Of a stretch of 64,000 nt of DNA, positions 1 through 64,000 are shown in pieces (the first letter of the stretch is position 1; the number at the start of each line of letters is the position of its first letter). Under the pieces are notes generated by a model. That model saw only the letters and a program-made list of their open reading frames with translations. It was not told the DNA's origin and ran no database searches. This stretch comes from Rhizobium sp. BT03 (GTDB lineage: Bacteria > Pseudomonadota > Alphaproteobacteria > Rhizobiales > Rhizobiaceae). The stretch spans positions 3,756,001 through 3,820,000 of the forward strand of contig NZ_CP125640.1 in NCBI RefSeq assembly GCF_030053155.1. Direction: 5' to 3'. The translations under genes were made by a program, and so were the position numbers.

Positions 1-296
1 TTGAAATTGCGCGTCAAAGCTTCGATTACATTATCGTCGACTTGCCGCCCCTGGCGCCGGTCGTGGATGCGCGCGCTATCAACTCGAAGCTCGATGCAGT
101 GGTTTTCGTTATCGAGTGGGGAAAGACATCGCGCAAGGTCGTGCAGTCGACGCTGCTGTCCGAGCCGGAACTCTATGGGAAATGCGTCGGCGCTATATTG
201 ACCAAGGTCGATCCGTCGCAGATGAAGCTTTACCGGACATTCGGCTCCAGCGAATATTATTACAAGCGTTATTCGCGCTACTACACCGAAAGCTGA
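1..296 (+). CDS. C-terminal part of Wzc/ExoP-type tyrosine autokinase (5' truncated by window)
   Basis: The reading frame is open from the window edge (first full codon at base 3). It contains FDYIIVDLPPLAPVVDARA, the Walker A'/B-like segment typical of bacterial tyrosine kinases of the Wzc/CpsD/ExoP family, and ends in a tyrosine-rich tail (EYYYKRYSRYY) like the autophosphorylated clusters of those proteins. In the family this inner-membrane co-polymerase controls chain length and export of exopolysaccharide, and cycles between phosphorylation states. The next gene starts inside its stop codon (TGATG at 294-298), so the two are co-transcribed. The adjacent EPS genes fit the role. The N-terminal periplasmic region is outside the window, so full length and integrity cannot be judged. 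Confidence 0.85.
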   Translation, partial: EIARQSFDYIIVDLPPLAPVVDARAINSKLDAVVFVIEWGKTSRKVVQSTLLSEPELYGKCVGAILTKVDPSQMKLYRTFGSSEYYYKRYSRYYTES

Positions 297-1000
297 TGTT
301 CCGAAGCCAGGTCGTTTCGGTCACCAGGATCGCTTTCGTTATCGTCACCGTCGTCTTTGTGGTGCTGGCCGGGCGAGAGCTCTATGCTTCGATCAGAACG
401 GCCAGCATCTCGATCGTCGCCGAGAGGATCGAGCGTGGCGAGACGGTGGCCGATGATGTGGTGACCAGATATGCGTCGCGCAGTGTCGACGTGGTCGGTG
501 GACATTATTGCCGATCCGATATTGTCGCCGCCGGTGTGACACTCGTTCTGGCGCAACTCGATCGGCAGAATGTCAATGTTAACTACGATGCCTGGGCTGC
601 TGCCGCATCGAGCGCCCGCGGTTATCTGCAATATGCGCTCTCCTGCATGCCGACGAACAGCAATTTTTGGCTTCGTCTCGCCGCTGTTCAGTCGGTCATC
701 GCGGAAGAACCGTTTTCGATTGCGGGAATGATGAAGCGTTCGGTCGCTTTCGCGCCCCATGACGAGTCGATGATTTTGACCCGGTTCTATTTCTGGAACG
801 ATTTCACCGATGCAACGCTTTCGGCGGCAAAGACTGCGCTCGACAGCGATCTCACGACGATGCTGAAACTTGGCGACCGTTGCAGGGTCAATGCCGCCAT
901 TAAAGAGATCAGCCCACAACTCCGCCCCATCTTCGATCGAAGCTGGGCAGGCGCTGGGGACGGCACGACGGCGCGATTCCGGCAACGCTGCCGCAAGTAG
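296..1000 (+). CDS. Membrane-anchored hypothetical protein of the EPS cluster
   Basis: The 234-aa product starts at ATG 296, which overlaps the kinase stop by one base; longer in-frame starts would lie inside the kinase gene in another frame. One N-terminal hydrophobic segment (about residues 8-28) is followed by a probably periplasmic region with a helical, TPR-like look (repeated short helices, residues about 80-190) and scattered cysteines. I do not recognise a named family. Co-translation with the tyrosine kinase suggests an accessory role in EPS polymerisation or export, which is inference from position only. The C-terminus is basic and low in complexity. Confidence 0.7.
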   Translation: MFRSQVVSVTRIAFVIVTVVFVVLAGRELYASIRTASISIVAERIERGETVADDVVTRYASRSVDVVGGHYCRSDIVAAGVTLVLAQLDRQNVNVNYDAWAAAASSARGYLQYALSCMPTNSNFWLRLAAVQSVIAEEPFSIAGMMKRSVAFAPHDESMILTRFYFWNDFTDATLSAAKTALDSDLTTMLKLGDRCRVNAAIKEISPQLRPIFDRSWAGAGDGTTARFRQRCRK

Positions 1001-1062
1001 CCGTCGGCAGATTTCTGAGGACGATTCGAGACTCAAGACGGCTGTATGCAGGGCTTGAAGGG

Positions 1063-1097
1063 CGACAACGCCCGCTGCTTGCGCGGCGGGCGTTGTC
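1063..1097. terminator. Perfect 13-bp inverted repeat between convergent genes
   Basis: CGACAACGCCCGC and its exact complement are separated by 9 nt. It lies between the ends of the rightward membrane-protein gene and the leftward Rap-like gene, so it probably acts as a terminator in both directions. It lacks a long T-run. Confidence 0.6.
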
Positions 1098-1118
1098 GAT
1101 TGATCGGCTATTGGACGA

Positions 1119-1829
1119 TCAGACGCTGGCGCCCGAAACAAAATCCGTGCCCGTGATATTGAGCGTCAGAACGCCGGCGTCGGTGTGACCTTCGCCGTCG
1201 GAGATTTTGTAGAACTGGACGGTTTCCGTAACATGGTCGCCCGGAGCGATATCTGCTGCCAGATCATAGGTGAATGAGCCGTCGGCCTTGACATGGAACG
1301 TGCCGTAGGTCCCGGCGACGTCGGTCGTTGCGCTGGGGTTGCCGTTCACGTTCGTACCGGCGAACTGACGGAGGAAGAGATGTCCGTTGTCGCCGGGAAT
1401 GTCGTTGTCGAGAGCATTGCCGGCGATGGGGCTGCCTTCGGTGAAGCTGTAGTGGTCGTCGACAGCGATCGGCTTGACCTGGGTTACGCCCTGAATGTTC
1501 AGGGTGAACAGGCCGACATCGGTATGACCGCTGCCGTCGGAGATTTTGTACGAGACCTTTTCCTGGAGCAATTCACCATTGGTGAAGTTGACCTTGGCAG
1601 CATCGCTCAGGACATAGGTGTAGCTGCCGTCCGGTTTGACGAAGAAGGTGCCGTAGTCGCCCTGGATCTCGGTGATCTGGCTGTTGCCTTGCTTGGCGCC
1701 AACGCTCTGCTGGTCGAATGCGCGAAGGAATAGGTGGCCGTTGTCAGATGAATCGTTGCTCAGCAGGTTTCCCGAGATGACGTCGGTTTCCAGGAATGTT
1801 GCACTATCGTCGGTTGCGTGAATAGCCAT
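1119..1829 (-). CDS. Secreted two-domain cadherin-like (Rap/VCBS-type) protein
   Basis: The 236-aa product has no Sec signal and consists almost only of two tandem repeats of about 105 residues. Each has the pattern GN.L.ND...NGHLFLR.F, then DG(S)(Y/F)TY, then YKISDG.(G)HTD. This matches the cadherin-like domains of the Rhizobium-adhering (Rap) proteins. RapA2 is a two-domain calcium-dependent lectin that binds the acidic EPS and leaves the cell through the PrsDE type I system. The start MAIHATDD is chosen because GGAGAG sits 5 nt upstream and the conserved part begins there. The type I exporter lies 3 kb away and the beta-helix gene next door carries the same domain. The RapA-like role is inferred from architecture and context. 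Confidence 0.75.
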   Translation of the reverse strand: MAIHATDDSATFLETDVISGNLLSNDSSDNGHLFLRAFDQQSVGAKQGNSQITEIQGDYGTFFVKPDGSYTYVLSDAAKVNFTNGELLQEKVSYKISDGSGHTDVGLFTLNIQGVTQVKPIAVDDHYSFTEGSPIAGNALDNDIPGDNGHLFLRQFAGTNVNGNPSATTDVAGTYGTFHVKADGSFTYDLAADIAPGDHVTETVQFYKISDGEGHTDAGVLTLNITGTDFVSGASV

Positions 1830-2519
1830 TGTTGTCTCTCCATGAATTGATCTTCGCTGGCCAATTTTAACCTTAGCGACGGGTGCGATTAAGGATATAT
1901 TAATACAGGGAGTCAAGGCTGAGATTAACAGAAGCTAAACATAAGAGTGTACCGCGTGCAATAATGACACACATTCTTTCGGCGCTAGAGGATGAAGCAC
2001 TTGTTTATTGGTGCATTAATAATAAGTGAATACGACGGATGATGGGCGATTGAGCATATTTCTTCGGAAGCTAAGAAATTTTATTCGGAAGCAATCAATA
2101 AGAATACAGACATTCACTTCGATGAAGATGAAATTGTCAAATAATCACATTGGGCTAGCAATCTGCTTTGGCGATTTTGTCATGCCGCCCCGGTATCCCG
2201 ATCTCGCGTCATTTTAAGGTCATCACCGTCATTTCCATTGCCGGATACGTTTGAGGAAGAAACCTTCTCGTTGTAGCGACGTGATCGCGGCAACCTCGCG
2301 GATAGGGAAAATGGACTGCTATCAAATTGATGTTCTAGTAAAAATACATTTCCTTCGCGCGACGCAACTTATGCGCCATTAAAAATACATCGGAGAAGAA
2401 GAAAATGTGCCTGACGATGAAGAATATCGGCAGATAGAAAGAATTTTAGTGTTTCATTTTAGCCGCCGGAGAGAGGTTCGCGCTTAGAAGATTTCCATCA
2501 CCTGGGGGAGATCGAAGGC
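1830..2519. other. Divergent, AT-rich promoter region (no gene seen)
   Basis: These 690 bases separate the leftward Rap-like gene from the rightward beta-helix gene and are markedly more AT-rich than the flanking genes. Only a 63-codon frame without a good ribosome site occurs (2026-2217). The region probably holds both promoters. I see no convincing operator palindrome. Confidence 0.5.
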
Positions 2520-4142
2520 ATGACCGTCTACTACGTGAATTCAGCGACAGGATCCGATCATAACAGCGGAACCGCGGAGAGCTCGGCTTTCGCGACCTTG
2601 TCAGCGGTCGAAGCCTTGAGATTGAACCCCGGCGACAGTGTGCTGCTTGCCGCAGGCAGTGTGTTCAATGAACAATTCGACTTGAAATACTCCGGAAGCG
2701 TCACGGCGCCGATCACCATTGGCAGCTACGGTCTTGGCGACGCCCCGGTCATTCACAGCAGCAATGACGGCATCCATGGTTCGAAGGCCTCGAATATCGT
2801 TATCGAGAATATCAAGATCGCCGATACCGGAGCGAACGCGATATATGCAGGGAACGTCTCCAACTGGGTCGTGCGGAATGTCGAGGTGACGAATACGGGT
2901 CTTGCCGGAAAGCCCGGATCCGTCAGCTTCCAAAGCAGTCAGAACATCACCATCGAAAACAGCACGCTGACCGGTGTCCATTCCGACGGGATCTGGATGG
3001 ACAAGGTCAACGGCGTCACCCTGATCAACAACACCGTCACCAATAGCCAGGGAAGTGCCGCAGACGCCATTCAGCTCAACGACAGCCGCAACATTCTCGT
3101 CAAGGACAATTATCTGGAGCAAACGCAAACCAACAGCGCCAAAGGCGTCCTGGTGCTGGTCAGAGCTCAAGATGCTTTGGTCGAGGGCAACACGCTCGTC
3201 GGCGGCGGCTTCGGGTTGAGTGCACAGGCAGGCACCAATATCGCCATCCACGACAACGATATCTCGGGATATGGCGGCTACAGCTGGTCCTACGGCATCG
3301 GCCTTGGCGATCAGGGCGATGCGAAGAACTATGATATTAGCGGGAATTATATTCATGATGGGGTGTACGGGGTTCTGGTCAGCGCCGCCGGCAATCCGCT
3401 TTATGTTCGCGAGAATATCGATGTTCATGACAATGTCTTCGACGACCTGTCCTCGTCGGCGCTCAAGGTCGACCGGCCTGCATCGGGCACCTTCTATGAT
3501 AATATCATCGACAGCGATGTATCGACGCTGACGATGCCGGCCTCAATCGCTGCGCAAAACACGTTCTTTGTCGGCGACAACAAGACATTCGAGCAAGCGC
3601 AGGCCGAACTCGACAGCGCCGCCAGTACGAATGGCGATACGTCGCCGAGCCAGGAGCAGACGCCTGCCGTACCGGTCATCGAACATCCCGCGGAGATCCC
3701 GGCGCAGCCGCAGATATCCGCCCCGGCGCCAGTGACCGAAACGCCGGTGGCGACCGTGCCCACAGTCGCCGCGCCGAAAATTGTCGCTGTCCGTGACAAC
3801 TTGAAGATTTCGGCCGATACCGGCAGCGCATATCATGGAAACCTTCTCGAAAATGACAGTGCTGCCAACGGGCATGTGCTGCTGCGCCGATTTGGCGAGA
3901 GTGCTGTGGATAAATATGGGCTGACGGTAACAGGGAAATACGGTGTGATCCATATCGAGAGTGATGGCGATTACACCTACACCGTGGACGCGGCGAAACT
4001 TGCCGGCCTGAGCGGGAACGTCAGCGAATCCTTCCAGTACAAAATTTCCGACGGCGCTTCGCACATCGATACGGACTCGCTGGGTATCTACATCAATGTC
4101 GATGCATTTCATTCCAGCCAAGCCTCGCACTTGTTGGTCTGA
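2520..4142 (+). CDS. Secreted right-handed parallel beta-helix protein with C-terminal Rap-like domain
   Basis: The 540-aa product begins YYVNSATGSDHNSGTAES, the usual opening of pectate-lyase-fold proteins. It continues with about ten short beta-helix coils (residues ~60-330; repeated N-[IV]-x-[IV]-x-[DN]-N patterns), then a Pro/Ala-rich linker (~370-425). A single cadherin-like domain (~430-530) follows, with GNLLENDS, NGHVLLRRF, DGDYTYT and YKISDG, nearly the same as those of the neighbouring two-domain protein. There is no Sec signal and the C-terminus is hydrophobic (SHLLV), as in type I substrates. It may be a polysaccharide lyase, hydrolase or epimerase acting on EPS at the cell surface, analogous in context to PlyA. 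Catalytic residues cannot be assigned by eye. Confidence 0.7.
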   Translation: MTVYYVNSATGSDHNSGTAESSAFATLSAVEALRLNPGDSVLLAAGSVFNEQFDLKYSGSVTAPITIGSYGLGDAPVIHSSNDGIHGSKASNIVIENIKIADTGANAIYAGNVSNWVVRNVEVTNTGLAGKPGSVSFQSSQNITIENSTLTGVHSDGIWMDKVNGVTLINNTVTNSQGSAADAIQLNDSRNILVKDNYLEQTQTNSAKGVLVLVRAQDALVEGNTLVGGGFGLSAQAGTNIAIHDNDISGYGGYSWSYGIGLGDQGDAKNYDISGNYIHDGVYGVLVSAAGNPLYVRENIDVHDNVFDDLSSSALKVDRPASGTFYDNIIDSDVSTLTMPASIAAQNTFFVGDNKTFEQAQAELDSAASTNGDTSPSQEQTPAVPVIEHPAEIPAQPQISAPAPVTETPVATVPTVAAPKIVAVRDNLKISADTGSAYHGNLLENDSAANGHVLLRRFGESAVDKYGLTVTGKYGVIHIESDGDYTYTVDAAKLAGLSGNVSESFQYKISDGASHIDTDSLGIYINVDAFHSSQASHLLV

Positions 4143-4634
4143 AGTGCTCAACGCGGAGACTGCGTTAATCGATCATCTTCTTCAGGTTGAAGTTTTCCGA
4201 CCTCAATGCGGATGAATTACTGCAGGCTGTAGAAAGAGAGAGGTGGCAGATGACAAAATATGTCCGCCGGTCATAATCAGAACAAACTATAGACTGAATT
4301 TATAGTTAATGCCTCAGTAAATCTCGCGTCTACGCGCGCGGCATGTTCATCCCTTTGAGCCGTTATTGGGCGGTTTGCGGTTTTCACTTGCTTAGGCCGG
4401 TATAATTAGCGTAGCGTTAAGCTAGGGCCCCTGAAATCGTTCGCTATAAATAGGATTTTTCGGTCATTTTTCAGTGGGATTCATGTAATAGGATTTGGAC
4501 TTGTCAGTGGGTTTCGGCACCGGTGCCGAGGATCCGAAGCAAGCTATGTCATTGTTCGGGCTTGATAGGCTCGTAGCTGCGCGGTACGCAGGCTGATTGG
4601 CCTGCATGCGATGCGGTAGGAGAGGATTTAATTC
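4143..4634. other. Upstream region of the type I secretion operon
   Basis: This is a 492-base non-coding stretch, partly AT-rich (about 4260-4480). It ends in a strong ribosome site (AGGAGAGG, 4618-4625) for the GTG start at 4635. It contains the perfect 16-bp palindrome listed separately. Confidence 0.5.
4514..4529. promoter_or_regulatory. Perfect 16-bp palindrome upstream of the type I secretion operon
   Basis: TCGGCACCGGTGCCGA is self-complementary over all 16 bases and lies 106 bp before the exporter start. Its position suits an operator for a dimeric regulator. No T-run follows and no gene ends upstream within 300 bases, so a terminator is less likely. The regulator is unknown. Confidence 0.4.
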
Positions 4635-6404
4635 GTGTTTCAGAGTTCAGCGACTGATGCCAGTGAGCCGTCCAAAGCCTTGCGGAAGTGCAAGGGGGGA
4701 CTTGTCTTCATCGGCATAGCAAGCGCGCTTATCAATATTCTCTATCTTACCAGCTCGTTTTTCATGCTTGAGGTGTATGACCGGGTCATTCCGAGCAAAA
4801 GCATCCCGACGCTGGCTGCCCTGGCAATTCTTGCGCTGGCTCTTTACGCTTTCCAGGGCGCGTTCGAGGTTCTCCGGAGCAGAATGCTCGTGCGCGTTGC
4901 CGGTGCTCTCGACGAGATGGTGAACGGGCGCGTATTCCGGGCGCTGATCAAGGCGCCGCTGAAGGTCAAAATCGGCGGGGACGGGCTTCAGCCGTTGCGC
5001 GACTTCGACCAGATCAGAACCTTCCTGTCCGGCATGGGGCCGACGGCGATGTTCGATCTGCCCTGGCTTCCCTTCTACATCGTGATCTGTTTCCTGTTTC
5101 ATCCGGCGATCGGATATATCGCGATCGGTGGATCGCTGGTTCTCGCCATACTGACGTTCCTGACCAACCAGGGAACGCGGACGCTGTCAAAACAGCAATC
5201 CGAAGCCGCCAATATGCGCAATGCCTTTGCGCAGACCTCGATCCGCAACTCCGAGGTCATTCACGCAATGGGCATGGCCGGCACCATGGCTGAAATCTGG
5301 GACCGCAAGAATGGGGAGTACCGGCTCATCACCCGGCAGGCGTCGGATGTCGGGAACGGCTATGCCACCCTGTCGAAGATTTTCCGTATCGCCCTGCAAT
5401 CGGGAACGCTTGCGACCGGCGCGATCCTGGTCATTCAAGGGCAGGCCTCCTCAGGCATTATCATCGCGGGCTCCATTCTGACGTCTCGCGCCCTGGCGCC
5501 CGTGGAAGCAGCGATCGGAAATTGGCGCGGTTTCGTTTCCGCCCAGCAAAGCTGGGCGCGGCTTGCGAACCTGTTGAAAACCATTCCGGAAATTCCCGCC
5601 CCGCTCGCGCTTGCAGCGCCTTCCAAGCAGGTTACGGTCGAGGGGCTGGCAAGCGGGCCGCCGGCGGGCCAGCGCCTGGTCATTTCCGATGTCAGCTTCG
5701 GGCTGAGAGCAGGAAGCGCCCTCGGGGTCATCGGTTACAGCGCCTCGGGCAAGTCGTCGCTGGCGCGGGCGATGATGGGCATCTGGCCGACCGTCAGGGG
5801 ATCCATTCGCCTCGATGGCGCAGCACTCGACCAGTGGGATGGCGACGCGCTTGGCCGGCATATCGGCTATCTCCCGCAGGACGTGGAACTGTTCTCGGGA
5901 ACCGTCGCGCAGAATATCTGCCGTTTCGCCAAAGACATGTCGCCTGAGGCGGTGGTTGCCGCGGCACGGGCGGCGCGTGTTCACGATCTCATTCTTCGGC
6001 TGCCGAACGGTTACGAAACCGAAATCGGTGAAGGGGGGGCCGCGCTTTCGGCCGGCCAGAGACAGCGTATCGCGCTTGCAAGAGCGCTCTACGGCGAACC
6101 CTTCCTCGTCGTGCTCGACGAACCGAACTCCAATCTCGATGAAGAAGGCGAGCGGGCGTTGAGTGCCGCGATCATGAGCGTGCGTGCACGCGGCGGCATC
6201 GTCGTCGTCATCGCACATCGCTCCGGCGTTCTGGCGGTCTGCGACTTCGTGCTGATGATGCAGGACGGCCGGATGATCGCATTCGGTCCGAAGGAGGAAG
6301 TTCTGGCGCGGGTCAGCCGGCCGGAAGCAGCGGCGGCGCGTACGCCGATTGCCGAGCGCGTGGCTCAGCTCAAAGTCGTCGTCGACGGCATGGCCGCCGA
6401 ATAG
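4635..6404 (+). CDS. prsD: Type I secretion ABC transporter (PrsD-like)
   Basis: This 589-aa inner-membrane exporter has a transmembrane domain (about residues 22-290) fused to an ATPase domain. Visible motifs are Walker A GYSASGKSS (~367-375, with Y where P is usual), signature LSAGQRQRIALARAL (~471-485), Walker B FLVVLDEP and the switch histidine in VIAHRS. Length and layout match the PrtD/PrsD class, which exports unprocessed proteins with C-terminal signals. The GTG start has AGGAGAGG upstream. The membrane fusion gene follows after 15 bases. Rap-like and beta-helix genes upstream are the likely local substrates. The symbol follows family and context, not a database match. Confidence 0.85.
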   Translation: MFQSSATDASEPSKALRKCKGGLVFIGIASALINILYLTSSFFMLEVYDRVIPSKSIPTLAALAILALALYAFQGAFEVLRSRMLVRVAGALDEMVNGRVFRALIKAPLKVKIGGDGLQPLRDFDQIRTFLSGMGPTAMFDLPWLPFYIVICFLFHPAIGYIAIGGSLVLAILTFLTNQGTRTLSKQQSEAANMRNAFAQTSIRNSEVIHAMGMAGTMAEIWDRKNGEYRLITRQASDVGNGYATLSKIFRIALQSGTLATGAILVIQGQASSGIIIAGSILTSRALAPVEAAIGNWRGFVSAQQSWARLANLLKTIPEIPAPLALAAPSKQVTVEGLASGPPAGQRLVISDVSFGLRAGSALGVIGYSASGKSSLARAMMGIWPTVRGSIRLDGAALDQWDGDALGRHIGYLPQDVELFSGTVAQNICRFAKDMSPEAVVAAARAARVHDLILRLPNGYETEIGEGGAALSAGQRQRIALARALYGEPFLVVLDEPNSNLDEEGERALSAAIMSVRARGGIVVVIAHRSGVLAVCDFVLMMQDGRMIAFGPKEEVLARVSRPEAAAARTPIAERVAQLKVVVDGMAAE

Positions 6405-6419
6405 GCCGGAAGGAAGATT

Positions 6420-7727
6420 GTGAGTAAGGTCATCAGTGAATCGAAACGCTCCCTCAATCGTCATGTCGCCCTTGTCGGCGCGTTGTCGATAGCTCTCGTT
6501 TGCGGCATTGGCGGTTGGGCGGCGACGACGGAGCTTTCGAGCGCCGTCATCGGCGAAGGCGTGGTCGTCGTTAACGGCGATGTCAAGAAGATCCAGCACC
6601 TGACCGGCGGCATCGTGTCGAAACTGCTGGTCTCCGAAAATGACCATGTGACGGCGGGACAGGTTCTGATACAGCTCGATGGCACGACGACAAAAGCACA
6701 GCTTTCGATCGTCGAGAGCACACTCGCTCAGCTTTATGCGCGCCGTGCCCGCCTGAAGGCCGAAAGAATCGACGCCGCGACATTCGATGTCGAGGAAAAC
6801 ATCAGCGATCTGACGTCCAGCACCGCGGCGCGGGATCTGCTCGACGGCGAGACAAAGCTGTTCGACAGCCGCAGATCGGCGCTGATCGGAATGAAAAGCC
6901 AGCTGGCGTCGCGCAAGGATCAGCTGGCCGAGCAGATCAAGGGTCTGGTCGTTCAAATCGACGCGACCCATGATTCCCTAAGCCTGATCGAACAGGAGCT
7001 CGAGGGCGTCGATACGCTCTACAAGAAGGGGCTGGTGACGCTGCAGCGTTTGAATGCGCTGAAGCGTGCCCGCGCCGACCTTCAGGGCAACAGCGGCCAG
7101 GAAATCGCTGCAAAGGCGGAGGCCGAAGGCAAGGCAATCGAAATCGATCGCCAGACGATCCAGCTGGACGAGGATCGCCGTTCGGAGATCGCCAAGGAAC
7201 TGACCGACGTGGAGGCGAAGATCGCCGAAAATGAAGAGCGCCGAGGAACCGCGCTCGATCAACTCCGCCGTCTCGACATTGTCGCGCCGCTCAGCGGGCG
7301 CGTTCACGAGCTTTCCATTCACACGGTCAATGGCGTCGTCAATCCGGGTGAGACGCTGATGCTCGTCGTTCCCGAAAATGAAGATCTGACGGTTGAGGCG
7401 AGAGTCGCCACGCGCGATATCGACCAGCTTCACGTCAGCCAGTCCGTCGATGTGCGTTTCAGCGCCTTCGATCAGCGCACGACGCCAGATGTGCGCGGCG
7501 AGATCACGTCGATTGCGCCTGATATCGTCAAGGATGAACGGACGGGCATCAGCTATTATCCCGTTCGCGTCAAGCCGGAGGCTGAAAGCATCGCCAAGCT
7601 GAAGTCGATAAAGCTCTATCCCGGCATGCCGGCCGAAGTCTTTATCAAGATCGCCGACAGAACCGTTATCTCCTATCTGACGAAGCCGCTGACCGATCAG
7701 ATGCAGCACGTATTTCGTGAGGAGTGA
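6420..7727 (+). CDS. prsE: Type I secretion membrane fusion protein, HlyD family (PrsE-like)
   Basis: The 435-aa product has a short cytosolic N-terminus, one membrane anchor (about residues 16-35), and a lipoyl/barrel half (GEGVVVVNGDVKKIQHLTGG). A long helical hairpin follows (~95-280, rich in heptads), then a second barrel half (DIVAPLSGRVHELSIHTVNG), ending near the HlyD C-terminal region. It links the ABC exporter to an outer-membrane TolC channel, which is not encoded here. It begins with GTG preceded by GGAAGGAAG and lies 15 bases after the exporter gene, forming a two-gene operon. In Rhizobium PrsDE pairs commonly serve several unlinked substrates. Confidence 0.85.
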   Translation: MSKVISESKRSLNRHVALVGALSIALVCGIGGWAATTELSSAVIGEGVVVVNGDVKKIQHLTGGIVSKLLVSENDHVTAGQVLIQLDGTTTKAQLSIVESTLAQLYARRARLKAERIDAATFDVEENISDLTSSTAARDLLDGETKLFDSRRSALIGMKSQLASRKDQLAEQIKGLVVQIDATHDSLSLIEQELEGVDTLYKKGLVTLQRLNALKRARADLQGNSGQEIAAKAEAEGKAIEIDRQTIQLDEDRRSEIAKELTDVEAKIAENEERRGTALDQLRRLDIVAPLSGRVHELSIHTVNGVVNPGETLMLVVPENEDLTVEARVATRDIDQLHVSQSVDVRFSAFDQRTTPDVRGEITSIAPDIVKDERTGISYYPVRVKPEAESIAKLKSIKLYPGMPAEVFIKIADRTVISYLTKPLTDQMQHVFREE

Positions 7728-7815
7728 TGGCGCGGCTGTGCCGCGTCACAACCGGCATGAGCGGTCATCTTCATAAAATTGTCTCGAGCCTGCTGCAGCT
7801 TGGGTCAGGAAGGGC

Positions 7816-8577
7816 ATGGCTGCCCTTCCAGCCGGGTTTCTGACGCGTGACCTATCGGTTCCGCCGAGATATGATTTCTCCATGATAAGTGTGCGACTTC
7901 GGCGAACAGTGCCGATTGAGAGACGATCGCTCTATGGATGGCTTCTGCTTTTGGCGTGTCTGGTGATGCTGGGGGGCCCCACAAGCGGTCATGCCGGGAA
8001 TGCCCCGCCGTTGAAAATAGTCGCGTTCGGAACATCTTTGACGGCCCGGGGAGGGTGGCAGCCCGCTCTCGAAACAGGGCTTGCAGCCTGCCTGCAGAGG
8101 CCGGTGAAAATCGAGAGCGTTGCAAAGAGTGGCGAGACGTCGCTATGGGCTCTTGCCCAGCTTGATCGCGTCGTCGCCGAGCAGCCGGATATCGTTCTGA
8201 TCGAGTTTTACGCTAACGACGCAGCATTGCAGCGGTTCGTGTCGCTTGCGCAAAGCCGAAAGGATATCGGTGACATCCTCGATCAGCTTCGGCAGCGCCT
8301 GCCGCAGGCGCGGATCATCGTCATGGCGATGAACCCGTTTTCAGGGCTGCGCGGCCTGATCCGCCCCTTTGTCGGCAGTTATATCTCGGCCCATCGGGCG
8401 GAGGCGGAAAAACGCGGTCTGGAGTTTGTCGACCACCGGCCGAACTGGCAGCGCCTGACGCCGGCGGCTCTGGCCGCGGCCATTCCTGATGGCGCCCATC
8501 CTCTGCCTGAGATTGCCGCTAAGATCATCGTGCCGGAACTTGTCAAACATATTGCCGGCGGCAATTGCAAAGAGTGA
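7816..8577 (+). CDS. Exported SGNH/GDSL-type hydrolase (arylesterase-like)
   Basis: The family motifs are present: block I FGTSLTARGG (GTSL in place of GDSL), the oxyanion region KSGETS, block III FYANDA, and block V DGAHP, which supplies Asp and His. Such enzymes cleave O-acyl esters. Beside EPS genes it may trim acyl groups on the polysaccharide or an exported lipid, which is inference. The frame opens at ATG 7816 with AGGAAGGG just upstream. A start at ATG 7882 would give a cleaner signal peptide (RRSLYGWLLLLACLVMLGG, then GHAG), so the start is uncertain. It follows prsE after 88 bases in the same direction and converges on the PssE-like gene. Confidence 0.7.
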   Translation: MAALPAGFLTRDLSVPPRYDFSMISVRLRRTVPIERRSLYGWLLLLACLVMLGGPTSGHAGNAPPLKIVAFGTSLTARGGWQPALETGLAACLQRPVKIESVAKSGETSLWALAQLDRVVAEQPDIVLIEFYANDAALQRFVSLAQSRKDIGDILDQLRQRLPQARIIVMAMNPFSGLRGLIRPFVGSYISAHRAEAEKRGLEFVDHRPNWQRLTPAALAAAIPDGAHPLPEIAAKIIVPELVKHIAGGNCKE

Positions 8578-8614
8578 AGGAATTCTGCTTTGCCGATGGC
8601 CTCCGCTGGGCGCT

Positions 8615-9091
8615 TCAACCTGCCGCGAGATAACCTTTCAGATAATTGACCAGCGACGCCCGACCGACCTCGGAGGCGTCTTCATGGGATGGACTGTCCA
8701 GGTCCTGGAGAAGATAATCCTTGAGCTCGTCATCGGTATTCGCGACATAGATGCCCGGCCGGCCGACGAGCTGGCTCACCGTCGCAAGCTGATGATCGTT
8801 TCGGTGCTCGCCGAGGGCTGCCTTGCGTGGCACGAGGATGATCGGTTTCCCGAAACGCTTTGCCGTCAGTACCGTGCCTATCCCCGCATGAGAGACGATG
8901 ACAGTCGCATCGCGAAAGACCCTGTCGAAGTCCGCCGGTTCGATATTCTTGATCCATTTCATGTTCTGTGGCGTGTAGGTACCCTTGCCGATCTGCGCCA
9001 GAACCGGCTTGCTCAGATCCTTTGCGAAGGTGTCGATGGCCTTGACGAGGCGATCAAACGGCAGCTGCGTTCCGACGGTGACAAGGATCAA
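8615..9091 (-). CDS. pssE: Glycosyltransferase catalytic subunit, PssE/Alg13-like
   Basis: The 158-aa product starts ILVTVGTQLPFDRLV and has the C-terminal half-GT-B fold features of Alg13/PssE: VIVSHAGIGTVLTA and KPIILVPRKAALGEHRNDHQ, the sugar-nucleotide site. PssE forms a two-subunit transferase with PssD; in R. leguminosarum EPS assembly the pair adds glucuronic acid from UDP-GlcA to the lipid-linked sugar. The start is TTG at 9089-9091, with AGGAG seven bases upstream. It overlaps the PssD stop (TTGA), so translation is coupled. An upstream in-frame start would lie inside the PssD gene and is rejected. Confidence 0.75.
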   Translation of the reverse strand: MILVTVGTQLPFDRLVKAIDTFAKDLSKPVLAQIGKGTYTPQNMKWIKNIEPADFDRVFRDATVIVSHAGIGTVLTAKRFGKPIILVPRKAALGEHRNDHQLATVSQLVGRPGIYVANTDDELKDYLLQDLDSPSHEDASEVGRASLVNYLKGYLAAG

Positions 9092-9546
9092 AGGACAGCT
9101 CCTGCATAATGGGGGCCATCCGGCCGCGACAGATGTTGCCATTGCGTGAGCCAGAGCGATGCGATGCGGCCGGCCAATTTTCCCGATAGGGACAGCTTTT
9201 CGACATTGGCGACGCTGTCGATCCAGATCGTCCGCTTGCCCGTCAATTTACCGGCAAGCAGGCAGAACAGTCCGGGTGCGGCACCGGTTGAGATGATGAC
9301 GTCGGGCCTGTGTCTAAGAACGATGGCGAAGGCGCTGAAAAAGCATCGGATCGACATGGTAATCGAGTCGCGGCTGCAATCGGGAAGGACCAACCCGTCG
9401 CGGATGTCGTATTTGGCAAGCAGGCCGGGGATGGTCGTTGCAAAAATGATATCGCAGCCCTCGAACGCGCCGCGCATGGCCATCAGCTGCTCCCAGTGGC
9501 CGCCTCCTGACGAGGCAGCGAGAACCTTTAATTTTTTCTCAGTCAT
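9088..9546 (-). CDS. pssD: Membrane-anchoring glycosyltransferase subunit, PssD/Alg14-like
   Basis: The 152-aa product has the N-terminal half-GT-B layout: KVLAASSGGGHWEQLMAMRG, then RPDVIISTGAAPGLFCLLAG and KRTIWIDSVANVEKLSLSGK. These are the typical Alg14/PssD signatures. It should recruit the PssE-like subunit to the inner membrane for glucuronosyl transfer. Start ATG at 9546 has GGAGATG eight bases upstream; the longer frame to 9642 lacks one. A 210-base gap separates it from the preceding GT2 gene, so pssD-pssE may have a promoter of their own. Confidence 0.75.
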   Translation of the reverse strand: MTEKKLKVLAASSGGGHWEQLMAMRGAFEGCDIIFATTIPGLLAKYDIRDGLVLPDCSRDSITMSIRCFFSAFAIVLRHRPDVIISTGAAPGLFCLLAGKLTGKRTIWIDSVANVEKLSLSGKLAGRIASLWLTQWQHLSRPDGPHYAGAVL

Positions 9547-9756
9547 AGACAGGCATCTCCTATATTTGACCGATGACGAGAGTGAAAAACCGTTCTGTCC
9601 GAACAGCGGCGGTGTCAAGATAGTTCCGTCGAACCGTACCATTTTTGGCCGGGTGGGTCGAAGCTTTGATGTTCATGGACGGCCCCATCACATATGATGT
9701 GTTCGTTTGGAACATAGGAAGCGTCAAAGCTCATCTGAACACTCCCGCACATAACA

Positions 9757-10740
9757 TCAGTGGGCGGCATTGGGCTTGTATTCCTGATAGGCATGTCCGA
9801 GGATCCCGTTAACCATGCCGGCGCCGCGCAGAACATGGGTGAGCGCTCGCATGCCCCAGTAGGGTGAAATCAAGATTGCCGGCAGCATGACCAGTCCGAG
9901 CACGACTCTCGTGGCGCCATAGGCCGCGCGGTAGACCCGGCGTTTGAGGTTGCCATGCAGAACCTCGCTGACTGCGAAGGTATTGCCCAGACGGTACTGT
10001 CTTTGCAGCACCCATTTCCAGGTCATCCGGTTCGCGGGAACGATGTCATAGACGAGCGCCTTGTCGGCCCAGAAAATCTGCATGCCGCGGCGGACGGCCT
10101 GATTGAAGAAAAGATAGTCCGTGCCGCCGGTGAAGCGCATCTTCTCCTCAAAACGAAGATTCCATGAGCGGATCAGGGGATAATCGAACATGACGTTGTT
10201 CGAAGCCGCATAACCGATACGCTGGCCGTCGACGTTCTTCTTGCGCTCGAATACCCTGGCCTTGATGAAATATTCCGGCGGATTTTCGGGATAGACCGGC
10301 TGGACGGGGCCGTAGACGCAATCGGCGCGGTTTTTCTGCCGGGTCTCCAGCATGGCGTCCAGCCAGCCGTCGACCGGCCATTCGTCATCGTCGAGAAAGC
10401 AGAAGAGCTCGGTGCCGGGAGGTGCCGAATCCAGCGCGCGGTTGCGCGCAAAAGGGATGCCCTGGTTTTGCTCGACGACGTAGATCAGGTCGTAGGCGCC
10501 TGTCTGGCCAAAGCCCTCAACCGTTGCCTTCGCGCTGCCGGCTGCATCATTGTCCACGATCACCATGGTGAGATGATAGGGGCGGGCCGGGTGCCTGATC
10601 TGCCGCGTCATGACGTCAAGCAGCTTGGCGATCCCGTCCAGCCGCCGATAGGTCAGCACGCCGACGGCGATCTTCAATGGCGCAGCGCCGGCCTGATCGG
10701 TGCCGAGGGATGAGTGCGGGAAAGTTTCCTGCTGGTTCAT
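9757..10740 (-). CDS. GT2 family glycosyltransferase (PssC-position)
   Basis: The 327-aa GT-A enzyme has a nucleotide-sugar strand VGVLTYRRLDGI (~27-38), VIVDND, a DDD metal motif (~117-119, in CFLDDDEW) and a membrane-associated C-terminus (~275-300). Its position directly before pssD-pssE matches pssC in the known pssCDE arrangement, where the product adds the second glucuronic acid. That assignment is by synteny only. Start ATG has GAGAGGA upstream and overlaps the preceding gene's stop by 4 bases (ATGA). Confidence 0.75.
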   Translation of the reverse strand: MNQQETFPHSSLGTDQAGAAPLKIAVGVLTYRRLDGIAKLLDVMTRQIRHPARPYHLTMVIVDNDAAGSAKATVEGFGQTGAYDLIYVVEQNQGIPFARNRALDSAPPGTELFCFLDDDEWPVDGWLDAMLETRQKNRADCVYGPVQPVYPENPPEYFIKARVFERKKNVDGQRIGYAASNNVMFDYPLIRSWNLRFEEKMRFTGGTDYLFFNQAVRRGMQIFWADKALVYDIVPANRMTWKWVLQRQYRLGNTFAVSEVLHGNLKRRVYRAAYGATRVVLGLVMLPAILISPYWGMRALTHVLRGAGMVNGILGHAYQEYKPNAAH

Positions 10741-11621
10741 GACTGTCCTCTCCGCAGCAGATTTCCCAAACGCTTGCGCGCCGCCATCAGGGCCACCTCG
10801 GTTGCGGCAGCATCGCCGAAGGGGCCGCCGGTCACCGTGTTGCGCGCTTCTCTCCTGAGCTTCAGCAGCGATGTCGTTTCGGCAATGCCGCCGGCCACCA
10901 GGCTCTTGCCGAGCGCCTGCAGCCCATCATATCGGCGCGCCAGTTCCAGTCCTGTCGCGATCATGATCCGCGGGCGCAGCGTCTTTGCCCTGCTTGTGCC
11001 GGTATAGCGGTTCGACGCATGAATGCGCTGGAAGGTCAGCGGGGTTTCGATGATGGCGCCGCGGCCAAGAAAGGCTGCGGCAAACTTGATGTAATTGTCG
11101 CTGAGGACGACGTCCGTTGCGACGGACATCGGCAATATCTGGCACAGCAGGCTGCGGCGGAAGCTCAGGCCGGAAGTCGGAACCGGGAGCGAGGGAAAGC
11201 CCCCCTTGCGAAGTGTGTCCCGCTTGTCGAACAGCGTTATCTGCAACTCTGCAGGAGGCTGGTCGCTTTCCTCGGTCGTCACCCGGTCGAAGCACCAGTC
11301 GATCTCGTTGCGATCGTAGATCTCGGCAATCCGCGCGAGTTTGCCGGGCAAAAACGCATCGTCGGCGTCAAGGAGAAAGAGGATATCGCCGCTTGCGGCC
11401 GCAAAGCCCGCATTGAAGCTCGAGGCCTGACCACCGTTTTCTTTCAATACAGCCCCAATCCGATCCCCGTAGGAGGCAAGAATCTCCCGGGAATCGTCCG
11501 TCGATCCGTCGTCGACCACCACCACTTCGAAGTCAGGGTAGTCCTGCGACAGAACGCTATCGATGCATGGGCGGAGATAGCGGCCATAATTGAAATTATT
11601 GATGAGCACCGAGAGCTTCAA
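10737..11621 (-). CDS. GT2 family glycosyltransferase
   Basis: The 294-aa product is a classic GT2: MKLSVLINNFNYGRYLRPC, then VVVVDDGSTDDS (~33-44) and FLLDADDAF (~82-90). The TTG start is supported by AGGAGG eight bases upstream, and that ribosome site directly abuts a mosaic repeat (11633-11690). The next gene overlaps by ATGA. It probably adds one sugar to the lipid-linked EPS unit; donor and linkage cannot be told. Confidence 0.75.
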   Translation of the reverse strand: MKLSVLINNFNYGRYLRPCIDSVLSQDYPDFEVVVVDDGSTDDSREILASYGDRIGAVLKENGGQASSFNAGFAAASGDILFLLDADDAFLPGKLARIAEIYDRNEIDWCFDRVTTEESDQPPAELQITLFDKRDTLRKGGFPSLPVPTSGLSFRRSLLCQILPMSVATDVVLSDNYIKFAAAFLGRGAIIETPLTFQRIHASNRYTGTSRAKTLRPRIMIATGLELARRYDGLQALGKSLVAGGIAETTSLLKLRREARNTVTGGPFGDAAATEVALMAARKRLGNLLRRGQS

Positions 11622-11632
11622 ATTATCGCCTC

Positions 11633-11690
11633 CTACAGCGCCGCGCGTCTTTTCAGACGCGCAAAGGACGCTGTAATATTTCGAATTGCT
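11633..11690. repeat. RIME1-like intergenic mosaic element
   Basis: An inner hairpin GCGCGTCT-TTTC-AGACGCGC lies within an outer pair ACAGCG/CGCTGT, followed by AATTGCT. This is the layout I know from the Rhizobium intergenic mosaic element repeated through rhizobial chromosomes. It sits between two co-oriented GT genes and touches the ribosome site of the downstream one. Confidence 0.6.
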
Positions 11691-11702
11691 AAGGCCAATC
11701 GA

Positions 11703-12647
11703 TCACCGCGCCAGCGTCTGAGGCGCGTATCGGCGAATTCCCGCACGATAGCCCCGCATGTAGTAATATTTCCAGATAGCCCAGAACCGCTTCTTGGATT
11801 GCGGCAGGAGATAAAGCGTGGCTGCCCGGAATGCCCATTGTGCGCTTTCGATCCAGGTCGGAAGCGGAACGCCGCTTAACCTCACGCCGCCAGGCACCTC
11901 GTCGGGAAAGAGCGCCGGCATGCCATAACCAAGGCGCTCGCCGCGCTTCTGGACCCAGTGCTCGGTGACGCTCGATGCCGGGATCCAGTGGTGAACCACG
12001 GCCTCGGCGCATCGATAGGATTTGGCGCCGCTGGCTGCCAGGCGGATGATAATTTCAGCATCCTCGCCCATTGCGAACATCGGTCCCGGAAGAGGGCCGA
12101 TGTCTTCCCGATAGCGGACACTCGCCCCCAGCAACTCGCGCCGAACGATCGTGTTCGGACCCCAAACCTTTGTCGGGTCGCATGGTCCGCTTTGTGTCTC
12201 GTCAACGATCGCAAATGTCGATCCCATGGGAATCCAGTCGATAAAGCGATCCTTCGGCTCCTTTTCCCAATCGGGGACGATTCTGCCGCCGAAGACGCCA
12301 TAGCTGGGATGGGCAGCGGCGCAGTCGACGATTGCCGTCAGCCAATTCGGTTCGGCGCGAATGTCGTCGTCGGTCAGGACAACGAGATCGCCCTTTACCC
12401 GATCCAAGCCCATGTTCAACGCACCGGACTTTCCCGGCGTGCGCTGCTGCAGGATGGTGATCGGAAGCTTGTCACTGTAGGACTTCAAAAGATCGAACGT
12501 GTCGTCATTGCTGTTGTTGTCGACAGCAATCAGTTCCCAACGATCATGGGGAAGTTCCTGGCGCACCAAGGAATCCAACATATGGCGCATCCGTCGGCTG
12601 GCGCCATTATAAGATGCAAAGAGCACGCTGACGAATAGATCCGACAT
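11703..12647 (-). CDS. GT2 family glycosyltransferase
   Basis: The 314-aa product begins VSVLFASYNGASRRM, with AVDNNSNDDT (~41-50), LTDDDIRAEP (DDD ~93-95) and an acidic EDAEIIIRLAASG segment that fits the acceptor/base region. The C-terminus contains amphipathic, membrane-proximal helices. GAGGG precedes the ATG. It belongs to the EPS series; a single-residue transferase role is likely, specificity unknown. Confidence 0.75.
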   Translation of the reverse strand: MSDLFVSVLFASYNGASRRMRHMLDSLVRQELPHDRWELIAVDNNSNDDTFDLLKSYSDKLPITILQQRTPGKSGALNMGLDRVKGDLVVLTDDDIRAEPNWLTAIVDCAAAHPSYGVFGGRIVPDWEKEPKDRFIDWIPMGSTFAIVDETQSGPCDPTKVWGPNTIVRRELLGASVRYREDIGPLPGPMFAMGEDAEIIIRLAASGAKSYRCAEAVVHHWIPASSVTEHWVQKRGERLGYGMPALFPDEVPGGVRLSGVPLPTWIESAQWAFRAATLYLLPQSKKRFWAIWKYYYMRGYRAGIRRYAPQTLAR

Positions 12648-12726
12648 CAGTGACCAACCCTCTTGGTGAAGTCGAAAGAGAAAAGCCTCATATTTTGACT
12701 GCCTGTGCGATGTTCGAACAAACGGT

Positions 12727-13548
12727 TTACGCGGGGTTCGACCGTGTCTTGCCGAAAAACTCGCGCCTGTGATTTTCGCCGAGTACCCTCAGCTTGCGAA
12801 GATTGCGCAACCAGCGCCGCGGTTTGGTGAGCACGCCGCGGTTCAGGAAGTACTGCCGCAGCAGGCTCGGCGCCTGACTGTGCGATCCGCCATGGGCAAC
12901 CCGATAGACCGCCCCGCGAAAGGGAAGTTTCGTCAGCGGGGCTCCACGTTGGGACAGGATGTTCGCAATGCGGACATGGCTGCCCAGCATCGACTTGATC
13001 CAGTCGAGCGAAGCATCCTCGAAGCGGCCGGGGAGTTCGTAGAGATCGGCACGAATGATCAGCGACGTGCCGCAGAGATGGCTGAAATCATCATGGCCGA
13101 ACAGGAAATTGCCGCCGTCGTCCCAGATATAACCATGGTCGATCGTCCAGCCGTTGGCGTCCCGATTTTCGGATGCGTGCTGCACAATCCGGGAGCTGAC
13201 GAAGTCATCGTCATCGACAATCATGAAAAAGCGGCTGTCGGCGGCGGTCAACATGCCGCTCAGGACACGCCGGCCCTTGTCTGCCCGGAAGGCGTCCAGG
13301 AAGTCTTCCTTGCTGCCCTTTCCGAGTTCATGCAGGTCGTTCGGCGGAAAAGTCACGCGCACGGCGGAAAACTTTTCCGGCAGATCAGGCAGGTCGGCGC
13401 CTTCGTTCGCCACGATGATGCCGCGCCAATCTCCATTGGTCTGGTTGGAAATGGAGGCCACGGTCTGGCTGAGATTCGCCTTCAGCTTGCTCCAGTCGCG
13501 GGCATTGTCCTGATGTCGGACCGGGATAATGAAGGTGACAAGTGGCAT
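12727..13548 (-). CDS. GT-A type glycosyltransferase
   Basis: The 273-aa product has TFIIPVRHQDNARDW at the N-terminus and a metal-binding MIVDDDDFVS (~110-118), with IDHGYIWDDGG and GTSLIIRADLYELPG later. The divergent spacing suggests a GT2-like family other than the neighbours'. GGGGG lies upstream of the ATG. It lies 12 bases beyond the pyruvyltransferase gene, so it is probably in one operon. Confidence 0.65.
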   Translation of the reverse strand: MPLVTFIIPVRHQDNARDWSKLKANLSQTVASISNQTNGDWRGIIVANEGADLPDLPEKFSAVRVTFPPNDLHELGKGSKEDFLDAFRADKGRRVLSGMLTAADSRFFMIVDDDDFVSSRIVQHASENRDANGWTIDHGYIWDDGGNFLFGHDDFSHLCGTSLIIRADLYELPGRFEDASLDWIKSMLGSHVRIANILSQRGAPLTKLPFRGAVYRVAHGGSHSQAPSLLRQYFLNRGVLTKPRRWLRNLRKLRVLGENHRREFFGKTRSNPA

Positions 13549-13560
13549 CGAATAACCCCC

Positions 13561-14586
13561 TTAAGCCCGCAAGCTCACAGCTTCTTTGACGCGCCCTTGA
13601 GCCGCCTGGTGACGCGCCCACTCGATCCCGTCTTCGAGCGAGGTTGCCTTGTATGAAAGATTCGTTCCGCCGGAGAACGCATTCATGAAGCGGCGGATCT
13701 TTCCGTAGCTGTTGTCCAGCACGGCATGCGGACGGCCGAGCAGCAGCGAGCAGATATGGACGTGCAGGCGGTCGGTGACGATCGCGCGGGCACGCGAGAT
13801 CTGGCTGATGCCGCGTTCGAAGCGGTTATGCGCAGCCGCGTCCAGCCTGCGCAAGGCGATTTCGCTGGGCTTCAATGCGAGATAGGCGGACGCGACGCCA
13901 AGCTTCTTGGCGATATTCACCTTGCGTTTCGACTCGGTGATCCAGTCTTCCACAGGAATGTCGGACGGGATGCTGCGATCGGTGCCGCCGACCCGTTCCG
14001 CATCCTCCCGCAGCATGGCGAGGACGGGAATCTGCGTCGCCCTTTCCGGAAGCGCACCGATGGCGAAAGCCATATCGGGGCATAGCCGCACCGTGCAGTC
14101 GAAATGTTTTTCGGAAAATTCCTTCGATTCTTCATCGCGCACTAGCAGCACGAAATTCTTGTGGCGCCCGATTGCCCGTTTGGACTGTTCGATGCGCTCG
14201 GGCGAGCTGTAGTGGATCGACTGCGGGAACTGGACGATCTGCCGATCGGGGAAGCGCTCCATGATCGCTTCACGGAAATCCTGATGGGCAACCCAGATAT
14301 CGCCGAAATTGCCGCCGCCGTGGATGAAGATCGGGCCTGTGGGAACGCGCCGTTTCAGCTCTTCCGCGGAGAAGTCGTACAGCCTGGAAACATAGTCCGG
14401 ACGCTTGCCGAAACGATTCTTGAGATAGGCCATCTCACCCAGCCAGATCGCCGAGTCGCCACAATTGCGGATGTCGGGGAAGTCGAGAATCGCGAGCGGT
14501 TCGTCGCGCGAGACATAGTCCTTCAGGCAATCATGGATCATGCCGTTGAGTTTTGCGATCAGCTCAGATCTGGATAGGCTGGTCAT
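13561..14586 (-). CDS. Polysaccharide pyruvyl transferase
   Basis: The 341-aa product carries the family hallmarks: FPDIRNCGDSAIWLGEM (~36-52), HGGGNFGDIW (~89-98) and TDRLHVHICSLLLGRPHAV, near the C-terminus. It should move pyruvate from PEP to a sugar, forming the ketal that makes rhizobial EPS acidic. This is the first of two pyruvyltransferases in the cluster; its gene order resembles pssK. Start ATG has a GAGG site. The gene lies immediately downstream of the flippase gene. Confidence 0.8.
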   Translation of the reverse strand: MTSLSRSELIAKLNGMIHDCLKDYVSRDEPLAILDFPDIRNCGDSAIWLGEMAYLKNRFGKRPDYVSRLYDFSAEELKRRVPTGPIFIHGGGNFGDIWVAHQDFREAIMERFPDRQIVQFPQSIHYSSPERIEQSKRAIGRHKNFVLLVRDEESKEFSEKHFDCTVRLCPDMAFAIGALPERATQIPVLAMLREDAERVGGTDRSIPSDIPVEDWITESKRKVNIAKKLGVASAYLALKPSEIALRRLDAAAHNRFERGISQISRARAIVTDRLHVHICSLLLGRPHAVLDNSYGKIRRFMNAFSGGTNLSYKATSLEDGIEWARHQAAQGRVKEAVSLRA

Positions 14587-14617
14587 TCTGCCTCACTTGT
14601 TAAGGTTCGTTTTAGCG

Positions 14618-16120
14618 TTAAGCCGACTTGGGAACGGCAATACGTTTAGCTTTTGACAGGAACTTGACGGCGATACGCTGAACTTCGGTTTCCGGGCCAT
14701 TTGGCTTCTTCATTGCGAGCCAAAGGACAAAGCTGGAACCGATATAGAGTATACCACCGGTGACGACGAGGATGGCGAGGTGCAGGGCCAGCGCCAGCTT
14801 GTCGGTAGGGGCGTTCAGGACATGCGACAATCCCCAGACGCCGGCGGCCATCAGGGCGACGCTGGCAAGCGCGCGGAAATTTGCCGCGAGCTGCTGGAAG
14901 AACGGCAGATTGATCAGGCGCTTGACGAGAAGCATGTTGACCACGGTGGAAATCAGACCCGTCAGCACGCGCGCATATACGACGCCCGGAAGCCCGGCCA
15001 TCATCAGGCCGGCGATGATGATGGGAATGCGAACCACCAGCATCTGCGTGTCGCGGATGAACAGCATCTTGGTATGGCCCTTCGCCATGCCGAGCGGCTG
15101 GACGAGCGAGCCGAGCGTCTGCAGGGCGAAGACCGATGCCAGCGCCTGGACGATGAAGATCGCAGGAGCCCACTTCTCGCCCAGGGCAAGCCGCATCATC
15201 GGATCCGCCACGACAGCCATGCCGATCCCCGCCGGAAGCGCCACCGCCGCCAGCAGCGCCTGCGCGCGCTGATAGGCTGCGACCAGCCGGACCGGATCGT
15301 TGCGGACCTTGGAAAAGCCCGGATAAATCGTCTGGTTCAACGGTGCCGTCGCCTCACGGGTCGGCAGCGTCGAAAGCGTGTTGCCGACGGTATAGTGACC
15401 AAGCTGCGTGGCGCCGAGCATCTTGCCGATCAGCAGATACTCGATCCGCCAGTTCAGCGTATTGACGATCTGGCCGGCCGTCAGCCACACCGAGAAGGAA
15501 AACAATTCCCGGGCATGGCGGAAGGTTATGCGCGGCCAGAACGGCAGGACGGTGTAGGACACGATGATATTGGTCACCTGGTAGGCAAGCGTGCCGATCA
15601 CCAGCGCCCAATAGCTCTGGTAGATGGCGGCAATTGCCACCGTCACGATGAAGCCGACCAGCTTTTGCGAGACGTTGAGGACGAATTCCTGCCAGAAGAT
15701 CAGATCGCGCTGGAGCATGACGCGGCGCGGATTGGCGAGACCGCTCAGCAGCAGGCTGAAACTCAGGGCAAGCATCACGCTCGTCAAACGAGGTTCATTG
15801 TAAAACTCGGCGATCGGATAGGACGCGGCGGCAAACAGCAGCGCCAAAATGGCGCTTCTCGTTACGCTCAATGTCCAAACCGCGCTGAAGTGCGTTTCGC
15901 TCGGAGATTCGTGGCGGATGAGCGCCTGATTGAGCGACAGCTCGGTGACAGAACTCAAGATGACCTGGATCGTCGTTGCAATGGCGACGAGACCAAAATC
16001 AGCCGGCACGAGATACCAGGCCAGAACAAAGGTGCTGAGCGCCGAAAGCCCGTTGACGATGGCGCGGGACAGACTCAACCACATGCTGCCCTGAATCAGT
16101 CGGTCGGTCACACTGCTCAT
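14618..16120 (-). CDS. Wzx-type polysaccharide flippase (MOP superfamily)
   Basis: This ~500-aa protein has 12-14 hydrophobic segments along its length and an N-terminus MSSVTDRLIQGSMWLSLSR typical of the PST/RfbX family. Such proteins flip the undecaprenyl-linked EPS unit to the periplasm. ATG at 16120 is chosen because the family begins there; ATG 16177 would add 19 residues without family features. It corresponds in role to PssL. It lies between two pyruvyltransferase genes. Confidence 0.8.
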   Translation of the reverse strand: MSSVTDRLIQGSMWLSLSRAIVNGLSALSTFVLAWYLVPADFGLVAIATTIQVILSSVTELSLNQALIRHESPSETHFSAVWTLSVTRSAILALLFAAASYPIAEFYNEPRLTSVMLALSFSLLLSGLANPRRVMLQRDLIFWQEFVLNVSQKLVGFIVTVAIAAIYQSYWALVIGTLAYQVTNIIVSYTVLPFWPRITFRHARELFSFSVWLTAGQIVNTLNWRIEYLLIGKMLGATQLGHYTVGNTLSTLPTREATAPLNQTIYPGFSKVRNDPVRLVAAYQRAQALLAAVALPAGIGMAVVADPMMRLALGEKWAPAIFIVQALASVFALQTLGSLVQPLGMAKGHTKMLFIRDTQMLVVRIPIIIAGLMMAGLPGVVYARVLTGLISTVVNMLLVKRLINLPFFQQLAANFRALASVALMAAGVWGLSHVLNAPTDKLALALHLAILVVTGGILYIGSSFVLWLAMKKPNGPETEVQRIAVKFLSKAKRIAVPKSA

Positions 16121-16271
16121 GGGCGAACCGCTCCCGAGGTGGAGAACATCGACCGCTTGAGCGGGCCGCATGCCCATCCAAGGTGCCTCTGCTCCTTGCG
16201 GGTGCAGAGGGTATCGATGAAGTTGGAAAGCATCATGCCTTATTGCCTCGTCACGAAACCGGTTTGCGACC

Positions 16272-17174
16272 TCAAAGGGCGCTTGCCGTTTTCTTGGAAA
16301 AATCTTGCTTCAGCCGGTTCAGTTCGACCAGCATTCTTTCGTGTGCTCTGACGATCGACTCATCTGTGCTGAGCTGGCCGGGCTTCTCCGCCACCCGCTG
16401 CAATGTCTTGACCGTCGATCCGAAGACGTAATTTCCGGTCAGCTGCCGGATGCGGCGGTGACGGAACGTTATGTTCTTCAACAGGGTGGTGTTTTTCCGC
16501 ACCAGCGACGCTCCGACCTCGACCAGGTTCGACGGGCCGATCGGATCGAAATCGATTTCCAGATCGAGTGCACTCGCCCAATCGTACCACTTGGCCCGAT
16601 TGCCCGGCGCGATCGGCCGGATCGCCCGCCATGGAACGCGCAACGCGTCCGATATGATGCAGCCATGCATTGCCTCGGAGACGACCTTATGCGACGCGCT
16701 GATTTCGGTCAGAACCTTTTCCACTGACCAGCGCGGATCGATATAGTGGATGCCGGCGAGATCACAGACCTTATCCCAGCTACCGTACATGGCGCTTTCA
16801 TAGTGTGGCATGAAGGAGACCGGGTAACGCTTCTCGATTTTCGACGCATCCCAGCAACTGCGCGTCAATATGCCCGAATCGCCGATGGCGTAGCTCGGAT
16901 CGATGCCGAGGACCTCGGCGGTCTTCTTTCCGCGCACGAAATAGAAGGTCCAGTTGCCGTCGACCTTCGGCGGGTTGGTGTAGCCGCCATAACCCGAGCC
17001 GAAGACGATCTTCTGCATGTTCGGGTCGAAATTGTCGTAGAGAATCGAACCGATGCCGAGAAAGAGCTGGCCTTCGTCATCGTCGAAGAAGCCGGGCAGC
17101 AGACGCTCCCAGAGCCAATGGTTCAGTTCGTCGCCAAAATTCTCGTGTTTCCCACGATAGGCAAACATCTTCAT
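16272..17174 (-). CDS. ExoV/PssM-type pyruvyltransferase
   Basis: The 300-aa product begins [20 protein letters not shown], the ENFGD..N motif of ExoV-type ketal pyruvate transferases. [10 protein letters not shown] and [20 protein letters not shown] also fit. It is clearly different from the other pyruvyltransferase at 13.6-14.6 kb, so the two probably act on two different sugars of the repeat, as PssK and PssM do in R. leguminosarum. The start overlaps the stop of the acyltransferase gene (ATGA), so they are co-translated. Confidence 0.8.
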
Positions 17175-17677
17175 CGTGCTTCTCCAGTCGGCAAGTGCGT
17201 GACGATCTGCGTGACCGTTTCGTCCTCGCGGGCCATGCGTCCGTAACGTGAAATGATCTTGATGTCGCTGCGGATGATCTTTGCCGGATTGCCGGCCACC
17301 AGCGAACGCGGCGGAACGCTCTTGGTCACCACCGAGCCCGAGCCGATGACACATTCGTCACCGATCTCGACACCGGGCAAAATGATGCTGCGGGCGCCGA
17401 TGAAGCAGCGTTTGCCGATTCTCGTATGAAGGTAGAGCCCGCGGGTGAGATCGTGGGTGAGGATCGCCGCCTCAAAGGCGACATAGGTCTCCGCGCCGAT
17501 ATGAAGGCCCTTCGGATTGGTCTTGTCGAACCGGACGCTTAGGGAAAAGCTTGCCGTCCGGTCGATGTCCATTCCCCAGAATTTCGTATAATAAAGCCAC
17601 TTGGCCGTCACTATACCGTTCCGCAGCGGCCGAAATACATTCAGTCCCCACTTCGGCTTTTTTCCCTTATGCACCAT
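17171..17677 (-). CDS. Hexapeptide-repeat acyltransferase (EPS O-acetylation)
   Basis: The 168-aa product is a left-handed beta-helix protein: [16 protein letters not shown], then [34 protein letters not shown] and [13 protein letters not shown], the usual WcaF/LacA-like end. The conserved His is in ILTHDLTRG. It should O-acetylate an EPS sugar from acetyl-CoA; position and size resemble PssR. The start ATG (17675-17677) overlaps the GT4 stop by one base (TGATG); a longer frame would lie within the GT4 gene. Confidence 0.8.
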
Positions 17678-18828
17678 CAAGTCCGACCCCGGCTGGAAAA
17701 TTCGTCTAGCACGGAACTGTAATAGTCCTCGAGCATCCCCGTCTGACGACGTAAGTCGAAGCGCTCGGCCACCAGAAGCGGTGCCCGCGCGCTGAAGGCT
17801 GTCCACAGGGACTGGTCGTTGAGCAGCCTTCCGACCGCGTCCGCCATTCCCGCGACATCCCGCTCCTCCACGAGATAACCAGTTTTCCCCTCTTCGATCG
17901 CTTCGCCCACGCCTCCCGAGCGAAATGCGACGACCGGAGTCCCGACGGCTTCGGCCTCCAGATTGGCGAGGCCGAACGCTTCGGCGTGACCATTGTCGAG
18001 TGTCACGCTGCCATGAAGATAAAGCTCCGCACTGGCGAGCAGATCCCTTATCTCAGTCTGCGACAGATTTTCATGGATCGTGACGCTTGGCAAGGAACGA
18101 CGCGCCAACGCCTCGATTTCCTGTTTCAGCGGTCCCTGACCCACCATGACGAATTCGACCGGCGTGCCGGTCGCCGCCACGCGCGACAGCGCGTCGATCA
18201 TGAAGCGGTGGCCCTTATAGTCGACGAAACGGGCAATGGAAACCACCAGGCCTTTTTTTCGAGGGCGCGGCTCCATTTTGAAGAGATCGAGATCGATGCC
18301 GATATGGTGGCGATAGACGCGGTCGGCGCGAAAGCCGAGCGCCAGCAGCCGGTCGCGGATGAAGTCGGAGACGGCGATGTTCCAGCTGTTCCAGCCGGCC
18401 ATCTCGCTGCGGCCCTTGGCGAAGAAGCGCACCTGATTGAAGCCGCCCGGCTTTTTCGGATCGCCGCCATAGGTGGCGTCGAAGCCGTGGAATGTCGTGA
18501 CCAGCGGCTTGCCGGCGGCGCGTGCCAGGGGCCCGATGACATAACCGTTCTTGCCGAAATGGGCGTGAACGAGATCGGCATTGCCGATCGCCGGAAACAG
18601 AAAGGGAAGACCGATCTGCGGGATTTTCAGAAGCAGTTCACCGGCCCGCGCAACGGGAGACCGACGGATGTCATGAACCGGAACAGTGGATTTTTTGGTA
18701 TGGGCGGAAGAAATTCGCGAACCGGCAAGAATTTCAGCTTCGAAAGAACGAAATGCCACCGCCTGGTTGAGAACAAATGCCTGGCTGGCAGGCAAAAATT
18801 TTTCCACGTAAATAACGGCTTTTCTCAT
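17677..18828 (-). CDS. GT4 family glycosyltransferase
   Basis: The 383-aa GT-B enzyme shows VHAHFGKNGY, TTFHGFDATYGG, the mid-domain SIARFVDYKGH, and the nucleotide-sugar site EAFGLANLEAEAVGTPVV with the E-x7-E pattern. It is probably a retaining transferase acting on the EPS side chain. The ribosome site is weak. It is the first GT of the leftward series and is followed by the overlapping acyltransferase gene. Confidence 0.8.
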   Translation of the reverse strand: MRKAVIYVEKFLPASQAFVLNQAVAFRSFEAEILAGSRISSAHTKKSTVPVHDIRRSPVARAGELLLKIPQIGLPFLFPAIGNADLVHAHFGKNGYVIGPLARAAGKPLVTTFHGFDATYGGDPKKPGGFNQVRFFAKGRSEMAGWNSWNIAVSDFIRDRLLALGFRADRVYRHHIGIDLDLFKMEPRPRKKGLVVSIARFVDYKGHRFMIDALSRVAATGTPVEFVMVGQGPLKQEIEALARRSLPSVTIHENLSQTEIRDLLASAELYLHGSVTLDNGHAEAFGLANLEAEAVGTPVVAFRSGGVGEAIEEGKTGYLVEERDVAGMADAVGRLLNDQSLWTAFSARAPLLVAERFDLRRQTGMLEDYYSSVLDEFSSRGRT

Positions 18829-18859
18829 GAATCTGTCGACGTCTCCGTTGTCTTGCGCA

Positions 18860-19933
18860 TCACATCGCCTCTATTGCCCGTCGGATGCCGTCAACCGCAC
18901 TTCTCGGCGCGTTGTTTTCGTCGTAGAGATTAACGCGCTTCGTGCACGCCGCCTCGGGACCGGCCGCCTTCTCGTCGGGCTCGCCGTATCTCTCCGACAT
19001 GCCCCATACCGTCACGCCTTTCAAGTCGCCACGTTCGGCCGCCACGGTGATGACGTCACTGAAAATATCGGCGTATGACGCCGGCGTGAAGCTTTTGTCA
19101 CGGTTCAGGAAGTGGCAGGAGGCGTCGAGTTCGGTGATGAAAACGCCGATACCCATGTCCTTCAGCGCCGCGCAGAAGCGCCCCATTGCTTCCGGGTCGA
19201 TGCGGTCGAGGCCGGGGCGGAAATGTGCCTGCAGCCCCACCGCGTTGATCGGCGTTTTCCTGGCGACGAGGTCCTCGACGATTTTCAGGATGCGCGTGCG
19301 CTTCTGTTCGAAGACGTCGGATTTTTTCTCCAGATGCGTTTCGTTGAGCACCAGCGTTGCGCCGGGATTGGCCTGATGCGCCATGTCGAAGCTCATACGG
19401 ATATAGTCGTCGCCAAGAAGGCGTCGGAAAACACAATCCCGCAGATCCGGCGCATCATATTCCAACGGCTCGTTCACCACATCCCAAGCGTCGATCGAGT
19501 TCTTATAGCGAGTGACAACCTGTTTTATATGACGGTTCATCGCCGCCTGAATCGTCTTGGCGTCGGTGATATCAGACACCCATTCCGGGACGCGATACCA
19601 GATCAGCGTATGGCCATAAACTCTCATGTTGTTTTTGCGCGCAAATGCAACCATAAGGTCGGCACTCTTGAAGCTGAAAACACCCGGTCTCTTTTCCGTC
19701 GCATTCCATTTCAGCTCGTTTCGCGGCGTTATCGAATTGACGTTGTCGATATAGATCCCGGAAGCGATCGGGTCGTCGATGTTCTGCAGGTCGATTGCCG
19801 ATCCGAATCGGAACGACTTGCTGTCGGCAAGGGCGCGCAACCCTCTCGCCGGAGACACCTGTGCCAGGACGTGGCCTGCATTGGCGTACAACAGAGCAAG
19901 CGGAATCGAGGCGAGGAAACGTCTTCTATTCAT
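18860..19933 (-). CDS. Tat-exported GH10 glycanase (endo-1,4-beta-xylanase family)
   Basis: The 357-aa product starts NRRRFLASIPLALLYANAG, a twin-arginine signal. GH10 motifs follow: YGHTLIWY (~106-113), WDVVNEP with acid/base Glu155, and FITELDAS with nucleophile Glu268. WGMSERYGEP near the end matches the family's last active-site strand. GH10 enzymes cut beta-1,4 xylan or glucan chains. Here, heading the EPS series, it more likely trims or releases EPS than degrades plant xylan. Export folded through Tat would place it in the periplasm or outside. Confidence 0.8.
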   Translation of the reverse strand: MNRRRFLASIPLALLYANAGHVLAQVSPARGLRALADSKSFRFGSAIDLQNIDDPIASGIYIDNVNSITPRNELKWNATEKRPGVFSFKSADLMVAFARKNNMRVYGHTLIWYRVPEWVSDITDAKTIQAAMNRHIKQVVTRYKNSIDAWDVVNEPLEYDAPDLRDCVFRRLLGDDYIRMSFDMAHQANPGATLVLNETHLEKKSDVFEQKRTRILKIVEDLVARKTPINAVGLQAHFRPGLDRIDPEAMGRFCAALKDMGIGVFITELDASCHFLNRDKSFTPASYADIFSDVITVAAERGDLKGVTVWGMSERYGEPDEKAAGPEAACTKRVNLYDENNAPRSAVDGIRRAIEAM

Positions 19934-20138
19934 TCTTATCTCTCACTGTTGGCTTTTTTCATGTCCGCGGCGGAATTTAAACGGTCGGGCTGGCCGGCAG
20001 CGATCCATCGCGGGGTTTGCGTTCAATTCAGTAGAGTAATGCAACCTCAAATATACTTTCGCACTAGGGGATATGGTCAGTATCTGCTAGACTTTCCAGC
20101 TTGCTCCAAGATATAAGCCCTCCTGGAGGGCGCTCGCG

Positions 20139-20513
20139 ATGGAAGATTGGTTTAGCTATCTGATGAGCTGTTTTCATATGGCATTTCAAAATGCCGTTTT
20201 TTTTATGGCGGCTGTCCAAAAGGATCTATCCCTTCTCGACGTCAGGCAGTTCACAACCGTTGTCCTCGGTATCGGCGGCGTCATTGTCATCCTGTTTGCA
20301 GCGCTGATCAGGACATCCTTGCGGTTGCGTCGCTCGGCAGTCGCCATCAGCTCTCTGAACGATGATCTTGCCCAGGTCACGCAGGACCTCAATGTCGAGC
20401 GTGTCTGGCGCCTGGCGGGCGGAGACGGCACCGAACGGCCGAGTGCGGACAGTTTGAAAGAGCTTTACAGGATCCTGGCCAGGCATCACGACGATGCAAG
20501 CTACATGGTGTGA
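20139..20513 (+). CDS. Small single-span membrane protein, unknown function
   Basis: The 124-aa product has a hydrophobic N-terminal part (~10-25) and a clear membrane segment (TVVLGIGGVIVILFAALI, ~40-57), then a basic, coiled cytosolic tail. GGAGGG lies nine bases before the ATG. It is divergent from the GH10 gene across about 205 bases. No family recognised. Confidence 0.5.
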   Translation: MEDWFSYLMSCFHMAFQNAVFFMAAVQKDLSLLDVRQFTTVVLGIGGVIVILFAALIRTSLRLRRSAVAISSLNDDLAQVTQDLNVERVWRLAGGDGTERPSADSLKELYRILARHHDDASYMV

Positions 20514-20522
20514 TCAGCTTAT

Positions 20523-20556
20523 TGGAACCGCTGCACACTTCCGGGCGACATGCATC
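20523..20556. repeat. Partial mosaic palindromic repeat
   Basis: GCACACTTCCGGGCGACATGCA recurs with small changes at 25.2, 37.7 and 63.7 kb. Here only half of the palindrome is present, between convergent genes. Confidence 0.4.
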
Positions 20557-21568
20557 ATTGCGGATGTTCCGCATTTTCTGCCGGTGCCGGTTCCATGCCG
20601 GCCTCGGCCGTGGGGTCCGGTGACGGAAGCCATGTTCTGTCGGAAAAATAGCGTCTTGTTCTTTTCTGCGGTCCCGAGGTCGCATCCAGCGATAGCGTGA
20701 AATTATAGCGCCCTGCGTTGAGCACCTCACGGGCGAAGTTGATACTGGCTCCGAAGCCGTCTTCCTTGATGTCCTTCAGATTCTTGATTGCGGTCAACGT
20801 CTCGTGAAAATCGAGCCATTGCGGTTGCCGCAACATGGTTTCGAAGATTCGCAGAATGCCGGGATCGAGCTGGCCGTTTGGGTCCGTCTCGGGATTGATG
20901 ATTTTCACACGCATATTGTTGATCGCGCCGGCGGCGTCGCCGCGAACGATGACGAAGATGGAGTTCGGAAGCTGATCCTTCTCCCGCTTGCCGCCCTGTT
21001 CGAAAAAGCATTCGAACGTATCGGCGTTAAAGCTCGCCGCCGCCCAATCGCTGGTTTCGATGCCGGCATCACGCAGCGCCGCACACATTGCAGGCCCGGA
21101 TATTCGCCATGTGCGTAGAAAAGTCGACGCGGTCTGTGCCGACGGCGGTTCGATGATATGCAAGGGAAGCGTGAAGGTGGCTGGCGGCGTCGGGCGGGGA
21201 AGGGCTTTGGGGGGAGGCGGCCTGACGTCAGGGGCAGAGAGATCGAAGCCAAAGTAATGGCTCACCGTCTTCAAGTGTTTCATATCGTTGGAAAGAAGCA
21301 CCGTCCCCATGACCAGCGAGAGGGAGATCGTCAGCAGCAACCAGAAGACCGCGGGAATCTTCGGTTTTCCCAATGGCTGTTTCGCATTTGCGGACGATGA
21401 ATTATCGGGCAAGCTTGTCTTCTCCGGTGCGAGAAGGGTTTCGATCGGGCTGTCTAAATCCAGCACTATACATTTATCCGTTAAATATCTTTGGCTTCGT
21501 GTCGGCAATTGGGCGCCTTTGTGCCTCACCGGATGGGCGCGGCAGCTTCGGCAAAGACGTAGCACCAT
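20555..21568 (-). CDS. Hypothetical inner-membrane protein with large periplasmic domain
   Basis: The product is up to 337 aa. One membrane segment (AVFWLLLTISLSLVMGTVLL, ~73-92) is followed by a proline-rich stretch and a compact soluble domain (~140-320) with WRISGPAMCAALRDAGIE and CFFEQGGKREKDQLPNSIF. The true start is unclear: no frame start has a good ribosome site, and GTG about 21466 (VLDLDSPIETLL) is an alternative. I do not recognise the family. It flanks the EPS cluster but may be unrelated. Confidence 0.55.
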   Translation of the reverse strand: MVLRLCRSCRAHPVRHKGAQLPTRSQRYLTDKCIVLDLDSPIETLLAPEKTSLPDNSSSANAKQPLGKPKIPAVFWLLLTISLSLVMGTVLLSNDMKHLKTVSHYFGFDLSAPDVRPPPPKALPRPTPPATFTLPLHIIEPPSAQTASTFLRTWRISGPAMCAALRDAGIETSDWAAASFNADTFECFFEQGGKREKDQLPNSIFVIVRGDAAGAINNMRVKIINPETDPNGQLDPGILRIFETMLRQPQWLDFHETLTAIKNLKDIKEDGFGASINFAREVLNAGRYNFTLSLDATSGPQKRTRRYFSDRTWLPSPDPTAEAGMEPAPAENAEHPQ

Positions 21569-22060
21569 TCGATCGGGAACCGCTCATGCAGCTGCGCAAT
21601 ATCGCAGCGACGGATCGCGGACGATGTCATTATTCGTTCTGTGAACAGTCCCGGCTGGTCTCGTAATTTCGAGATATTGCTCTGTTCTGGTCGAAAACAC
21701 TCTGAGCACGCTGCTGCTGGATGCCGGCTTCGACAAGGTCCGTTTTGAATTTGTCGGAAGAATTCCCGTTTTGGCCAAGTCGATGATCGCCGTCGCTCAG
21801 AAATCTCTTTAGAGCCCAAAATCTCTTTAAACGGTATCGGGGCGGCCCGCGTTTGGAACAGCATTGCTCTGTGGAATTGCGCGCGCGAGTGCGATGCGCG
21901 TCCATTCCAAGGGCGGCCGCTGCTGCAATAATCCATAGGTTGTTTTTGCTATGCGCGGCGCGGAAAAAAATCCTTAAGAAATATTTACTTTTAGTTGCAT
22001 TCTTGCTTAAACTCTCCATTATACGGCTCGGCATGCTGATGAAGTGGGAGACTTGTTCAC
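21569..22060. other. Intergenic region upstream of the HTH gene
   Basis: These 492 bases are GC-rich on the left and AT-rich from about 21940. Only short frames without ribosome sites are open. The AT-rich part probably holds the promoter of the regulator at 22061. Confidence 0.4.
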
Positions 22061-22486
22061 ATGAAGGCTAAATCCCCGAATTCAATCGACGTCTATGTTG
22101 GCAACCGCGTCAGGGTCCGGCGAAAGACGCTCGGGATGACCCAGCACGGTCTGGCCGAACTTCTGGGCATCACCTTCCAGCAGATCCAGAAATACGAAAA
22201 GGGGACGAACCGCATAGGCGCCAGCCGTCTTCAGCGCATATCCGAGATTCTTCGCGTGCCCATCGGCTTCTTCTTCGAGAACGGTGGTTCCGGACCGATC
22301 GAAGGCGAGACGAGCGAGTTGAACAGGTTTTTGTCCTCGAAAGAGGGGCTGGCGCTCAACAAGGCATTCATCGCCATCGAGGATCCGAATATCAGGCAAA
22401 AACTGGTGGCATTGGCCAAAAGTCTGGCAGTTGCGGGGTTGTCCGACATCGACGGTGAGTTGCAAGATCCGGTTATCAACGGCTGA
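22061..22486 (+). CDS. XRE-family HTH regulator (PraR/PhrR-like)
   Basis: The 141-aa product has a Cro/CI-type HTH at ~12-68: VGNRVRVRRKTLGMTQ, then LAELLGITFQQIQKYEKGTN and RIGASRLQRISEILRVPIGF. This is the layout of PraR/PhrR regulators of alphaproteobacteria. A helical C-terminus (~80-130) probably dimerises. It is followed after nine bases by a short ORF and then YcaO, so it may control that set. In Rhizobium, PraR represses quorum-sensing and surface genes, but whether this paralogue does so is unknown. Confidence 0.75.
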   Translation: MKAKSPNSIDVYVGNRVRVRRKTLGMTQHGLAELLGITFQQIQKYEKGTNRIGASRLQRISEILRVPIGFFFENGGSGPIEGETSELNRFLSSKEGLALNKAFIAIEDPNIRQKLVALAKSLAVAGLSDIDGELQDPVING

Positions 22487-22495
22487 GGACGGAGC

Positions 22496-22789
22496 GTGCT
22501 TCACCTGCAGAGATACGGCGATCTGCGGTTGATCGAGACGAATGGCGACCCGGTCCGCTCTCCGATCAAGGGGCTGTTGACGATGGCCCATATCTATGCC
22601 CGAGCTGTGAACTCAGCCATTATGGGTTGGCTCAGTTTCTGCGGAGCGACGTCAAAGCTGAGGGCGGTATATTCAATGGCGAAAATTGGCATCGTGGGGA
22701 TAGCTGGCGGGGCGGAGGCGGTCGTTGCCGCCTGGTCGGCGTCGCTGCGCCTTGCGGCCGCCACGTCGACAGCCGAGGCGTCATTCTGA
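22496..22789 (+). CDS. Short ORF coupled to ycaO (possible peptide or frameshifted YcaO N-terminus)
   Basis: The frame runs from GTG 22496, nine bases after the regulator and with GAGGACGGAG before it, to a TGA that overlaps the first possible start of YcaO. The 3' part from ATG 22678 gives 37 residues, MAKIGIVGIAGGAEAVVAAW and then an Ala/Ser/Thr-rich tail, with a ribosome-like GAGGGCGG upstream. It could be a small precursor or partner peptide. Alternatively, one extra base near 22782 would join TSTAEA directly to ILTRRVHYSD of YcaO, making this the true YcaO N-terminus. Confidence 0.35.
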   Translation: MLHLQRYGDLRLIETNGDPVRSPIKGLLTMAHIYARAVNSAIMGWLSFCGATSKLRAVYSMAKIGIVGIAGGAEAVVAAWSASLRLAAATSTAEASF

Positions 22790-24009
22790 CGCGCCGGGTC
22801 CACTATTCCGACAGGATCATATCGCCGGGGGAAACTCTTTCCCGCGTCGAACCATTCTTGGCCAGGTTCGGCATCACCAGGGTTGCGCGACATACCGGAT
22901 TGGACGACATCGGAATCCCTGTCTGGTGCGCCTATGCCCCGAATTCGCGGTCGATCGTGATTGCTCAGGGAAAGGGCCTGACCGATCTGGACGCCAAGGT
23001 ATCCACAATCATGGAGGCGCTCGAACGAGCCGTCGCCGGCGAACCCTTCGTCAAGCGCATCCACGGTTCCTCTGCCCGCCTGCAGGCAATGGGCTGCCAG
23101 GCCGACAGATTGAGCTGCCTGACCGCCGTCCATAAACCCGATCTCGGGCCGGATGACGAGACCGAATGGGTTGCCGGCGTCAATATCCTCAGCGGCGAAG
23201 AGATCCACATTCCCTTCGAAGCGGTGGTGCTCGACCGGACGCGTGACGCGCGATACTGGATGTCGTCGGATGGCCTGGCTTCGGGAAACAGTGCCGAGGA
23301 AGCAATCTTTCATGGCGTGCTGGAGCGTATCGAGCGTGACGCTCATGTGCTGTGGCAGGTGGGCGGAGAAGCCGATCGTTATGCCGGCTGCGTCGATCCC
23401 CGCGGCTTTGCGGACGATGCCCTCAACGGGCTGATCGACAAAATCGAAGCATCGGGATTGGCGCTCAGGCTGTTCGATATCACCAGCGACATCGCAATCC
23501 CCTGTTTCACCGCCATGCTGGGGCCTGGGGAGCTAAATCAGGGCGCCAGGCATCCTAATGCCGACAGGGACATTCGCCTCGTCGAGGTAACCGGCGGCAC
23601 CGGGGCGCATCCGTCCCCCGTCCGCGCGGCCATTCGGGCGGTGACGGAAGCCGTGCAATCCCGGCTGACCTATATCAGCGGCGCCAGGGACGATATTTCT
23701 CCTGCAACTTTCTTGAGATCCCTCCCGCCGATGATGCGGCGGGCCTTCGATGCGGTTGCCGCACCGCCTGCCGCCCTGCACGGTGACGGCGCGGCAGGAT
23801 ATCGGCCACAGGATCTGACGCAGCAGTTGCAGCATGTGCTTGACGCTCTCAGCAACCGAGGGATCGCCTCGGTCATCTGGGTTCACCTCAGCGACGACAC
23901 GCTTCCCTTCAGCGTCGTCAAGGTGGTTATTCCCGAGCTCGAAAATCCCGAGGGGGAGCGCGCCCGGCGATTTGGAACAAGGGCTCTGGCCAAGGCGATG
24001 GGGTTTTGA
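22786..24009 (+). CDS. YcaO-type cyclodehydratase/thioamidating enzyme (TfuA-associated)
   Basis: The core of ~407 aa begins LTRRVHYSDRIISPGETL and includes RHTGLDDIGIPVWCAY, GKGLTDLDAKVSTIMEALER and SDGLASGNSAEEAIFHGVLE, the ATP-binding features of YcaO proteins. VEVTGGTGAHPSPVRAAI also fits. YcaO enzymes activate peptide amides with ATP; with TfuA partners some install thioamides. No ATG, GTG or TTG is available near the conserved N-terminus. CTG 22786 (or ATT 22783) overlaps the previous stop in a CTGA arrangement, and the only other in-frame start is TTG 22627. The next gene overlaps by TTGA. Confidence 0.75.
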   Translation: MTRRVHYSDRIISPGETLSRVEPFLARFGITRVARHTGLDDIGIPVWCAYAPNSRSIVIAQGKGLTDLDAKVSTIMEALERAVAGEPFVKRIHGSSARLQAMGCQADRLSCLTAVHKPDLGPDDETEWVAGVNILSGEEIHIPFEAVVLDRTRDARYWMSSDGLASGNSAEEAIFHGVLERIERDAHVLWQVGGEADRYAGCVDPRGFADDALNGLIDKIEASGLALRLFDITSDIAIPCFTAMLGPGELNQGARHPNADRDIRLVEVTGGTGAHPSPVRAAIRAVTEAVQSRLTYISGARDDISPATFLRSLPPMMRRAFDAVAAPPAALHGDGAAGYRPQDLTQQLQHVLDALSNRGIASVIWVHLSDDTLPFSVVKVVIPELENPEGERARRFGTRALAKAMGF

Positions 24010-24713
24010 AGATCATTTTCGCAGGTCCCAGTCTTTCCGATGCGGCATCGCTTGCCGGCGAGGCGGTATGCGTCCTGCCGCCTGCGATGCAGGGCGATGT
24101 CCTGGCTCAGGTGGAGCAGGGCGCCAATGTCATCGGCCTGATCGACGGCGGCTTCGAATATGCCGCACCGGTCTGGCACAAGGAAATTCTCCATGCTCTC
24201 TCGCTGGGCGTGGCCGTTTTCGGGGCCGCAAGCATGGGCGCCTTGCGGGCAGCGGAATGTCATCCGTTCGGGATGATCGGGCTCGGCCGCATTTTCGAGG
24301 ACTATCGCACCGGCCGGCTGGTCGACGATGCCGCCGTCGCACTCATGCATGCGCCGAGCGCGCTGGGCAGCAAGCCGCTGACGATACCGCTCGTCAATGT
24401 CAGCGCCACGCTCGATGCGATGGAGGACAGGGGGCTGCTGGCAGGTGGATTGCGCCAGGCGCTCGAAGATGCGGCAAACGCGATCTTTTTCAAGAAGCGG
24501 ACGTGGCGGGCGATCGTCGGGCAATGTGCTGACATAGCCGAGCCGGATCGTCCGCAGCTGCTGGCGGCGCTTTTTTCGAATTCCGTCGATCAAAAACGCC
24601 TCGATGCCCTGGAATTGCTGAAAGCCGTACAGGACGCACGCGACATCCGCTCGAACGCCGATCTGCCCTGGAAACTGCACGCAACCGCGTTCCATACCCG
24701 TCCTGCATTGTAA
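24006..24713 (+). CDS. TfuA-family protein
   Basis: The 235-aa product begins KIIFAGPSLSD and contains VIGLIDGGFEYAAPVWHKEI and VFGAASMGALRAAEC, the characteristic core of TfuA, first seen in the trifolitoxin cluster. In archaea and actinomycetes TfuA partners YcaO in thioamide formation, probably by helping sulfur delivery. The TTG start overlaps the YcaO stop (TTGA), so the partners are co-translated. No dehydrogenase, peptidase or exporter lies beside it, unlike typical azoline-peptide clusters. Confidence 0.8.
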   Translation: MKIIFAGPSLSDAASLAGEAVCVLPPAMQGDVLAQVEQGANVIGLIDGGFEYAAPVWHKEILHALSLGVAVFGAASMGALRAAECHPFGMIGLGRIFEDYRTGRLVDDAAVALMHAPSALGSKPLTIPLVNVSATLDAMEDRGLLAGGLRQALEDAANAIFFKKRTWRAIVGQCADIAEPDRPQLLAALFSNSVDQKRLDALELLKAVQDARDIRSNADLPWKLHATAFHTRPAL

Positions 24714-24815
24714 ATCGAAGACGGCGATTTTCACCAAGGGTTGTGTCACGCTTTTTTCACGGGCTCGCCCCCCTCTGCGCGCGTATCATGCCTTCAATTC
24801 GTTGGAGAAATGGTC

Positions 24816-25064
24816 ATGGGCGTGACATCGATTGCCAAGGTAAGTGCAGAGCAAGGAGCGGAAGACGGCCTGAACGAACTCATCGCGCTGGCGCGGATGA
24901 TCGCCTACGCGCGACAGGTCGCTCAGGATGTCAAATTGCAGTTCGCGACGAATTGCCTCGATCTGGCGCTCGAGGCCGTGAAGCAGGAGATAGGGGAAGG
25001 TTTGACCAGTGAACTGGCCGAATTGGGCTCGCCGGTTCCGCAAGTAAGCGTCAGCCGTCACTAG
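24816..25064 (+). CDS. Small helical protein downstream of ycaO-tfuA
   Basis: The 82-aa product MGVTSIAKVSAEQGAEDG... is strongly helical, with one cysteine in QFATNCLDLALEAVKQEI. ATG 24816 is preferred over the ATG six bases before it because GGAG lies eight bases upstream. It begins 102 bases after tfuA in the same direction. It could be the substrate, an accessory factor or an unrelated gene. No family recognised. Confidence 0.55.
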   Translation: MGVTSIAKVSAEQGAEDGLNELIALARMIAYARQVAQDVKLQFATNCLDLALEAVKQEIGEGLTSELAELGSPVPQVSVSRH

Positions 25065-25073
25065 AGACGCACG

Positions 25074-25240
25074 AAGCGCTTTTCCCCGGCAAAGGGCGAA
25101 GCGCTTTGCCGAGAGTTGCGTAAAAACAAAAGACTAGAGCGGTTCTGCGCTTCCGTGAAAAGTTGAACCGCTCTGATGCATGCCGCCCGGAAGTGTGCAG
25201 CGTTCCGGGCGACATGCAAAAACAAGGGACTATAACGCGC
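25074..25240. repeat. RIME-like mosaic of palindromes
   Basis: There are three consecutive inverted repeats. GGCAAAG/CTTTGCC spans 25088-25110. AGAGCGGTT/AACCGCTCT spans 25136-25174. The third, at 25178-25217, pairs GCATGCCGCCCGGAA with TTCCGGGCGACATGC around AAGTGTGCAGCG. The stretch GCGTAAAAACAAAAGACT and the third palindrome recur near 63.7 kb. Confidence 0.6.
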
Positions 25241-25555
25241 GCGCTCGGCACAATGCGTGTCTTGTTATGGACGTGGGCACTCGCGGGACCGTTCGATCCC
25301 ATTGGGGGAGACAACGGGCTGAAGCCGATGCCTGAGCGTTGGCAAATCCATCTCGATTGCGGCTTGGAGAAGCCCGGCTCGTTGCGGGCCGCGGATGGTC
25401 GGCGCGCCTTATTTCAGGGTCTGCCGAAAACGACTGAATGGTTTCAGACGAAAGGTAAACGGTCTCCCCGACGTTGCTTCCGGAAAGGGAAGCGGCGCGA
25501 TTTCGCGTTCACATATATTCCGCGCGATCGGCCGATCGACGGCCGATCCCTGATC
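25241..25555. other. Intergenic stretch, nothing recognised
   Basis: Short frames are open in several phases but none has a ribosome site or family features. Confidence 0.4.
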
Positions 25556-25762
25556 TCAGTGGGTCAAATTGCGCTTCTGCGCCAGCAGTAAAATGTAATC
25601 GTCGGCAATGTCTGCGATGGCCATTGCGACTTCCGCCGGATCGCACCCTTCGACCTTCGTATTTGCAATGAACTGATAAACCGCCTTCTCGATCTGCTTG
25701 CGGCAGATCATGACGCGTTCATCGTAACCAAATTCCGGAATATGCGATGCTATATCACTCAT
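25556..25762 (-). CDS. Small conserved-looking protein, unknown function
   Basis: The 68-aa product MSDIASHIPEFGYDERVMIC... is mostly helical, with one long helix (residues ~18-35) and a second from DPAEVAMAIADIADDYILLL. Start ATG 25762 has GAGGGAG about nine bases upstream. The longer frame to 25834 lacks a ribosome site. It stands alone. No family assigned. Confidence 0.5.
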   Translation of the reverse strand: MSDIASHIPEFGYDERVMICRKQIEKAVYQFIANTKVEGCDPAEVAMAIADIADDYILLLAQKRNLTH

Positions 25763-26908
25763 CAGGTCGGCTCCCTCACTACTTACAGTGACCATGACAC
25801 AAATTATAAGTTGAGCAAGCAAATGCTTTATCAAGGGTTAATTCCCTGTCGAGGTGCGACCATTTCGACACAGGTGTGGCATATCATAAGACGCCTTTGG
25901 CGTGTTGAACGGGATGGGCTCGACGAGGGCCGGCCGTTTGGTGTCGACAGGATCGCGAACGAGGCTGACGCTACGACTTGGCGTCGGGATCTCGATCGTA
26001 TATGCCGGAACCCATGCGCCGGGCTGAAACGGACGCACCGGCTGCTGGCGACAGAAGCGGCGGAACTGCGCCGTTCTTGCGGCCTAACCATTTGATTTAG
26101 CAATATATCGCATCATCGTACTTCTCCGCTGCCGTCATTCGGCGGTCCTAAGCTGCATCGGCAACGCTCGGGCACGCGGTCATTTCCATGGCTGTCGGGC
26201 CATCGCTGGTGATCCCCTCGTCGGGATGCCCGGCAAATTAGCGGGCGGCTGAAACCCAAGGTGAGAAGCGGTTTCAACCGATTTTTTGCTCTCCTGAAAA
26301 ACTGGAACCGAGGTCGGCGGCAATTGAAGACAGAATAAACTGCGGCCGACAATCATGGTGATCAAGAAAATTTTTATCAAAAGGTTAAATTATAAGTTTC
26401 AGATGGAGGTTGTATTTAAATATCAATTAAAAGATGACTTAAATCTTATATGTATATAATCACAGGATGTACTGTATTGTTGTTGGTTCGGATTTATTAA
26501 GTGTCTATCATGTCCATATATCGGCTGCGTGACGTTGACTGTTGGTAAAATTACATCGTGTCATTCATAAATGGCGGCCCGCAATTGAGATATAGCTTCT
26601 GATGTTGCTGGCGCGAGCGGCGGAGCTCCTATCCGTCGGAAAATGTGAGCTTGTCTCGTCAGGCTGATCTCTGCCGGGCGATATCACTATTCCAAGCAAT
26701 ATTTTCTATACGAGACAAAGACGACAGCAATCGCATTTGTGGCGAGCCGCAGGGAAGCAAAGCAGAGGACCCGCCGGGGTGGGTGACGGGTCCTCCAGTA
26801 TAAATGCTTGCACAGTGCGTAGATATAATTGCAGTTAAATCGTGTATTGTCACACATCATTATTGGGCTGATGGTTTTTTCACGAGTTTCATCGATTTTT
26901 ACTTGTTG
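25763..26908. other. Long gene-poor region, AT-rich between 26.35 and 26.6 kb
   Basis: No convincing gene. Two minus-strand frames have protein-like composition. One at 25838-26038 includes GAWVPAYTIEIPTPSRS. The other, at 26180-26380, starts with a signal-like IKIFLITMIVGRSLFCLQ. Both are short and proline-rich and could be pieces of one broken exported-protein gene. The AT-rich part has no open frame of note. A strong hairpin at 26765-26795 ends the region. Confidence 0.4.
26765..26795 (-). terminator. Hairpin downstream of the glycan operon
   Basis: GAGGACCCG and CGGGTCCTC pair perfectly over nine bases with a 13-nt loop, 114 bases past the last gene of the leftward operon. A T-containing stretch follows in that direction. 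It is a likely terminator or transcript-end stabiliser. Confidence 0.5.
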
Positions 26909-28093
26909 CTATTCTGGCGAAATATCACATTTTGCAGTGTGATGGCGAGATGTTGACTGGTCAGCCGCCAGGCATCGCTTTTGCCGTGACGAGGTCGCAG
27001 CAGAGCATTGCCGATCGATTTCCGACAAGCGCCGCAGCAATGTTTTTGTCCTGAAGCGCGACCAACCGCCCACCAAGGAGGAAAGTGGATCTATCTCGTC
27101 GAATTTCTTGACATTCTTTTCCTCACTTTCCCTGACCGGCCAAGCTTTGGCCAATGTCCTGCGTGCCGCTCGGTTGGCCTTTGTGAAGATCAACCTGGCC
27201 AGCACGGCGGAAGCGAGCATGGGGCTATGATGATAGATGTGCTTCAGCGAGGTCCTGGCGCTGTGCCAATCTTTCAAGATCGCAAATTTCGAAAATGCAT
27301 AAAGATGCGCCGAAGCGCGGGCGCAGCTGATGACAAAAGCCGGCAGGTCCGAGTTGCGGGCAATACATTGCTCGGTCACCGCCAGAAGGGATCTAGCCAT
27401 CCGTGATTTATCTGCAGACATGGCCTCGGAGTGAATGCGATATCCCACCAGGCCCAGCGGCACCGTCTCGATTTTGAAATGCTCGGCCGTACGGAGTTCG
27501 AAATCGAAATCCTCGCATCCGCCAATCCCCTGCCTGGCATAGCGCGGATCGTAGCCGCCGATCTTGTCGACGACGGCGCGGCGAACCATGAAGCCGCTGC
27601 CATTGCCGACGAAGCGGAAGACGAGATGACGCGCTAAAATGCAGCCCCGGGCGTTCAGCGACGAGCCGGATTTCGTGCAATATCCCTCGGAATCGATAAA
27701 GCGGTGAAGAGCATAAACCGCCCCCCAGGCGTCCGGCAGAGGATGGAGAGCCGAAAGCATGCGCTCGACATAGGTCGGATGCCATAGATCGTCGGCATCG
27801 AGGAAGGCGATATAGCCTGAGGTCGATGCCTCAATTCCGATATTGCGGGCGGCAGCGACGCCGCGGTTGGCTGTCGACAAAAGCTTGAACCTTGGATCTC
27901 CGGCTGCGAAGCGGCGACAGATGGACGCCGTCTCGTCGGTCGAGCCGTCGTCGACGATGATGATTTCCAGTGCCTTGTGGGTCTGATCGACAACCGATTG
28001 GAGTGTCTGGGCAAGGTAGGGGCTGGCATTATAGGCGGGGATCACGACCGCCACCTCAATCCCTGATATGGCCGAAAGTTCCATCGCCGTCAC
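26909..28093 (-). CDS. GT2 family glycosyltransferase
   Basis: The 394-aa product has VAVVIPAYNASPYLAQTLQS, IIIVDDGSTDETAS, IAFLDADDLWHP and a GCEDFDFELR segment matching the GT2 acceptor/base region. A C-terminal extension (~280-394) of unknown function is basic and low in complexity near the end. The GTG start overlaps the ABC exporter stop (GTGA). It is the last gene of the six-gene operon. Confidence 0.8.
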   Translation of the reverse strand: MTAMELSAISGIEVAVVIPAYNASPYLAQTLQSVVDQTHKALEIIIVDDGSTDETASICRRFAAGDPRFKLLSTANRGVAAARNIGIEASTSGYIAFLDADDLWHPTYVERMLSALHPLPDAWGAVYALHRFIDSEGYCTKSGSSLNARGCILARHLVFRFVGNGSGFMVRRAVVDKIGGYDPRYARQGIGGCEDFDFELRTAEHFKIETVPLGLVGYRIHSEAMSADKSRMARSLLAVTEQCIARNSDLPAFVISCARASAHLYAFSKFAILKDWHSARTSLKHIYHHSPMLASAVLARLIFTKANRAARRTLAKAWPVRESEEKNVKKFDEIDPLSSLVGGWSRFRTKTLLRRLSEIDRQCSAATSSRQKRCLAADQSTSRHHTAKCDISPE

Positions 28094-29844
28094 CCGAGCC
28101 TGGAGGTGGATGTGGGCGGGCTAAGATCGATGCGGTTTTTCATCAGCCGGGCGACAGCCGGCCGATGGCTGACGACGATCAGCGTTCTGCCGGCGTCTTC
28201 CTTCATCGCCGCAAACACTCGCATCTCGGTATCCTCGTCGAGCGCGCTCGTGGCTTCGTCCAGCAGCAGGATCCGAGGCCGGCCGGCGAGCGCGCGCGCC
28301 AGGCCGATGCGCTGCCTTTGGCCGCCCGAAAGCCGGATCGCTTCGTCGCCCAGCCATTCATCGAAGCCATAAGGCAGATCTTCGATGAACTCCGTGGCGC
28401 AAGCCAGATCGGCGGCCCACCGGATATCCTCCTCCGAGATATCGCGCCGAAACCTTATGTTGTCGAGTACCGTGCCCTCCATCAGCTCGACGTCCTGGCC
28501 CGACACGGAGAGCAGTTGCAGCCAGCTGGAGCGGTCGACCGTTGCGAGATCCCTGCCGTCGACCGTGATCCTGCCTTGGGTCGGCCGGCTGAGGTCGAGG
28601 ATCATGTTGAGGATCGTCGTTTTGCCGGAGCCGCTTGGCCCCGTCAGAGCGGTCGTCTCGCCTGCTGGGATCGAAAAGCTGAGATTGCTGACAGCCGGGG
28701 CATTCGCACGCTCATAAGCGAATGAGACATCATGGAAGACGATCGCCTCTGCGAGGCGCGTTACCGGCTGGCCTTTCGAGGCGTGTTTGATGTCGTCTTT
28801 TTCGGAAAGCAGCGCCAGAACGTTCTGCAGCGACGCTTCCATCTCGTAAAGGCTGAGGATCTGGGAGTCGAATCCTTTGATATGCGGCTGGAGCCTGTAA
28901 AGAAGGATGGTGGCCGAGAGTGCCGCCTTGAAATCCACCGGCAGGAACTCCGAGGACAGAATGATCGTCAGGATGACCCCGAAGGTCAGGATCTCGCTCA
29001 GAAGCGAGGTCATCGCCCCCATCCAGTCCGACCGGCGCCAGGTCTGGCCGACATCGCTGGAAAGCGCCTCGAAGAGGTGCTGATGACGTTTTTCCAAGCC
29101 GAAGCTTTTGACGGCTTTTAAAGTCTGCAAAGTTGTCCAGCTCAACTGCGTCAAGGCTTCCACCGCCGACAGCGCCGAAGCGCCGAGCCGGCGGTAGGCA
29201 CCGGCAAACAGACCCAGCGCGAAATTGTGGATGAAGCCGAAAGCGAGCCCAAGCAAGGCGATCGGCCAGGCCATGACCAGCATGCCGACGCCGAAGATCA
29301 CGATCGTGCCGAAATTCACCCCCAGACGCACCAGGCTGGCATGCGCCGACGATACCGCGTAGGATTCGGTCGCGATGACGTTGATCAGGTCGCTCCGCTC
29401 ATAATCCTGAAAGCGCTGGAACGGGATGGTCAGGACCTTGGCGTAGAGGCGGTCGCGCATGCGATCGCTGATGCGGTGGTTGACGGTGCTTGATATGAGC
29501 GCATTGGCACATCCCAGAAAGATCCGGAACAGGATGGAGCCGATGAGGATGCCGATCAGGACAGGCTTTGAAAGACTGAGGTCGATGCCGCCGAAAAACG
29601 CCGGAAGCCATGCAACGGCGGAGCCGGAAACCGGGCCTTGCTGCCCGAGAAGAAAGACGAGGCTGACCAGAAAGGTGATGCCGACCATTTCCGAGAAGCC
29701 GGTGAGAATTCCGAGGATGATCATCACGGTCATCTTCAGCCGCAGCCCCGGCACTAGCCGCTGAAGCTCGCGGAACCGCGCGGCGACGATCAGATTGTAG
29801 GCTCTGGCGGGCTTGGGGGAGGCGGGTTTCCGAAACCTGTTCAT
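28090..29844 (-). CDS. ABC exporter, MsbA/PglK-like (fused membrane and ATPase domains)
   Basis: The 584-aa product has a six-span membrane domain (~25-300) and an ATPase domain (~350-575). ATPase motifs are LTGPSGSGKTTILNMILDL (Walker A), the Q-loop in SVSGQDVELMEGT, signature RLSGGQRQRIGLARAL, Walker B RILLLDEATSALDE and VVSHRP. Half-size exporters of this type flip lipid-linked sugars (PglK) or lipids (MsbA). Among glycosyltransferase genes a lipid-linked glycan is the likely cargo, by inference. Start ATG 29844 overlaps the preceding GT2 stop (ATGA). Confidence 0.85.
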   Translation of the reverse strand: MNRFRKPASPKPARAYNLIVAARFRELQRLVPGLRLKMTVMIILGILTGFSEMVGITFLVSLVFLLGQQGPVSGSAVAWLPAFFGGIDLSLSKPVLIGILIGSILFRIFLGCANALISSTVNHRISDRMRDRLYAKVLTIPFQRFQDYERSDLINVIATESYAVSSAHASLVRLGVNFGTIVIFGVGMLVMAWPIALLGLAFGFIHNFALGLFAGAYRRLGASALSAVEALTQLSWTTLQTLKAVKSFGLEKRHQHLFEALSSDVGQTWRRSDWMGAMTSLLSEILTFGVILTIILSSEFLPVDFKAALSATILLYRLQPHIKGFDSQILSLYEMEASLQNVLALLSEKDDIKHASKGQPVTRLAEAIVFHDVSFAYERANAPAVSNLSFSIPAGETTALTGPSGSGKTTILNMILDLSRPTQGRITVDGRDLATVDRSSWLQLLSVSGQDVELMEGTVLDNIRFRRDISEEDIRWAADLACATEFIEDLPYGFDEWLGDEAIRLSGGQRQRIGLARALAGRPRILLLDEATSALDEDTEMRVFAAMKEDAGRTLIVVSHRPAVARLMKNRIDLSPPTSTSRLG

Positions 29845-30905
29845 GGCCGGCCATCCCTGGTCAGGCTCATCGCCTCTCCGACAGGCGCGGTGGTGAAACG
29901 ATCGCTGAATGCCGTTCCGGCTTGCGGAATGGTCGCCGCAAAGCGGGTTTTCGGTCGGGCCGGGGGTTTTCCGAGGGCGCGCCTTGCGATCTTGATGCCC
30001 TGGCGTTTGGCCTGCCGCCAGCTTTCCTGCACGCCATGGACGAGCAGCTGCGGCGTATATTGTCTCAGCATCATCGGCGTGAGCTTGTTGAGCTGGGCAT
30101 AATCGCCGTCGAAAAAGGCCTTCTTGAAATACCAGCGCGCAGTGTTGAATTGGGCGGCGCGGATATCCCGCGCCAGGCGCGGATGGCGGGTGATGATCGG
30201 GGCCATCACCAGGGCGTGGGATTTCAGCATGCGATAGGCGTTGCTGGACATGTTTCCCCGGGTGAAGCGATAGCCGGTGAGGAAATCCGGGACCAGGGCG
30301 AAGGGCAGGGTCTCGGCGAGCGCCAGATAGAGTTTCAGATCCTCGCAACCTTCCGCACCGGCGTCGCGCAGCCCGGCGTCATAGCCGCCGCAGGCAAGGA
30401 CCGCCGCACGCGGCATCAAAGGTGTGCTGCCATTGCCGATGAAGTTTTCCCTCAGCAGCGGTTCGAAGATGTCGCCTTGATGCAGGACCGGCCGCGAATG
30501 GCCGAAAATAATGCCGTTTTCGTCGATCGCCGCATACCAGTTGTAGGCCACCCCTTGTCCCTCGGGAAATTTCGCCAGCGCCTGCAGCTGGAGTTCGATT
30601 TTCTCGGGATGCCAGATGTCGTCGGCATCGACGGGTGCGATATAGAGGCCGCGCGCCTCTTGGATGCCGTGGTTGCGGGCGCGCGCCACGCCGCCATTTT
30701 CCTGGCGGAGAACCCGGACGCGGCCGTCGGTGAGGCCATAATCGCGGGCGAGATCGAAGGTGCCGTCCCGCGATCCGTCGTCGACCACCAAGATTTCAAG
30801 CTTGCCGTAGGACTGGTTGGTGATGCTTGTCAGCGTTTCCAAGAGCGTCTTCTCGGCGTTGTAGGCCGGTATGACAACGGTGATGAGGGGGCTCGCGGCG
30901 TTCAT
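29841..30905 (-). CDS. GT2 family glycosyltransferase
   Basis: The 354-aa product begins at MNAASPLITVVIPAYNAEKT, with ILVVDDGSRDGTFD, APVDADDIWHPEK and GCEDLKLYLALAE. The upstream extension of the frame overlaps the fusion gene in another phase and is rejected. It is closely similar in layout to the GT2 at 26.9 kb, suggesting duplication within the operon. It lies seven bases after the fusion gene and overlaps the exporter gene by four bases. Confidence 0.8.
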   Translation of the reverse strand: MNAASPLITVVIPAYNAEKTLLETLTSITNQSYGKLEILVVDDGSRDGTFDLARDYGLTDGRVRVLRQENGGVARARNHGIQEARGLYIAPVDADDIWHPEKIELQLQALAKFPEGQGVAYNWYAAIDENGIIFGHSRPVLHQGDIFEPLLRENFIGNGSTPLMPRAAVLACGGYDAGLRDAGAEGCEDLKLYLALAETLPFALVPDFLTGYRFTRGNMSSNAYRMLKSHALVMAPIITRHPRLARDIRAAQFNTARWYFKKAFFDGDYAQLNKLTPMMLRQYTPQLLVHGVQESWRQAKRQGIKIARRALGKPPARPKTRFAATIPQAGTAFSDRFTTAPVGEAMSLTRDGRP

Positions 30906-30912
30906 GACTTTG

Positions 30913-33900
30913 TCATCCGATAAAGGCGCCCGGCAGGCCCATGAGTTCAGGGAAGGTTTCGAGCGGGCGATCGCCGCGGACTTCGAGACGCGGCAGTGCG
31001 AAAAGATTGTCGGAGAGGGCGGCCTTGGCCGGCCGTGTCGTAAAGCCGATCCCGTAGCCCGCCAGCGCCAGAATGCCCGGGACCCGGAAGTCCGTCGCGC
31101 CATAGGGAAGGGCGATCGACACCACCGAGCCGCCCAGCCGGTTCTGCAACGCATGGCGCGAGCGCATGGCTTCGCTAAGCACGGCTTGGCTCTCCATGCC
31201 GCTCGCCGGCGTGTGGGATGCGAGATGCGAGCCGAAGCTGATGCCCTTTTTGCTGAGCTCCTGAATCTCCGGCCACGACATCAGGGGCGCCGGCTCGCCA
31301 TAGGACGAATCCCAATCCGAGCGGCCGCCGACCTTGTCGGTGACGACGAACACCTCGGCGCTGAAGTCGTTCTCGGCAAGGATCGGGAAGGCGTCGGTGC
31401 GGAAATCGACATAGGCGTCGTCGAAAGTCAGCATGACGGGCCGGCCCTGGATCGGCTTGCCGCTGCGCAGGAGATCGGCGAGCGTCGGCGCCGTCACGGC
31501 GTAATAACCCTGCCGGCGCAGGAACTGCATCTGCTTGCGGAAGTGCTCCGGCGTGGTACGGAAGCGCCGCAGCGCGGCGGGGCCGTTCTCGGCGATCCGG
31601 TGATACATCAGGATGGGGACCGAGGCCGTCACTTCAGTCGTCCATGCCGCCCCGCGGTCGACGCCGGCAGGTCCCCAGATGACGTGTTTGGCGACATCGG
31701 CCTCCAACGGCGTTCCATGCGTCTCGAGCCGCAGGGCGGGACTGACGACGGTGCCTTTGCGGAACCGGTGGATGGCGTAGAGCTCGGTTTCGATCGTCTC
31801 TTCCAGCGCAAGCCCGGCCTGCTCGGCGAAGACCCGCCTGATCGTCCCGGCGCCGAAGGGGTTGCCCCAGTCGAAACCGGTTCTTGCCGGTTCGTCGCGG
31901 CGGATATGCGCATGGGCGGTGATCAGGCAGCCGCCCGGCTTTAAGGCCGCCGCCATCTTCCGGCAGACGGCCGCAAGCATCGCCTCGTCCTTCATGTAAT
32001 AAAGCACTTCGGAGCAGACGACGAGATCCTGTTGCGGCGGAAGATCTTCTCTTGCGAAGTCGAGAACGCGGAGCTCGACATTTTCACGATCGCGGCAGCG
32101 CTCGATCGCCCTGTCGATCGCCCGCTGGGAAATATCCGTGGCCGTTACGCGAGCAACCTCTTGCGCCAGCTTCTCGGTGAAGATCCCTTCGGCGCAGGCA
32201 AGCTCCAGGGCCGTCTCCACCCCTTCCGGGATCAGGCTCAGCGTCTGCGCATATTTGACCTGCTCATAGACCGAGACGTAATTCCAGGGATCCGGGCGTT
32301 CGAAAATATGCTCCCAGTATTCTTCCTCGGTTTGAATGCCAGGCGTCTCTTTTGCCTCGTCCGGCCGCGGGCCGGCGGGTTCGCCACATTGCGGGCTCAG
32401 ACCGCGCCCTGCAGTGCGAAGCATGTCGGCCAGCTGCGCGTCGTTGTCCTGTTTGTCGCCTGGTGCCCGGGCAAGGATGGCGTTGCGGCCGATCCGCACC
32501 AGCAGCCGTTGGAGACGGCCCCGCCGCCGGCCGCTGCGGATGATGAGACCGCCGAAGCTTCTGTAGCCGCGCAGCGCCTCCCTCGTCCACGAACCGGCAT
32601 AGGCCAGCGTCGGCGGCGGCCGAAGATGCTCGTCGGCCCGCATTTCCTCCATGATCAGCCGGATCTGCGCCCGGATCGACAGATCGCCCCAGAACGGCCC
32701 GACGAAGGTGCCGATATGCGCGTCGCCCGAAAAAGCGTGCATGACCAGTGTATCGGACTGCTCGGCCTTGGAGATTCTGGAAAGCGCGCCGATCTCGACG
32801 CTGACCACCTGGATATTGCCGAGCGTGAAGGATCGCCGAAGGTTCCCGGACGATAGCTGCCAGGCGGCGGCCTCGAGGATCTTGCGGCCGGTGCCGGGGA
32901 AGGAATGACGCTGGATCAGCTCGACGAGCAGACGGAACGTCGGCCACCATCGGTCGGGCGCATCGAGGAGATCGTCGGCCCGATCGGGGAGGAGGCCCGT
33001 CTGCAGGCCGTGCAGAATCACGCCGGCAAAAAAGCTCTCGTAACCCGCGGCATCCGGCATCTCAGGCAGCAATGCGGCAAGGGCTGCGATATCCACGGCC
33101 GGATCGCGCTTCGCCGCGGCGACCCAGACAAGCATGCGCAATTGGCTGATGGCGGGCGTGATCCAGCCCGTCTCCGGCCCCTCGTCCGGCACGCCCTGCT
33201 GCATGCGCAGCACGTCCGCCTTCGTCGTCACGCGAATGGCGTCCCGCACCATTTTGACCGGATCGCCGGAAAGCGAGCCCGCCTTCATGCGATAGAAGGA
33301 GAGGCAGGCGTCGACACGGCGAAATTCCGCGCCCGCAAAGGCCATGCGCATCCAGAGATCCCAGTCCTCGCAGGTCCGCAGGGTCTCATCCATGCCGCCG
33401 ACATGCTCGAACAGGCTTTTGGGAAAGACGACCGTATGAATGGCGAGCGCACAGAAGGACGAGAATTCGCGCCTGGCGACATCGCCGGCGAGGGTGGGGG
33501 CCTGCTCGACCGGCATCAGCCGGCCGTCCGGGGCGACACGGCGGTAAGAGCAATAGGCGATGTCGGGCGCAGATCTATCCTCTGCCACCGGCAGCATGGT
33601 TTCGATGAAGGCGGGATCCAGCCAGTCGTCGGCATCCAGCATGCAGAGCAGCGGCGCGGCAGCCAGTCTTGCTGCATGGTTTCGCGCCGCCGCGGCGCCG
33701 GCGTTCGGCTGGCGGGCGGGGAGAATGCGGCTATCCTCTCCGGCGATCTGCTCGAGAAGCTCCCAGCTATTGTCGGTCGAGCCGTCATCGATCACCACGG
33801 CCTGCCAGTTCGATCGGCTCTGCCGCTGCAGGCTCTCAAGACATTCGGCCAGCGTCTCGCCCGCATTATAGGCGGGGATGAGGAAGCAGATTTCGGGCGC

Positions 33901-33915
33901 GGCCACTGTCACCAT
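30913..33915 (-). CDS. Three-domain fusion: GT2 glycosyltransferase, SAM methyltransferase (NodS-like), polysaccharide deacetylase (NodB-like)
   Basis: The product is 1000 aa from MVTVAAPEICFLIPAYNAGE. Residues ~8-230 are a GT2 domain (VVIDDGSTDNS; metal motif LDADD ~93-97; CEDWDLWMRM ~182-191). Residues ~330-520 are an unrecognised linker. Residues ~529-720 form a methyltransferase: YWEHIFERPDPWNY, SAM motif ALELACAEG (~569-577), CSEVLYYM and LKPGGCLITAHAH. Residues ~766-985 form a polysaccharide deacetylase: PILMYHRI, TFDDAY (~830-835), metal His pair in SHLASH (~896-901), and ALPYG (~935-939). The frame stays open far upstream, but that part is the antiphase of the next GT2 gene. One protein could extend, methylate and de-N-acetylate a glycan. 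No frameshift was seen. Confidence 0.8.
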   Translation of the reverse strand: MVTVAAPEICFLIPAYNAGETLAECLESLQRQSRSNWQAVVIDDGSTDNSWELLEQIAGEDSRILPARQPNAGAAAARNHAARLAAAPLLCMLDADDWLDPAFIETMLPVAEDRSAPDIAYCSYRRVAPDGRLMPVEQAPTLAGDVARREFSSFCALAIHTVVFPKSLFEHVGGMDETLRTCEDWDLWMRMAFAGAEFRRVDACLSFYRMKAGSLSGDPVKMVRDAIRVTTKADVLRMQQGVPDEGPETGWITPAISQLRMLVWVAAAKRDPAVDIAALAALLPEMPDAAGYESFFAGVILHGLQTGLLPDRADDLLDAPDRWWPTFRLLVELIQRHSFPGTGRKILEAAAWQLSSGNLRRSFTLGNIQVVSVEIGALSRISKAEQSDTLVMHAFSGDAHIGTFVGPFWGDLSIRAQIRLIMEEMRADEHLRPPPTLAYAGSWTREALRGYRSFGGLIIRSGRRRGRLQRLLVRIGRNAILARAPGDKQDNDAQLADMLRTAGRGLSPQCGEPAGPRPDEAKETPGIQTEEEYWEHIFERPDPWNYVSVYEQVKYAQTLSLIPEGVETALELACAEGIFTEKLAQEVARVTATDISQRAIDRAIERCRDRENVELRVLDFAREDLPPQQDLVVCSEVLYYMKDEAMLAAVCRKMAAALKPGGCLITAHAHIRRDEPARTGFDWGNPFGAGTIRRVFAEQAGLALEETIETELYAIHRFRKGTVVSPALRLETHGTPLEADVAKHVIWGPAGVDRGAAWTTEVTASVPILMYHRIAENGPAALRRFRTTPEHFRKQMQFLRRQGYYAVTAPTLADLLRSGKPIQGRPVMLTFDDAYVDFRTDAFPILAENDFSAEVFVVTDKVGGRSDWDSSYGEPAPLMSWPEIQELSKKGISFGSHLASHTPASGMESQAVLSEAMRSRHALQNRLGGSVVSIALPYGATDFRVPGILALAGYGIGFTTRPAKAALSDNLFALPRLEVRGDRPLETFPELMGLPGAFIG

Positions 33916-35087
33916 GCGCGCATCTTCCAGCGGCGCAGCACATAGAGAGCGCCATTGACGCTGCCGAGCATCTCCTGCTTCAGGAAAAAGTCGTTCGACG
34001 TCGCGCCCTTGCGGAACCGTCGGCGCAGCCTGCCGATATAATATTTCGGGAAGGAGACGAGGACGCGCCGGAGATTGCCGCCATTGCCGGTATGCTGATA
34101 CTGCACCAGCAGGGCGGCGATATGGCCGCTCATATATTGGTAGATCTGTTTGGCGAGCCCCTTCATATCCTTGCGGTGAAAGTGCCAGGAGACCGCCGTC
34201 GGCTCGTAGCGGCAGACATGGCCGTGATGCAGCAGCCGGTTCCAATATTCGGAATCGCCCGAGCAGCCGGCCGCACCCATATCCAGGCGGACATCGAACA
34301 GGCCGATCGCGTCGAACACCTCGCGGCGGAAGGCCTGGCTGGCGCCGGCGCCAATCGTCCAGACCGGGGCGCCGTAACGCCGATGCAGGCGGTAGAAATC
34401 CTGGTCGAAATCCTGCCTGAGATAACCCCGGCCGAAACTCCAATGTTTTTCGAAGATGAACTGCGCCGGCGTTGCCAGTTCGCCGGGCAGCACCAGCCCG
34501 GTGACGCAGGCGATCTCGGGCCGGTCGAAGGCCTTCATCAGGTTCTCCAGCCATTGCCGATGGAGGACCACATCATCGTCGGTAAAGGCGACGAACTCGG
34601 TTTTCGCCGCCCGAACCGCCGCATTGCGGGCAAAATCCAGCCCGACCCGGTCCTCGCGGACATAGGTGGCGCCGGCTTCTTCGGCCACGCGACGGGTCTG
34701 ATCGCCTGAGGAGGCATTGTCGACGACGATGATGGCGACGGGACGGAGCGATTGTTCGGGGATCGAGGCGAGGCACCGGCGCAGTTCCTCCGGCCGGTCC
34801 TTGGTGCAGATCAGAATGCTGACGTCGCGATTGCGCAGCGGCGTTTGCGCGACCCGGGCGATATGCTCGAGCGTATCCGGCCGCACGGCACGCTCGGCCA
34901 GTGCCGCCGCGGCCTCCGGCTTTTCGACATAGGCCTGCCCGACCGGAAGACCATCCGACAGAAACACCACCAGCCCGTCGGAGAGCGGCGGCGACACGGC
35001 GTCGATATGGCCGGATGCCAGATCGAGATAGTGAATCGGTACGGGGAAGTTCACATCCTTCAAATCGGACGGTATTGATTCACGCAT
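33909..35087 (-). CDS. GT2 family glycosyltransferase with N-terminal extension
   Basis: The 392-aa product has an extra N-terminal region (~1-85) before the GT2 core (DVSILICTKDRPEELRRCLA; IIVVDNASSGDQT; FVAFTDDDVVLHRQW). The later segment CSGDSEYWNRLLHHGH fits the acceptor site, and basic membrane-proximal helices end the protein. ATG 35087 is chosen because GAGAG sits seven bases before it; ATG 35093 lies too close. It overlaps the fusion gene by seven bases. Confidence 0.8.
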   Translation of the reverse strand: MRESIPSDLKDVNFPVPIHYLDLASGHIDAVSPPLSDGLVVFLSDGLPVGQAYVEKPEAAAALAERAVRPDTLEHIARVAQTPLRNRDVSILICTKDRPEELRRCLASIPEQSLRPVAIIVVDNASSGDQTRRVAEEAGATYVREDRVGLDFARNAAVRAAKTEFVAFTDDDVVLHRQWLENLMKAFDRPEIACVTGLVLPGELATPAQFIFEKHWSFGRGYLRQDFDQDFYRLHRRYGAPVWTIGAGASQAFRREVFDAIGLFDVRLDMGAAGCSGDSEYWNRLLHHGHVCRYEPTAVSWHFHRKDMKGLAKQIYQYMSGHIAALLVQYQHTGNGGNLRRVLVSFPKYYIGRLRRRFRKGATSNDFFLKQEMLGSVNGALYVLRRWKMRAW

Positions 35088-35159
35088 TACCATTCTCTCA
35101 AATCGTACCGTGAGCATACGCCGCGCCGTCAAGGACGCGAAGCCCGAAAGCCGTGATGA

Positions 35160-36116
35160 TTATTCCGCCGCGCCGAGGTTTACTTTTGCCCGGAACCAGT
35201 CGAGCGTCATGGCGACGCCCTGCTCGTAGCTGATCTTGCACGACCATTCCGGCATGACGTAGTTGGCATTGGTCAGGTCGGGCCGCCTGTTGGTGGGGTC
35301 CTGCGGCGGTGACGGCTCGAAGACGATCGGCACGCCGCCGACCAGCTTGGACACATATTGGGCGACTTCGAGAACCGAAATCTCGCGATCGTTGCCGACG
35401 TTCAGGGGTCCCTTGTAGTCGGTTTCGTTGATCCAGAAATAGCGTGCGAAACCATCGACGACGTCGTCGACATAGCCCCAGCTGCGCGACTGTTTGCCAT
35501 CGCCGAACACGGTGATCGGCCGGCCCGCCAGCGCCTGGGTGATGAAGTTGGAGACGGCGCGGCCGTCATCGGGGCGTGTGCGCGGACCGTAAATGTTGAA
35601 GGGACGCACGACCTTGAGGTCGAGCCCCTGGGTGCGCTGCATTTCGAACAGCAGCGATTCCGTGCAGCGCTTGCTCTCGTCGTAGGACGAGCGCGGTCCG
35701 GTGCAATCCACCTGGCCTTTGTAGGTCTCCGGCTGCGGCGACACCAGCGGGTCGCCATAGACTTCGGAGGTCGAGGTGAAGCCGAAACGCCCGCCCTTCT
35801 TCAAGAGCTCCAGCAGCCGGAATGCCCCGAGAAGATTGGCGGAAATCGTCCGCTTCGGTTCCTTCATATACCATGGCGGCGATGCCGGGGACGCCAGATG
35901 GTAGATCTCATCGAATTTTTCGGAGCTGCGCAGCGTCTCGACGTCCGATTTCACGAAGTGAAAACGCGGATCCCTGATGTGGGCGATATTGTCGAAAAGT
36001 CCGGTCCAGAGGTTGTCAACAACGACCAGCTTCTGGACGTCTGTTCTAAGTAAAAGCCGATCGCACAAATGCGACCCGATAAATCCAGCCCCGCCAGAAA
36101 TCAATACGCTTTTCAT
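35160..36116 (-). CDS. NAD-dependent nucleotide-sugar epimerase/dehydratase (UDP-glucuronate decarboxylase-like)
   Basis: The 318-aa extended SDR begins SVLISGGAGFIGSHLCDRL, with TSTSEVYGDP, catalytic Tyr/Lys in SSYDESKR, RPFNIYGPRTRPDDGRAV and a C-terminal NRRPDLTNA. These resemble UDP-xylose synthase (UXS) more than GalE. It would make UDP-xylose or a related sugar donor, probably for the downstream transferases. Start MKSVLIS is set by the Rossmann motif. It is the first gene of the six-gene operon; the ~300 bases before it are AT-rich. Confidence 0.75.
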   Translation of the reverse strand: MKSVLISGGAGFIGSHLCDRLLLRTDVQKLVVVDNLWTGLFDNIAHIRDPRFHFVKSDVETLRSSEKFDEIYHLASPASPPWYMKEPKRTISANLLGAFRLLELLKKGGRFGFTSTSEVYGDPLVSPQPETYKGQVDCTGPRSSYDESKRCTESLLFEMQRTQGLDLKVVRPFNIYGPRTRPDDGRAVSNFITQALAGRPITVFGDGKQSRSWGYVDDVVDGFARYFWINETDYKGPLNVGNDREISVLEVAQYVSKLVGGVPIVFEPSPPQDPTNRRPDLTNANYVMPEWSCKISYEQGVAMTLDWFRAKVNLGAAE

Positions 36117-36410
36117 TGCATTGCGCCTTGTGACGTTTGAGAGGTGGGTGTTTATTAGCATCACCTTTAAGGCGTGGCAATTCATTAGAAATGTTCTAGA
36201 AAATACTCGCTTATTAATCTTAATTATTGATATGTTTTACTTATGGTAGTACCGGCGGATGAGGCGTCGAGCAACCGCGCTCGAGCCCGCCCGCCGATCG
36301 CGACGGTTTTGTATCACGAGGGCGCCGGCGGGCGCATCGGGCTAAAGTCTGACTCGATCTTCGCAGTCACGATGCAGAGTTCAGGCGATGCACCACGCCG
36401 GCGCGTCGGC
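36117..36410. promoter_or_regulatory. AT-rich region upstream of the glycan operon
   Basis: There is no gene here. The part at 36160-36250 is very AT-rich and is the probable promoter of the leftward operon. The ampC gene also ends here. Confidence 0.4.
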
Positions 36411-37565
36411 TCAGTCGGCCGAAAGCGCCGTCAGGATCTGATAGGCCGCGGCGACGCGATCCTCGTTGGGATAGTTCTTATTGGCCAGGATGACGATGCC
36501 GAGCCGCTGTTTCGGGATGAAGGCGACATAGGCGCCGAAGCCGTTGGTCGAGCCGGTCTTGTTGATCCAGACATCGTCGCGCGGCTGCATCGGCGGCCGC
36601 AGTTCCGAGACCGGCATGGTCTTCAGCATCGCCGGCGAATTGCCCTCCAGCAAATCGTTCAAGGCGGCGGGATAGGCATATTGCTCCCAGATGAGATCCT
36701 GGGTCATCGCCCCTGCTTTGAAATATCCGATATGGGTGTCGGCGATGGCCCGCTGCAGTTTTTCGCCGAGCTTGACCGTGCCCATATTGGCGCCGACGAA
36801 ACGGATCAAATCGCCTGCGGTGGATTTGACGCCATAGGCTTCGGCCGAAAGCATGGCCGGCGTCATCCGGGCCGGCTCGCCGCCGCGCTTATACCCTTGC
36901 GCATAGTCGGCCTGCCGCGCTTTCGGCACATCGATATAGGTGTTTTTCAAGCCCAGCGCGGCAAACAGCCTGCCTTCCATCAAACCGGCAAAATCCCCGT
37001 GCATGGCTTTCGCGACGATACGGCCGAGCATGCCGATGCTGGGATTGGCGTAACTTCTCTGCGTCCCCGCCGCATAGGAAGGCTGCCAGGCCTCGAAATA
37101 GCCGAGCAGCTGTTTTTCTGTCTTGACCTCGTCGGGAAGCTGCAGCGGAAATCCGCCTGCCGTATGGGTGGCCAGATTCATCAGGGCGACATCGCCGAAC
37201 GGCTTTCCCGCCATTCCCGGCAGATATTTGCCGACCTTGTGCGACAGCGAGAGCTGTCCGCTCGTTTGCGCATAGGATGCCAGCGTCACCGTAAAGGTCT
37301 TGCTGATCGATCCGAGTTCGAACAGCGTGGTCGGCGCCACCGGCTTGCCGGTGTCCTTGGATTCGACGCCATAAGTGAAGATGTGGTCCCGGCCGTCGGC
37401 GCTGATGGCGACCGCAATGCCGGGGATGGCGTATTTCGCCATGATCGGCTCGATCGCGGCATCCGCGATCGCCTTCACCGCCGTTTCGTCGGCGGCAAAA
37501 GCGCTTGTGGAGGCGCAGGCCGAAAGCAAAACGGCCGATAAAATTCTTATCCCAATACTGTTCAT
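36411..37565 (-). CDS. ampC: Class C beta-lactamase (AmpC)
   Basis: The 384-aa product has a signal peptide (IRILSAVLLSACASTSAFA), then the class C motifs: SISK with the catalytic serine, SYANPS (Y-x-N) and KTG in INKTGSTNGFG. Length is normal for AmpC. It is periplasmic and hydrolyses cephalosporins and related beta-lactams. GGAGG lies nine bases before ATG 37565; two ATGs just upstream are too near that site. It is divergent from an AmpR-type regulator. Confidence 0.85.
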   Translation of the reverse strand: MNSIGIRILSAVLLSACASTSAFAADETAVKAIADAAIEPIMAKYAIPGIAVAISADGRDHIFTYGVESKDTGKPVAPTTLFELGSISKTFTVTLASYAQTSGQLSLSHKVGKYLPGMAGKPFGDVALMNLATHTAGGFPLQLPDEVKTEKQLLGYFEAWQPSYAAGTQRSYANPSIGMLGRIVAKAMHGDFAGLMEGRLFAALGLKNTYIDVPKARQADYAQGYKRGGEPARMTPAMLSAEAYGVKSTAGDLIRFVGANMGTVKLGEKLQRAIADTHIGYFKAGAMTQDLIWEQYAYPAALNDLLEGNSPAMLKTMPVSELRPPMQPRDDVWINKTGSTNGFGAYVAFIPKQRLGIVILANKNYPNEDRVAAAYQILTALSAD

Positions 37566-37752
37566 AACCATCATCCTCCAAATCCACGGGGCAGCCAAAC
37601 CAGCGCAAAGCGCATGGGGAGGAGGTTTATCGGCGCTGTTTTGCAATCACAAATGATGATATCTCGCAGCAGCCACAAGAAAATCTAATGCCTGTCATCT
37701 CGAAGTGCGCGGCGGTTCCGGAGAACGACATGCATCAAAACAAAGGGCTCGG
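37566..37752. promoter_or_regulatory. ampC-ampR divergent promoter region
   Basis: This 187-base spacer between divergent genes should contain the AmpR site by analogy with other ampC-ampR pairs. I could not fix a single T-N11-A site. It also carries half of a mosaic repeat (37712-37746). Confidence 0.45.
37712..37746. repeat. Partial mosaic palindromic repeat
   Basis: GGTTCCGGAGAACGACATGC and then ATCAAAACAAAGGG resemble the right half of the element at 25178-25235. It lies just before the ampR start. Confidence 0.35.
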
Positions 37753-38622
37753 ATGGTTCGGCAATTTCTCCCCTTGAACGGCCTGCGCGCCTTCGAAGCC
37801 TCGGCACGGCATCTGAGCTTCACCCGTGCCGCGATCGAGCTCTGCGTCACCCAGGCGGCGGTCAGCCAGCAGGTCAAAGGCCTGGAGACGCGATTGGGCG
37901 TGGCGCTGTTCCAGCGTCTTCCCCGCGGCTTGAAAATCACCGCCGAAGGCGAAGCGCTGCTGCCGACGGTGACGGCCTCCTTCGACCAGATGGCGACGAC
38001 GCTGGACAGGATCGAAGCCGGGCAGGTGCGGGAACTGCTGTTCCTCGGTGTGGTCGGGACATTCGCCGTCGGCTGGCTGTTGCCGAGGCTTGCGGATTTC
38101 CAGCGCCGGCATCCCTTTATCGATCTGCGCATCTCGACCAACAACAACCGCGTCGATCCGGCCGCCGAAGGGCTGGATTTCGCCATCCGCTTCGGCAGCG
38201 GCTCGTGGCACGGCACCGAGGCGCAACGCCTGTTCGAAGCGCCGCTCTCGGTCCTCTGCATCCCCAAGCTGGCGGAGCATCTGCAATCGCCTGAAGATCT
38301 TGCCGGGGCCACGCTGCTGCGCAGCTACCGGACGGATGAATGGAGCACCTGGTTTCAGGCGGCAGGCGTTGCCCCCACGGCGCAGCTCAATGGCGGCATC
38401 GTCTTCGATTCCTCCGTCGCCATGATGGAAGCCGCCCTCCTGGGGCTCGGCGTCGCACTGGCGCCGCCGTCGATGTTCACACGGCATCTGTCGTCAGGTG
38501 CGATCGTGCAGCCTTTTCCCACCGCCATTTCGCTCGGCAGCTACTGGCTGACGCGCCTGCAATCGCGGCCGGTCACGGCGGCGATGCAGGCGTTTTCGGA
38601 TTGGATCGGTGCGCAGGTCTGA
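37753..38622 (+). CDS. ampR: LysR-type regulator AmpR
   Basis: The 289-aa product begins MVRQFLPLNGLRAFEASARH, with AAIELCVTQAAVSQQVKGLE as the HTH, very like the AmpR subgroup. The effector domain follows (~92-285). AmpR binds muropeptides and induces the divergent ampC when cell-wall recycling is disturbed. ATG 37753 is set by family alignment; upstream codons fall within the repeat. Confidence 0.85.
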   Translation: MVRQFLPLNGLRAFEASARHLSFTRAAIELCVTQAAVSQQVKGLETRLGVALFQRLPRGLKITAEGEALLPTVTASFDQMATTLDRIEAGQVRELLFLGVVGTFAVGWLLPRLADFQRRHPFIDLRISTNNNRVDPAAEGLDFAIRFGSGSWHGTEAQRLFEAPLSVLCIPKLAEHLQSPEDLAGATLLRSYRTDEWSTWFQAAGVAPTAQLNGGIVFDSSVAMMEAALLGLGVALAPPSMFTRHLSSGAIVQPFPTAISLGSYWLTRLQSRPVTAAMQAFSDWIGAQV

Positions 38623-38639
38623 TGGCCGGAGCGCCGGCT

Positions 38640-38840
38640 GAGCGTATCGCGAGCTGCCCCTCATCCGCCTGCCGGCACCGAACGGGGTCGAGCCACGGGT
38701 CTCGACCCGTCCTTCGGACCCCCGCTTGCGGGGCGAAGGGGATATGCCGCGCCGCCTTCTTCAACCTCAACGCCGCGTTTGACACGTCCCCTCTCCCCGT
38801 TTTTACGGGGAGAGGGTTAGGGTGAGGGGCAGCCACAGGC
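38640..38840. repeat. Intergenic repeat with strong hairpin
   Basis: The sequence ends in CCCTCTCCCCG-TTTTTA-CGGGGAGAGGG (38789-38816), a terminator-like stem with an 11-bp arm. The part containing CTTGCGGGG...ATGCCGC resembles bases 63575-63606. It lies between convergent genes and probably ends both transcripts. Confidence 0.5.
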
Positions 38841-38878
38841 GCAAACCCGCAGCCATTGGCGCAAGCCGACACCCAGGA

Positions 38879-39868
38879 TCACTTCTGAATGCAGGTATCC
38901 ACCGTATCCTTGGTGCATTCGTCCAGCCCGGTAAACACCGGATCCTCGACCGCCTTCCCGGCGATCAGGTCCATCATCACCGAAGGCGCCTTGTAGCCCA
39001 TTTCGAACGGCCGTTGGCCGACCAGCGCGGTGACCAGGCCTTCCTTGGCGATCGCCACTTCGTCGCCGATCGTGTCGGCGGCGCCGATGACGAATTCGTT
39101 CTTGGCGATCTTGTCGGCCATCGGCTTGAACAGGTCGCGATAGGGCTGCGGGGCGCCGAACAGCGGCCAGCCGCCCATGATGCCGAAGGCATCGAGGTCG
39201 GCATTGGCGGCGAGGATATCGGTCATCGCCTGCACGCCCTTGGCGCCGTCGTCATTGGTGAAGACAGGGCAGCCGGCGACCTCCGTCCAGCCGCCTTCGC
39301 CCTTCAGCGCCGCCAGCCCCTTCTGGCCGCTCAGCGTATCGCGCATGCCCTGGGCGCGGCGCAGAATGTTGTCGGCGCCGGGATTGCCTTCGATGGTGCA
39401 GATCTTGCCGCCGTTCGGCTTGGCCTTCTTGATATATTCGCCGATCTTGGCGCCCATCAGATAGTTGTCGGTGCCGAGATAGGTCTTGCGCAGCGCCGCA
39501 TCGTCAGCGGCGAGATCGGCATCGAGCGTCATCACCGGAACGCTCGGATTGGCGGTCTTCAGCGTCTGGGCGATCAGCTTGGCGTTCGACGGCGAGATGG
39601 CGATGGCCGCGGTGTCGGCTTTCCCCAGCATATCCTGGACGATCTGCGCCTCGCCGGCTTCATCGGAGGTCGATGCCGGGCCGGTGTAGAAGCATTCATA
39701 TTCGGCGGATGCGTTTTCCTTGTTCCACTTCTGGCAACCCTGGTTGATCGCCTCGAAGAACGGGTTGTCGAGGCCTTTGACGACGATGACCAGCTGCTTC
39801 TTGGCGGCGAGCGCCTGTCCGGCCGTCAGCGCCAGGACTGCAGCTGTAAGCAATAATGCCTTCCTCAT
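38879..39868 (-). CDS. Periplasmic sugar-binding protein of an ABC transporter
   Basis: The 329-aa product has a signal peptide (MRKALLLTAAVLALTAGQALA) and a type-I periplasmic-binding fold: LVIVVKGLDNPFFEAINQG, then TAAIAISPSNAKLIAQT, VMTLDADLA and FGIMGGWPLFG. The family binds ribose, xylose, fructose or polyols; the ligand here is not clear. GGAGGAAG precedes the ATG. The ATPase and permease lie divergently 1.2 kb away, with an epimerase gene between, so the four genes probably form one transport and use locus. Confidence 0.8.
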   Translation of the reverse strand: MRKALLLTAAVLALTAGQALAAKKQLVIVVKGLDNPFFEAINQGCQKWNKENASAEYECFYTGPASTSDEAGEAQIVQDMLGKADTAAIAISPSNAKLIAQTLKTANPSVPVMTLDADLAADDAALRKTYLGTDNYLMGAKIGEYIKKAKPNGGKICTIEGNPGADNILRRAQGMRDTLSGQKGLAALKGEGGWTEVAGCPVFTNDDGAKGVQAMTDILAANADLDAFGIMGGWPLFGAPQPYRDLFKPMADKIAKNEFVIGAADTIGDEVAIAKEGLVTALVGQRPFEMGYKAPSVMMDLIAGKAVEDPVFTGLDECTKDTVDTCIQK

Positions 39869-39916
39869 AGCTTCCTCCCATTGAAAAAGACGAGCGCTTC
39901 TGCACCCGCCGCGTCA

Positions 39917-40897
39917 TCAACCTGGATACCAGACGACCCGAGGCTCCTCCTTCGAACGCTGGTAGTCCCAAGCCGAATTGATCAGCTTTTCCAGATCGTA
40001 GACCGGCTTCCAGTCCAAGAGATATCTGGCCTTGCTGTTGTCCATCCAGTTCGAGTGGAACTGGCTTGCGATGTCGACCGAGCCGAGCCCGCGCGTGCGG
40101 GCGAGGTGTGCTGCGACCTCGCCATAATCGACCGGCCGATCCATCGAGATGTTGAAAAGCTCCCCCTTGGCGCGCGGATTGTCGATTGCCGCCAGGATCG
40201 CCGAAACGAGGTCGTCGACATGGACGAAATTGCGCTTCAGCGGCCGCCCGTCGGCATCGTGCAGCAGCGGCACCGTGCCATCCCGCGCGTAACGCTCGGC
40301 ATCATCAGCCGGCACCAGCGTCTTCCAGTCCGGCCCGCCGAACACATCGTCGCCGAAGGACAGCGTGAACCTGAAATCGTCCTTCTCCATGATCCAGGGC
40401 GCCCTGAGGCAGCAGGTGTTGATGCCGTACTGGATGGCGAACTGCTCGAGCATCACCTCCTCCAGCACCTTGGAGAGCGCATAGCAGCCGGGATAGGCGC
40501 GATGCGGCGTCTTTTCGGTCACCGGCCCGTCATGGCGATAAAAGAAATGGCCGATGCCGGCATCGCCGCCGATCAGGATGAACTGCTTGGCCGTGGGGCT
40601 GGCGCGGAATGCCTCGAGCAGCCAGAACAGGCCCTTGACGGTGATATCCATCACATCTTCAGGGATTTCCTTGCAGGTGGCGAGATGCACGACATGGGTG
40701 ACGCCGTCCATTGCCGCTGCCACGACATTGCTGTCGGCGATCGAGCCCTTCACCACACTGATGCGGTCGGTCTCCTCGAGCACGCGATTATGGCAAAGCG
40801 CGCGAATGCGTGCTTTGGAAAATCGCGGCTCGTCAAGCAGCCCAGTAATGAAGCGCCGCCCGACCTTGCCCGTAGCCCCGGTGACAAGGATCAGCAT
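39917..40897 (-). CDS. NAD-dependent epimerase/dehydratase
   Basis: The 326-aa extended SDR begins MLILVTGATGKVGRRFITGL, with YALSKVLEE (Tyr/Lys) and KRNFVHVDDLVSAILAA. GGAGAGAGG precedes ATG 40897. It sits between the binding-protein gene and the divergent ATPase, and so probably acts on the imported sugar. The exact reaction is unknown. Confidence 0.75.
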   Translation of the reverse strand: MLILVTGATGKVGRRFITGLLDEPRFSKARIRALCHNRVLEETDRISVVKGSIADSNVVAAAMDGVTHVVHLATCKEIPEDVMDITVKGLFWLLEAFRASPTAKQFILIGGDAGIGHFFYRHDGPVTEKTPHRAYPGCYALSKVLEEVMLEQFAIQYGINTCCLRAPWIMEKDDFRFTLSFGDDVFGGPDWKTLVPADDAERYARDGTVPLLHDADGRPLKRNFVHVDDLVSAILAAIDNPRAKGELFNISMDRPVDYGEVAAHLARTRGLGSVDIASQFHSNWMDNSKARYLLDWKPVYDLEKLINSAWDYQRSKEEPRVVWYPG

Positions 40898-41000
40898 ACC
40901 TCTCTCCCCAGTAACAGCTAATATGCCCGCGTTTCCGGCGTCAATCTGTATTTGTCGTACAAAATAGATTTTTGTGATGAGGGGCTGATTTAGCGGACAT

Positions 41001-41891
41001 TTGATTGACGATTCCTGGCGCTTTTGCATTAATGCTCACAATCGCTTTTCCGGGAGGAGATCGGCCGAGCGAGATCGCAGGCGACTGATTGGCAACCGGG
41101 TAACCGGCGGCGAAAGCAGGCCTGCAGGTTCCGGGGAGGGTAGTCGGCTGGTCGCGGTTCTCGAACTCACCAATATCTCAAAACATTTCGGCGCCATCCA
41201 GGCGGTCAACGACGTGTCGTTTACGCTCGAAGCCGGCCAGGTCGTCGGCCTGATGGGCGATAACGGCGCCGGCAAAAGCACGCTGGTCAAGATGATCGCC
41301 GGCAACTTCCGGCCGAGCGAAGGCACGATGCGGCTGGAGGGCAAGGAGATCGTCATGCACCGCCCGGTCGAGGCGCGCCAGCACGGCATCGAGATCGTCC
41401 ACCAGGATCTGGCGCTCTGCAACAATCTGACGGCGGCGGCGAACGTCTTCCTCGGGCGGGAACTGCGCCGCGGCATCGGCCCGTTCCGCATCCTCGATTA
41501 CAAGACGATGTACCGGCGCGCTGGCGAGATCTTCAAGGAACTGAAATCGGAAACCCGCCCGCGCGATCTCGTCAAGCAGATGTCGGGCGGCCAGCGGCAG
41601 GCGGTGGCGATCGGGCGCACCATGCTGTCGGAAGCCAAGATCGTGCTGATGGACGAGCCGACGGCGGCCATTTCGGTTCGCCAGGTGGCCGAAGTCCTCA
41701 ACCTGATCCGCGAGCTGCGCGACCGCGGCATCGCGGTCGTGCTGATCAGTCATCGCATGCCCGATGTTTTCACCGTCGCCGACCGGGTGATCGTCATGCG
41801 CCGCGGCCGCAAGGTCGCCGACAAGGCGATCGCGGCGAGTTCGCCCGAGGAAGTCACGGGACTGATAACAGGGGCCATCGAACAGGTCTGA
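41001..41891 (+). CDS. Sugar ABC transporter ATPase (single-domain, FrcA-like)
   Basis: The family core starts at about 41154 (VLELTNISKHFGAIQAV), with Walker [15 protein letters not shown], signature MSGGQRQAVAIGRTML, Walker B VLMDEPTAA and the switch VLISHRM. At about 247 core residues it has one ATPase domain, unlike the two-domain RbsA/MglA type. The start is puzzling. No ATG, GTG or TTG lies near the core; CTG 41148 has GGGGAGG about nine bases before it, while TTG 41001 would add 49 atypical residues. A permease gene follows after 69 bases. Confidence 0.75.
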   Translation: MIDDSWRFCINAHNRFSGRRSAERDRRRLIGNRVTGGESRPAGSGEGSRLVAVLELTNISKHFGAIQAVNDVSFTLEAGQVVGLMGDNGAGKSTLVKMIAGNFRPSEGTMRLEGKEIVMHRPVEARQHGIEIVHQDLALCNNLTAAANVFLGRELRRGIGPFRILDYKTMYRRAGEIFKELKSETRPRDLVKQMSGGQRQAVAIGRTMLSEAKIVLMDEPTAAISVRQVAEVLNLIRELRDRGIAVVLISHRMPDVFTVADRVIVMRRGRKVADKAIAASSPEEVTGLITGAIEQV

Positions 41892-41960
41892 GCGGCAGTG
41901 CTTAGTCCTGCGGAAGAAACACCGCTGACGGAAATGCCCCATCTGGAGTGAGAGGTCGAA

Positions 41961-42959
41961 ATGGCAGTGACACTGGACCAGACGATTGCACAGAAGCAGC
42001 GCAGCCGGCTTGCGGAGTTTGTCGGCGGTCAGACATTCTGGGTGCTGATCGCCGTGCTTCTCGCCTGCCTCTTCCTGTCCTTCGCCACCGATTCCTTCGC
42101 GACGTCGAAGAACCTCTACAACATCACCCGCAACGTCACCTTCGTCGCCATCATCGCGCTCGGCATGACGCTCGTCATCATCACCGGCGGCATCGACCTG
42201 TCGGTGGGATCGGTGCTCTGCCTCTGCAGCATGGTGCTGGCGGTCACCATGAATGCCGGCTATTCCATCGAGGTCGGCATCACCGCGGCGATCGTCACGG
42301 CGCTGGTGATCGGCGCCTTCAACGGCGTGCTGATCGCCTATCTCAATTTCCCGCCCTTCGTGGTGACGCTCGGCATGCTGTCGATTGCGCGGAGCCTGGC
42401 GATGGTCGCCTCCAACAACACCGTCGTTTTCCAGTTCGGCCCCGACCACGACAAGCTGCTCGCGCTCGGCGGCGGCGCTTGGTTTTTCGGCATCGCCAAC
42501 CCGGTGCTCTACATGGTCATCCTGGCGCTCATCACCGGCTTCGTGCTGCGCTGGACGCGCTTCGGCCGCTATGTCTTCGCCATCGGCGGCAATGAACATG
42601 CCGCCACCCTGACCGGCGTTCCGGTGCGCAGCATCAAGGTTGCCGTCTACATGATCTCGGCGCTCTCGGCGGGTATCGCCGGCATCGTCCAGACCGGCTG
42701 GCTCGGCGCCGTCACCACCAATATCGGTGCCGGCATGGAACTGCAGGTCATCGCCGCCGCCGTCATCGGCGGCGCCAACCTCGCCGGCGGCGTCGGCACC
42801 GCCTTCGGCGCCCTGGTCGGCGCGGCGCTGATCGAAGTGATCCGCAACAGCCTCGGCCTGCTCGGCATCAACGCCTTCTGGCAGGGCACCTTTATCGGCG
42901 GGGCGATCGTGCTGGCGGTGCTGTTCGATCGGATCCGCAATCTGCGGCAGAGCGAGTAG
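41961..42959 (+). CDS. Sugar ABC transporter permease (RbsC/FrcC family)
   Basis: The 332-aa product has 8-10 hydrophobic segments and the family motifs FVAIIALGMTLVIITGGIDLS and [37 protein letters not shown] near the end also fits. GAGAGG lies before the ATG. With the ATPase just upstream it forms the inner-membrane part of the importer; the binding protein is encoded divergently. Confidence 0.85.
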   Translation: MAVTLDQTIAQKQRSRLAEFVGGQTFWVLIAVLLACLFLSFATDSFATSKNLYNITRNVTFVAIIALGMTLVIITGGIDLSVGSVLCLCSMVLAVTMNAGYSIEVGITAAIVTALVIGAFNGVLIAYLNFPPFVVTLGMLSIARSLAMVASNNTVVFQFGPDHDKLLALGGGAWFFGIANPVLYMVILALITGFVLRWTRFGRYVFAIGGNEHAATLTGVPVRSIKVAVYMISALSAGIAGIVQTGWLGAVTTNIGAGMELQVIAAAVIGGANLAGGVGTAFGALVGAALIEVIRNSLGLLGINAFWQGTFIGGAIVLAVLFDRIRNLRQSE

Positions 42960-43025
42960 GGTTGGGCCGGGCGGCCTGCAGCACATCCGGTCGCAGCGTT
43001 CGTCGAACAAACTCCGGCCATGCCC

Positions 43026-43349
43026 TCAGGGGCGCCCATCCTCATAGCCATCCAACTCGGGGCATCCCCTGATGTTGCCGAAGCCGATCTCCCGCCGGTC
43101 GCCCGATTGATCCAAACCTCTGAGCACGATGACATTGTCATCCTGCTGTATGATCTCGCTGCGATAGATGCCGGCCCGAAGCGCCCGGTTTCTTGCCTGG
43201 CTTATATTGCATTGCCCGGGCGGTGGAGTGACGTGCCAGTATCTCGTGCCTTGCCCATCCGACTGCCCTCCGCCAGAGGCGGCGAATCCCGGCACGCCGG
43301 AGAGCAGGATGGCACACGACACTATCGCGCTGCCCAGAACCAGTTTCAT
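43026..43349 (-). CDS. Small exported protein, unknown function
   Basis: The 107-aa product has a signal peptide (MKLVLGSAIVSCAILLSGVP, then GFAA) and a mature part with two cysteines (GQCNISQARNRALRAG and IRGCPELDG) and a QQDDNVIVLRGLDQSGD strand pair. GGAGG lies before the ATG. No family recognised. It converges with the permease gene. Confidence 0.55.
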   Translation of the reverse strand: MKLVLGSAIVSCAILLSGVPGFAASGGGQSDGQGTRYWHVTPPPGQCNISQARNRALRAGIYRSEIIQQDDNVIVLRGLDQSGDRREIGFGNIRGCPELDGYEDGRP

Positions 43350-43576
43350 GTATCCTCCGTCAGCCGTCGGCGTCTCAGGGCTCGTCGCCACTCTGCTTTC
43401 CCGGTTGCAATGGATAGACGGGTTTGCCCTGGCGTCACGACAGTAGATCATTCGGGCTAATACGGTGCTAACGTGGTGGGCAGCAGCGCCGGCGCCGGTG
43501 CACCAAGCCGGTCTTGAAGATCAACCCCAGATAGCTATGGTGCGTCGTATAGTCACGACAATTTAAGGTCTATCGA

Positions 43577-44110
43577 ATGCTGCGCAGCGTCATTTCACTC
43601 TTCTCAATACTTGCGCTATCCATTCTGGCCATTCCCGCCGAACCCGCCCTGGCCACCGACAATCCAAACATCCAGAGGATCGCGCCCAATGATCCGGGGA
43701 TGGCCAAAGCCCATGAGAAATCCATGAGGGAGTTGGACGGCTTCCTCGAGAAACTTCGAAATCCACCGGCCGGAACCGAAAATTACAGCATAAAACTGGG
43801 TTTCACAGACAAGGCCAAAGGCGTGGCGCTGACCACTGACCAGATGGCGCCGAATGTGGAGTTCATGTGGGTCTACCAGATCGAGGCATCGGGTGACCAT
43901 TTCACTGCTCTTCTCAGCGATACGCCTGAGTACATCCACAACATCAAGCCCGATGATCGCGTCGAGTTCGAGAAGTCGGATATCTTCGACTGGATGTATA
44001 CCGAGAATGGGAAAGTGAAGGGAAACTACACCGCTTGCCCGCTGCTGTTAGCAGGTCCGAAAGAGCAGTTGGAGCAATATCGCGAAATCTACGGCATCGT
44101 CTGCGACTGA
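43577..44110 (+). CDS. Exported DUF2314-type protein (YegJ-like)
   Basis: The 177-aa product has a signal peptide (LFSILALSILAIPAEPALA), then KLGFTDKAKGVALTTDQMAP, FMWVYQIEASGDHFTALLSD, DDRVEFEKSDIFDWMYTENG and KVKGNYT. These match the DUF2314 domain by pattern. The function of that family is unknown. The gene stands alone and converges with the M15 peptidase gene 39 bases on. Confidence 0.65.
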   Translation: MLRSVISLFSILALSILAIPAEPALATDNPNIQRIAPNDPGMAKAHEKSMRELDGFLEKLRNPPAGTENYSIKLGFTDKAKGVALTTDQMAPNVEFMWVYQIEASGDHFTALLSDTPEYIHNIKPDDRVEFEKSDIFDWMYTENGKVKGNYTACPLLLAGPKEQLEQYREIYGIVCD

Positions 44111-44148
44111 CGGCAAGGTCGCTCCCATGCTCCCCATGATGATTGCGG

Positions 44149-45531
44149 TCAGCCCTCCGGTGCCGATGTAAACCGGCCGGCGTCGAACGGGCCTCTGACG
44201 GCAACCGGGCCGCTGGCAGCGACCGGGATGACATCCTCACCCGACGTCGCCACATTCGCCTCACGATGAACCGCGCGCGGGGAGACACGAGGCGCGCTCA
44301 ATCCCATCGCCTCGCCGGAAGAGTGCAGCGCCCATTTCATCAGTGCCGCTTGGGATGTCGATCCGAGGAAATTTGCTTCTTCCCAGGAAGCGGTCATCGG
44401 CAGCGAGGCGATCATATCCGCGCCCTGCCTGGGGGCGTCCGTCGCAGCAATGCGGGGATGGAAGCGGGCGTGAACAGGCAATGCCGAAGCCGGTCTCTCC
44501 GGAAGTGCTGAGATCGGGCCGATCGACGCCGTCTCCAGTTCGTCGTCCACATCGGCGCCGTGCTCAAGGGCGGCCGGCCGCATCGCCGGTATCGGAATCG
44601 GCAAGGATGGAAGATCCGGAGCGGAGCCTTTGTCATCCCGCTCGGCCGCGCCGGTCTGCAGCGCGAGCGCATTCAAGGCTCGGCTTTTCGGCGTCGGCAG
44701 AAGCGCCGTCACGAGGTTGCCGTCCGTGGTGCCGCGGCTCGACCTGGTCGAGACCACCACCTCTTCGTCTTCTCCAGCCGTGCCGGCAATCTGGATCGAG
44801 GTGGGGCCGACGCGTTTCTTGTAATTCGCAACCGCCTGATTGTATCCCGGCAGCGGCCGGCCATCGGCCGGGAGATGCATCGTCTGCCCATTCGGGAATA
44901 TGCGCGCGAGTTCCTGCCGCGACATGCGCGGCCAGGCCCTGACATTGCCGACGTCGAGATGCACGAAGGGCGATCCCGAGGTCGGATAATATCCGACACC
45001 GCCGACCTGCATCTGCATGGCAAGCGCCCGCAGCGTCGCAAGCTTCACGCCGGGAACGTAGAAATCCATCGCCTTTCCCAGCATGTGCTGGCTCTTCTTG
45101 GCGACACCGGTGCTGCGCGAGCGGTTGCGGAGCATGTTGTTGGTGGTGGGGGAGCGATAGGCGGAAACAACGTGGATGTAATCCTTGCCGCCGCTGCGCT
45201 TGTACACCTCCCAGACCAGGTCGAGCAGCCGGGGATCCATCCGGGTCGGCTCGTTCCTCCGCCAGTCGCGCAGAAACCGATTGATCTGGGCAAGGCCCTT
45301 GGCATCGAACTTTCCGTCGCGCTTATAGGTAATCGTCGCCTTCTCGCCCGTATGGGTAAAGAACAGCTTCAGGGCGCGATCCTCAGCCGAGGCAAATGAT
45401 GCGGAACCGACAAGCGCCGGCAGCGCAAACAGAGCCGGCAGAATGGTCTGCGCTGCGAAGCGCTCCGCACGCGACAGGAGCGTGGCAATTCCGCCCGACA
45501 AACCTTGCAGTGAATACTTCAACGCCAACAA
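44149..45531 (-). CDS. DUF882/M15-type cell-wall peptidase-like protein
   Basis: The product is 460 aa. A signal or anchor region (~25-48) is followed by the DUF882 domain (~55-215): LKLFFTHTGEKATITYKRDG, VVSAYRSPTTNNMLR, the metal/active-site sequence KKSQHMLGKAMDFYVPG, and SPFVHLDVG. The pattern His...Asp...His matches M15/VanY-like peptidases that cut peptidoglycan peptides. The remaining ~240 residues are low-complexity Ala/Pro/Ser-rich. The start is TTG; a second TTG follows directly, and no ATG is available. Confidence 0.7.
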   Translation of the reverse strand: MLALKYSLQGLSGGIATLLSRAERFAAQTILPALFALPALVGSASFASAEDRALKLFFTHTGEKATITYKRDGKFDAKGLAQINRFLRDWRRNEPTRMDPRLLDLVWEVYKRSGGKDYIHVVSAYRSPTTNNMLRNRSRSTGVAKKSQHMLGKAMDFYVPGVKLATLRALAMQMQVGGVGYYPTSGSPFVHLDVGNVRAWPRMSRQELARIFPNGQTMHLPADGRPLPGYNQAVANYKKRVGPTSIQIAGTAGEDEEVVVSTRSSRGTTDGNLVTALLPTPKSRALNALALQTGAAERDDKGSAPDLPSLPIPIPAMRPAALEHGADVDDELETASIGPISALPERPASALPVHARFHPRIAATDAPRQGADMIASLPMTASWEEANFLGSTSQAALMKWALHSSGEAMGLSAPRVSPRAVHREANVATSGEDVIPVAASGPVAVRGPFDAGRFTSAPEG

Positions 45532-45965
45532 TCCTGTCTAACACCGAACACTCGACGACGGGCGGGAACTCCGCATCCATCAGGATTAGTAAAGCCAGCT
45601 TATGGTCAATAAATTGCTAACGGGCGGATGCGGAAGCGTGCTGAGGATGCGGGTCACTTTAGGAGCAATCGCGGCCTGCGCAGCGGGGCAGGGGGAGCCG
45701 CGTGGATTATGGAGGGCTGCGCAATGATGGCGTTCGCCGCCTGGTGTTTGGCATCTCCCACCCGTGCGCTCCATGGTAGCACTGGCGCTTTGATCGGCCT
45801 TGTGTTGTGCTGGATTTATTAGATCTCATCGAGAAAATCGTGCCGCTAGAGTTTGCAAGGCCGAATATGCCTTGGGGACAACCGTAAGTCGGCGTTTTGC
45901 CGGGATTGACAAGAATTGCCGTCAAGAAGAATGCTCGTGGAAGCACGAGTCTCTGGAGACCTTCT
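45532..45965. other. Intergenic region at the edge of the accessory segment
   Basis: No supported gene. A 33-codon frame at 45724-45822 (MAFAAWCLASPTRALHG...) has GGAGGG seven bases upstream of its first ATG and a hydrophobic C-terminus. It could be a very small membrane peptide, but nothing else supports it. Confidence 0.35.
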
Positions 45966-46643
45966 ATGGCATCGCATCCGTACATCTCGGGAAGTGGTAA
46001 CATCGCGCAGATGATCGGCTTTCTTCGTAAGAATTTTCCGGCAACAGTGACTTCGGAGACCGTCAAAAAATACCAGCTCGCACCAAACAACGAGAGCTAT
46101 GTGATAAATGCGTTGCAGTTCATCAAAGTCATCGATGAGGAAGGCAAACGTACCAAGGAAGGACACGACGTATTCGTACTTCCTGACGGCGAGTTCGAGG
46201 CAGGATTTCAGCGTCTTGTCAAAGAAGCCTATTCCGACCTCTTCGAGCATTTTGCTGATGACGCGTGGTCTCTTCACAAGCCAAAGTTGGTTGGATATTT
46301 CAGGACGGCCGACAAGACGAGCGAGGTTATAGGCGGACGTCAAGCTTCGGTGTTTCAAGCATTCGCTGCCCTTTCTGGCTTTGAGCAAGCGCAGAGCAAG
46401 GCGCATAACAGCACCAAGACGAAGCCCGCGTCAAATTTCTCGAAGCAGCTGAAATCCAAACCGGCTAAGTCGAAAGAGCCAGCGCCTCACATCGAAGTGT
46501 CAGCGCCACCGGCGGCGGCAGCTTCCCCGAAAAAGGACATGGCACTCACGGTTCGGATTGAGATCAACCTTCCGGCCGAAGGCTCGCAGGAAACGTACGA
46601 CAACATCTTCCGCAGCATCCGGGCGAATCTTTTGAATGAGTGA
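45966..46643 (+). CDS. DUF5343-type protein of a two-gene accessory module
   Basis: The 225-aa product begins MASHPYISGSGNIAQMIGFL, with FPATVTSETVKKYQLAPNNE and YVINALQFIKVIDEEGKRT, followed by KLVGYFRTADKTSEVIGGRQ. This winged-helix-like layout is what I know as DUF5343. A lysine/proline-rich linker (~155-190) leads to a short C-terminal domain (LTVRIEINLPAEGSQETYDN). It overlaps the next gene by eight bases, so they are co-translated. Members often occur in mobile or defence regions; function is unknown. The longer frame from 45897 is not supported. Confidence 0.65.
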   Translation: MASHPYISGSGNIAQMIGFLRKNFPATVTSETVKKYQLAPNNESYVINALQFIKVIDEEGKRTKEGHDVFVLPDGEFEAGFQRLVKEAYSDLFEHFADDAWSLHKPKLVGYFRTADKTSEVIGGRQASVFQAFAALSGFEQAQSKAHNSTKTKPASNFSKQLKSKPAKSKEPAPHIEVSAPPAAAASPKKDMALTVRIEINLPAEGSQETYDNIFRSIRANLLNE

Positions 46644-47121
46644 TAGCCTGACACTTTTCGAAGACATCGCTAGGAGGGCTGTGAACGTCGGAAAGGATTC
46701 AGCGCGGCCCCCAGGCAAGGCGATTCATCCCTTCGATGAAAGGAACATCCATCCGGAGATAGGTAAGGTCGCACAGCCCCTCTTCGACGACGGCCATTAC
46801 TCTCAGGCTACCTTCGAGGTCTTCAAATTCATTGATCTCAAGGTGAAGAAGCTTTCCCGCGTCAATGACAGCGGATATGGCCTCATGATGAATGCCTTTG
46901 GCGACAAGAACACGAAGATCAAGCTGACCGAGATGTCGACGCAAACCGAACTCGACGAGCAGAGCGGCTACAAATTCATCTTCGCAGGCGCGATGTCTGC
47001 CATCAGAAACCCGCGCGGACATGAAATCAATGCCGACTCAATCGACCGTTGCCTCGATCATCTGACCTTGGCCTCCGTCTTGCTTCGTCGCCTTGAGGAA
47101 CGTGTGCACCCCAAACCGTGA
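46636..47121 (+). CDS. TIGR02391 (Ymh)-type protein
   Basis: The 161-aa product shows IHPEIGKVAQPLFDDGHYSQ, ATFEVFKFIDLKVKKLS, GLMMNAFGDKN and KFIFAGAMSAIRNPRGHE, the pattern of the TIGR02391 family found in phage and defence contexts. The RNPRGH motif could be a metal or nucleic-acid site; this is speculation. It is translationally coupled to the DUF5343-like gene. Confidence 0.65.
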   Translation: MSDSLTLFEDIARRAVNVGKDSARPPGKAIHPFDERNIHPEIGKVAQPLFDDGHYSQATFEVFKFIDLKVKKLSRVNDSGYGLMMNAFGDKNTKIKLTEMSTQTELDEQSGYKFIFAGAMSAIRNPRGHEINADSIDRCLDHLTLASVLLRRLEERVHPKP

Positions 47122-47550
47122 CTTAGCTTATGACAATTGGTGAGAAATGCGAGCGCCGGAGCTGGCACATAGGCTTCATCTCTGAGTGAAGCAGTGAAAC
47201 GGGGAAGAAGCTACACGAAGCCACCATGCGCAAAGTTACAGATCCCCGCTCGCGGGCGATCTTCGATGCCGTTGAAACCAGTGTGGCTTTTAGCTCATCT
47301 AACATCTCTAATAACGAGGCGCGCTTCGTGCGCCGAAGGTCTCATCGTTTCTTATCAAATGCCCGGCCCTGAAGATCTAGGTTTGCCAGATCGGCTGCCA
47401 ACGGTCACGGTTGAGCCTCCTGATCTTACCGACCCGCGGACATAACATGCCGAGACCGGACCAACCGATCACAGGTTATAAAATGCACTGCTATTCTGCC
47501 ACGCTCAAATTCGGAAAAAAATCCGTAATGGCATGGGCGGCACGGACTGA
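47122..47550. other. Gene-poor stretch, nothing recognised
   Basis: Only short frames without ribosome sites are open. One (ending 47445) has a protein-like end (MPGPEDLGLPDRLPTVTVEP), which may be a remnant. Confidence 0.35.
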
Positions 47551-47749
47551 ATGGCACCTACGAGCAATGATGACATCCTGCGCGCCCTTGGTCGGGTCGA
47601 AGGCAAGACCTACCGGGATCGAGGAGAACGTTTCTCTCCTCCGTGAGGTCAGCGAGGAGAAGCAGAACGCCGATGACAGCCGCGGTGCGATCCATCGTCG
47701 CCTTGACTAGCAAGGGGCAGAGATCAGCCCTCTCGATAAGCTGTGGTGA
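47551..47749 (+). pseudogene. Remnant of a DUF1515-like small protein gene
   Basis: Frame 1 gives MAPTSNDDILRALGRVEGK. After a shift near 47615 frame 2 gives GIEENVSLLREVSEEKQNAD and DSRGAIHRRLD, then a TAG and in-frame QGAEISPLDKLW. Joined, these read like the coiled DUF1515 proteins common in rhizobia. One indel plus one stop codon indicate a decayed gene. Family naming is from memory of the pattern. Confidence 0.5.
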
Positions 47750-48075
47750 TAAATACCGGCCTGGACGCCAAGGTTCGCGTGCTGTGGCTTGGCTGAGGCA
47801 TGGGCTGATCAATTGATCGATGGCGCCGGTCCGCCATCTGCGTCCCGTCGGATGCCACCTTTAGGATTACGCCGAATTGGGGACAACTCTAACGCTTGCA
47901 GTCGCGGGGTTTTGGAGTCAATTTAAAGTTGACCAAACGTGACGCCATGGCTGCTCTTTGGCGAGTGCTTTGGAGGTGTCCGCTCGCCACACGAATGTCA
48001 CTGATCCTACATCAGCTTGATTCATCACGCGTTTTCTTTGGTTGTGCACCATTAACCGGAATGATGGAGGCTTTT

Positions 48076-48408
48076 ATGAAACTTGTCCCAGCGATAGTCT
48101 TTGTAATTTTTGTCGGATGGAGTGCGAATCTTCCCGTATCAGCGGAAGAGCTCGTCTTACCTCCGCCGGTTCAGGTTGTCCCGCCAACCGCAGCCCAGTT
48201 GATCGAACGGGGTCAACTCAATGGGGCTGGGCTAGCTCCAGCGCCATCTGTTCCTAATTCAGGTTTCAATGTTGGCACGGTGGGTGGAAACTCGATATCT
48301 CCAAACGGGTCCGGCGGATCGCCGCCGCCTCCTCTTAATCCGCGCAATTTCAGTGGAAATGGACCTTCTGGCACTGGAGTTACCTACACCATCCCTCTTG
48401 GCAACTAA
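48076..48408 (+). CDS. Small exported Pro/Gly/Asn-rich protein
   Basis: The 110-aa product has a signal peptide (MKLVPAIVFVIFVGWSANLP, then VSA) and a mature region rich in P, G, N and S (LPPPVQVVPPTAAQLIERG; ISPNGSGGSPPPPLNPRNF). ATG 48076 has GGAGG six bases before it. Its 3' end overlaps the end of the leftward nuclease remnant by 29 bases. Function unknown. Confidence 0.5.
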   Translation: MKLVPAIVFVIFVGWSANLPVSAEELVLPPPVQVVPPTAAQLIERGQLNGAGLAPAPSVPNSGFNVGTVGGNSISPNGSGGSPPPPLNPRNFSGNGPSGTGVTYTIPLGN

Positions 48409-48896
48409 CTGCAAGCGCAAACCCCTTTTGCAGCAGGTTCTTGCCGATTTCTTCACCATTCGTTCGGTAGATGTTAACGAGCGGCCGGTGCGTTTGTGTC
48501 TTGTCCACCGCGCCGCTGGAATACGACACGCAATCCCTTTTCAGCCAAAAGCTCTTTCAATCGTCCCATGGCGATCAGCGCCAGCTTCCGTTCCTTGATG
48601 CACTTCGCGTGCGATCCGATCTCCGGCGTATCTATGCCCGAGACGAACGGAACACCTTCCCCCAGCAGCCGCATGTTCTGACCGTCGCATTTCACTGTGT
48701 CGCCATCGATGGCCGTTAGCGATGCGCAGAGGATCAATTCTGCCTCATCAATAGCAGGTAGTCCTAACCTGACGGACCGGGCCACCAACCCACGTGCTTT
48801 GCGGTGTCGAAGTGCAGGTCGTCGGCGTGTACGTGGGCTGCTGTCACTGCATTCCTTGATTGTAACCTTGTCCGCCTGCAATAAGAGCGTCCCCAT
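48380..48896 (-). pseudogene. Frameshifted thermonuclease (SNase)-like gene
   Basis: The first frame gives LTAIDGDTVKCDGQNMRLLG, SGIDTPEIGSHAKCIKERKL and MGRLKELLAEKGLRV. Near 48525 the reading continues in another phase: YSSGAVDKTQTHRPLVNIYR, then TNGEEIGKNLLQKGFALAVS and a TAA at 48380-48382. The joined protein has the nuclease core (DGDT, R..G.D.PE, and the late Y.....G) and a normal end. A one-base change is enough. It lies back-to-back with the DNA ligase gene. The upstream part of the first frame is not nuclease-like, so the original start is unclear. Confidence 0.6.
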
Positions 48897-49010
48897 GACG
48901 AAGCCGCCCAGTAAGCCTTCCAAGCCGTTGCTCAGCGAACCCGACGCTCCGCCCCGCAGCCAGGCGCGGCGGCGCCGAGATCCCGCCAACCCAATCTTCC
49001 TCTCGATCCT

Positions 49011-49943
49011 ATGCCGGCGCGCATCGACCCGTGCCTTGCGTTACCGAAGCCACGGCCACCGAAGGGCCGTGACTGGGTTTACGAGATCAAGTGGGACGGG
49101 TACCGCCTGGTCGTTCACATCGAGCCGTCTGGCGTCCGCATTCTGACCAGGGGAGGGCACGACTGGACGGTTCGCTTCCCGGCTATCGTGGCCGAGGCAA
49201 AGAGACTTCCAGTTTCAACGGCGATATTGGACGGTGAAGCCGTAGTGCTTGACGAGCAGGGGCGGGCGGACTTCGGGAAACTCCAACAGTCGCTCGGCGG
49301 CCGCGGCGGCAGAAGGACGTCGAGAGACGCGATATTGATGGTCTTCGATCTGCTCCACTTCGACGGCCATGACCTCACGGGAACCGAACTCACGTCGCGG
49401 CGTCATCTCCTGGACGGGCTGGTGGCTCCCGGCGGCGAAGATGCCATTCGACTGTCCGAGGAAATCGAGGCCGATGGAGACGCGCTCTTGCGCATCGCCT
49501 GTGAGCACGGGCTAGAAGGGATCATCGCCAAGCGGAGGGACGCACGATATCGATCCGGCCGGCTGGGTGACTGGGTGAAGATCAAATGCACCCAGAGCGA
49601 TGGCTTCGTGATCGTTGGAAATGAGAAGGCGATAGCATCATTCGGGGACATCGGGCGGTTGCTGCTCGCCGCGCGCAAGGGAAATGAGCTCGTCTATGTC
49701 GGGGGAGCGGGAACCGGCTTCAACGAACGCTCCGCGGCTGAGCTGCGGAAGCAGATGGATAAGTTGATCATCGGCAAACCCGCTGTCGACACTGGGCGGA
49801 AGCGAAACGCGGTCTTCATCGATCCGAAGCTTGTCGCTGAGATTGAATATCGAGCCTGGACGCATGACGGGAAGCTCCGTCACGCGTCTTACAAGGGGTT
49901 GCGGGATGCTGCTGAGAGTGCGGCAGTTTATCGGATCAACTAG
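49011..49943 (+). CDS. Stand-alone ATP-dependent DNA ligase (LigD ligase-domain type), probable 5' frameshift
   Basis: The 310-aa product has motif I DWVYEIKWDGYR with nucleotidyl-lysine Lys27, motif III ILMVFDLLHFDG, motif IV GLEGIIAKRRDARY and motif V GDWVKIKCTQ. An OB-fold C-terminus follows and ends normally (ASYKGLRDAAESAAVYRI). Such ligases act in non-homologous end joining or plasmid-borne repair. The frame upstream of ATG 49011 still reads RQPNLPLDP, while the likely original N-terminus (MTKPPSKPSKPLLSEPDAPP, from 48895) is in another phase. One missing C near 48987 would explain this. The catalytic part is intact and could start at 49011. Confidence 0.75.
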   Translation: MPARIDPCLALPKPRPPKGRDWVYEIKWDGYRLVVHIEPSGVRILTRGGHDWTVRFPAIVAEAKRLPVSTAILDGEAVVLDEQGRADFGKLQQSLGGRGGRRTSRDAILMVFDLLHFDGHDLTGTELTSRRHLLDGLVAPGGEDAIRLSEEIEADGDALLRIACEHGLEGIIAKRRDARYRSGRLGDWVKIKCTQSDGFVIVGNEKAIASFGDIGRLLLAARKGNELVYVGGAGTGFNERSAAELRKQMDKLIIGKPAVDTGRKRNAVFIDPKLVAEIEYRAWTHDGKLRHASYKGLRDAAESAAVYRIN

Positions 49944-50017
49944 ACTTCGAACCCACCGACGCTTGCCGACGCCGCGATCATTACAAGCCCCAGCTGGTCA
50001 CGGAGCGGGGATCGCCG

Positions 50018-50611
50018 CTAGGGTGCAGGATCAAGGGTAGTCCCGTTGTTTCGCGCGAGCCAAGGATGGCTTCCAGTCTTCTGGCAGTTTGGATATTTTT
50101 GCTCCCATCCTGCGGCTGCTTTCACGAAAGTGACGTCAAAGCCGGCTTGCACCCGCGTATCGGTCGAGCGTTTGCAAGGGACAACCATGTACATCGCGAG
50201 CCCGTTTTTAGCCGGATCCCGTATGATGGTGGAGTTGAATGTCGTATCACCATGCGTCTCGATACCGTATTGACCGGACCCAGTATTCAAGTTGGAAGGT
50301 CGGGCGGTGCAAATTGTATAGCCCTTGGGTGTCCGGATAAATGGATGAGTATCTTGCTCGTTATTCTGTCCCTCAATGGGAATGGCAGCAACGGCTAAGC
50401 CCACAAGAGTCGGATCCACGCCCAGCGCCCCGGCGGCAACTGTGATTAGCGCTTTCCCCTCGGGGGTGTTGAGTTCCTTGGCAGTCTTATCGATGAAACT
50501 CATCCTGTTGCATTGCTTCAGAACTTCGAAATGCGAGACGAGCACATCATCGTCCGCTGACACTTGAAATGGAGTGAGAGCGACAATTACCCCTGCGATG
50601 AGCATTTTCAT
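50018..50611 (-). CDS. Exported hypothetical protein
   Basis: The 197-aa product has a signal peptide (MKMLIAGVIVALTPFQVSAD) and a mature part with VLKQCNRMSFIDKTAKELNT, AAGALGVDPTLVGLAVAAIP and late cysteines. GGGAGAAAG precedes ATG 50611. It converges with the ligase gene. No family recognised. Confidence 0.55.
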   Translation of the reverse strand: MKMLIAGVIVALTPFQVSADDDVLVSHFEVLKQCNRMSFIDKTAKELNTPEGKALITVAAGALGVDPTLVGLAVAAIPIEGQNNEQDTHPFIRTPKGYTICTARPSNLNTGSGQYGIETHGDTTFNSTIIRDPAKNGLAMYMVVPCKRSTDTRVQAGFDVTFVKAAAGWEQKYPNCQKTGSHPWLARNNGTTLDPAP

Positions 50612-50832
50612 AGCTTTCTCCCTATGCAAGTATTGATGTAGAAATGGCATTGATGCCACTGTAACGTTTACGCCAAAATCTGAATATTTGAAAGAAACAC
50701 GAAGAAATTACAATCTACCACTAGTGGATGAATCGGCCGAAAGGCGGCCGGGCCCCCGGCTAACATTTGCGTGCCAGTTCAAGCACGGCTAGTTGTTGTG
50801 GAGAAGACGACGGCGAATCCGGGGGGCATGGC

Positions 50833-51060
50833 ATGGGGTGGTTTTCTCGTGATCACGCGTTCGAGGAATATCAGCGGTGAGAGCGTGCGCTAGAACAATC
50901 TAAGCCCCAGGAATATCTGGCCTACTTCATCGGGATCAACAGCAAAGCAATTGTCACAGAGCTGCGGATCATCCGATGGATCTTGATCGCGATCCTGCTC
51001 ATGCTCGTCACGCTCGCAAACTCTTTGCTGCCAGCAGGTTGGTGGCATCGCGGCTTCTGA
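50833..51060 (+). pseudogene. Small membrane-protein gene with internal stop
   Basis: ATG 50833 with GGGGGG upstream gives MGWFSRDHAFEEYQR, then TGA, then ERALEQSKPQEYLAYFIGIN, SKAIVTELRIIRWILIAILL, MLVTLANSLLPAGWWHRGF and a stop. The part after the TGA has a clear membrane span. A CGA-to-TGA change explains the break. There is no start codon close after the stop, so it is probably dead. Confidence 0.5.
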
Positions 51061-51326
51061 GAGGTAGGGATGAGCCGGTCCACTATAGGTCTCAGTAGTC
51101 CCGTGCCGACGTCTACGCCCAGCGCTCATCCAGTTTTCGCCGGTGCTGCGCGATTCTGCGGCAGCATTGCGCAGCGCGCTGCAGTATGATTTCGTCTAGC
51201 GGAGCATGGGCAAGGTTCCACGCTCCGACGAAGGAATTGGCGTTTCGATCCCTGGCGTCAGAAACGAAAGGACCTGCGGAACGCATCCTCCGCACGTTCT
51301 TTTTTCGCCTTTCAGACTGCGCGCGG
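51061..51326. other. Intergenic stretch, nothing recognised
   Basis: Short frames are open in both strands but lack family features or ribosome sites. Confidence 0.3.
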
Positions 51327-51833
51327 CTAGTTAGCAAATACGCTTACCAGCGTTTTCAGTGTATAGATCGTCTCGTCCTTGAGCTGCACCATCTCGCCGA
51401 AGTGAAACGGATCGATGCCACCTGATCCGCCCGAGCAGTTGTTATGCGTGATGTCGGTCATCTTCTGCACCTCGGCCATGATCGAGTTGATCGTTGGCAC
51501 TTCCGGTGTGAGATCATTGTCGCCAGCCTTCGCCAGGGCGAGGCGGATATCGTTGATCTGGTTTGCAACGGTAGCGCTCAGTTGGAGGGTTACGTCTTGA
51601 TGGATCGGGTTGAGCCCATTCGAACCGCCCGGGCAATTGTTGTTGACGAGTTGTGCCATTGTCTGAGCGTTGGCCACGGTTTTAGACAGCACCTTGTCGA
51701 TCCTGTCGTTTATAGGTGCTGCGAAAGCAGGTTGGAAGGCAAAAGTAGCCATTCCGAGCACGACGAAAGTTCGCGCTATAGCACGACGGTCCAAGGCATT
51801 TGTCACTAAACGGAATGTTGAGCTTGCACACAT
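51327..51833 (-). CDS. Exported protein with duplicated NNC-GGS motif
   Basis: The 168-aa product has a signal peptide (RTFVVLGMATFAFQPAFA) and two related halves, each with a helix and a loop: VNNNCPGGSNGLNPIHQ and THNNCSGGSGGIDPFHF. The two conserved cysteines probably pair. ATG 51833 is preceded by GGGAGTAGG. I know no family. The duplication suggests a two-site binding or scaffold protein in the periplasm. Confidence 0.55.
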   Translation of the reverse strand: MCASSTFRLVTNALDRRAIARTFVVLGMATFAFQPAFAAPINDRIDKVLSKTVANAQTMAQLVNNNCPGGSNGLNPIHQDVTLQLSATVANQINDIRLALAKAGDNDLTPEVPTINSIMAEVQKMTDITHNNCSGGSGGIDPFHFGEMVQLKDETIYTLKTLVSVFAN

Positions 51834-52178
51834 TTGACCTACTCCCAATCTCGATTGTTAGTTGAACGCGGCTATTGCTCTTGGAAATCAATAAGGGCAA
51901 ATTATTGCGCCTTGCAGTGGTGCACGTCAAGATAGTAGAACACCTCAGATAGTGGTACGCGTCAGCGGCGGAGATAGCCTTTAGGGCAGTGCAACGGGTT
52001 GCACATGTCGTGCGTAAGCCGCGTTCTCCAGCGAATTCGTACATCCCAGCGGCCCATATTAATCAGACTTTGCATATGGAATACCGCCGCTTTAGGCGGG
52101 GCCATGACCGGAAACTGGGGTGGGAGACTGTTAACTACAAGGCGATCGGCCGTGCAATCCAAAGCCTAGATGGCATGA

Positions 52179-52373
52179 TCAACATTCAGTGGTCCGAATA
52201 ACCGACTTAGCTGATGGCTCGACCAGGCCATCGGCGCCGCGCAATTCCTCCAGATAGTCTTTTCTTGCCCGCCGTCTGGCGAGTGCTCGCGCAAGGTTGA
52301 GCATGGCTTCCTTGCCAGCTTCTGGCAGATCATCGAATCGGCCCGTAGTGTTCCCATTGACGTCTGGCGCCAC
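52179..52373 (-). CDS. Short hypothetical protein next to tRNA (possible remnant)
   Basis: The 64-aa frame starts at GTG: TTGRFDDLPEAGKEAMLNLA, RALARRRARKDYLEELRG. It looks helical and DNA-binding-like, with a weak ribosome site. It lies 110 bases from the tRNA 3' end, where integration modules often sit, so it could be a piece of one. No further support. Confidence 0.35.
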   Translation of the reverse strand: MAPDVNGNTTGRFDDLPEAGKEAMLNLARALARRRARKDYLEELRGADGLVEPSAKSVIRTTEC

Positions 52374-52483
52374 AGATCCCGATTTTTCTGCGAAACCGAA
52401 AGCTGTGGGAGACTACTAATGGCCCGCTTCCTATACGCTTCCTGTTCGGTCGAAACAAATCGGGGATCAGTCCCTGATTTATA

Positions 52484-52560
52484 TGGCGCACCCGACAGGA
52501 TTCGAACCTGTGACCTTTGGAATCGGAATCCAACACTCTATCCAGCTGAGCTACGGGTGC
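52484..52560 (-). tRNA. tRNA-Arg (CCG anticodon)
   Basis: On the minus strand a full cloverleaf can be drawn: acceptor GCACCCG/CGGGTGC, D-arm AGCTCAGCTGGATAGAG and anticodon stem TTGGA/TCCAA region with loop TTCCGAT (anticodon CCG). The T-arm is CACAGGTTCGAATCCTGT. The CCA is encoded. It reads arginine CGG codons. Confidence 0.9.
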
Positions 52561-52700
52561 ATGCCGAAGGCGGTTTGAATCGCCTGTCCGATGGGTGGTT
52601 CTTAGCCTAGCTTGCGGCCGGCTTCAATCGCGAAATTCTCAGAAATACCGATGCTTGCGGTTTGCGGGGTGTTTTTATTCGTCAGCCTTGGGATTGAACG

Positions 52701-52732
52701 AAAAACTCCGCCGGCCTTTGCGGGCGGCGGAG
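52701..52732 (-). terminator. Terminator of the xyl transport operon
   Basis: On the minus strand CTCCGCCG and CGGCGGAG pair across a GC-rich loop and are followed by TTTTT. It lies 33 bases past the xylG stop. Confidence 0.75.
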
Positions 52733-52764
52733 CGGTTGTCTGGGGCAGGGCGCCTTGACGGCGA

Positions 52765-53547
<783 letters not shown>

Positions 53548-53561
53548 GTCTAGGGCTCCTC

Positions 53562-54875
53562 TCACTTGGCACGGGCGCGATAGACGGTGTCGAGCCAGAC
53601 CGCCACGACGAGGACAGTGCCGACGACGACGCTCTGCAGCGGGGTGTCGACATGGGCGAGAACCATGCCCGATTGCAGCGATTGCATGACCAGCGCGCCG
53701 AGCATGGCGCCGGCAATCGTGCCGGTGCCGCCCGCCAGCGACGTCCCGCCGATCACGGCGGCAGCGATGGTGTAAAGCTCGTCGAGCGTGCCCTGCGAGT
53801 TGGTCGCGGCGTTGAGGCGGGCGGTGGAAATCGCCGCGGCGATGGCCGCGAGCACGCCCATAAGCGCGAAGATGCGCACGGTCACCCAGCGGGTCTTGAT
53901 GCCGGCGAGTTCGGCCGCCTCGGGGTTGCCGCCGATCGCGAAGACGTAGCGGCCGAAGCGCAGCCTTGTGGCAATGAAGGTCATGATGATGCCGACGACG
54001 ATCGCGATCAGCACCGGCACGGCGATGCCGTAGGGAATATCCAGGCCGGTATCGGGCCAGGGAATATTGTTGGTCTCGGCATATTTCTTGGCGATGTTGA
54101 TCGGCCAGTAATAGCTGTTGGCGATCCAGACAGCGCCGAGGATCAGCACGCAGCTGAGGATGGCGAGGAAATATTCCGCCCAGATCGGCCGGCGCGGAAA
54201 GCCGAAGCGGCGGCGCTGGCGGCGCGAGCCGACGATGCTGGCAACGACGAACAGGCAGGCGGCGATGCCGACGATCCAGCTCCAGGTGGCGCCGATCGAG
54301 CCTTCCGCGCCGCCGCCCATGATGCGGAAAGTCTGGTCCATGGGGGCAACCGTCTGGCCGCTGGTCACAAGCCAGGTCGCGCCGCGCCAGACCAGCAGGC
54401 CGCCGAGGGTGACGATGAAGGAGGGAACGTTCAGAAAGGCGATGATGATGCCCTGGAAGGCGCCGATCAGGCAGCCCGCCGCAATGCCGATGATGAGCGT
54501 GATCGCCCAGGTGAAGGGGCTGTCGAAGCCGATATATTCGGGCAGGATCTTCGCCTGGGTCACGCCCATGATCATGCCGCAGAGGCCGAGCACGGAACCG
54601 ACGGAAAGGTCGATGTTGCGGGTGACGATGATCAGCACCATGCCTGTGGTCATGATCGCGATGTCGGTCGTCTGAACCGAGAGGTTCCAGAGATTGCGCG
54701 GGGTCAGGAACAGGCCGCCGGTGATGATGTGGAAACCGATCCAGATGATGATGAGCGCGCCGATCATGCCGAGCAGGCGCGTGTCGATCTCGGTGGCGCG
54801 GAAGAAGCGGGTCACCGGATTGGCTTCCGCCGTTCGCGGCCCGCTTGATGCTGTTGATTTTACCATTTCGGCCAT
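53562..54875 (-). CDS. xylH: Xylose-type ABC transporter permease
   Basis: The 437-aa product has ten or more hydrophobic segments, with [20 protein letters not shown] and [20 protein letters not shown]. The central insert (~210-290) is typical of XylH-size permeases. [18 protein letters not shown] occurs near the end. It forms the inner-membrane channel with the XylG-like ATPase. A 259-base gap with a strong hairpin separates it from xylF. Confidence 0.85.
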
Positions 54876-55080
54876 GGGTTTGCCGTTCCCCCATTATGTT
54901 TGGACGGGTGCGCCGGCGTGCCCGAAACTGTTGGCGGCGTCATCGTCTGTTCTTCAACTGACCATCGCGATGCTTCCGGAAACCGTGGCGTGGCGTCGCG
55001 ACACCCTTCCGGCAGGGAATGCAGGTCCGCGATGGTGCGGCGAGGCGGAGGAACTGCGTCCTTGGAGTTCGCATCCGCAT

Positions 55081-55115
55081 CCGGCGCCGCAACGGTCTTT
55101 CCGCTGCGGCGCCGG
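55081..55115 (-). promoter_or_regulatory. Strong stem-loop just after xylF
   Basis: CCGGCGCCGCA and TGCGGCGCCGG pair over 11 bases with a 13-nt loop, 20 bases past the xylF stop. No T-run follows, so it probably stabilises the binding-protein message or partly ends transcription before xylH. Confidence 0.6.
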
Positions 55116-55134
55116 CATTCAGTCCGAAGCGTGC

Positions 55135-56175
55135 TTACTTGCAGGCAGCGACGGTGTCGGCCTTGACGCCCTGGCAGGCTTCAGCCTTGGAAATCCAGCC
55201 GGCGTCGATCACGACGTTGAGGTTTTCCTTGGTGATAGCAAGCGGCTTCAGGAAGACCGACTGCATTTCCACGCCCTTCGGGCCGCCCTTGAAAGTCTGG
55301 GCGCCGTCGATCTTGCTCATGTCCTTGCCGCCGGCGAGGTCGAGAGCGATTTCGGCAGCGCGGGTGCCGAGTTCGCGGCTGTCCTTCCAGACGGAAACCG
55401 TCTGGGTACCGAGCGCGATGCGGTTCAGCGCCGCCTTGTCGCCGTCCTGGCCGGAAACCGGAACGGAGCCGGCGAGGCCCTGGGCGTCGAGCGCTGCGAT
55501 CGCGCCGCCGGCGGTGCCGTCGTTCGAAGCAACAACGGCGTCGACCTTATTGTTGTTGGCGGTCAGGAACTGCTCCATGTTGCGCTGAGCATTCTCAGGC
55601 AGCCAGCCGTCCGTATAGGCCTCGCCGACATTCTTGATCTTGCCGGCGTCGATCGCGGCCTTCAGCACTTCCTGCTGGCCGGAGAACAGGAAATCGGCGT
55701 TCGGGTCGGAGGACGAGCCCTTGATGAAGACGTAATTGCCTTCGGGCTTGGCCTTGAAGACGCCCTCGGCCTGCAGGCGGCCGACTTCCTTGTTGTCGAA
55801 GGTGATGTAGAAGGCGGCCGGATTTTCGATCAGGCGGTCGTAGCCGACGACCGGGATGCCTTCGGCAGCGGCCTTTTCGATGGCCGGGCCGATGGCGTCG
55901 GAATCCTGGGCGAGAATGATCAGCGCGTTGGCGCCCTGCGAGATCAGCGATTCGACGTCGGTCAGCTGCTTGGCGGCCGAAGACTGCGCGTCAGCGGAAA
56001 TATACTTGGCGCCCTTGGCTTCGAGAGCTTTCTTGATCGCGGCTTCATCGGTCTTCCAGCGCTCTTCCTGGAAATTCGACCAGGAAACGCCGACGACGAG
56101 ATCGGCAGCCATGGCAGCCGTGTGCACGGAAACGAGAATGGCCGCGCCTGCCATCAATTTCAAAATAGACTTCAT
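55135..56175 (-). CDS. xylF: D-xylose-type periplasmic binding protein
   Basis: The 346-aa product has a signal peptide ([19 protein letters not shown]) and the XylF pattern: [64 protein letters not shown] and [20 protein letters not shown]. In the family it binds D-xylose and delivers it to the permease. A ROK regulator divergent across a palindromic operator supports the role. Confidence 0.85.
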
Positions 56176-56260
56176 ACTATCCTCCCGAGTGAGTTGCGAC
56201 CGGCCCAGCCCATGCTTCCTCCGGCCACCGCGAAAAGCTGTCGAGGAAAATTCGGATTAT

Positions 56261-56279
56261 TTTCTCGACAGTCGAGAAA
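56261..56279. promoter_or_regulatory. Palindromic operator for the ROK regulator
   Basis: TTTCTCGAC-A-GTCGAGAAA is a perfect inverted repeat, 85 bases before the xylF start. A second half-site, GTCGAGGAAAA, lies at about 56240-56250. ROK repressors bind AT-flanked palindromes of this size, so this is the likely site of the regulator encoded at 56460. Confidence 0.7.
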
Positions 56280-56380
56280 TTTGATGTCAGAGATTTTTTC
56301 GGCTGTCAACACTGGGCCGTCAGCTTATTTTTCCTTGCGGAACGGCGGTTGGCGATGCAGTGGAAGCGAGGGCGGAGAGA

Positions 56381-56427
56381 AGCATGATGCCGAAAAGTCT
56401 GAGCGCTTTTCGGGCGGACAACATGCT
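56381..56427. repeat. RIME-like palindrome between xylF and xylR
   Basis: AGCATGATGCCGAAAAG, then TCTGAGCG, then CTTTTCGGGCGGACAACATGCT forms an imperfect palindrome of the mosaic-element type. It lies just upstream of the regulator start. Confidence 0.5.
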
Positions 56428-56459
56428 CCAACGATTGAATAGGGGAGAGGGCGGCATTC

Positions 56460-57686
56460 ATGCTGACCAAGTCGAGCACGGAGCTGGTCCGGCAGAGAAA
56501 CAGCGTGCTCGTGCTGTCCGTGCTGCGCCGTCACGGCGCGCTCGCCCATACCGAAATATCCGATTTCACCGGCCTTTCCTCGGCCACCATCTCGGCGATA
56601 ACAGCCGATCTGGAACGCGCCCATATCATCGAAAAATCCGAGCAGCAGGCCGCCAGCGGCCGCGGCCGGCCGCGCGTGCTTCTGCGCCAGCGGCGCGATT
56701 GCGGCTATCTCATCGTCGTCATCATCTCGTCGGATGCCGTGCAATATTCGCTTGTGGATTATGCCGGCAAGCTGATCGACCGCTTCAGCGAGGAGCGCTC
56801 GCATGATCCGGCAGGGGCCGCCCGCTTCGTCGCAGGCGTGCGCGCCGGGCTCTCCCGCATTCTCGAGCGCTCCAGGATTTCCCAGGAAAAAGTGCTGCTG
56901 ATCTCGATCAGCAGCAAGGGCCTGGTCAATTCAACCGAGCCGGTCCTCGTTTGGTCGCCGATCTTCGGCAGCGATCAGATCGATTTCGAATCGGTGCTGC
57001 GGCCGGACTGGCAGGCCAAAGTCATCCTCGACAACGAGACGCTGCTGGTCGCAGCCGCTCTCGGCGCCCGGGAGGAGATCGTCAAGGGCGCCGATTTCCG
57101 CTCGCTCGCCGCCCTCTCGCTCGGCCACAGCATCGGGCTCGGCATCGTCAGGCGCGGCGGCGGCCAGACCGGCCAGGAAATCTCGGCGCCGAATTTCGGC
57201 CACATGCTGCACATGGCGGGTGGCGGCCTCTGTCGCTGCGGCACCCGCGGCTGCATCGAAGCCTATGCCGGCTTCTACGCCATCCTGCGCAGCGCCTTCG
57301 AAGTGCCGCTCGATACGATCCCGGCAAAATTCGTCCCCGTCACCGAACTCGACAAAATCGCCGCCAAAGCCCGCCAGGGCCACCGCACCTCCACGATCGC
57401 CTTCCGCCAGGCGGGCCTGGCGCTCGGCAACGGCCTGTCGCGCATGCTCAGCCTCACCGAACGCATGCCCATCGCCATCACCGGCCCCGGCACCCGCTAT
57501 TACGATCTGCTGCGCCAGGGCCTCGAAGAGGGGCTGGGCCAGTCCCATATCGTCCGCATGGAAGGCATGCCGGAAATCCGCGTCGTGGCCGACGAACCGA
57601 TCCTCGTCTTCGAAGGGCATCTCAACCGGGCGCTCTCGGTGATCGACCAGGATATTGTGATCTCGGGGGGGCAGGGCGGGGATTAA
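56460..57686 (+). CDS. xylR: ROK-family transcriptional regulator (XylR-like)
   Basis: The 408-aa product has an N-terminal winged HTH (~15-75: SVLRRHGALAHTEISDFTGL; SSATISAITADLERAHIIE) and a ROK sugar-kinase-like domain. The zinc motif is GGGLCRCGTRGCIEAYAG (~253-270). It should repress the divergent xylF operon and release it on binding sugar. The symbol is by context. The ribosome site is weak (GGGAGAGGG about 14 bases upstream). Confidence 0.8.
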   Translation: MLTKSSTELVRQRNSVLVLSVLRRHGALAHTEISDFTGLSSATISAITADLERAHIIEKSEQQAASGRGRPRVLLRQRRDCGYLIVVIISSDAVQYSLVDYAGKLIDRFSEERSHDPAGAARFVAGVRAGLSRILERSRISQEKVLLISISSKGLVNSTEPVLVWSPIFGSDQIDFESVLRPDWQAKVILDNETLLVAAALGAREEIVKGADFRSLAALSLGHSIGLGIVRRGGGQTGQEISAPNFGHMLHMAGGGLCRCGTRGCIEAYAGFYAILRSAFEVPLDTIPAKFVPVTELDKIAAKARQGHRTSTIAFRQAGLALGNGLSRMLSLTERMPIAITGPGTRYYDLLRQGLEEGLGQSHIVRMEGMPEIRVVADEPILVFEGHLNRALSVIDQDIVISGGQGGD

Positions 57687-57703
57687 AGCCCCCCAACACC
57701 GGC

Positions 57704-58156
57704 CTACAGCGGCTTGCGGAAGAACACGACGCGTTGTGTCTCCTCAAATCCTAAAGCGGCATGGAGCGCGTGGCTGGCTGAATTCTCAAGCGGCGCGTCG
57801 GAGCCGAACTCAACACACCCAAGCGACTTTCCCCAAGCGGCAACGGCATTGCAAAGCAATCCTGCGATACCCTTTCGCCTGTCAACGGGCCGGACATAAA
57901 TCCCTTCGAGGAACAGAACGGGCGAACTGCTGCATCCATTCACATAATCATGTCGCAAAGTGGCTTCAGCAAACCCGACAGCGTCATTCGCAGCATTTCG
58001 CGCGATGAACGCGACGGCTTCTGCATTTTCCGACAGAAATGCCCGGCCCAACTCAGCTCGATGATCCTCAAGCGAGTGATGCGGCCACAGCGCAAGGCGA
58101 AGCTGCGCCCATGGCTCAACATCTTTTATAGTCCCAATCTCAATGATCGATTCCAT
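57704..58156 (-). CDS. GNAT acetyltransferase, AAC(6')-like
   Basis: The 150-aa product shows WAQLRLALWPHHSLEDHRAE, VGFAEATLRHDYVNGCSSSP, FLEGIYVRPVDRRKGIAGLL and SDAPLENSASHALHAALGFE. This is the pattern of aminoglycoside 6'-N-acetyltransferases, including the acetyl-CoA loop (R-R-K-G-I-A). It acetylates an amine from acetyl-CoA. A chromosomal copy may act on other natural substrates. It converges with xylR. Confidence 0.75.
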   Translation of the reverse strand: MESIIEIGTIKDVEPWAQLRLALWPHHSLEDHRAELGRAFLSENAEAVAFIARNAANDAVGFAEATLRHDYVNGCSSSPVLFLEGIYVRPVDRRKGIAGLLCNAVAAWGKSLGCVEFGSDAPLENSASHALHAALGFEETQRVVFFRKPL

Positions 58157-58470
58157 ATTGCGATTCCCTCCTGTCGAAAAAATCCCAATTAAAGCGGTGA
58201 GTGCGTAGATGCTTCACGAAGATATTTCCAAACACCCATGCCACAAGGGGTTTCGGCAGTATCGACTTGGATTACACATTTCGGTTGGGGGCTGGGGTTG
58301 AGGGGTCTTTCACCTTTAGCCGGCTCGATCAGCTGCGGGCATGGATTCCAGGCTCAAGGCCTGGAATGACAGAGGTTGGAGGTGCGCTGCCGCCAAACAG
58401 GCTGTCGATATTTCGGATGGCGCGAGGTGCTTTCGCGTGCCTGTTATAGCGCCGCCCGCCCGGTAACGCT

Positions 58471-58616
58471 TCATTCCCCTGCGCCGACGGCGAGTTTGGC
58501 GCAAACGCAACCCCACCCTCCGTCATCCCAGACCTCGAGCCTGGGATCCATGCCACGACTGCCAGTGAATGCGGCGTGGGTCCTCGGGTCAAGCCCGAGG
58601 ACGACGGAGGATGGGG
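58471..58616. repeat. 146-bp direct repeat, copy A
   Basis: It begins CCCCTGCGCCGACGGCGAG and includes CCGTCATCCCAGACCTCGAG and a late hairpin TCCTCGGGTCAAGCCCGAGGA. Copy B at 58822-58967 is about 90% identical. Confidence 0.6.
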
Positions 58617-58821
58617 TAGCTTCTGGAGCAAGACAGCGAGGAATACGGCCACAGCTGCGATTTTTACATGGGCCTCGCCGGCTCCTTCATCTGCCGGTCA
58701 CCTTATCCCCGAGGGGAGAAAAGAGAATCGAAAGGTCGTGGCATCCCGTGATCACGGGTAGATGGCGGCAACCAGGATGACAGGCCGCTCTCGGCCCCGC
58801 CTTCGACCAGAAACTGAACGC

Positions 58822-58967
58822 CTCATCCCCTGCGCCGATGGCGAGTTTGACGCAAACGCAACCCCACCCTCCGTCATCCCAGGCCTCGAGCCTGGGATCC
58901 ATGCCACGACTGCCGGTGGATGCGGCGTAGGTCCTCGGCTCAAGCCCGAGGACGACGAAGTGTGGGG
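58822..58967. repeat. 146-bp direct repeat, copy B
   Basis: This is the same orientation and order of motifs as copy A, with about a dozen changes, and the hairpin reads TCCTCGGCTCAAGCCCGAGG. The spacing of 351 bases between copy starts suggests a local duplication or two insertions of one repeat family. Confidence 0.6.
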
Positions 58968-59026
58968 AAACGCCGACGATTCTGACGGTGAACTCAGGCC
59001 GAGAGAAAGCGACCATCCGGACTGTT

Positions 59027-59965
59027 TTAGGAAGACGGCCGCGCCAAAGGCATCGGCGTCCTTCTTTCCTCTTCGGCAATCCCTCTAATCCAGTCGCGCA
59101 GCGACAGGGCGGCGGGAGGCAGTGCGCGGGTGCTGTTCCAGGTGAGATAATAGGCCCCGGGGTCGGGAACGACCAGATCGGTGAAGCGCACCAGGTCCCC
59201 CTTTTCCACCAGGGGGCCGACCAGACGGTGCCAGCCGACGACCAGCCCCTGGTCGGCCATGGCCGCCTGCAGCGCGACGCTGAACTTGCCGAAGCGTCTG
59301 CCGCTGGCGGCGTGATACGGCACGCCGCCGCGTGACAGCACCTCTTCCCAGCCGGTCCAGCCGGGCTCGACCCACTCGACGTTCAGGAGCGGCAGATCGG
59401 CCAGATCGGCGGCCGTGGCACCGGCATGCCGTTCGGCGAAACCTGGGCTGCAAACCGGATAGAGACAGTCGTCGAACAGGAATTCCGCCGTCTCGTCGAT
59501 CCATTTGCCGGATCCGTAGCGGATGCGGATCTCCAACTGCGATGGGCGGAAGGTCTTGAAGTTGTCGCCGATCAGATGATCGACTGATATGTCGGTGAAG
59601 CGCCGCCAGAAATCCGGCATGCGGGGAATAAGCCACATCGACCCGAACACCTCGCTGCAGGCAATCGTCACGTTGCGGGCGCTGTTGCCCTGCTTGATCG
59701 AATTGACGACTTCGGAGGCCCTGGAGAAACCGCTTGCCAGCGCCCGGTACAATTGTTCGGCGGGAGCGGTCAGCATCACGCCTTTGCCGGTGCGCACGAA
59801 AAGAGCACTGCCGATTTCCTGCTCCATCGACTTGATCTGCCGGCTGACGGCGCCGGTGGTGACGTTGAGCTCGGCTGCCGCCAAGGTGAAATTGCCGTGC
59901 CGGGCGGCGGCCTCGAACGTAGCAAGCGCGGTCAGGGACGGCAGACCATAGAAACGGCGAACCAT
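59027..59965 (-). CDS. LysR-type regulator (GcvA-like)
   Basis: The 312-aa product begins MVRRFYGLPSLTALATFEAA, with the HTH in AAAELNVTTGAVSRQIKSME, and a GcvA-type effector domain (RIRYGSGKW). AAGG lies just before ATG 59965; further upstream ATGs are weaker. It is divergent from the dehydrogenase operon over 231 bases that contain a perfect palindrome, and should control it. Confidence 0.8.
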   Translation of the reverse strand: MVRRFYGLPSLTALATFEAAARHGNFTLAAAELNVTTGAVSRQIKSMEQEIGSALFVRTGKGVMLTAPAEQLYRALASGFSRASEVVNSIKQGNSARNVTIACSEVFGSMWLIPRMPDFWRRFTDISVDHLIGDNFKTFRPSQLEIRIRYGSGKWIDETAEFLFDDCLYPVCSPGFAERHAGATAADLADLPLLNVEWVEPGWTGWEEVLSRGGVPYHAASGRRFGKFSVALQAAMADQGLVVGWHRLVGPLVEKGDLVRFTDLVVPDPGAYYLTWNSTRALPPAALSLRDWIRGIAEEERRTPMPLARPSS

Positions 59966-60047
59966 TGACCTTCCCCCATCCATCCCCAGCGCCTGTCGGC
60001 GCGGCGTTGATATCTGCGCCATGATAACGCAGGCAGACCCGTTCGTC

Positions 60048-60062
60048 TTGAGTTTAACTCAA
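60048..60062. promoter_or_regulatory. Perfect palindrome in the LysR/dehydrogenase spacer
   Basis: TTGAGTT-T-AACTCAA is fully symmetrical and contains the T-N11-A spacing of LysR sites. It lies 83 bases upstream of the regulator start and 135 bases before the dehydrogenase start. Confidence 0.6.
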
Positions 60063-60196
60063 CACATGCCGGATTTTTATGTGTCTTGTCTTCAAGGTCG
60101 CCCTGCCGTTTTCATAGGTCCATCGACAGCGTGTCGCGAGGAGAAGGCGCCTATGCGGGGCGTTGGCAACGCTGTTTTTCGAGGTCCCAAACAGAC

Positions 60197-61324
60197 ATGA
60201 ACATTGAGACGACCACATCGAAACAAGCCTTGCAAAGGCTTCCAGAGCGGATGAAGGGCGTTCTCCTCACCGGCCATGGCGGTTTCGAGAAACTGGAATA
60301 TCGCGAGGACATTCCGCTTCCCCGGCCGAAAGCCGGCGAGGTGCTGATCCGCGTCGCTGCGGCCGGTGTCAACAACACTGATATCAACACCCGCATCGGC
60401 TGGTACTCCAAGGCGGTGACAACAGGCACGGAAAGCGGCGGGGCAACAGGCTTCCAGTCGGCGCAGGATGCCGACGCCAGCTGGTCCGGCATGCCGCTCG
60501 CCTTTCCGCGCATCCAGGGCGCCGATTGCTGCGGGCGCATCGTCGCGGTCGGAGAGGATGTGGATCCCGGCCGGATCGGCGAACGGGTGCTGGTGCGCAA
60601 CATGCTACGCTCCCATACCGATTACCGGCCCTTTGAGTGCTGGACCTTCGGCTCGGAATGCGATGGCGGCTTTGCCCAATATGCGGTGGCGCCGGCGCGC
60701 GAGACTTATCGGATCGATTGCGATTGGAGCGATGTCGAACTGGCGTCGCTGCCCTGCGCCTATTCCACAGCCGAGGGCATGCTGCACCGGGCGGCCGTCG
60801 GTGCTGGCGAGCACGTGCTGATCGCCGGCGCCTCCGGCGGCGTCGGCTCGGCGGCGATCCAGCTGGCGAAGCGCCGGGGCGCAAGCGTCACGGCGATCTC
60901 AAGTCCCGATAAGGCCCAGCAATTGGTGGCGATCGGCGCCGACCGCGTCCTTCCTCGCGGCGAGAGCATCGTTGCCGGCCTCGGCAGGGAGGCGGTCGAG
61001 GTCGTGCTCGATGTCGCCGCAGGTCCGTCCTTCAGCGAGCTGCTCGACGTCCTGAAAAAGGGCGGGCGATATGCCGTTGCCGGCGCCATCGCCGGGCCGA
61101 TCGTCGAGCTCGACATCCGAACCCTCTATCTCAAGGACCTGACCTTCTTCGGATGCACCTTCCAGGAGGACGTCGTTTTCGAAAACCTCGTCTCCTATGT
61201 CGAGCGCGGCGAAATCAAACCGCTCGTCGGCAAGAGCTACCCCTTGCGCGACATCGTCGAGGCGCAGCGAGATTTTCTGTCGAAGCGCATCGCCGGCAAG
61301 CTCGTCCTCGTGATCCCCGAATAA
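60197..61324 (+). CDS. Zinc-type MDR oxidoreductase (alcohol dehydrogenase/quinone reductase family)
   Basis: The 375-aa product has the MDR pattern: MKGVLLTGHGGFEKLEYRED, AGVNNTDINTRIGWYS, GADCCGRIVAVGEDV and the Rossmann motif VLIAGASGGVGSAAIQLAKR. SFSELLDVLKKGGRYAVAGA occurs late. It is an NAD(P)-dependent dehydrogenase of unknown substrate. ATG 60197 lacks a near ribosome site; ATG 60251 (MKGVLL) is an alternative start. It is first in a rightward three-gene operon. Confidence 0.75.
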   Translation: MNIETTTSKQALQRLPERMKGVLLTGHGGFEKLEYREDIPLPRPKAGEVLIRVAAAGVNNTDINTRIGWYSKAVTTGTESGGATGFQSAQDADASWSGMPLAFPRIQGADCCGRIVAVGEDVDPGRIGERVLVRNMLRSHTDYRPFECWTFGSECDGGFAQYAVAPARETYRIDCDWSDVELASLPCAYSTAEGMLHRAAVGAGEHVLIAGASGGVGSAAIQLAKRRGASVTAISSPDKAQQLVAIGADRVLPRGESIVAGLGREAVEVVLDVAAGPSFSELLDVLKKGGRYAVAGAIAGPIVELDIRTLYLKDLTFFGCTFQEDVVFENLVSYVERGEIKPLVGKSYPLRDIVEAQRDFLSKRIAGKLVLVIPE

Positions 61325-61351
61325 TGTGATCCCTGAATAAGAAGAGCCCAA

Positions 61352-62467
61352 ATGAGCGAACTCAAAATCGAAAAAATCGACGTCTTCCAGGTCGACCTGC
61401 CCTATTCGGGCGGCGTCTACCGCCTGTCGGGCGGCAGGGAATATAGAAGCTTCGATGCGACGATCGTCAGGATCACGACGCAGAACGGGCTGGAGGGCTG
61501 GGGCGAGAGCACCCCGTTCGGCGCAACCTATATCGCCTCTCACGCGCTCGGCGTGCGCGCCGGCATTGCGGAAATCGCGCCCAGCCTGATCGGGCTCGAT
61601 CCCCGCCGCGTCGATCGCATCAATGACGCCATGGACCATGCGCTGATCGGGCATCTCCACGCCAAGACGGCGCTCGACGTCGCCTGCTGGGATCTGTTCG
61701 GCAAATCGGTCGGCCTGCCGGTCTGCGAGCTGCTCGGCGGCCGCACCGATGTGAAAATGCCGGTGATCTCGTCGATCTATATGGGCGATCCGGACGATAT
61801 GCGCCGGCGTGTCGCCGAGCATCGCCAGCTCGGTTATATCGCCCATTCGGTCAAGATCGGCGACGAGCCGGCTGTCGATGCCGCCAGAATTGCCGCCTCG
61901 CTCGCCGACAAGCGGCCCGGCGAATTCTTCATCGTCGATGCCAATGGCGGCATGACTGTGGAAACCGCGCTTCGTATGCTGCGGCTGCTGCCGGCCGGGC
62001 TCGATTTCGTGCTCGAGGCCCCCTGCGCGACCTGGCGCGAATGCATGTCGCTGCGCAGGCGCACGGATGTGCCGATCATCTTCGACGAACTGGCGACCGA
62101 CGATGCGACGATCGCCCAGCTCCTCAGCGACGACGCCGCCGAAGGCATCGGCCTGAAGATCTCCAAGAATGGCGGGCTGACCCGCGGCCGCCGGCATCGC
62201 GATATCTCGGTCGCCGCCGGCTACACCGTCAGCGTCCAGGAAACGACGGGCTCGGACATCGCCTTCGCGGCCATCGTCCATCTCGGCCAGACGGTGCCGG
62301 AAAAGAACCTGCGCTGCGTGCTCGAATGCCGGGACATCGTCAAGCTCAAGACCGCCGACGGCGATTTTACGGTGCGTAACGGCCGGGTCACCGCCCCCAC
62401 AGCACCGGGCCTCGGCATCACGCCCCGCCTCGAAGCGCTGGGAGTGCCCGTGGCGAGCTACTTCTAA
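61352..62467 (+). CDS. Enolase-superfamily (MLE/MR) enzyme, possible hydroxyproline(-betaine) epimerase or dehydratase
   Basis: The 371-aa product has the N-terminal cap (FDATIVRITTQNGLEGWGES) and barrel residues. Metal ligands are Asp196 (FIVDANGG), Glu222 (VLEAPC) and Asp245 (IIFDELATDD), with base Lys269 in LKISKNGG. The first KxK lysine is replaced: AHSVKIG has Ser166 with Lys168, which changes specificity. Similar proteins include 4-hydroxyproline-betaine 2-epimerase and cis-3-hydroxyproline dehydratase. The betaine-type binding-protein gene next door supports that group but does not prove it. Confidence 0.7.
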   Translation: MSELKIEKIDVFQVDLPYSGGVYRLSGGREYRSFDATIVRITTQNGLEGWGESTPFGATYIASHALGVRAGIAEIAPSLIGLDPRRVDRINDAMDHALIGHLHAKTALDVACWDLFGKSVGLPVCELLGGRTDVKMPVISSIYMGDPDDMRRRVAEHRQLGYIAHSVKIGDEPAVDAARIAASLADKRPGEFFIVDANGGMTVETALRMLRLLPAGLDFVLEAPCATWRECMSLRRRTDVPIIFDELATDDATIAQLLSDDAAEGIGLKISKNGGLTRGRRHRDISVAAGYTVSVQETTGSDIAFAAIVHLGQTVPEKNLRCVLECRDIVKLKTADGDFTVRNGRVTAPTAPGLGITPRLEALGVPVASYF

Positions 62468-62519
62468 ACAGGGATACGGCGCCCTGTCTTATCGACGCCG
62501 TAAAGAAGAGGGAACGAAA

Positions 62520-63521
62520 ATGAAAAAACTGCTTGCATCCACATGTCTGCTGGCCGGCCTTGCCGGCTTCGCATCGCTTTCTCATGCGGCCGAATGCGGC
62601 GACGTCGTCCTGGCCGTCCATAATGCGCAGAGCGCCGAACTCCTGACCTTCGTCGACAAGTTCATCCTCGAAAACGGTTACGGCTGCAATGTCGAGACCG
62701 TTCCCGGCGATACGGTGCCGACCACGACGTCGATGGTGGAGAAGAGCGAGCCCGACGTCTCGTCCGAAACCTGGGTCGACCTGCTGCCGGAGATCGTTCC
62801 GCGCGGCGTCCAGGAAGGCAAGATCGTCTTTGGCGCGCCGGCGCTTCCCGACGGCGGCATTCAGGGCTGGTGGATCCCCAAATATCTGGCCGACGCCCAT
62901 CCCGACATCAAGACCGTCGAGGACGCTCTTGCCCATCCCGAACTCTTTCCCGATCAGGAAGACCCGAGCAAGGGTGCGATCTTCAACGGCGCTGAAGGCT
63001 GGGGCGCGACCGTCGTCACGACACAGCTGTTCAAGGCGTACAAGGCGGCCGACAAGGGCTTCACCCTGATGAACCCGGGCTCGGCAGCCGGCCTCGACGG
63101 CGCGATCGCCAAGGCTTATGAGCGCAAGCAGGGCTTCATCACCTATTACTGGGCGCCGACGGCTTTGCTCGGCAAATATCAATTGGTGAAGCTGAAGCAG
63201 AATGGTTCGGCCGATCCCGTCGAATGGAAGCGCTGCATCACCAACCTTGCCTGCCCCGATCCGAAGGTCGCTGACTGGCCGGTCGACAAGGTGATGACCG
63301 TCGTCACCAAAAAGTTTGCCGATCGCACCAGCCCCGACGTCATGGCCTATTTCAACAAGCGCGGCTGGAGCAACGACACGGTCGGCAAGATCATGGCCTG
63401 GGAAACGGAAAACCAGGGCACCGGCGAAGACGGCGCCAAGCGCTTCCTCCAGCAAGACGAAAGCATCTGGTCGCAATGGGTGCCGGCCGATGTCGCCGAG
63501 AAAATAAAGGCTGCGCTTTAA
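62520..63521 (+). CDS. Periplasmic binding protein, glycine/proline-betaine type (OpuAC family)
   Basis: The 333-aa product has a signal peptide (LLASTCLLAGLAGFASLSHA) and the OpuAC pattern: VETVPGDTVPTTTSMVEKSE, DVSSETWVDLLPEIV, NPGSAAGLDGAIAKAYE and FITYYWAPTALLGKY. Tryptophans in WVDL, WWIP and YYWAP suit a cation-pi cage for a quaternary amine. No permease or ATPase is seen in the window; they may lie elsewhere. It follows the enolase-superfamily gene after 52 bases. Confidence 0.8.
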   Translation: MKKLLASTCLLAGLAGFASLSHAAECGDVVLAVHNAQSAELLTFVDKFILENGYGCNVETVPGDTVPTTTSMVEKSEPDVSSETWVDLLPEIVPRGVQEGKIVFGAPALPDGGIQGWWIPKYLADAHPDIKTVEDALAHPELFPDQEDPSKGAIFNGAEGWGATVVTTQLFKAYKAADKGFTLMNPGSAAGLDGAIAKAYERKQGFITYYWAPTALLGKYQLVKLKQNGSADPVEWKRCITNLACPDPKVADWPVDKVMTVVTKKFADRTSPDVMAYFNKRGWSNDTVGKIMAWETENQGTGEDGAKRFLQQDESIWSQWVPADVAEKIKAAL

Positions 63522-63545
63522 AGAACGAGGAGAAGGTCGGCGAAC

Positions 63546-63650
63546 AGCCCTTCATCCGGCTGCCGCCGCCTTCTTCCCGCCTGCGGGGAGAAGAGACATG
63601 CCGCGATCCCTCTGTTCGTTAGGTGTGTTCCTTCTCCCCGTCAGACCATA
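63546..63650. repeat. Intergenic repeat (second copy of the 38.7 kb type)
   Basis: TTCATCCGGCTGCCGCCGCC, a CCTGCGGGGAGAAGAGACAT stretch and CCTTCTCCCCGTC resemble parts of bases 38655-38816. This is a common rhizobial intergenic type. Confidence 0.4.
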
Positions 63651-63687
63651 AAGTCGAGTAGAGAATGGCTTTTGCCACAAACGCAAA

Positions 63688-63711
63688 ATGGCCGGATGAG
63701 TGCCCGGCCAT
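63688..63711 (+). terminator. Terminator after the betaine operon
   Basis: ATGGCCGG and CCGGCCAT pair with an 8-nt loop and are followed by a T-rich stretch (CTCTTTATAATTT). It ends the rightward three-gene operon. Confidence 0.6.
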
Positions 63712-63730
63712 CTCTTTATAATTTCTCGCT

Positions 63731-63858
63731 AAAGCATGTCTCGCAAAAGTGTGCAGCAGTTTTGCGATAAAGACATGCGTAAAAACAAAGACCTAAAGCG
63801 TGACAAGCGAATCTGAAAGATCGCGACACGCTTTAAGGAAAGCGCATCGCGCTTTCCT
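63731..63858. repeat. RIME-like mosaic of three palindromes
   Basis: The order is GCATGTCTCGCAAAA...TTTTGCGATAAAGACATGC (63734-63778), AAAGCGTG...CACGCTTT (63795-63834) and AGGAAAGCGC-ATC-GCGCTTTCCT (63836-63858). The AAGTGTGCAGC and GCGTAAAAACAAA parts are shared with the element at 25.1 kb. Confidence 0.6.
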
Positions 63859-63885
63859 AAGACCGATTTCGATCGAGCCGATGCG

Positions 63886-64000
63886 TCACCCAACCTTGAC
63901 CAGCTTGCCTTCCTTGACCGACTGCACCGCCGCATCGGCGAGCACCAGAGCCGCCAGGCCATCGGCGCCCGACGGCGAGATCTTCGTGCCCTTTTCGATC
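63886..64000 (-). CDS. C-terminus of a probable Gfo/Idh/MocA oxidoreductase (5' part outside window)
   Basis: The minus-strand frame reads IEKGTKISPSGADGLAALVL, ADAAVQSVKEGKLVKVG, stop. This is the usual end of Gfo/Idh/MocA-type sugar or inositol dehydrogenases. Only 37 residues are present, so assignment is provisional. Confidence 0.6.
   Translation of the reverse strand, partial: IEKGTKISPSGADGLAALVLADAAVQSVKEGKLVKVG

Follow-up and report, generated by a model that had tools for sequence, protein, structure and literature searches.

A Rhizobium protein joining a GT2 glycosyltransferase, a NodS-type methyltransferase and a CE4 deacetylase in a conserved gene set of predicted surface-glycan function

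In the Nod pathway, NodS carries out N-methylation only after deacetylation has taken place, according to the accessible part of PMC5080398. WbdD, a multidomain enzyme whose methyltransferase is structurally nearest to NodS and RebM, ends its glycan chain, and a Wzt domain recognizes that end before export (PMC3482155, accessible part). The domain architecture described here has already been named by NCBI: many close Rhizobium relatives bear the name "trifunctional glycosyltransferase/class I SAM-dependent methyltransferase/polysaccharide deacetylase," and others are called "glycosyltransferase." These relatives agree in length, domain content, and family (75 to 82% identity for P0002 to P0047), and the name rests on the domains alone. 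No functional paper on the fused protein was recognized in the open-access papers searched, and the word "deacetylase" is absent from the accessible parts of PMC6628131 and PMC4696191.

Analysis of the window (the whole 64,000-nucleotide stretch of Rhizobium sp. BT03 DNA considered here) revealed a minus-strand frame that runs from an ATG start to a TGA stop and encodes a fusion of three domains in one gene (Table 1). The Pfam models Glycos_transf_2 (residues 11 to 133, 3.8e-29), NodS (PF05401; residues 540 to 699, 1.7e-22, 80.7 bits against a gathering cutoff of 24), and Polysacc_deac_1 (residues 823 to 954, 2.1e-17) all matched above their gathering scores. An earlier reading made from the sequence only had named motifs for each of the three domains, and all of them were located: LDADD at residues 93 to 97, ALELACAEG at 569 to 577, TFDDAY at 830 to 835, SHLASH at 896 to 901, and ALPYG at 935 to 939. 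Its central proposal, a single chain with three chemistries, a NodS-family methyltransferase, and an intact metal site, was borne out by the frame, the Pfam matches, and the alignment; a check for the domains as separate genes found one gene in this genome. The mechanical frame could reach upstream to position 34554, the added part overlapping the upstream GT2 gene; close homologs are about 1000 aa long and begin at the same start as the one used here. The predicted structure has a pLDDT of 90.2, and hydropathy analysis revealed no membrane segment (highest 19-residue mean, 1.37).

Table 1. Coordinates, in the window, of the trifunctional gene, the parts of its product, and the neighboring genes
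Feature	Position	Strand	Basis or remark
Trifunctional protein gene, 1000 aa (GT2/NodS-type methyltransferase/CE4 deacetylase)	30913..33915	-	Frame, Pfam, model
GT2 domain, residues 1-235	33211..33915	-	Pfam, alignment, fold comparison
Helical extension of GT2, residues 219-357	32845..33261	-	Model helices
Linker, residues 360-526 (beta unit 363-407, helices, low-confidence 511-526)	32338..32838	-	Model, alignment
NodS-type SAM methyltransferase, residues 527-725	31741..32337	-	Pfam, NCBIfam, fold, alignment
CE4 deacetylase, residues 760-1000	30916..31638	-	Pfam, fold, alignment
UDP-glucuronate decarboxylase (UDP-xylose synthase, UXS) relative, first gene of presumed operon	35160..36185	-	E 1.2e-75 to chain 2b69; no NCBIfam cutoff reached
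Upstream GT2, 402 aa from ATG 35117 (later starts possible)	33909..35117	-	Overlaps trifunctional gene by 7 bp
Downstream GT2	29841..30905	-	7-bp gap after trifunctional gene
Single-chain ABC exporter, 584 aa	28090..29844	-	Best NCBIfam matches HepA and MsbA, below cutoffs
Last GT2 of presumed operon	26909..28093	-	Overlaps exporter gene by 4 bp

The N-terminal domain combines a GT-A fold with an acidic metal motif, which places it in GT2. In a 61-row alignment of homologs selected for full length, D94, D96, D97, and E183 were invariant in all 61 rows, and position 184 was D in 54 and E in 7. About 190 residues between the glycosyltransferase and the methyltransferase had matched nothing recognizable in the sequence-only reading. 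Structure prediction divided this stretch: the model assigns residues 219 to 357 to a helical extension of the GT2 domain, and the beta part at residues 363 to 407 could not be placed in a known family. Some GT2 rows of the fold comparison end at model residues 329 to 368, as judged from the first and last aligned residues, the only ones reported. The beta part is a small sheet modeled with high confidence, and its D388 is invariant in the 61-row alignment; it is followed by less confident helices and then by residues 511 to 526 at a pLDDT below 50. The full-model fold comparison scarcely covers the linker, and folding of the linker alone from 19 rows gave a mean pLDDT of 51.8. A profile comparison of the linker with the N-terminal unit of the upstream GT2 gave an in-register, suggestive match, but the idea that the linker is a copy of this unit was rejected because the match is too weak (P 0.0043 and probability 7.9%, with P values of 0.45 and 0.33 for neighboring linker parts).

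In the C-terminal domain, D832, D833, H897, H901, P937, and R976 were invariant in 61 of 61 rows, and a check for lost metal residues in the deacetylase therefore came out negative. The catalytic and metal aspartates, the two metal histidines, and the CE4 fold place this domain in CE4, with a predicted deacetylase activity. The PgaB equivalog model TIGR03938 gave 71.9 bits against a cutoff of 321.9. Judged from the alignment, the trifunctional protein is conserved, retains its catalytic residues, and is apparently active.

A homolog search among 7994 scored candidates revealed 410 homologs at E ≤ 0.001, and three simple motifs (DPW, T/SFDD, and the acidic GT2 motif) were present in 116 of the 120 best matches, which were those listed. 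The full-length protein was found in 16 of 60 genomes of the same genus (its own included) and a version with about 40% identity in 5 of the 60; among 40 genomes from the order's other families, one has a relative. In all, 97 of these 100 genomes gave a hit at E ≤ 0.001, in most cases confined to one domain. A sample of the class comprising 289 genomes yielded 19 with a match at E ≤ 1e-40; the own genome alone was listed with a whole-profile match, and the other 18 matched in one domain. A scan of named genomes with six short peptide patterns revealed loci encoding the full protein in 33 of 73 cases, all from Rhizobium or Rhizobiales, the remaining 40 matching the GT2 part only. The protein is not an artifact of one assembly, because it occurs at full length in 16 of the 60 same-genus genomes and in 33 of the 73 scanned loci. 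One homolog, P0063 from Sinorhizobium numidicum (693 aa), has an internal gap corresponding to residues 324 to 640, so that the linker and the SAM-binding half are gone and the GT2 and deacetylase parts are kept. The coding sequences compared indicate that the trifunctional gene is under purifying selection: Nei-Gojobori dN/dS was at most 0.56 in all five segments of each of 33 pairs, apart from one segment of one pair that was saturated and gave no value. Against the 33 loci, dN/dS was 0.15 to 0.26 for the GT2, 0.08 to 0.22 for the methyltransferase, and 0.12 to 0.23 for the deacetylase, and it reached 0.56 in the linker, the values of more distant pairs being rough because synonymous sites are near saturation.

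The trifunctional gene and its five neighbors listed in Table 1 are presumably cotranscribed; of the four junctions between the last five genes, three are overlaps (7, 4, and 4 bp) and the other is a 7-bp gap. A scan of positions 26500 to 36700 revealed no convincing promoter (1 site against 2.6 expected in shuffles) and 7 terminators against 8.1 expected. R. johnstonii 3841, a laboratory strain of a plant symbiont, also carries the gene set (L049). The last five genes stand in the same order in all 33 loci that encode the trifunctional protein, and the UXS relative is present in 32 of them, in one case just as a 42-residue piece at the end of the locus. The exporter and the last GT2 are more variable across these loci (down to 42% and 41% identity). 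Among the matches listed, 12 homologs exceed 1150 residues; in 11 of them the C terminus is extended by a relative of the downstream GT2, and in 1 (P0104) the N terminus is extended by one of the upstream GT2. By their sequences, these fusions tie the trifunctional enzyme to both neighboring GT2s.

Two further groups of genes were observed in the window. A YcaO gene (PF02624, 1.2e-63) overlaps a TfuA gene (PF07812, 2.1e-40) at 22627-24713 on the plus strand, and YcaO relatives adjoin the cassette in four other genomes read there (G007, G055, G044, and G038). At about 9100-19930 on the minus strand lie GT2s, two pyruvyltransferases, a flippase, an acetyltransferase-type protein, and a group 1 glycosyltransferase, in the order of the Pss-I exopolysaccharide region; the Pss-I gene names were assigned from this gene order and the accessible part of PMC9961541.

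We give about an even chance to the reading that the protein is a cytoplasmic enzyme that adds an N-acetylhexosamine, deacetylates it, and N-methylates the resulting amine before export. It would be a soluble cytoplasmic enzyme working within a small surface-glycan operon. The GT2 domain would add a sugar, most likely an N-acetylhexosamine, onto a membrane-bound and presumably lipid-linked oligosaccharide, the CE4 domain would strip the N-acetyl group from the newly added sugar, and the NodS-type domain would then use SAM to methylate the amine so exposed. The GT2s encoded on either side may act on the same chain, one perhaps with UDP-xylose from the product of the first gene, and the completed short glycan or glycolipid would cross the inner membrane through the ABC exporter. 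We infer the order of addition, deacetylation, and N-methylation because NodS acts only after deacetylation; methylation followed by de-N-acetylation, as the sequence-only reading had it, is probably the reverse of the true order, since N-methylation comes after deacetylation in the Nod pathway (PMC5080398, accessible part). No glycan with the predicted residue was recognized in the literature searched, which speaks against this reading.

The methyltransferase domain scored 91.7 bits with the NodS equivalog model NF041650 against a cutoff of 300, and the next NCBIfam model reached 38.7 bits; the genome's own nodS, on contig C4, scored 341.8 bits. In a search of the own genome with the NodS model, the methyltransferase was second best at 91.2 bits, the third match reaching 25.2 bits, and BLASTP gave 33.5% identity to the genome's NodS. 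Five NodS proteins that each score above the NodS cutoff share with the methyltransferase 27 of 60 strongly conserved positions, most of them in the SAM site and the EVLY motif. On the acceptor side (residues 667 to 682), none of six conserved positions agreed with NodS, and three of the six are absent in NodS; the acceptor, and possibly the methylated atom, would therefore differ.

This difference also speaks for another explanation, namely, that the two modifications are unlinked, the methyltransferase O-methylating a hydroxyl (of a deoxyhexose or uronic acid, for example) and the CE4 domain deacetylating a different sugar, so that the fusion merely colocates the enzymes. O-Methylated sugars are common in Rhizobium O-antigens, and the retention of the GT2 and CE4 parts in P0063 without the SAM-binding half points the same way. 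We nevertheless consider this explanation rather unlikely, given that NodS, the nearest family by the scores above, is an N-methyltransferase and that the deacetylase accompanies the methyltransferase in every row of the alignment, which was selected for full length.

The pairing of NodS-type methyltransferases with deacetylases was also followed beyond this family. It did not appear as a general association in the class sample, where a NodS match at E ≤ 1e-15 occurred in 3 of 289 genomes, the own genome included. Besides nodS and the window gene, three NodS-type loci were seen. One (L131) has an adjacent CE4 gene; no deacetylase was found in the flanks read at L129 or at L130/L132, which adjoins an acyl-coenzyme A dehydrogenase frame. 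At L131:7-2826, from a different alphaproteobacterium, a frame resembling a membrane protein (by eye, a flippase) runs into the NodS-type domain and is followed by the CE4 gene; its membrane-like part had no Pfam match at 1e-5. Of seven further NodS-type loci, six contain NodS-type, NodC-type, and CE4-type frames and are ordinary nod sets, and the four of these that were scored all pass the NodS cutoff; in the seventh (L140), neither deacetylase motif was seen. The acceptor side unlike that of NodS, the occurrence of NodS-type methyltransferases at loci without a visible deacetylase, and the loss of the SAM-binding half in P0063 count against the preferred reading of addition, deacetylation, and N-methylation.

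The union of GT2, NodS, and deacetylase chemistries and the adjacent exporter speak for a one-chain synthase of a Nod-factor-like lipo-chitooligosaccharide. This explanation is nevertheless extremely improbable. Searches of the own genome revealed nodC (760.5 bits), nodS, and nodB (320.3 bits) on contig C4, whereas the window lies on C1, the largest contig (4.5 Mb); since genuine nodB, nodC, and nodS genes are present there, the trifunctional protein belongs to a separate system. The close kinship to NodC and NodB that had been supposed was not supported. With the NodB model TIGR04243, two sites of the genome reached E ≤ 0.001, one of them nodB on C4 and neither of them the trifunctional gene, and BLASTP of the deacetylase against the genome's NodB gave no hit at E ≤ 1e-4. 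A second NodB-like deacetylase, scoring 83.7 bits with the NodB model, was observed on the largest contig (G000:C1:1128027-1128494). NodC is a membrane-embedded processive synthase; the GT2 slice of the trifunctional protein, which has no membrane segments by hydropathy, scored 27.5 bits with TIGR04242 against a cutoff of 550 and was 27.9% identical to the genome's NodC over 107 residues by BLASTP. NodA was absent among the Pfam hits of the six neighboring genes. A 20-base nod-box-like motif had no match in the window and 3 matches in the 19.9 kb around the genome's nod genes, which served as a positive control. The Nod-factor explanation was rejected on the searches for NodB, NodC, and NodS in the own genome and on the lack of a nod-box-like motif in the window.

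The 40%-identical version of the protein belongs to a second cassette. In G007, G055, and G044, it occupies the same site, between a UXS gene (91 to 97% identical to that of the window) and a YcaO gene. Besides the 40% trifunctional protein, this cassette encodes a Wzm-type permease, a GT2, and relatives of both the upstream (34 to 36%) and the downstream (42 to 46%) GT2s; the permease and GT2 of G044 were confirmed by Pfam. In G044, a 63-residue piece beside UXS (L118:3657-3845) is 76% identical to the upstream GT2 of the window, and this remnant points to replacement of the first cassette by the second. The G007 protein (L114:7655-10698) occupies two frames (462 and 548 aa) that differ in phase, through fission or a frameshift. 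In G093, from another family, relatives of UXS (44%), the upstream GT2 (52%), the trifunctional protein (37%), the downstream GT2 (44%), and the single-chain exporter (34%) occur together. From the window, 40%, and G093 loci, it follows that UXS, the two GT2s, and the trifunctional protein stay together across the three locus types seen and that the exporter differs.

The second cassette bears on a further explanation, in which the enzyme, like WbdD, adds, deacetylates, and methylates the last nonreducing sugar and thereby halts elongation and labels the chain for the transporter. All five genomes with the 40% version have a carbohydrate-binding Wzt_C domain no more than 2 kb from the trifunctional gene; in G007, it forms part of an ABC ATPase that adjoins the Wzm-type permease, an arrangement in keeping with the WbdD precedent. 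However, the window set has a single-chain exporter, and none of the four window-type genomes tested has a nearby Wzt_C (two had no match, and two had one more than 1.9 Mb away); G093 has no Wzt_C either, and the Wzm-type and trifunctional genes lie on opposite strands in the three 40% loci read. Because the window version lacks a nearby Wzt_C, export licensing was kept as a rival to the preferred reading, and an unlikely one.

A broader proposal combines these elements and is decidedly speculative. In three steps, a single polypeptide could produce a new kind of chain-end signal, a terminal amino sugar bearing an N-methyl group, that ends synthesis and licenses export through either of two unrelated transporters; Rhizobium would swap whole cassettes at one chromosomal site to alter its surface glycan, and the methyltransferase would come from the stock that gave the symbiotic NodS. 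If the preferred chemistry is true, rhizobia would decorate a surface glycan, by an enzyme independent of Nod factors, with an amino sugar that is N-methylated and positively charged, where plants could read it. The protein would then also offer a compact, assayable model of add-deacetylate-methylate catalysis within one chain, and because it is found beside two different exporters, the role of end caps in licensing export could be examined directly.

Relative to NodS, the nodulation N-methyltransferase, the window methyltransferase has a different acceptor side and is encoded on the largest contig and not on the nod contig. PplD, PgaB, and IcaB are the best sequence and fold matches of the window deacetylase; unlike them, it is fused to a GT2 and a methyltransferase, scores below the PgaB and IcaB cutoffs, and has no signal peptide or membrane segment by hydropathy. 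WbdD of Escherichia coli O9a, a kinase-methyltransferase, is likewise a multidomain enzyme of a glycan pathway with ABC export, and its methyltransferase has a NodS-like fold; the trifunctional protein has a GT2 and a deacetylase in place of the kinase, and its gene has no nearby Wzt_C in the window, whereas the 40% version lies near one. The region resembling Pss-I of R. leguminosarum lies in the same window and on the same strand and starts about 7 kb from the trifunctional gene set; it consists of separate genes. In the three genomes read with the second cassette, the trifunctional cassette has been exchanged and its flanks kept.
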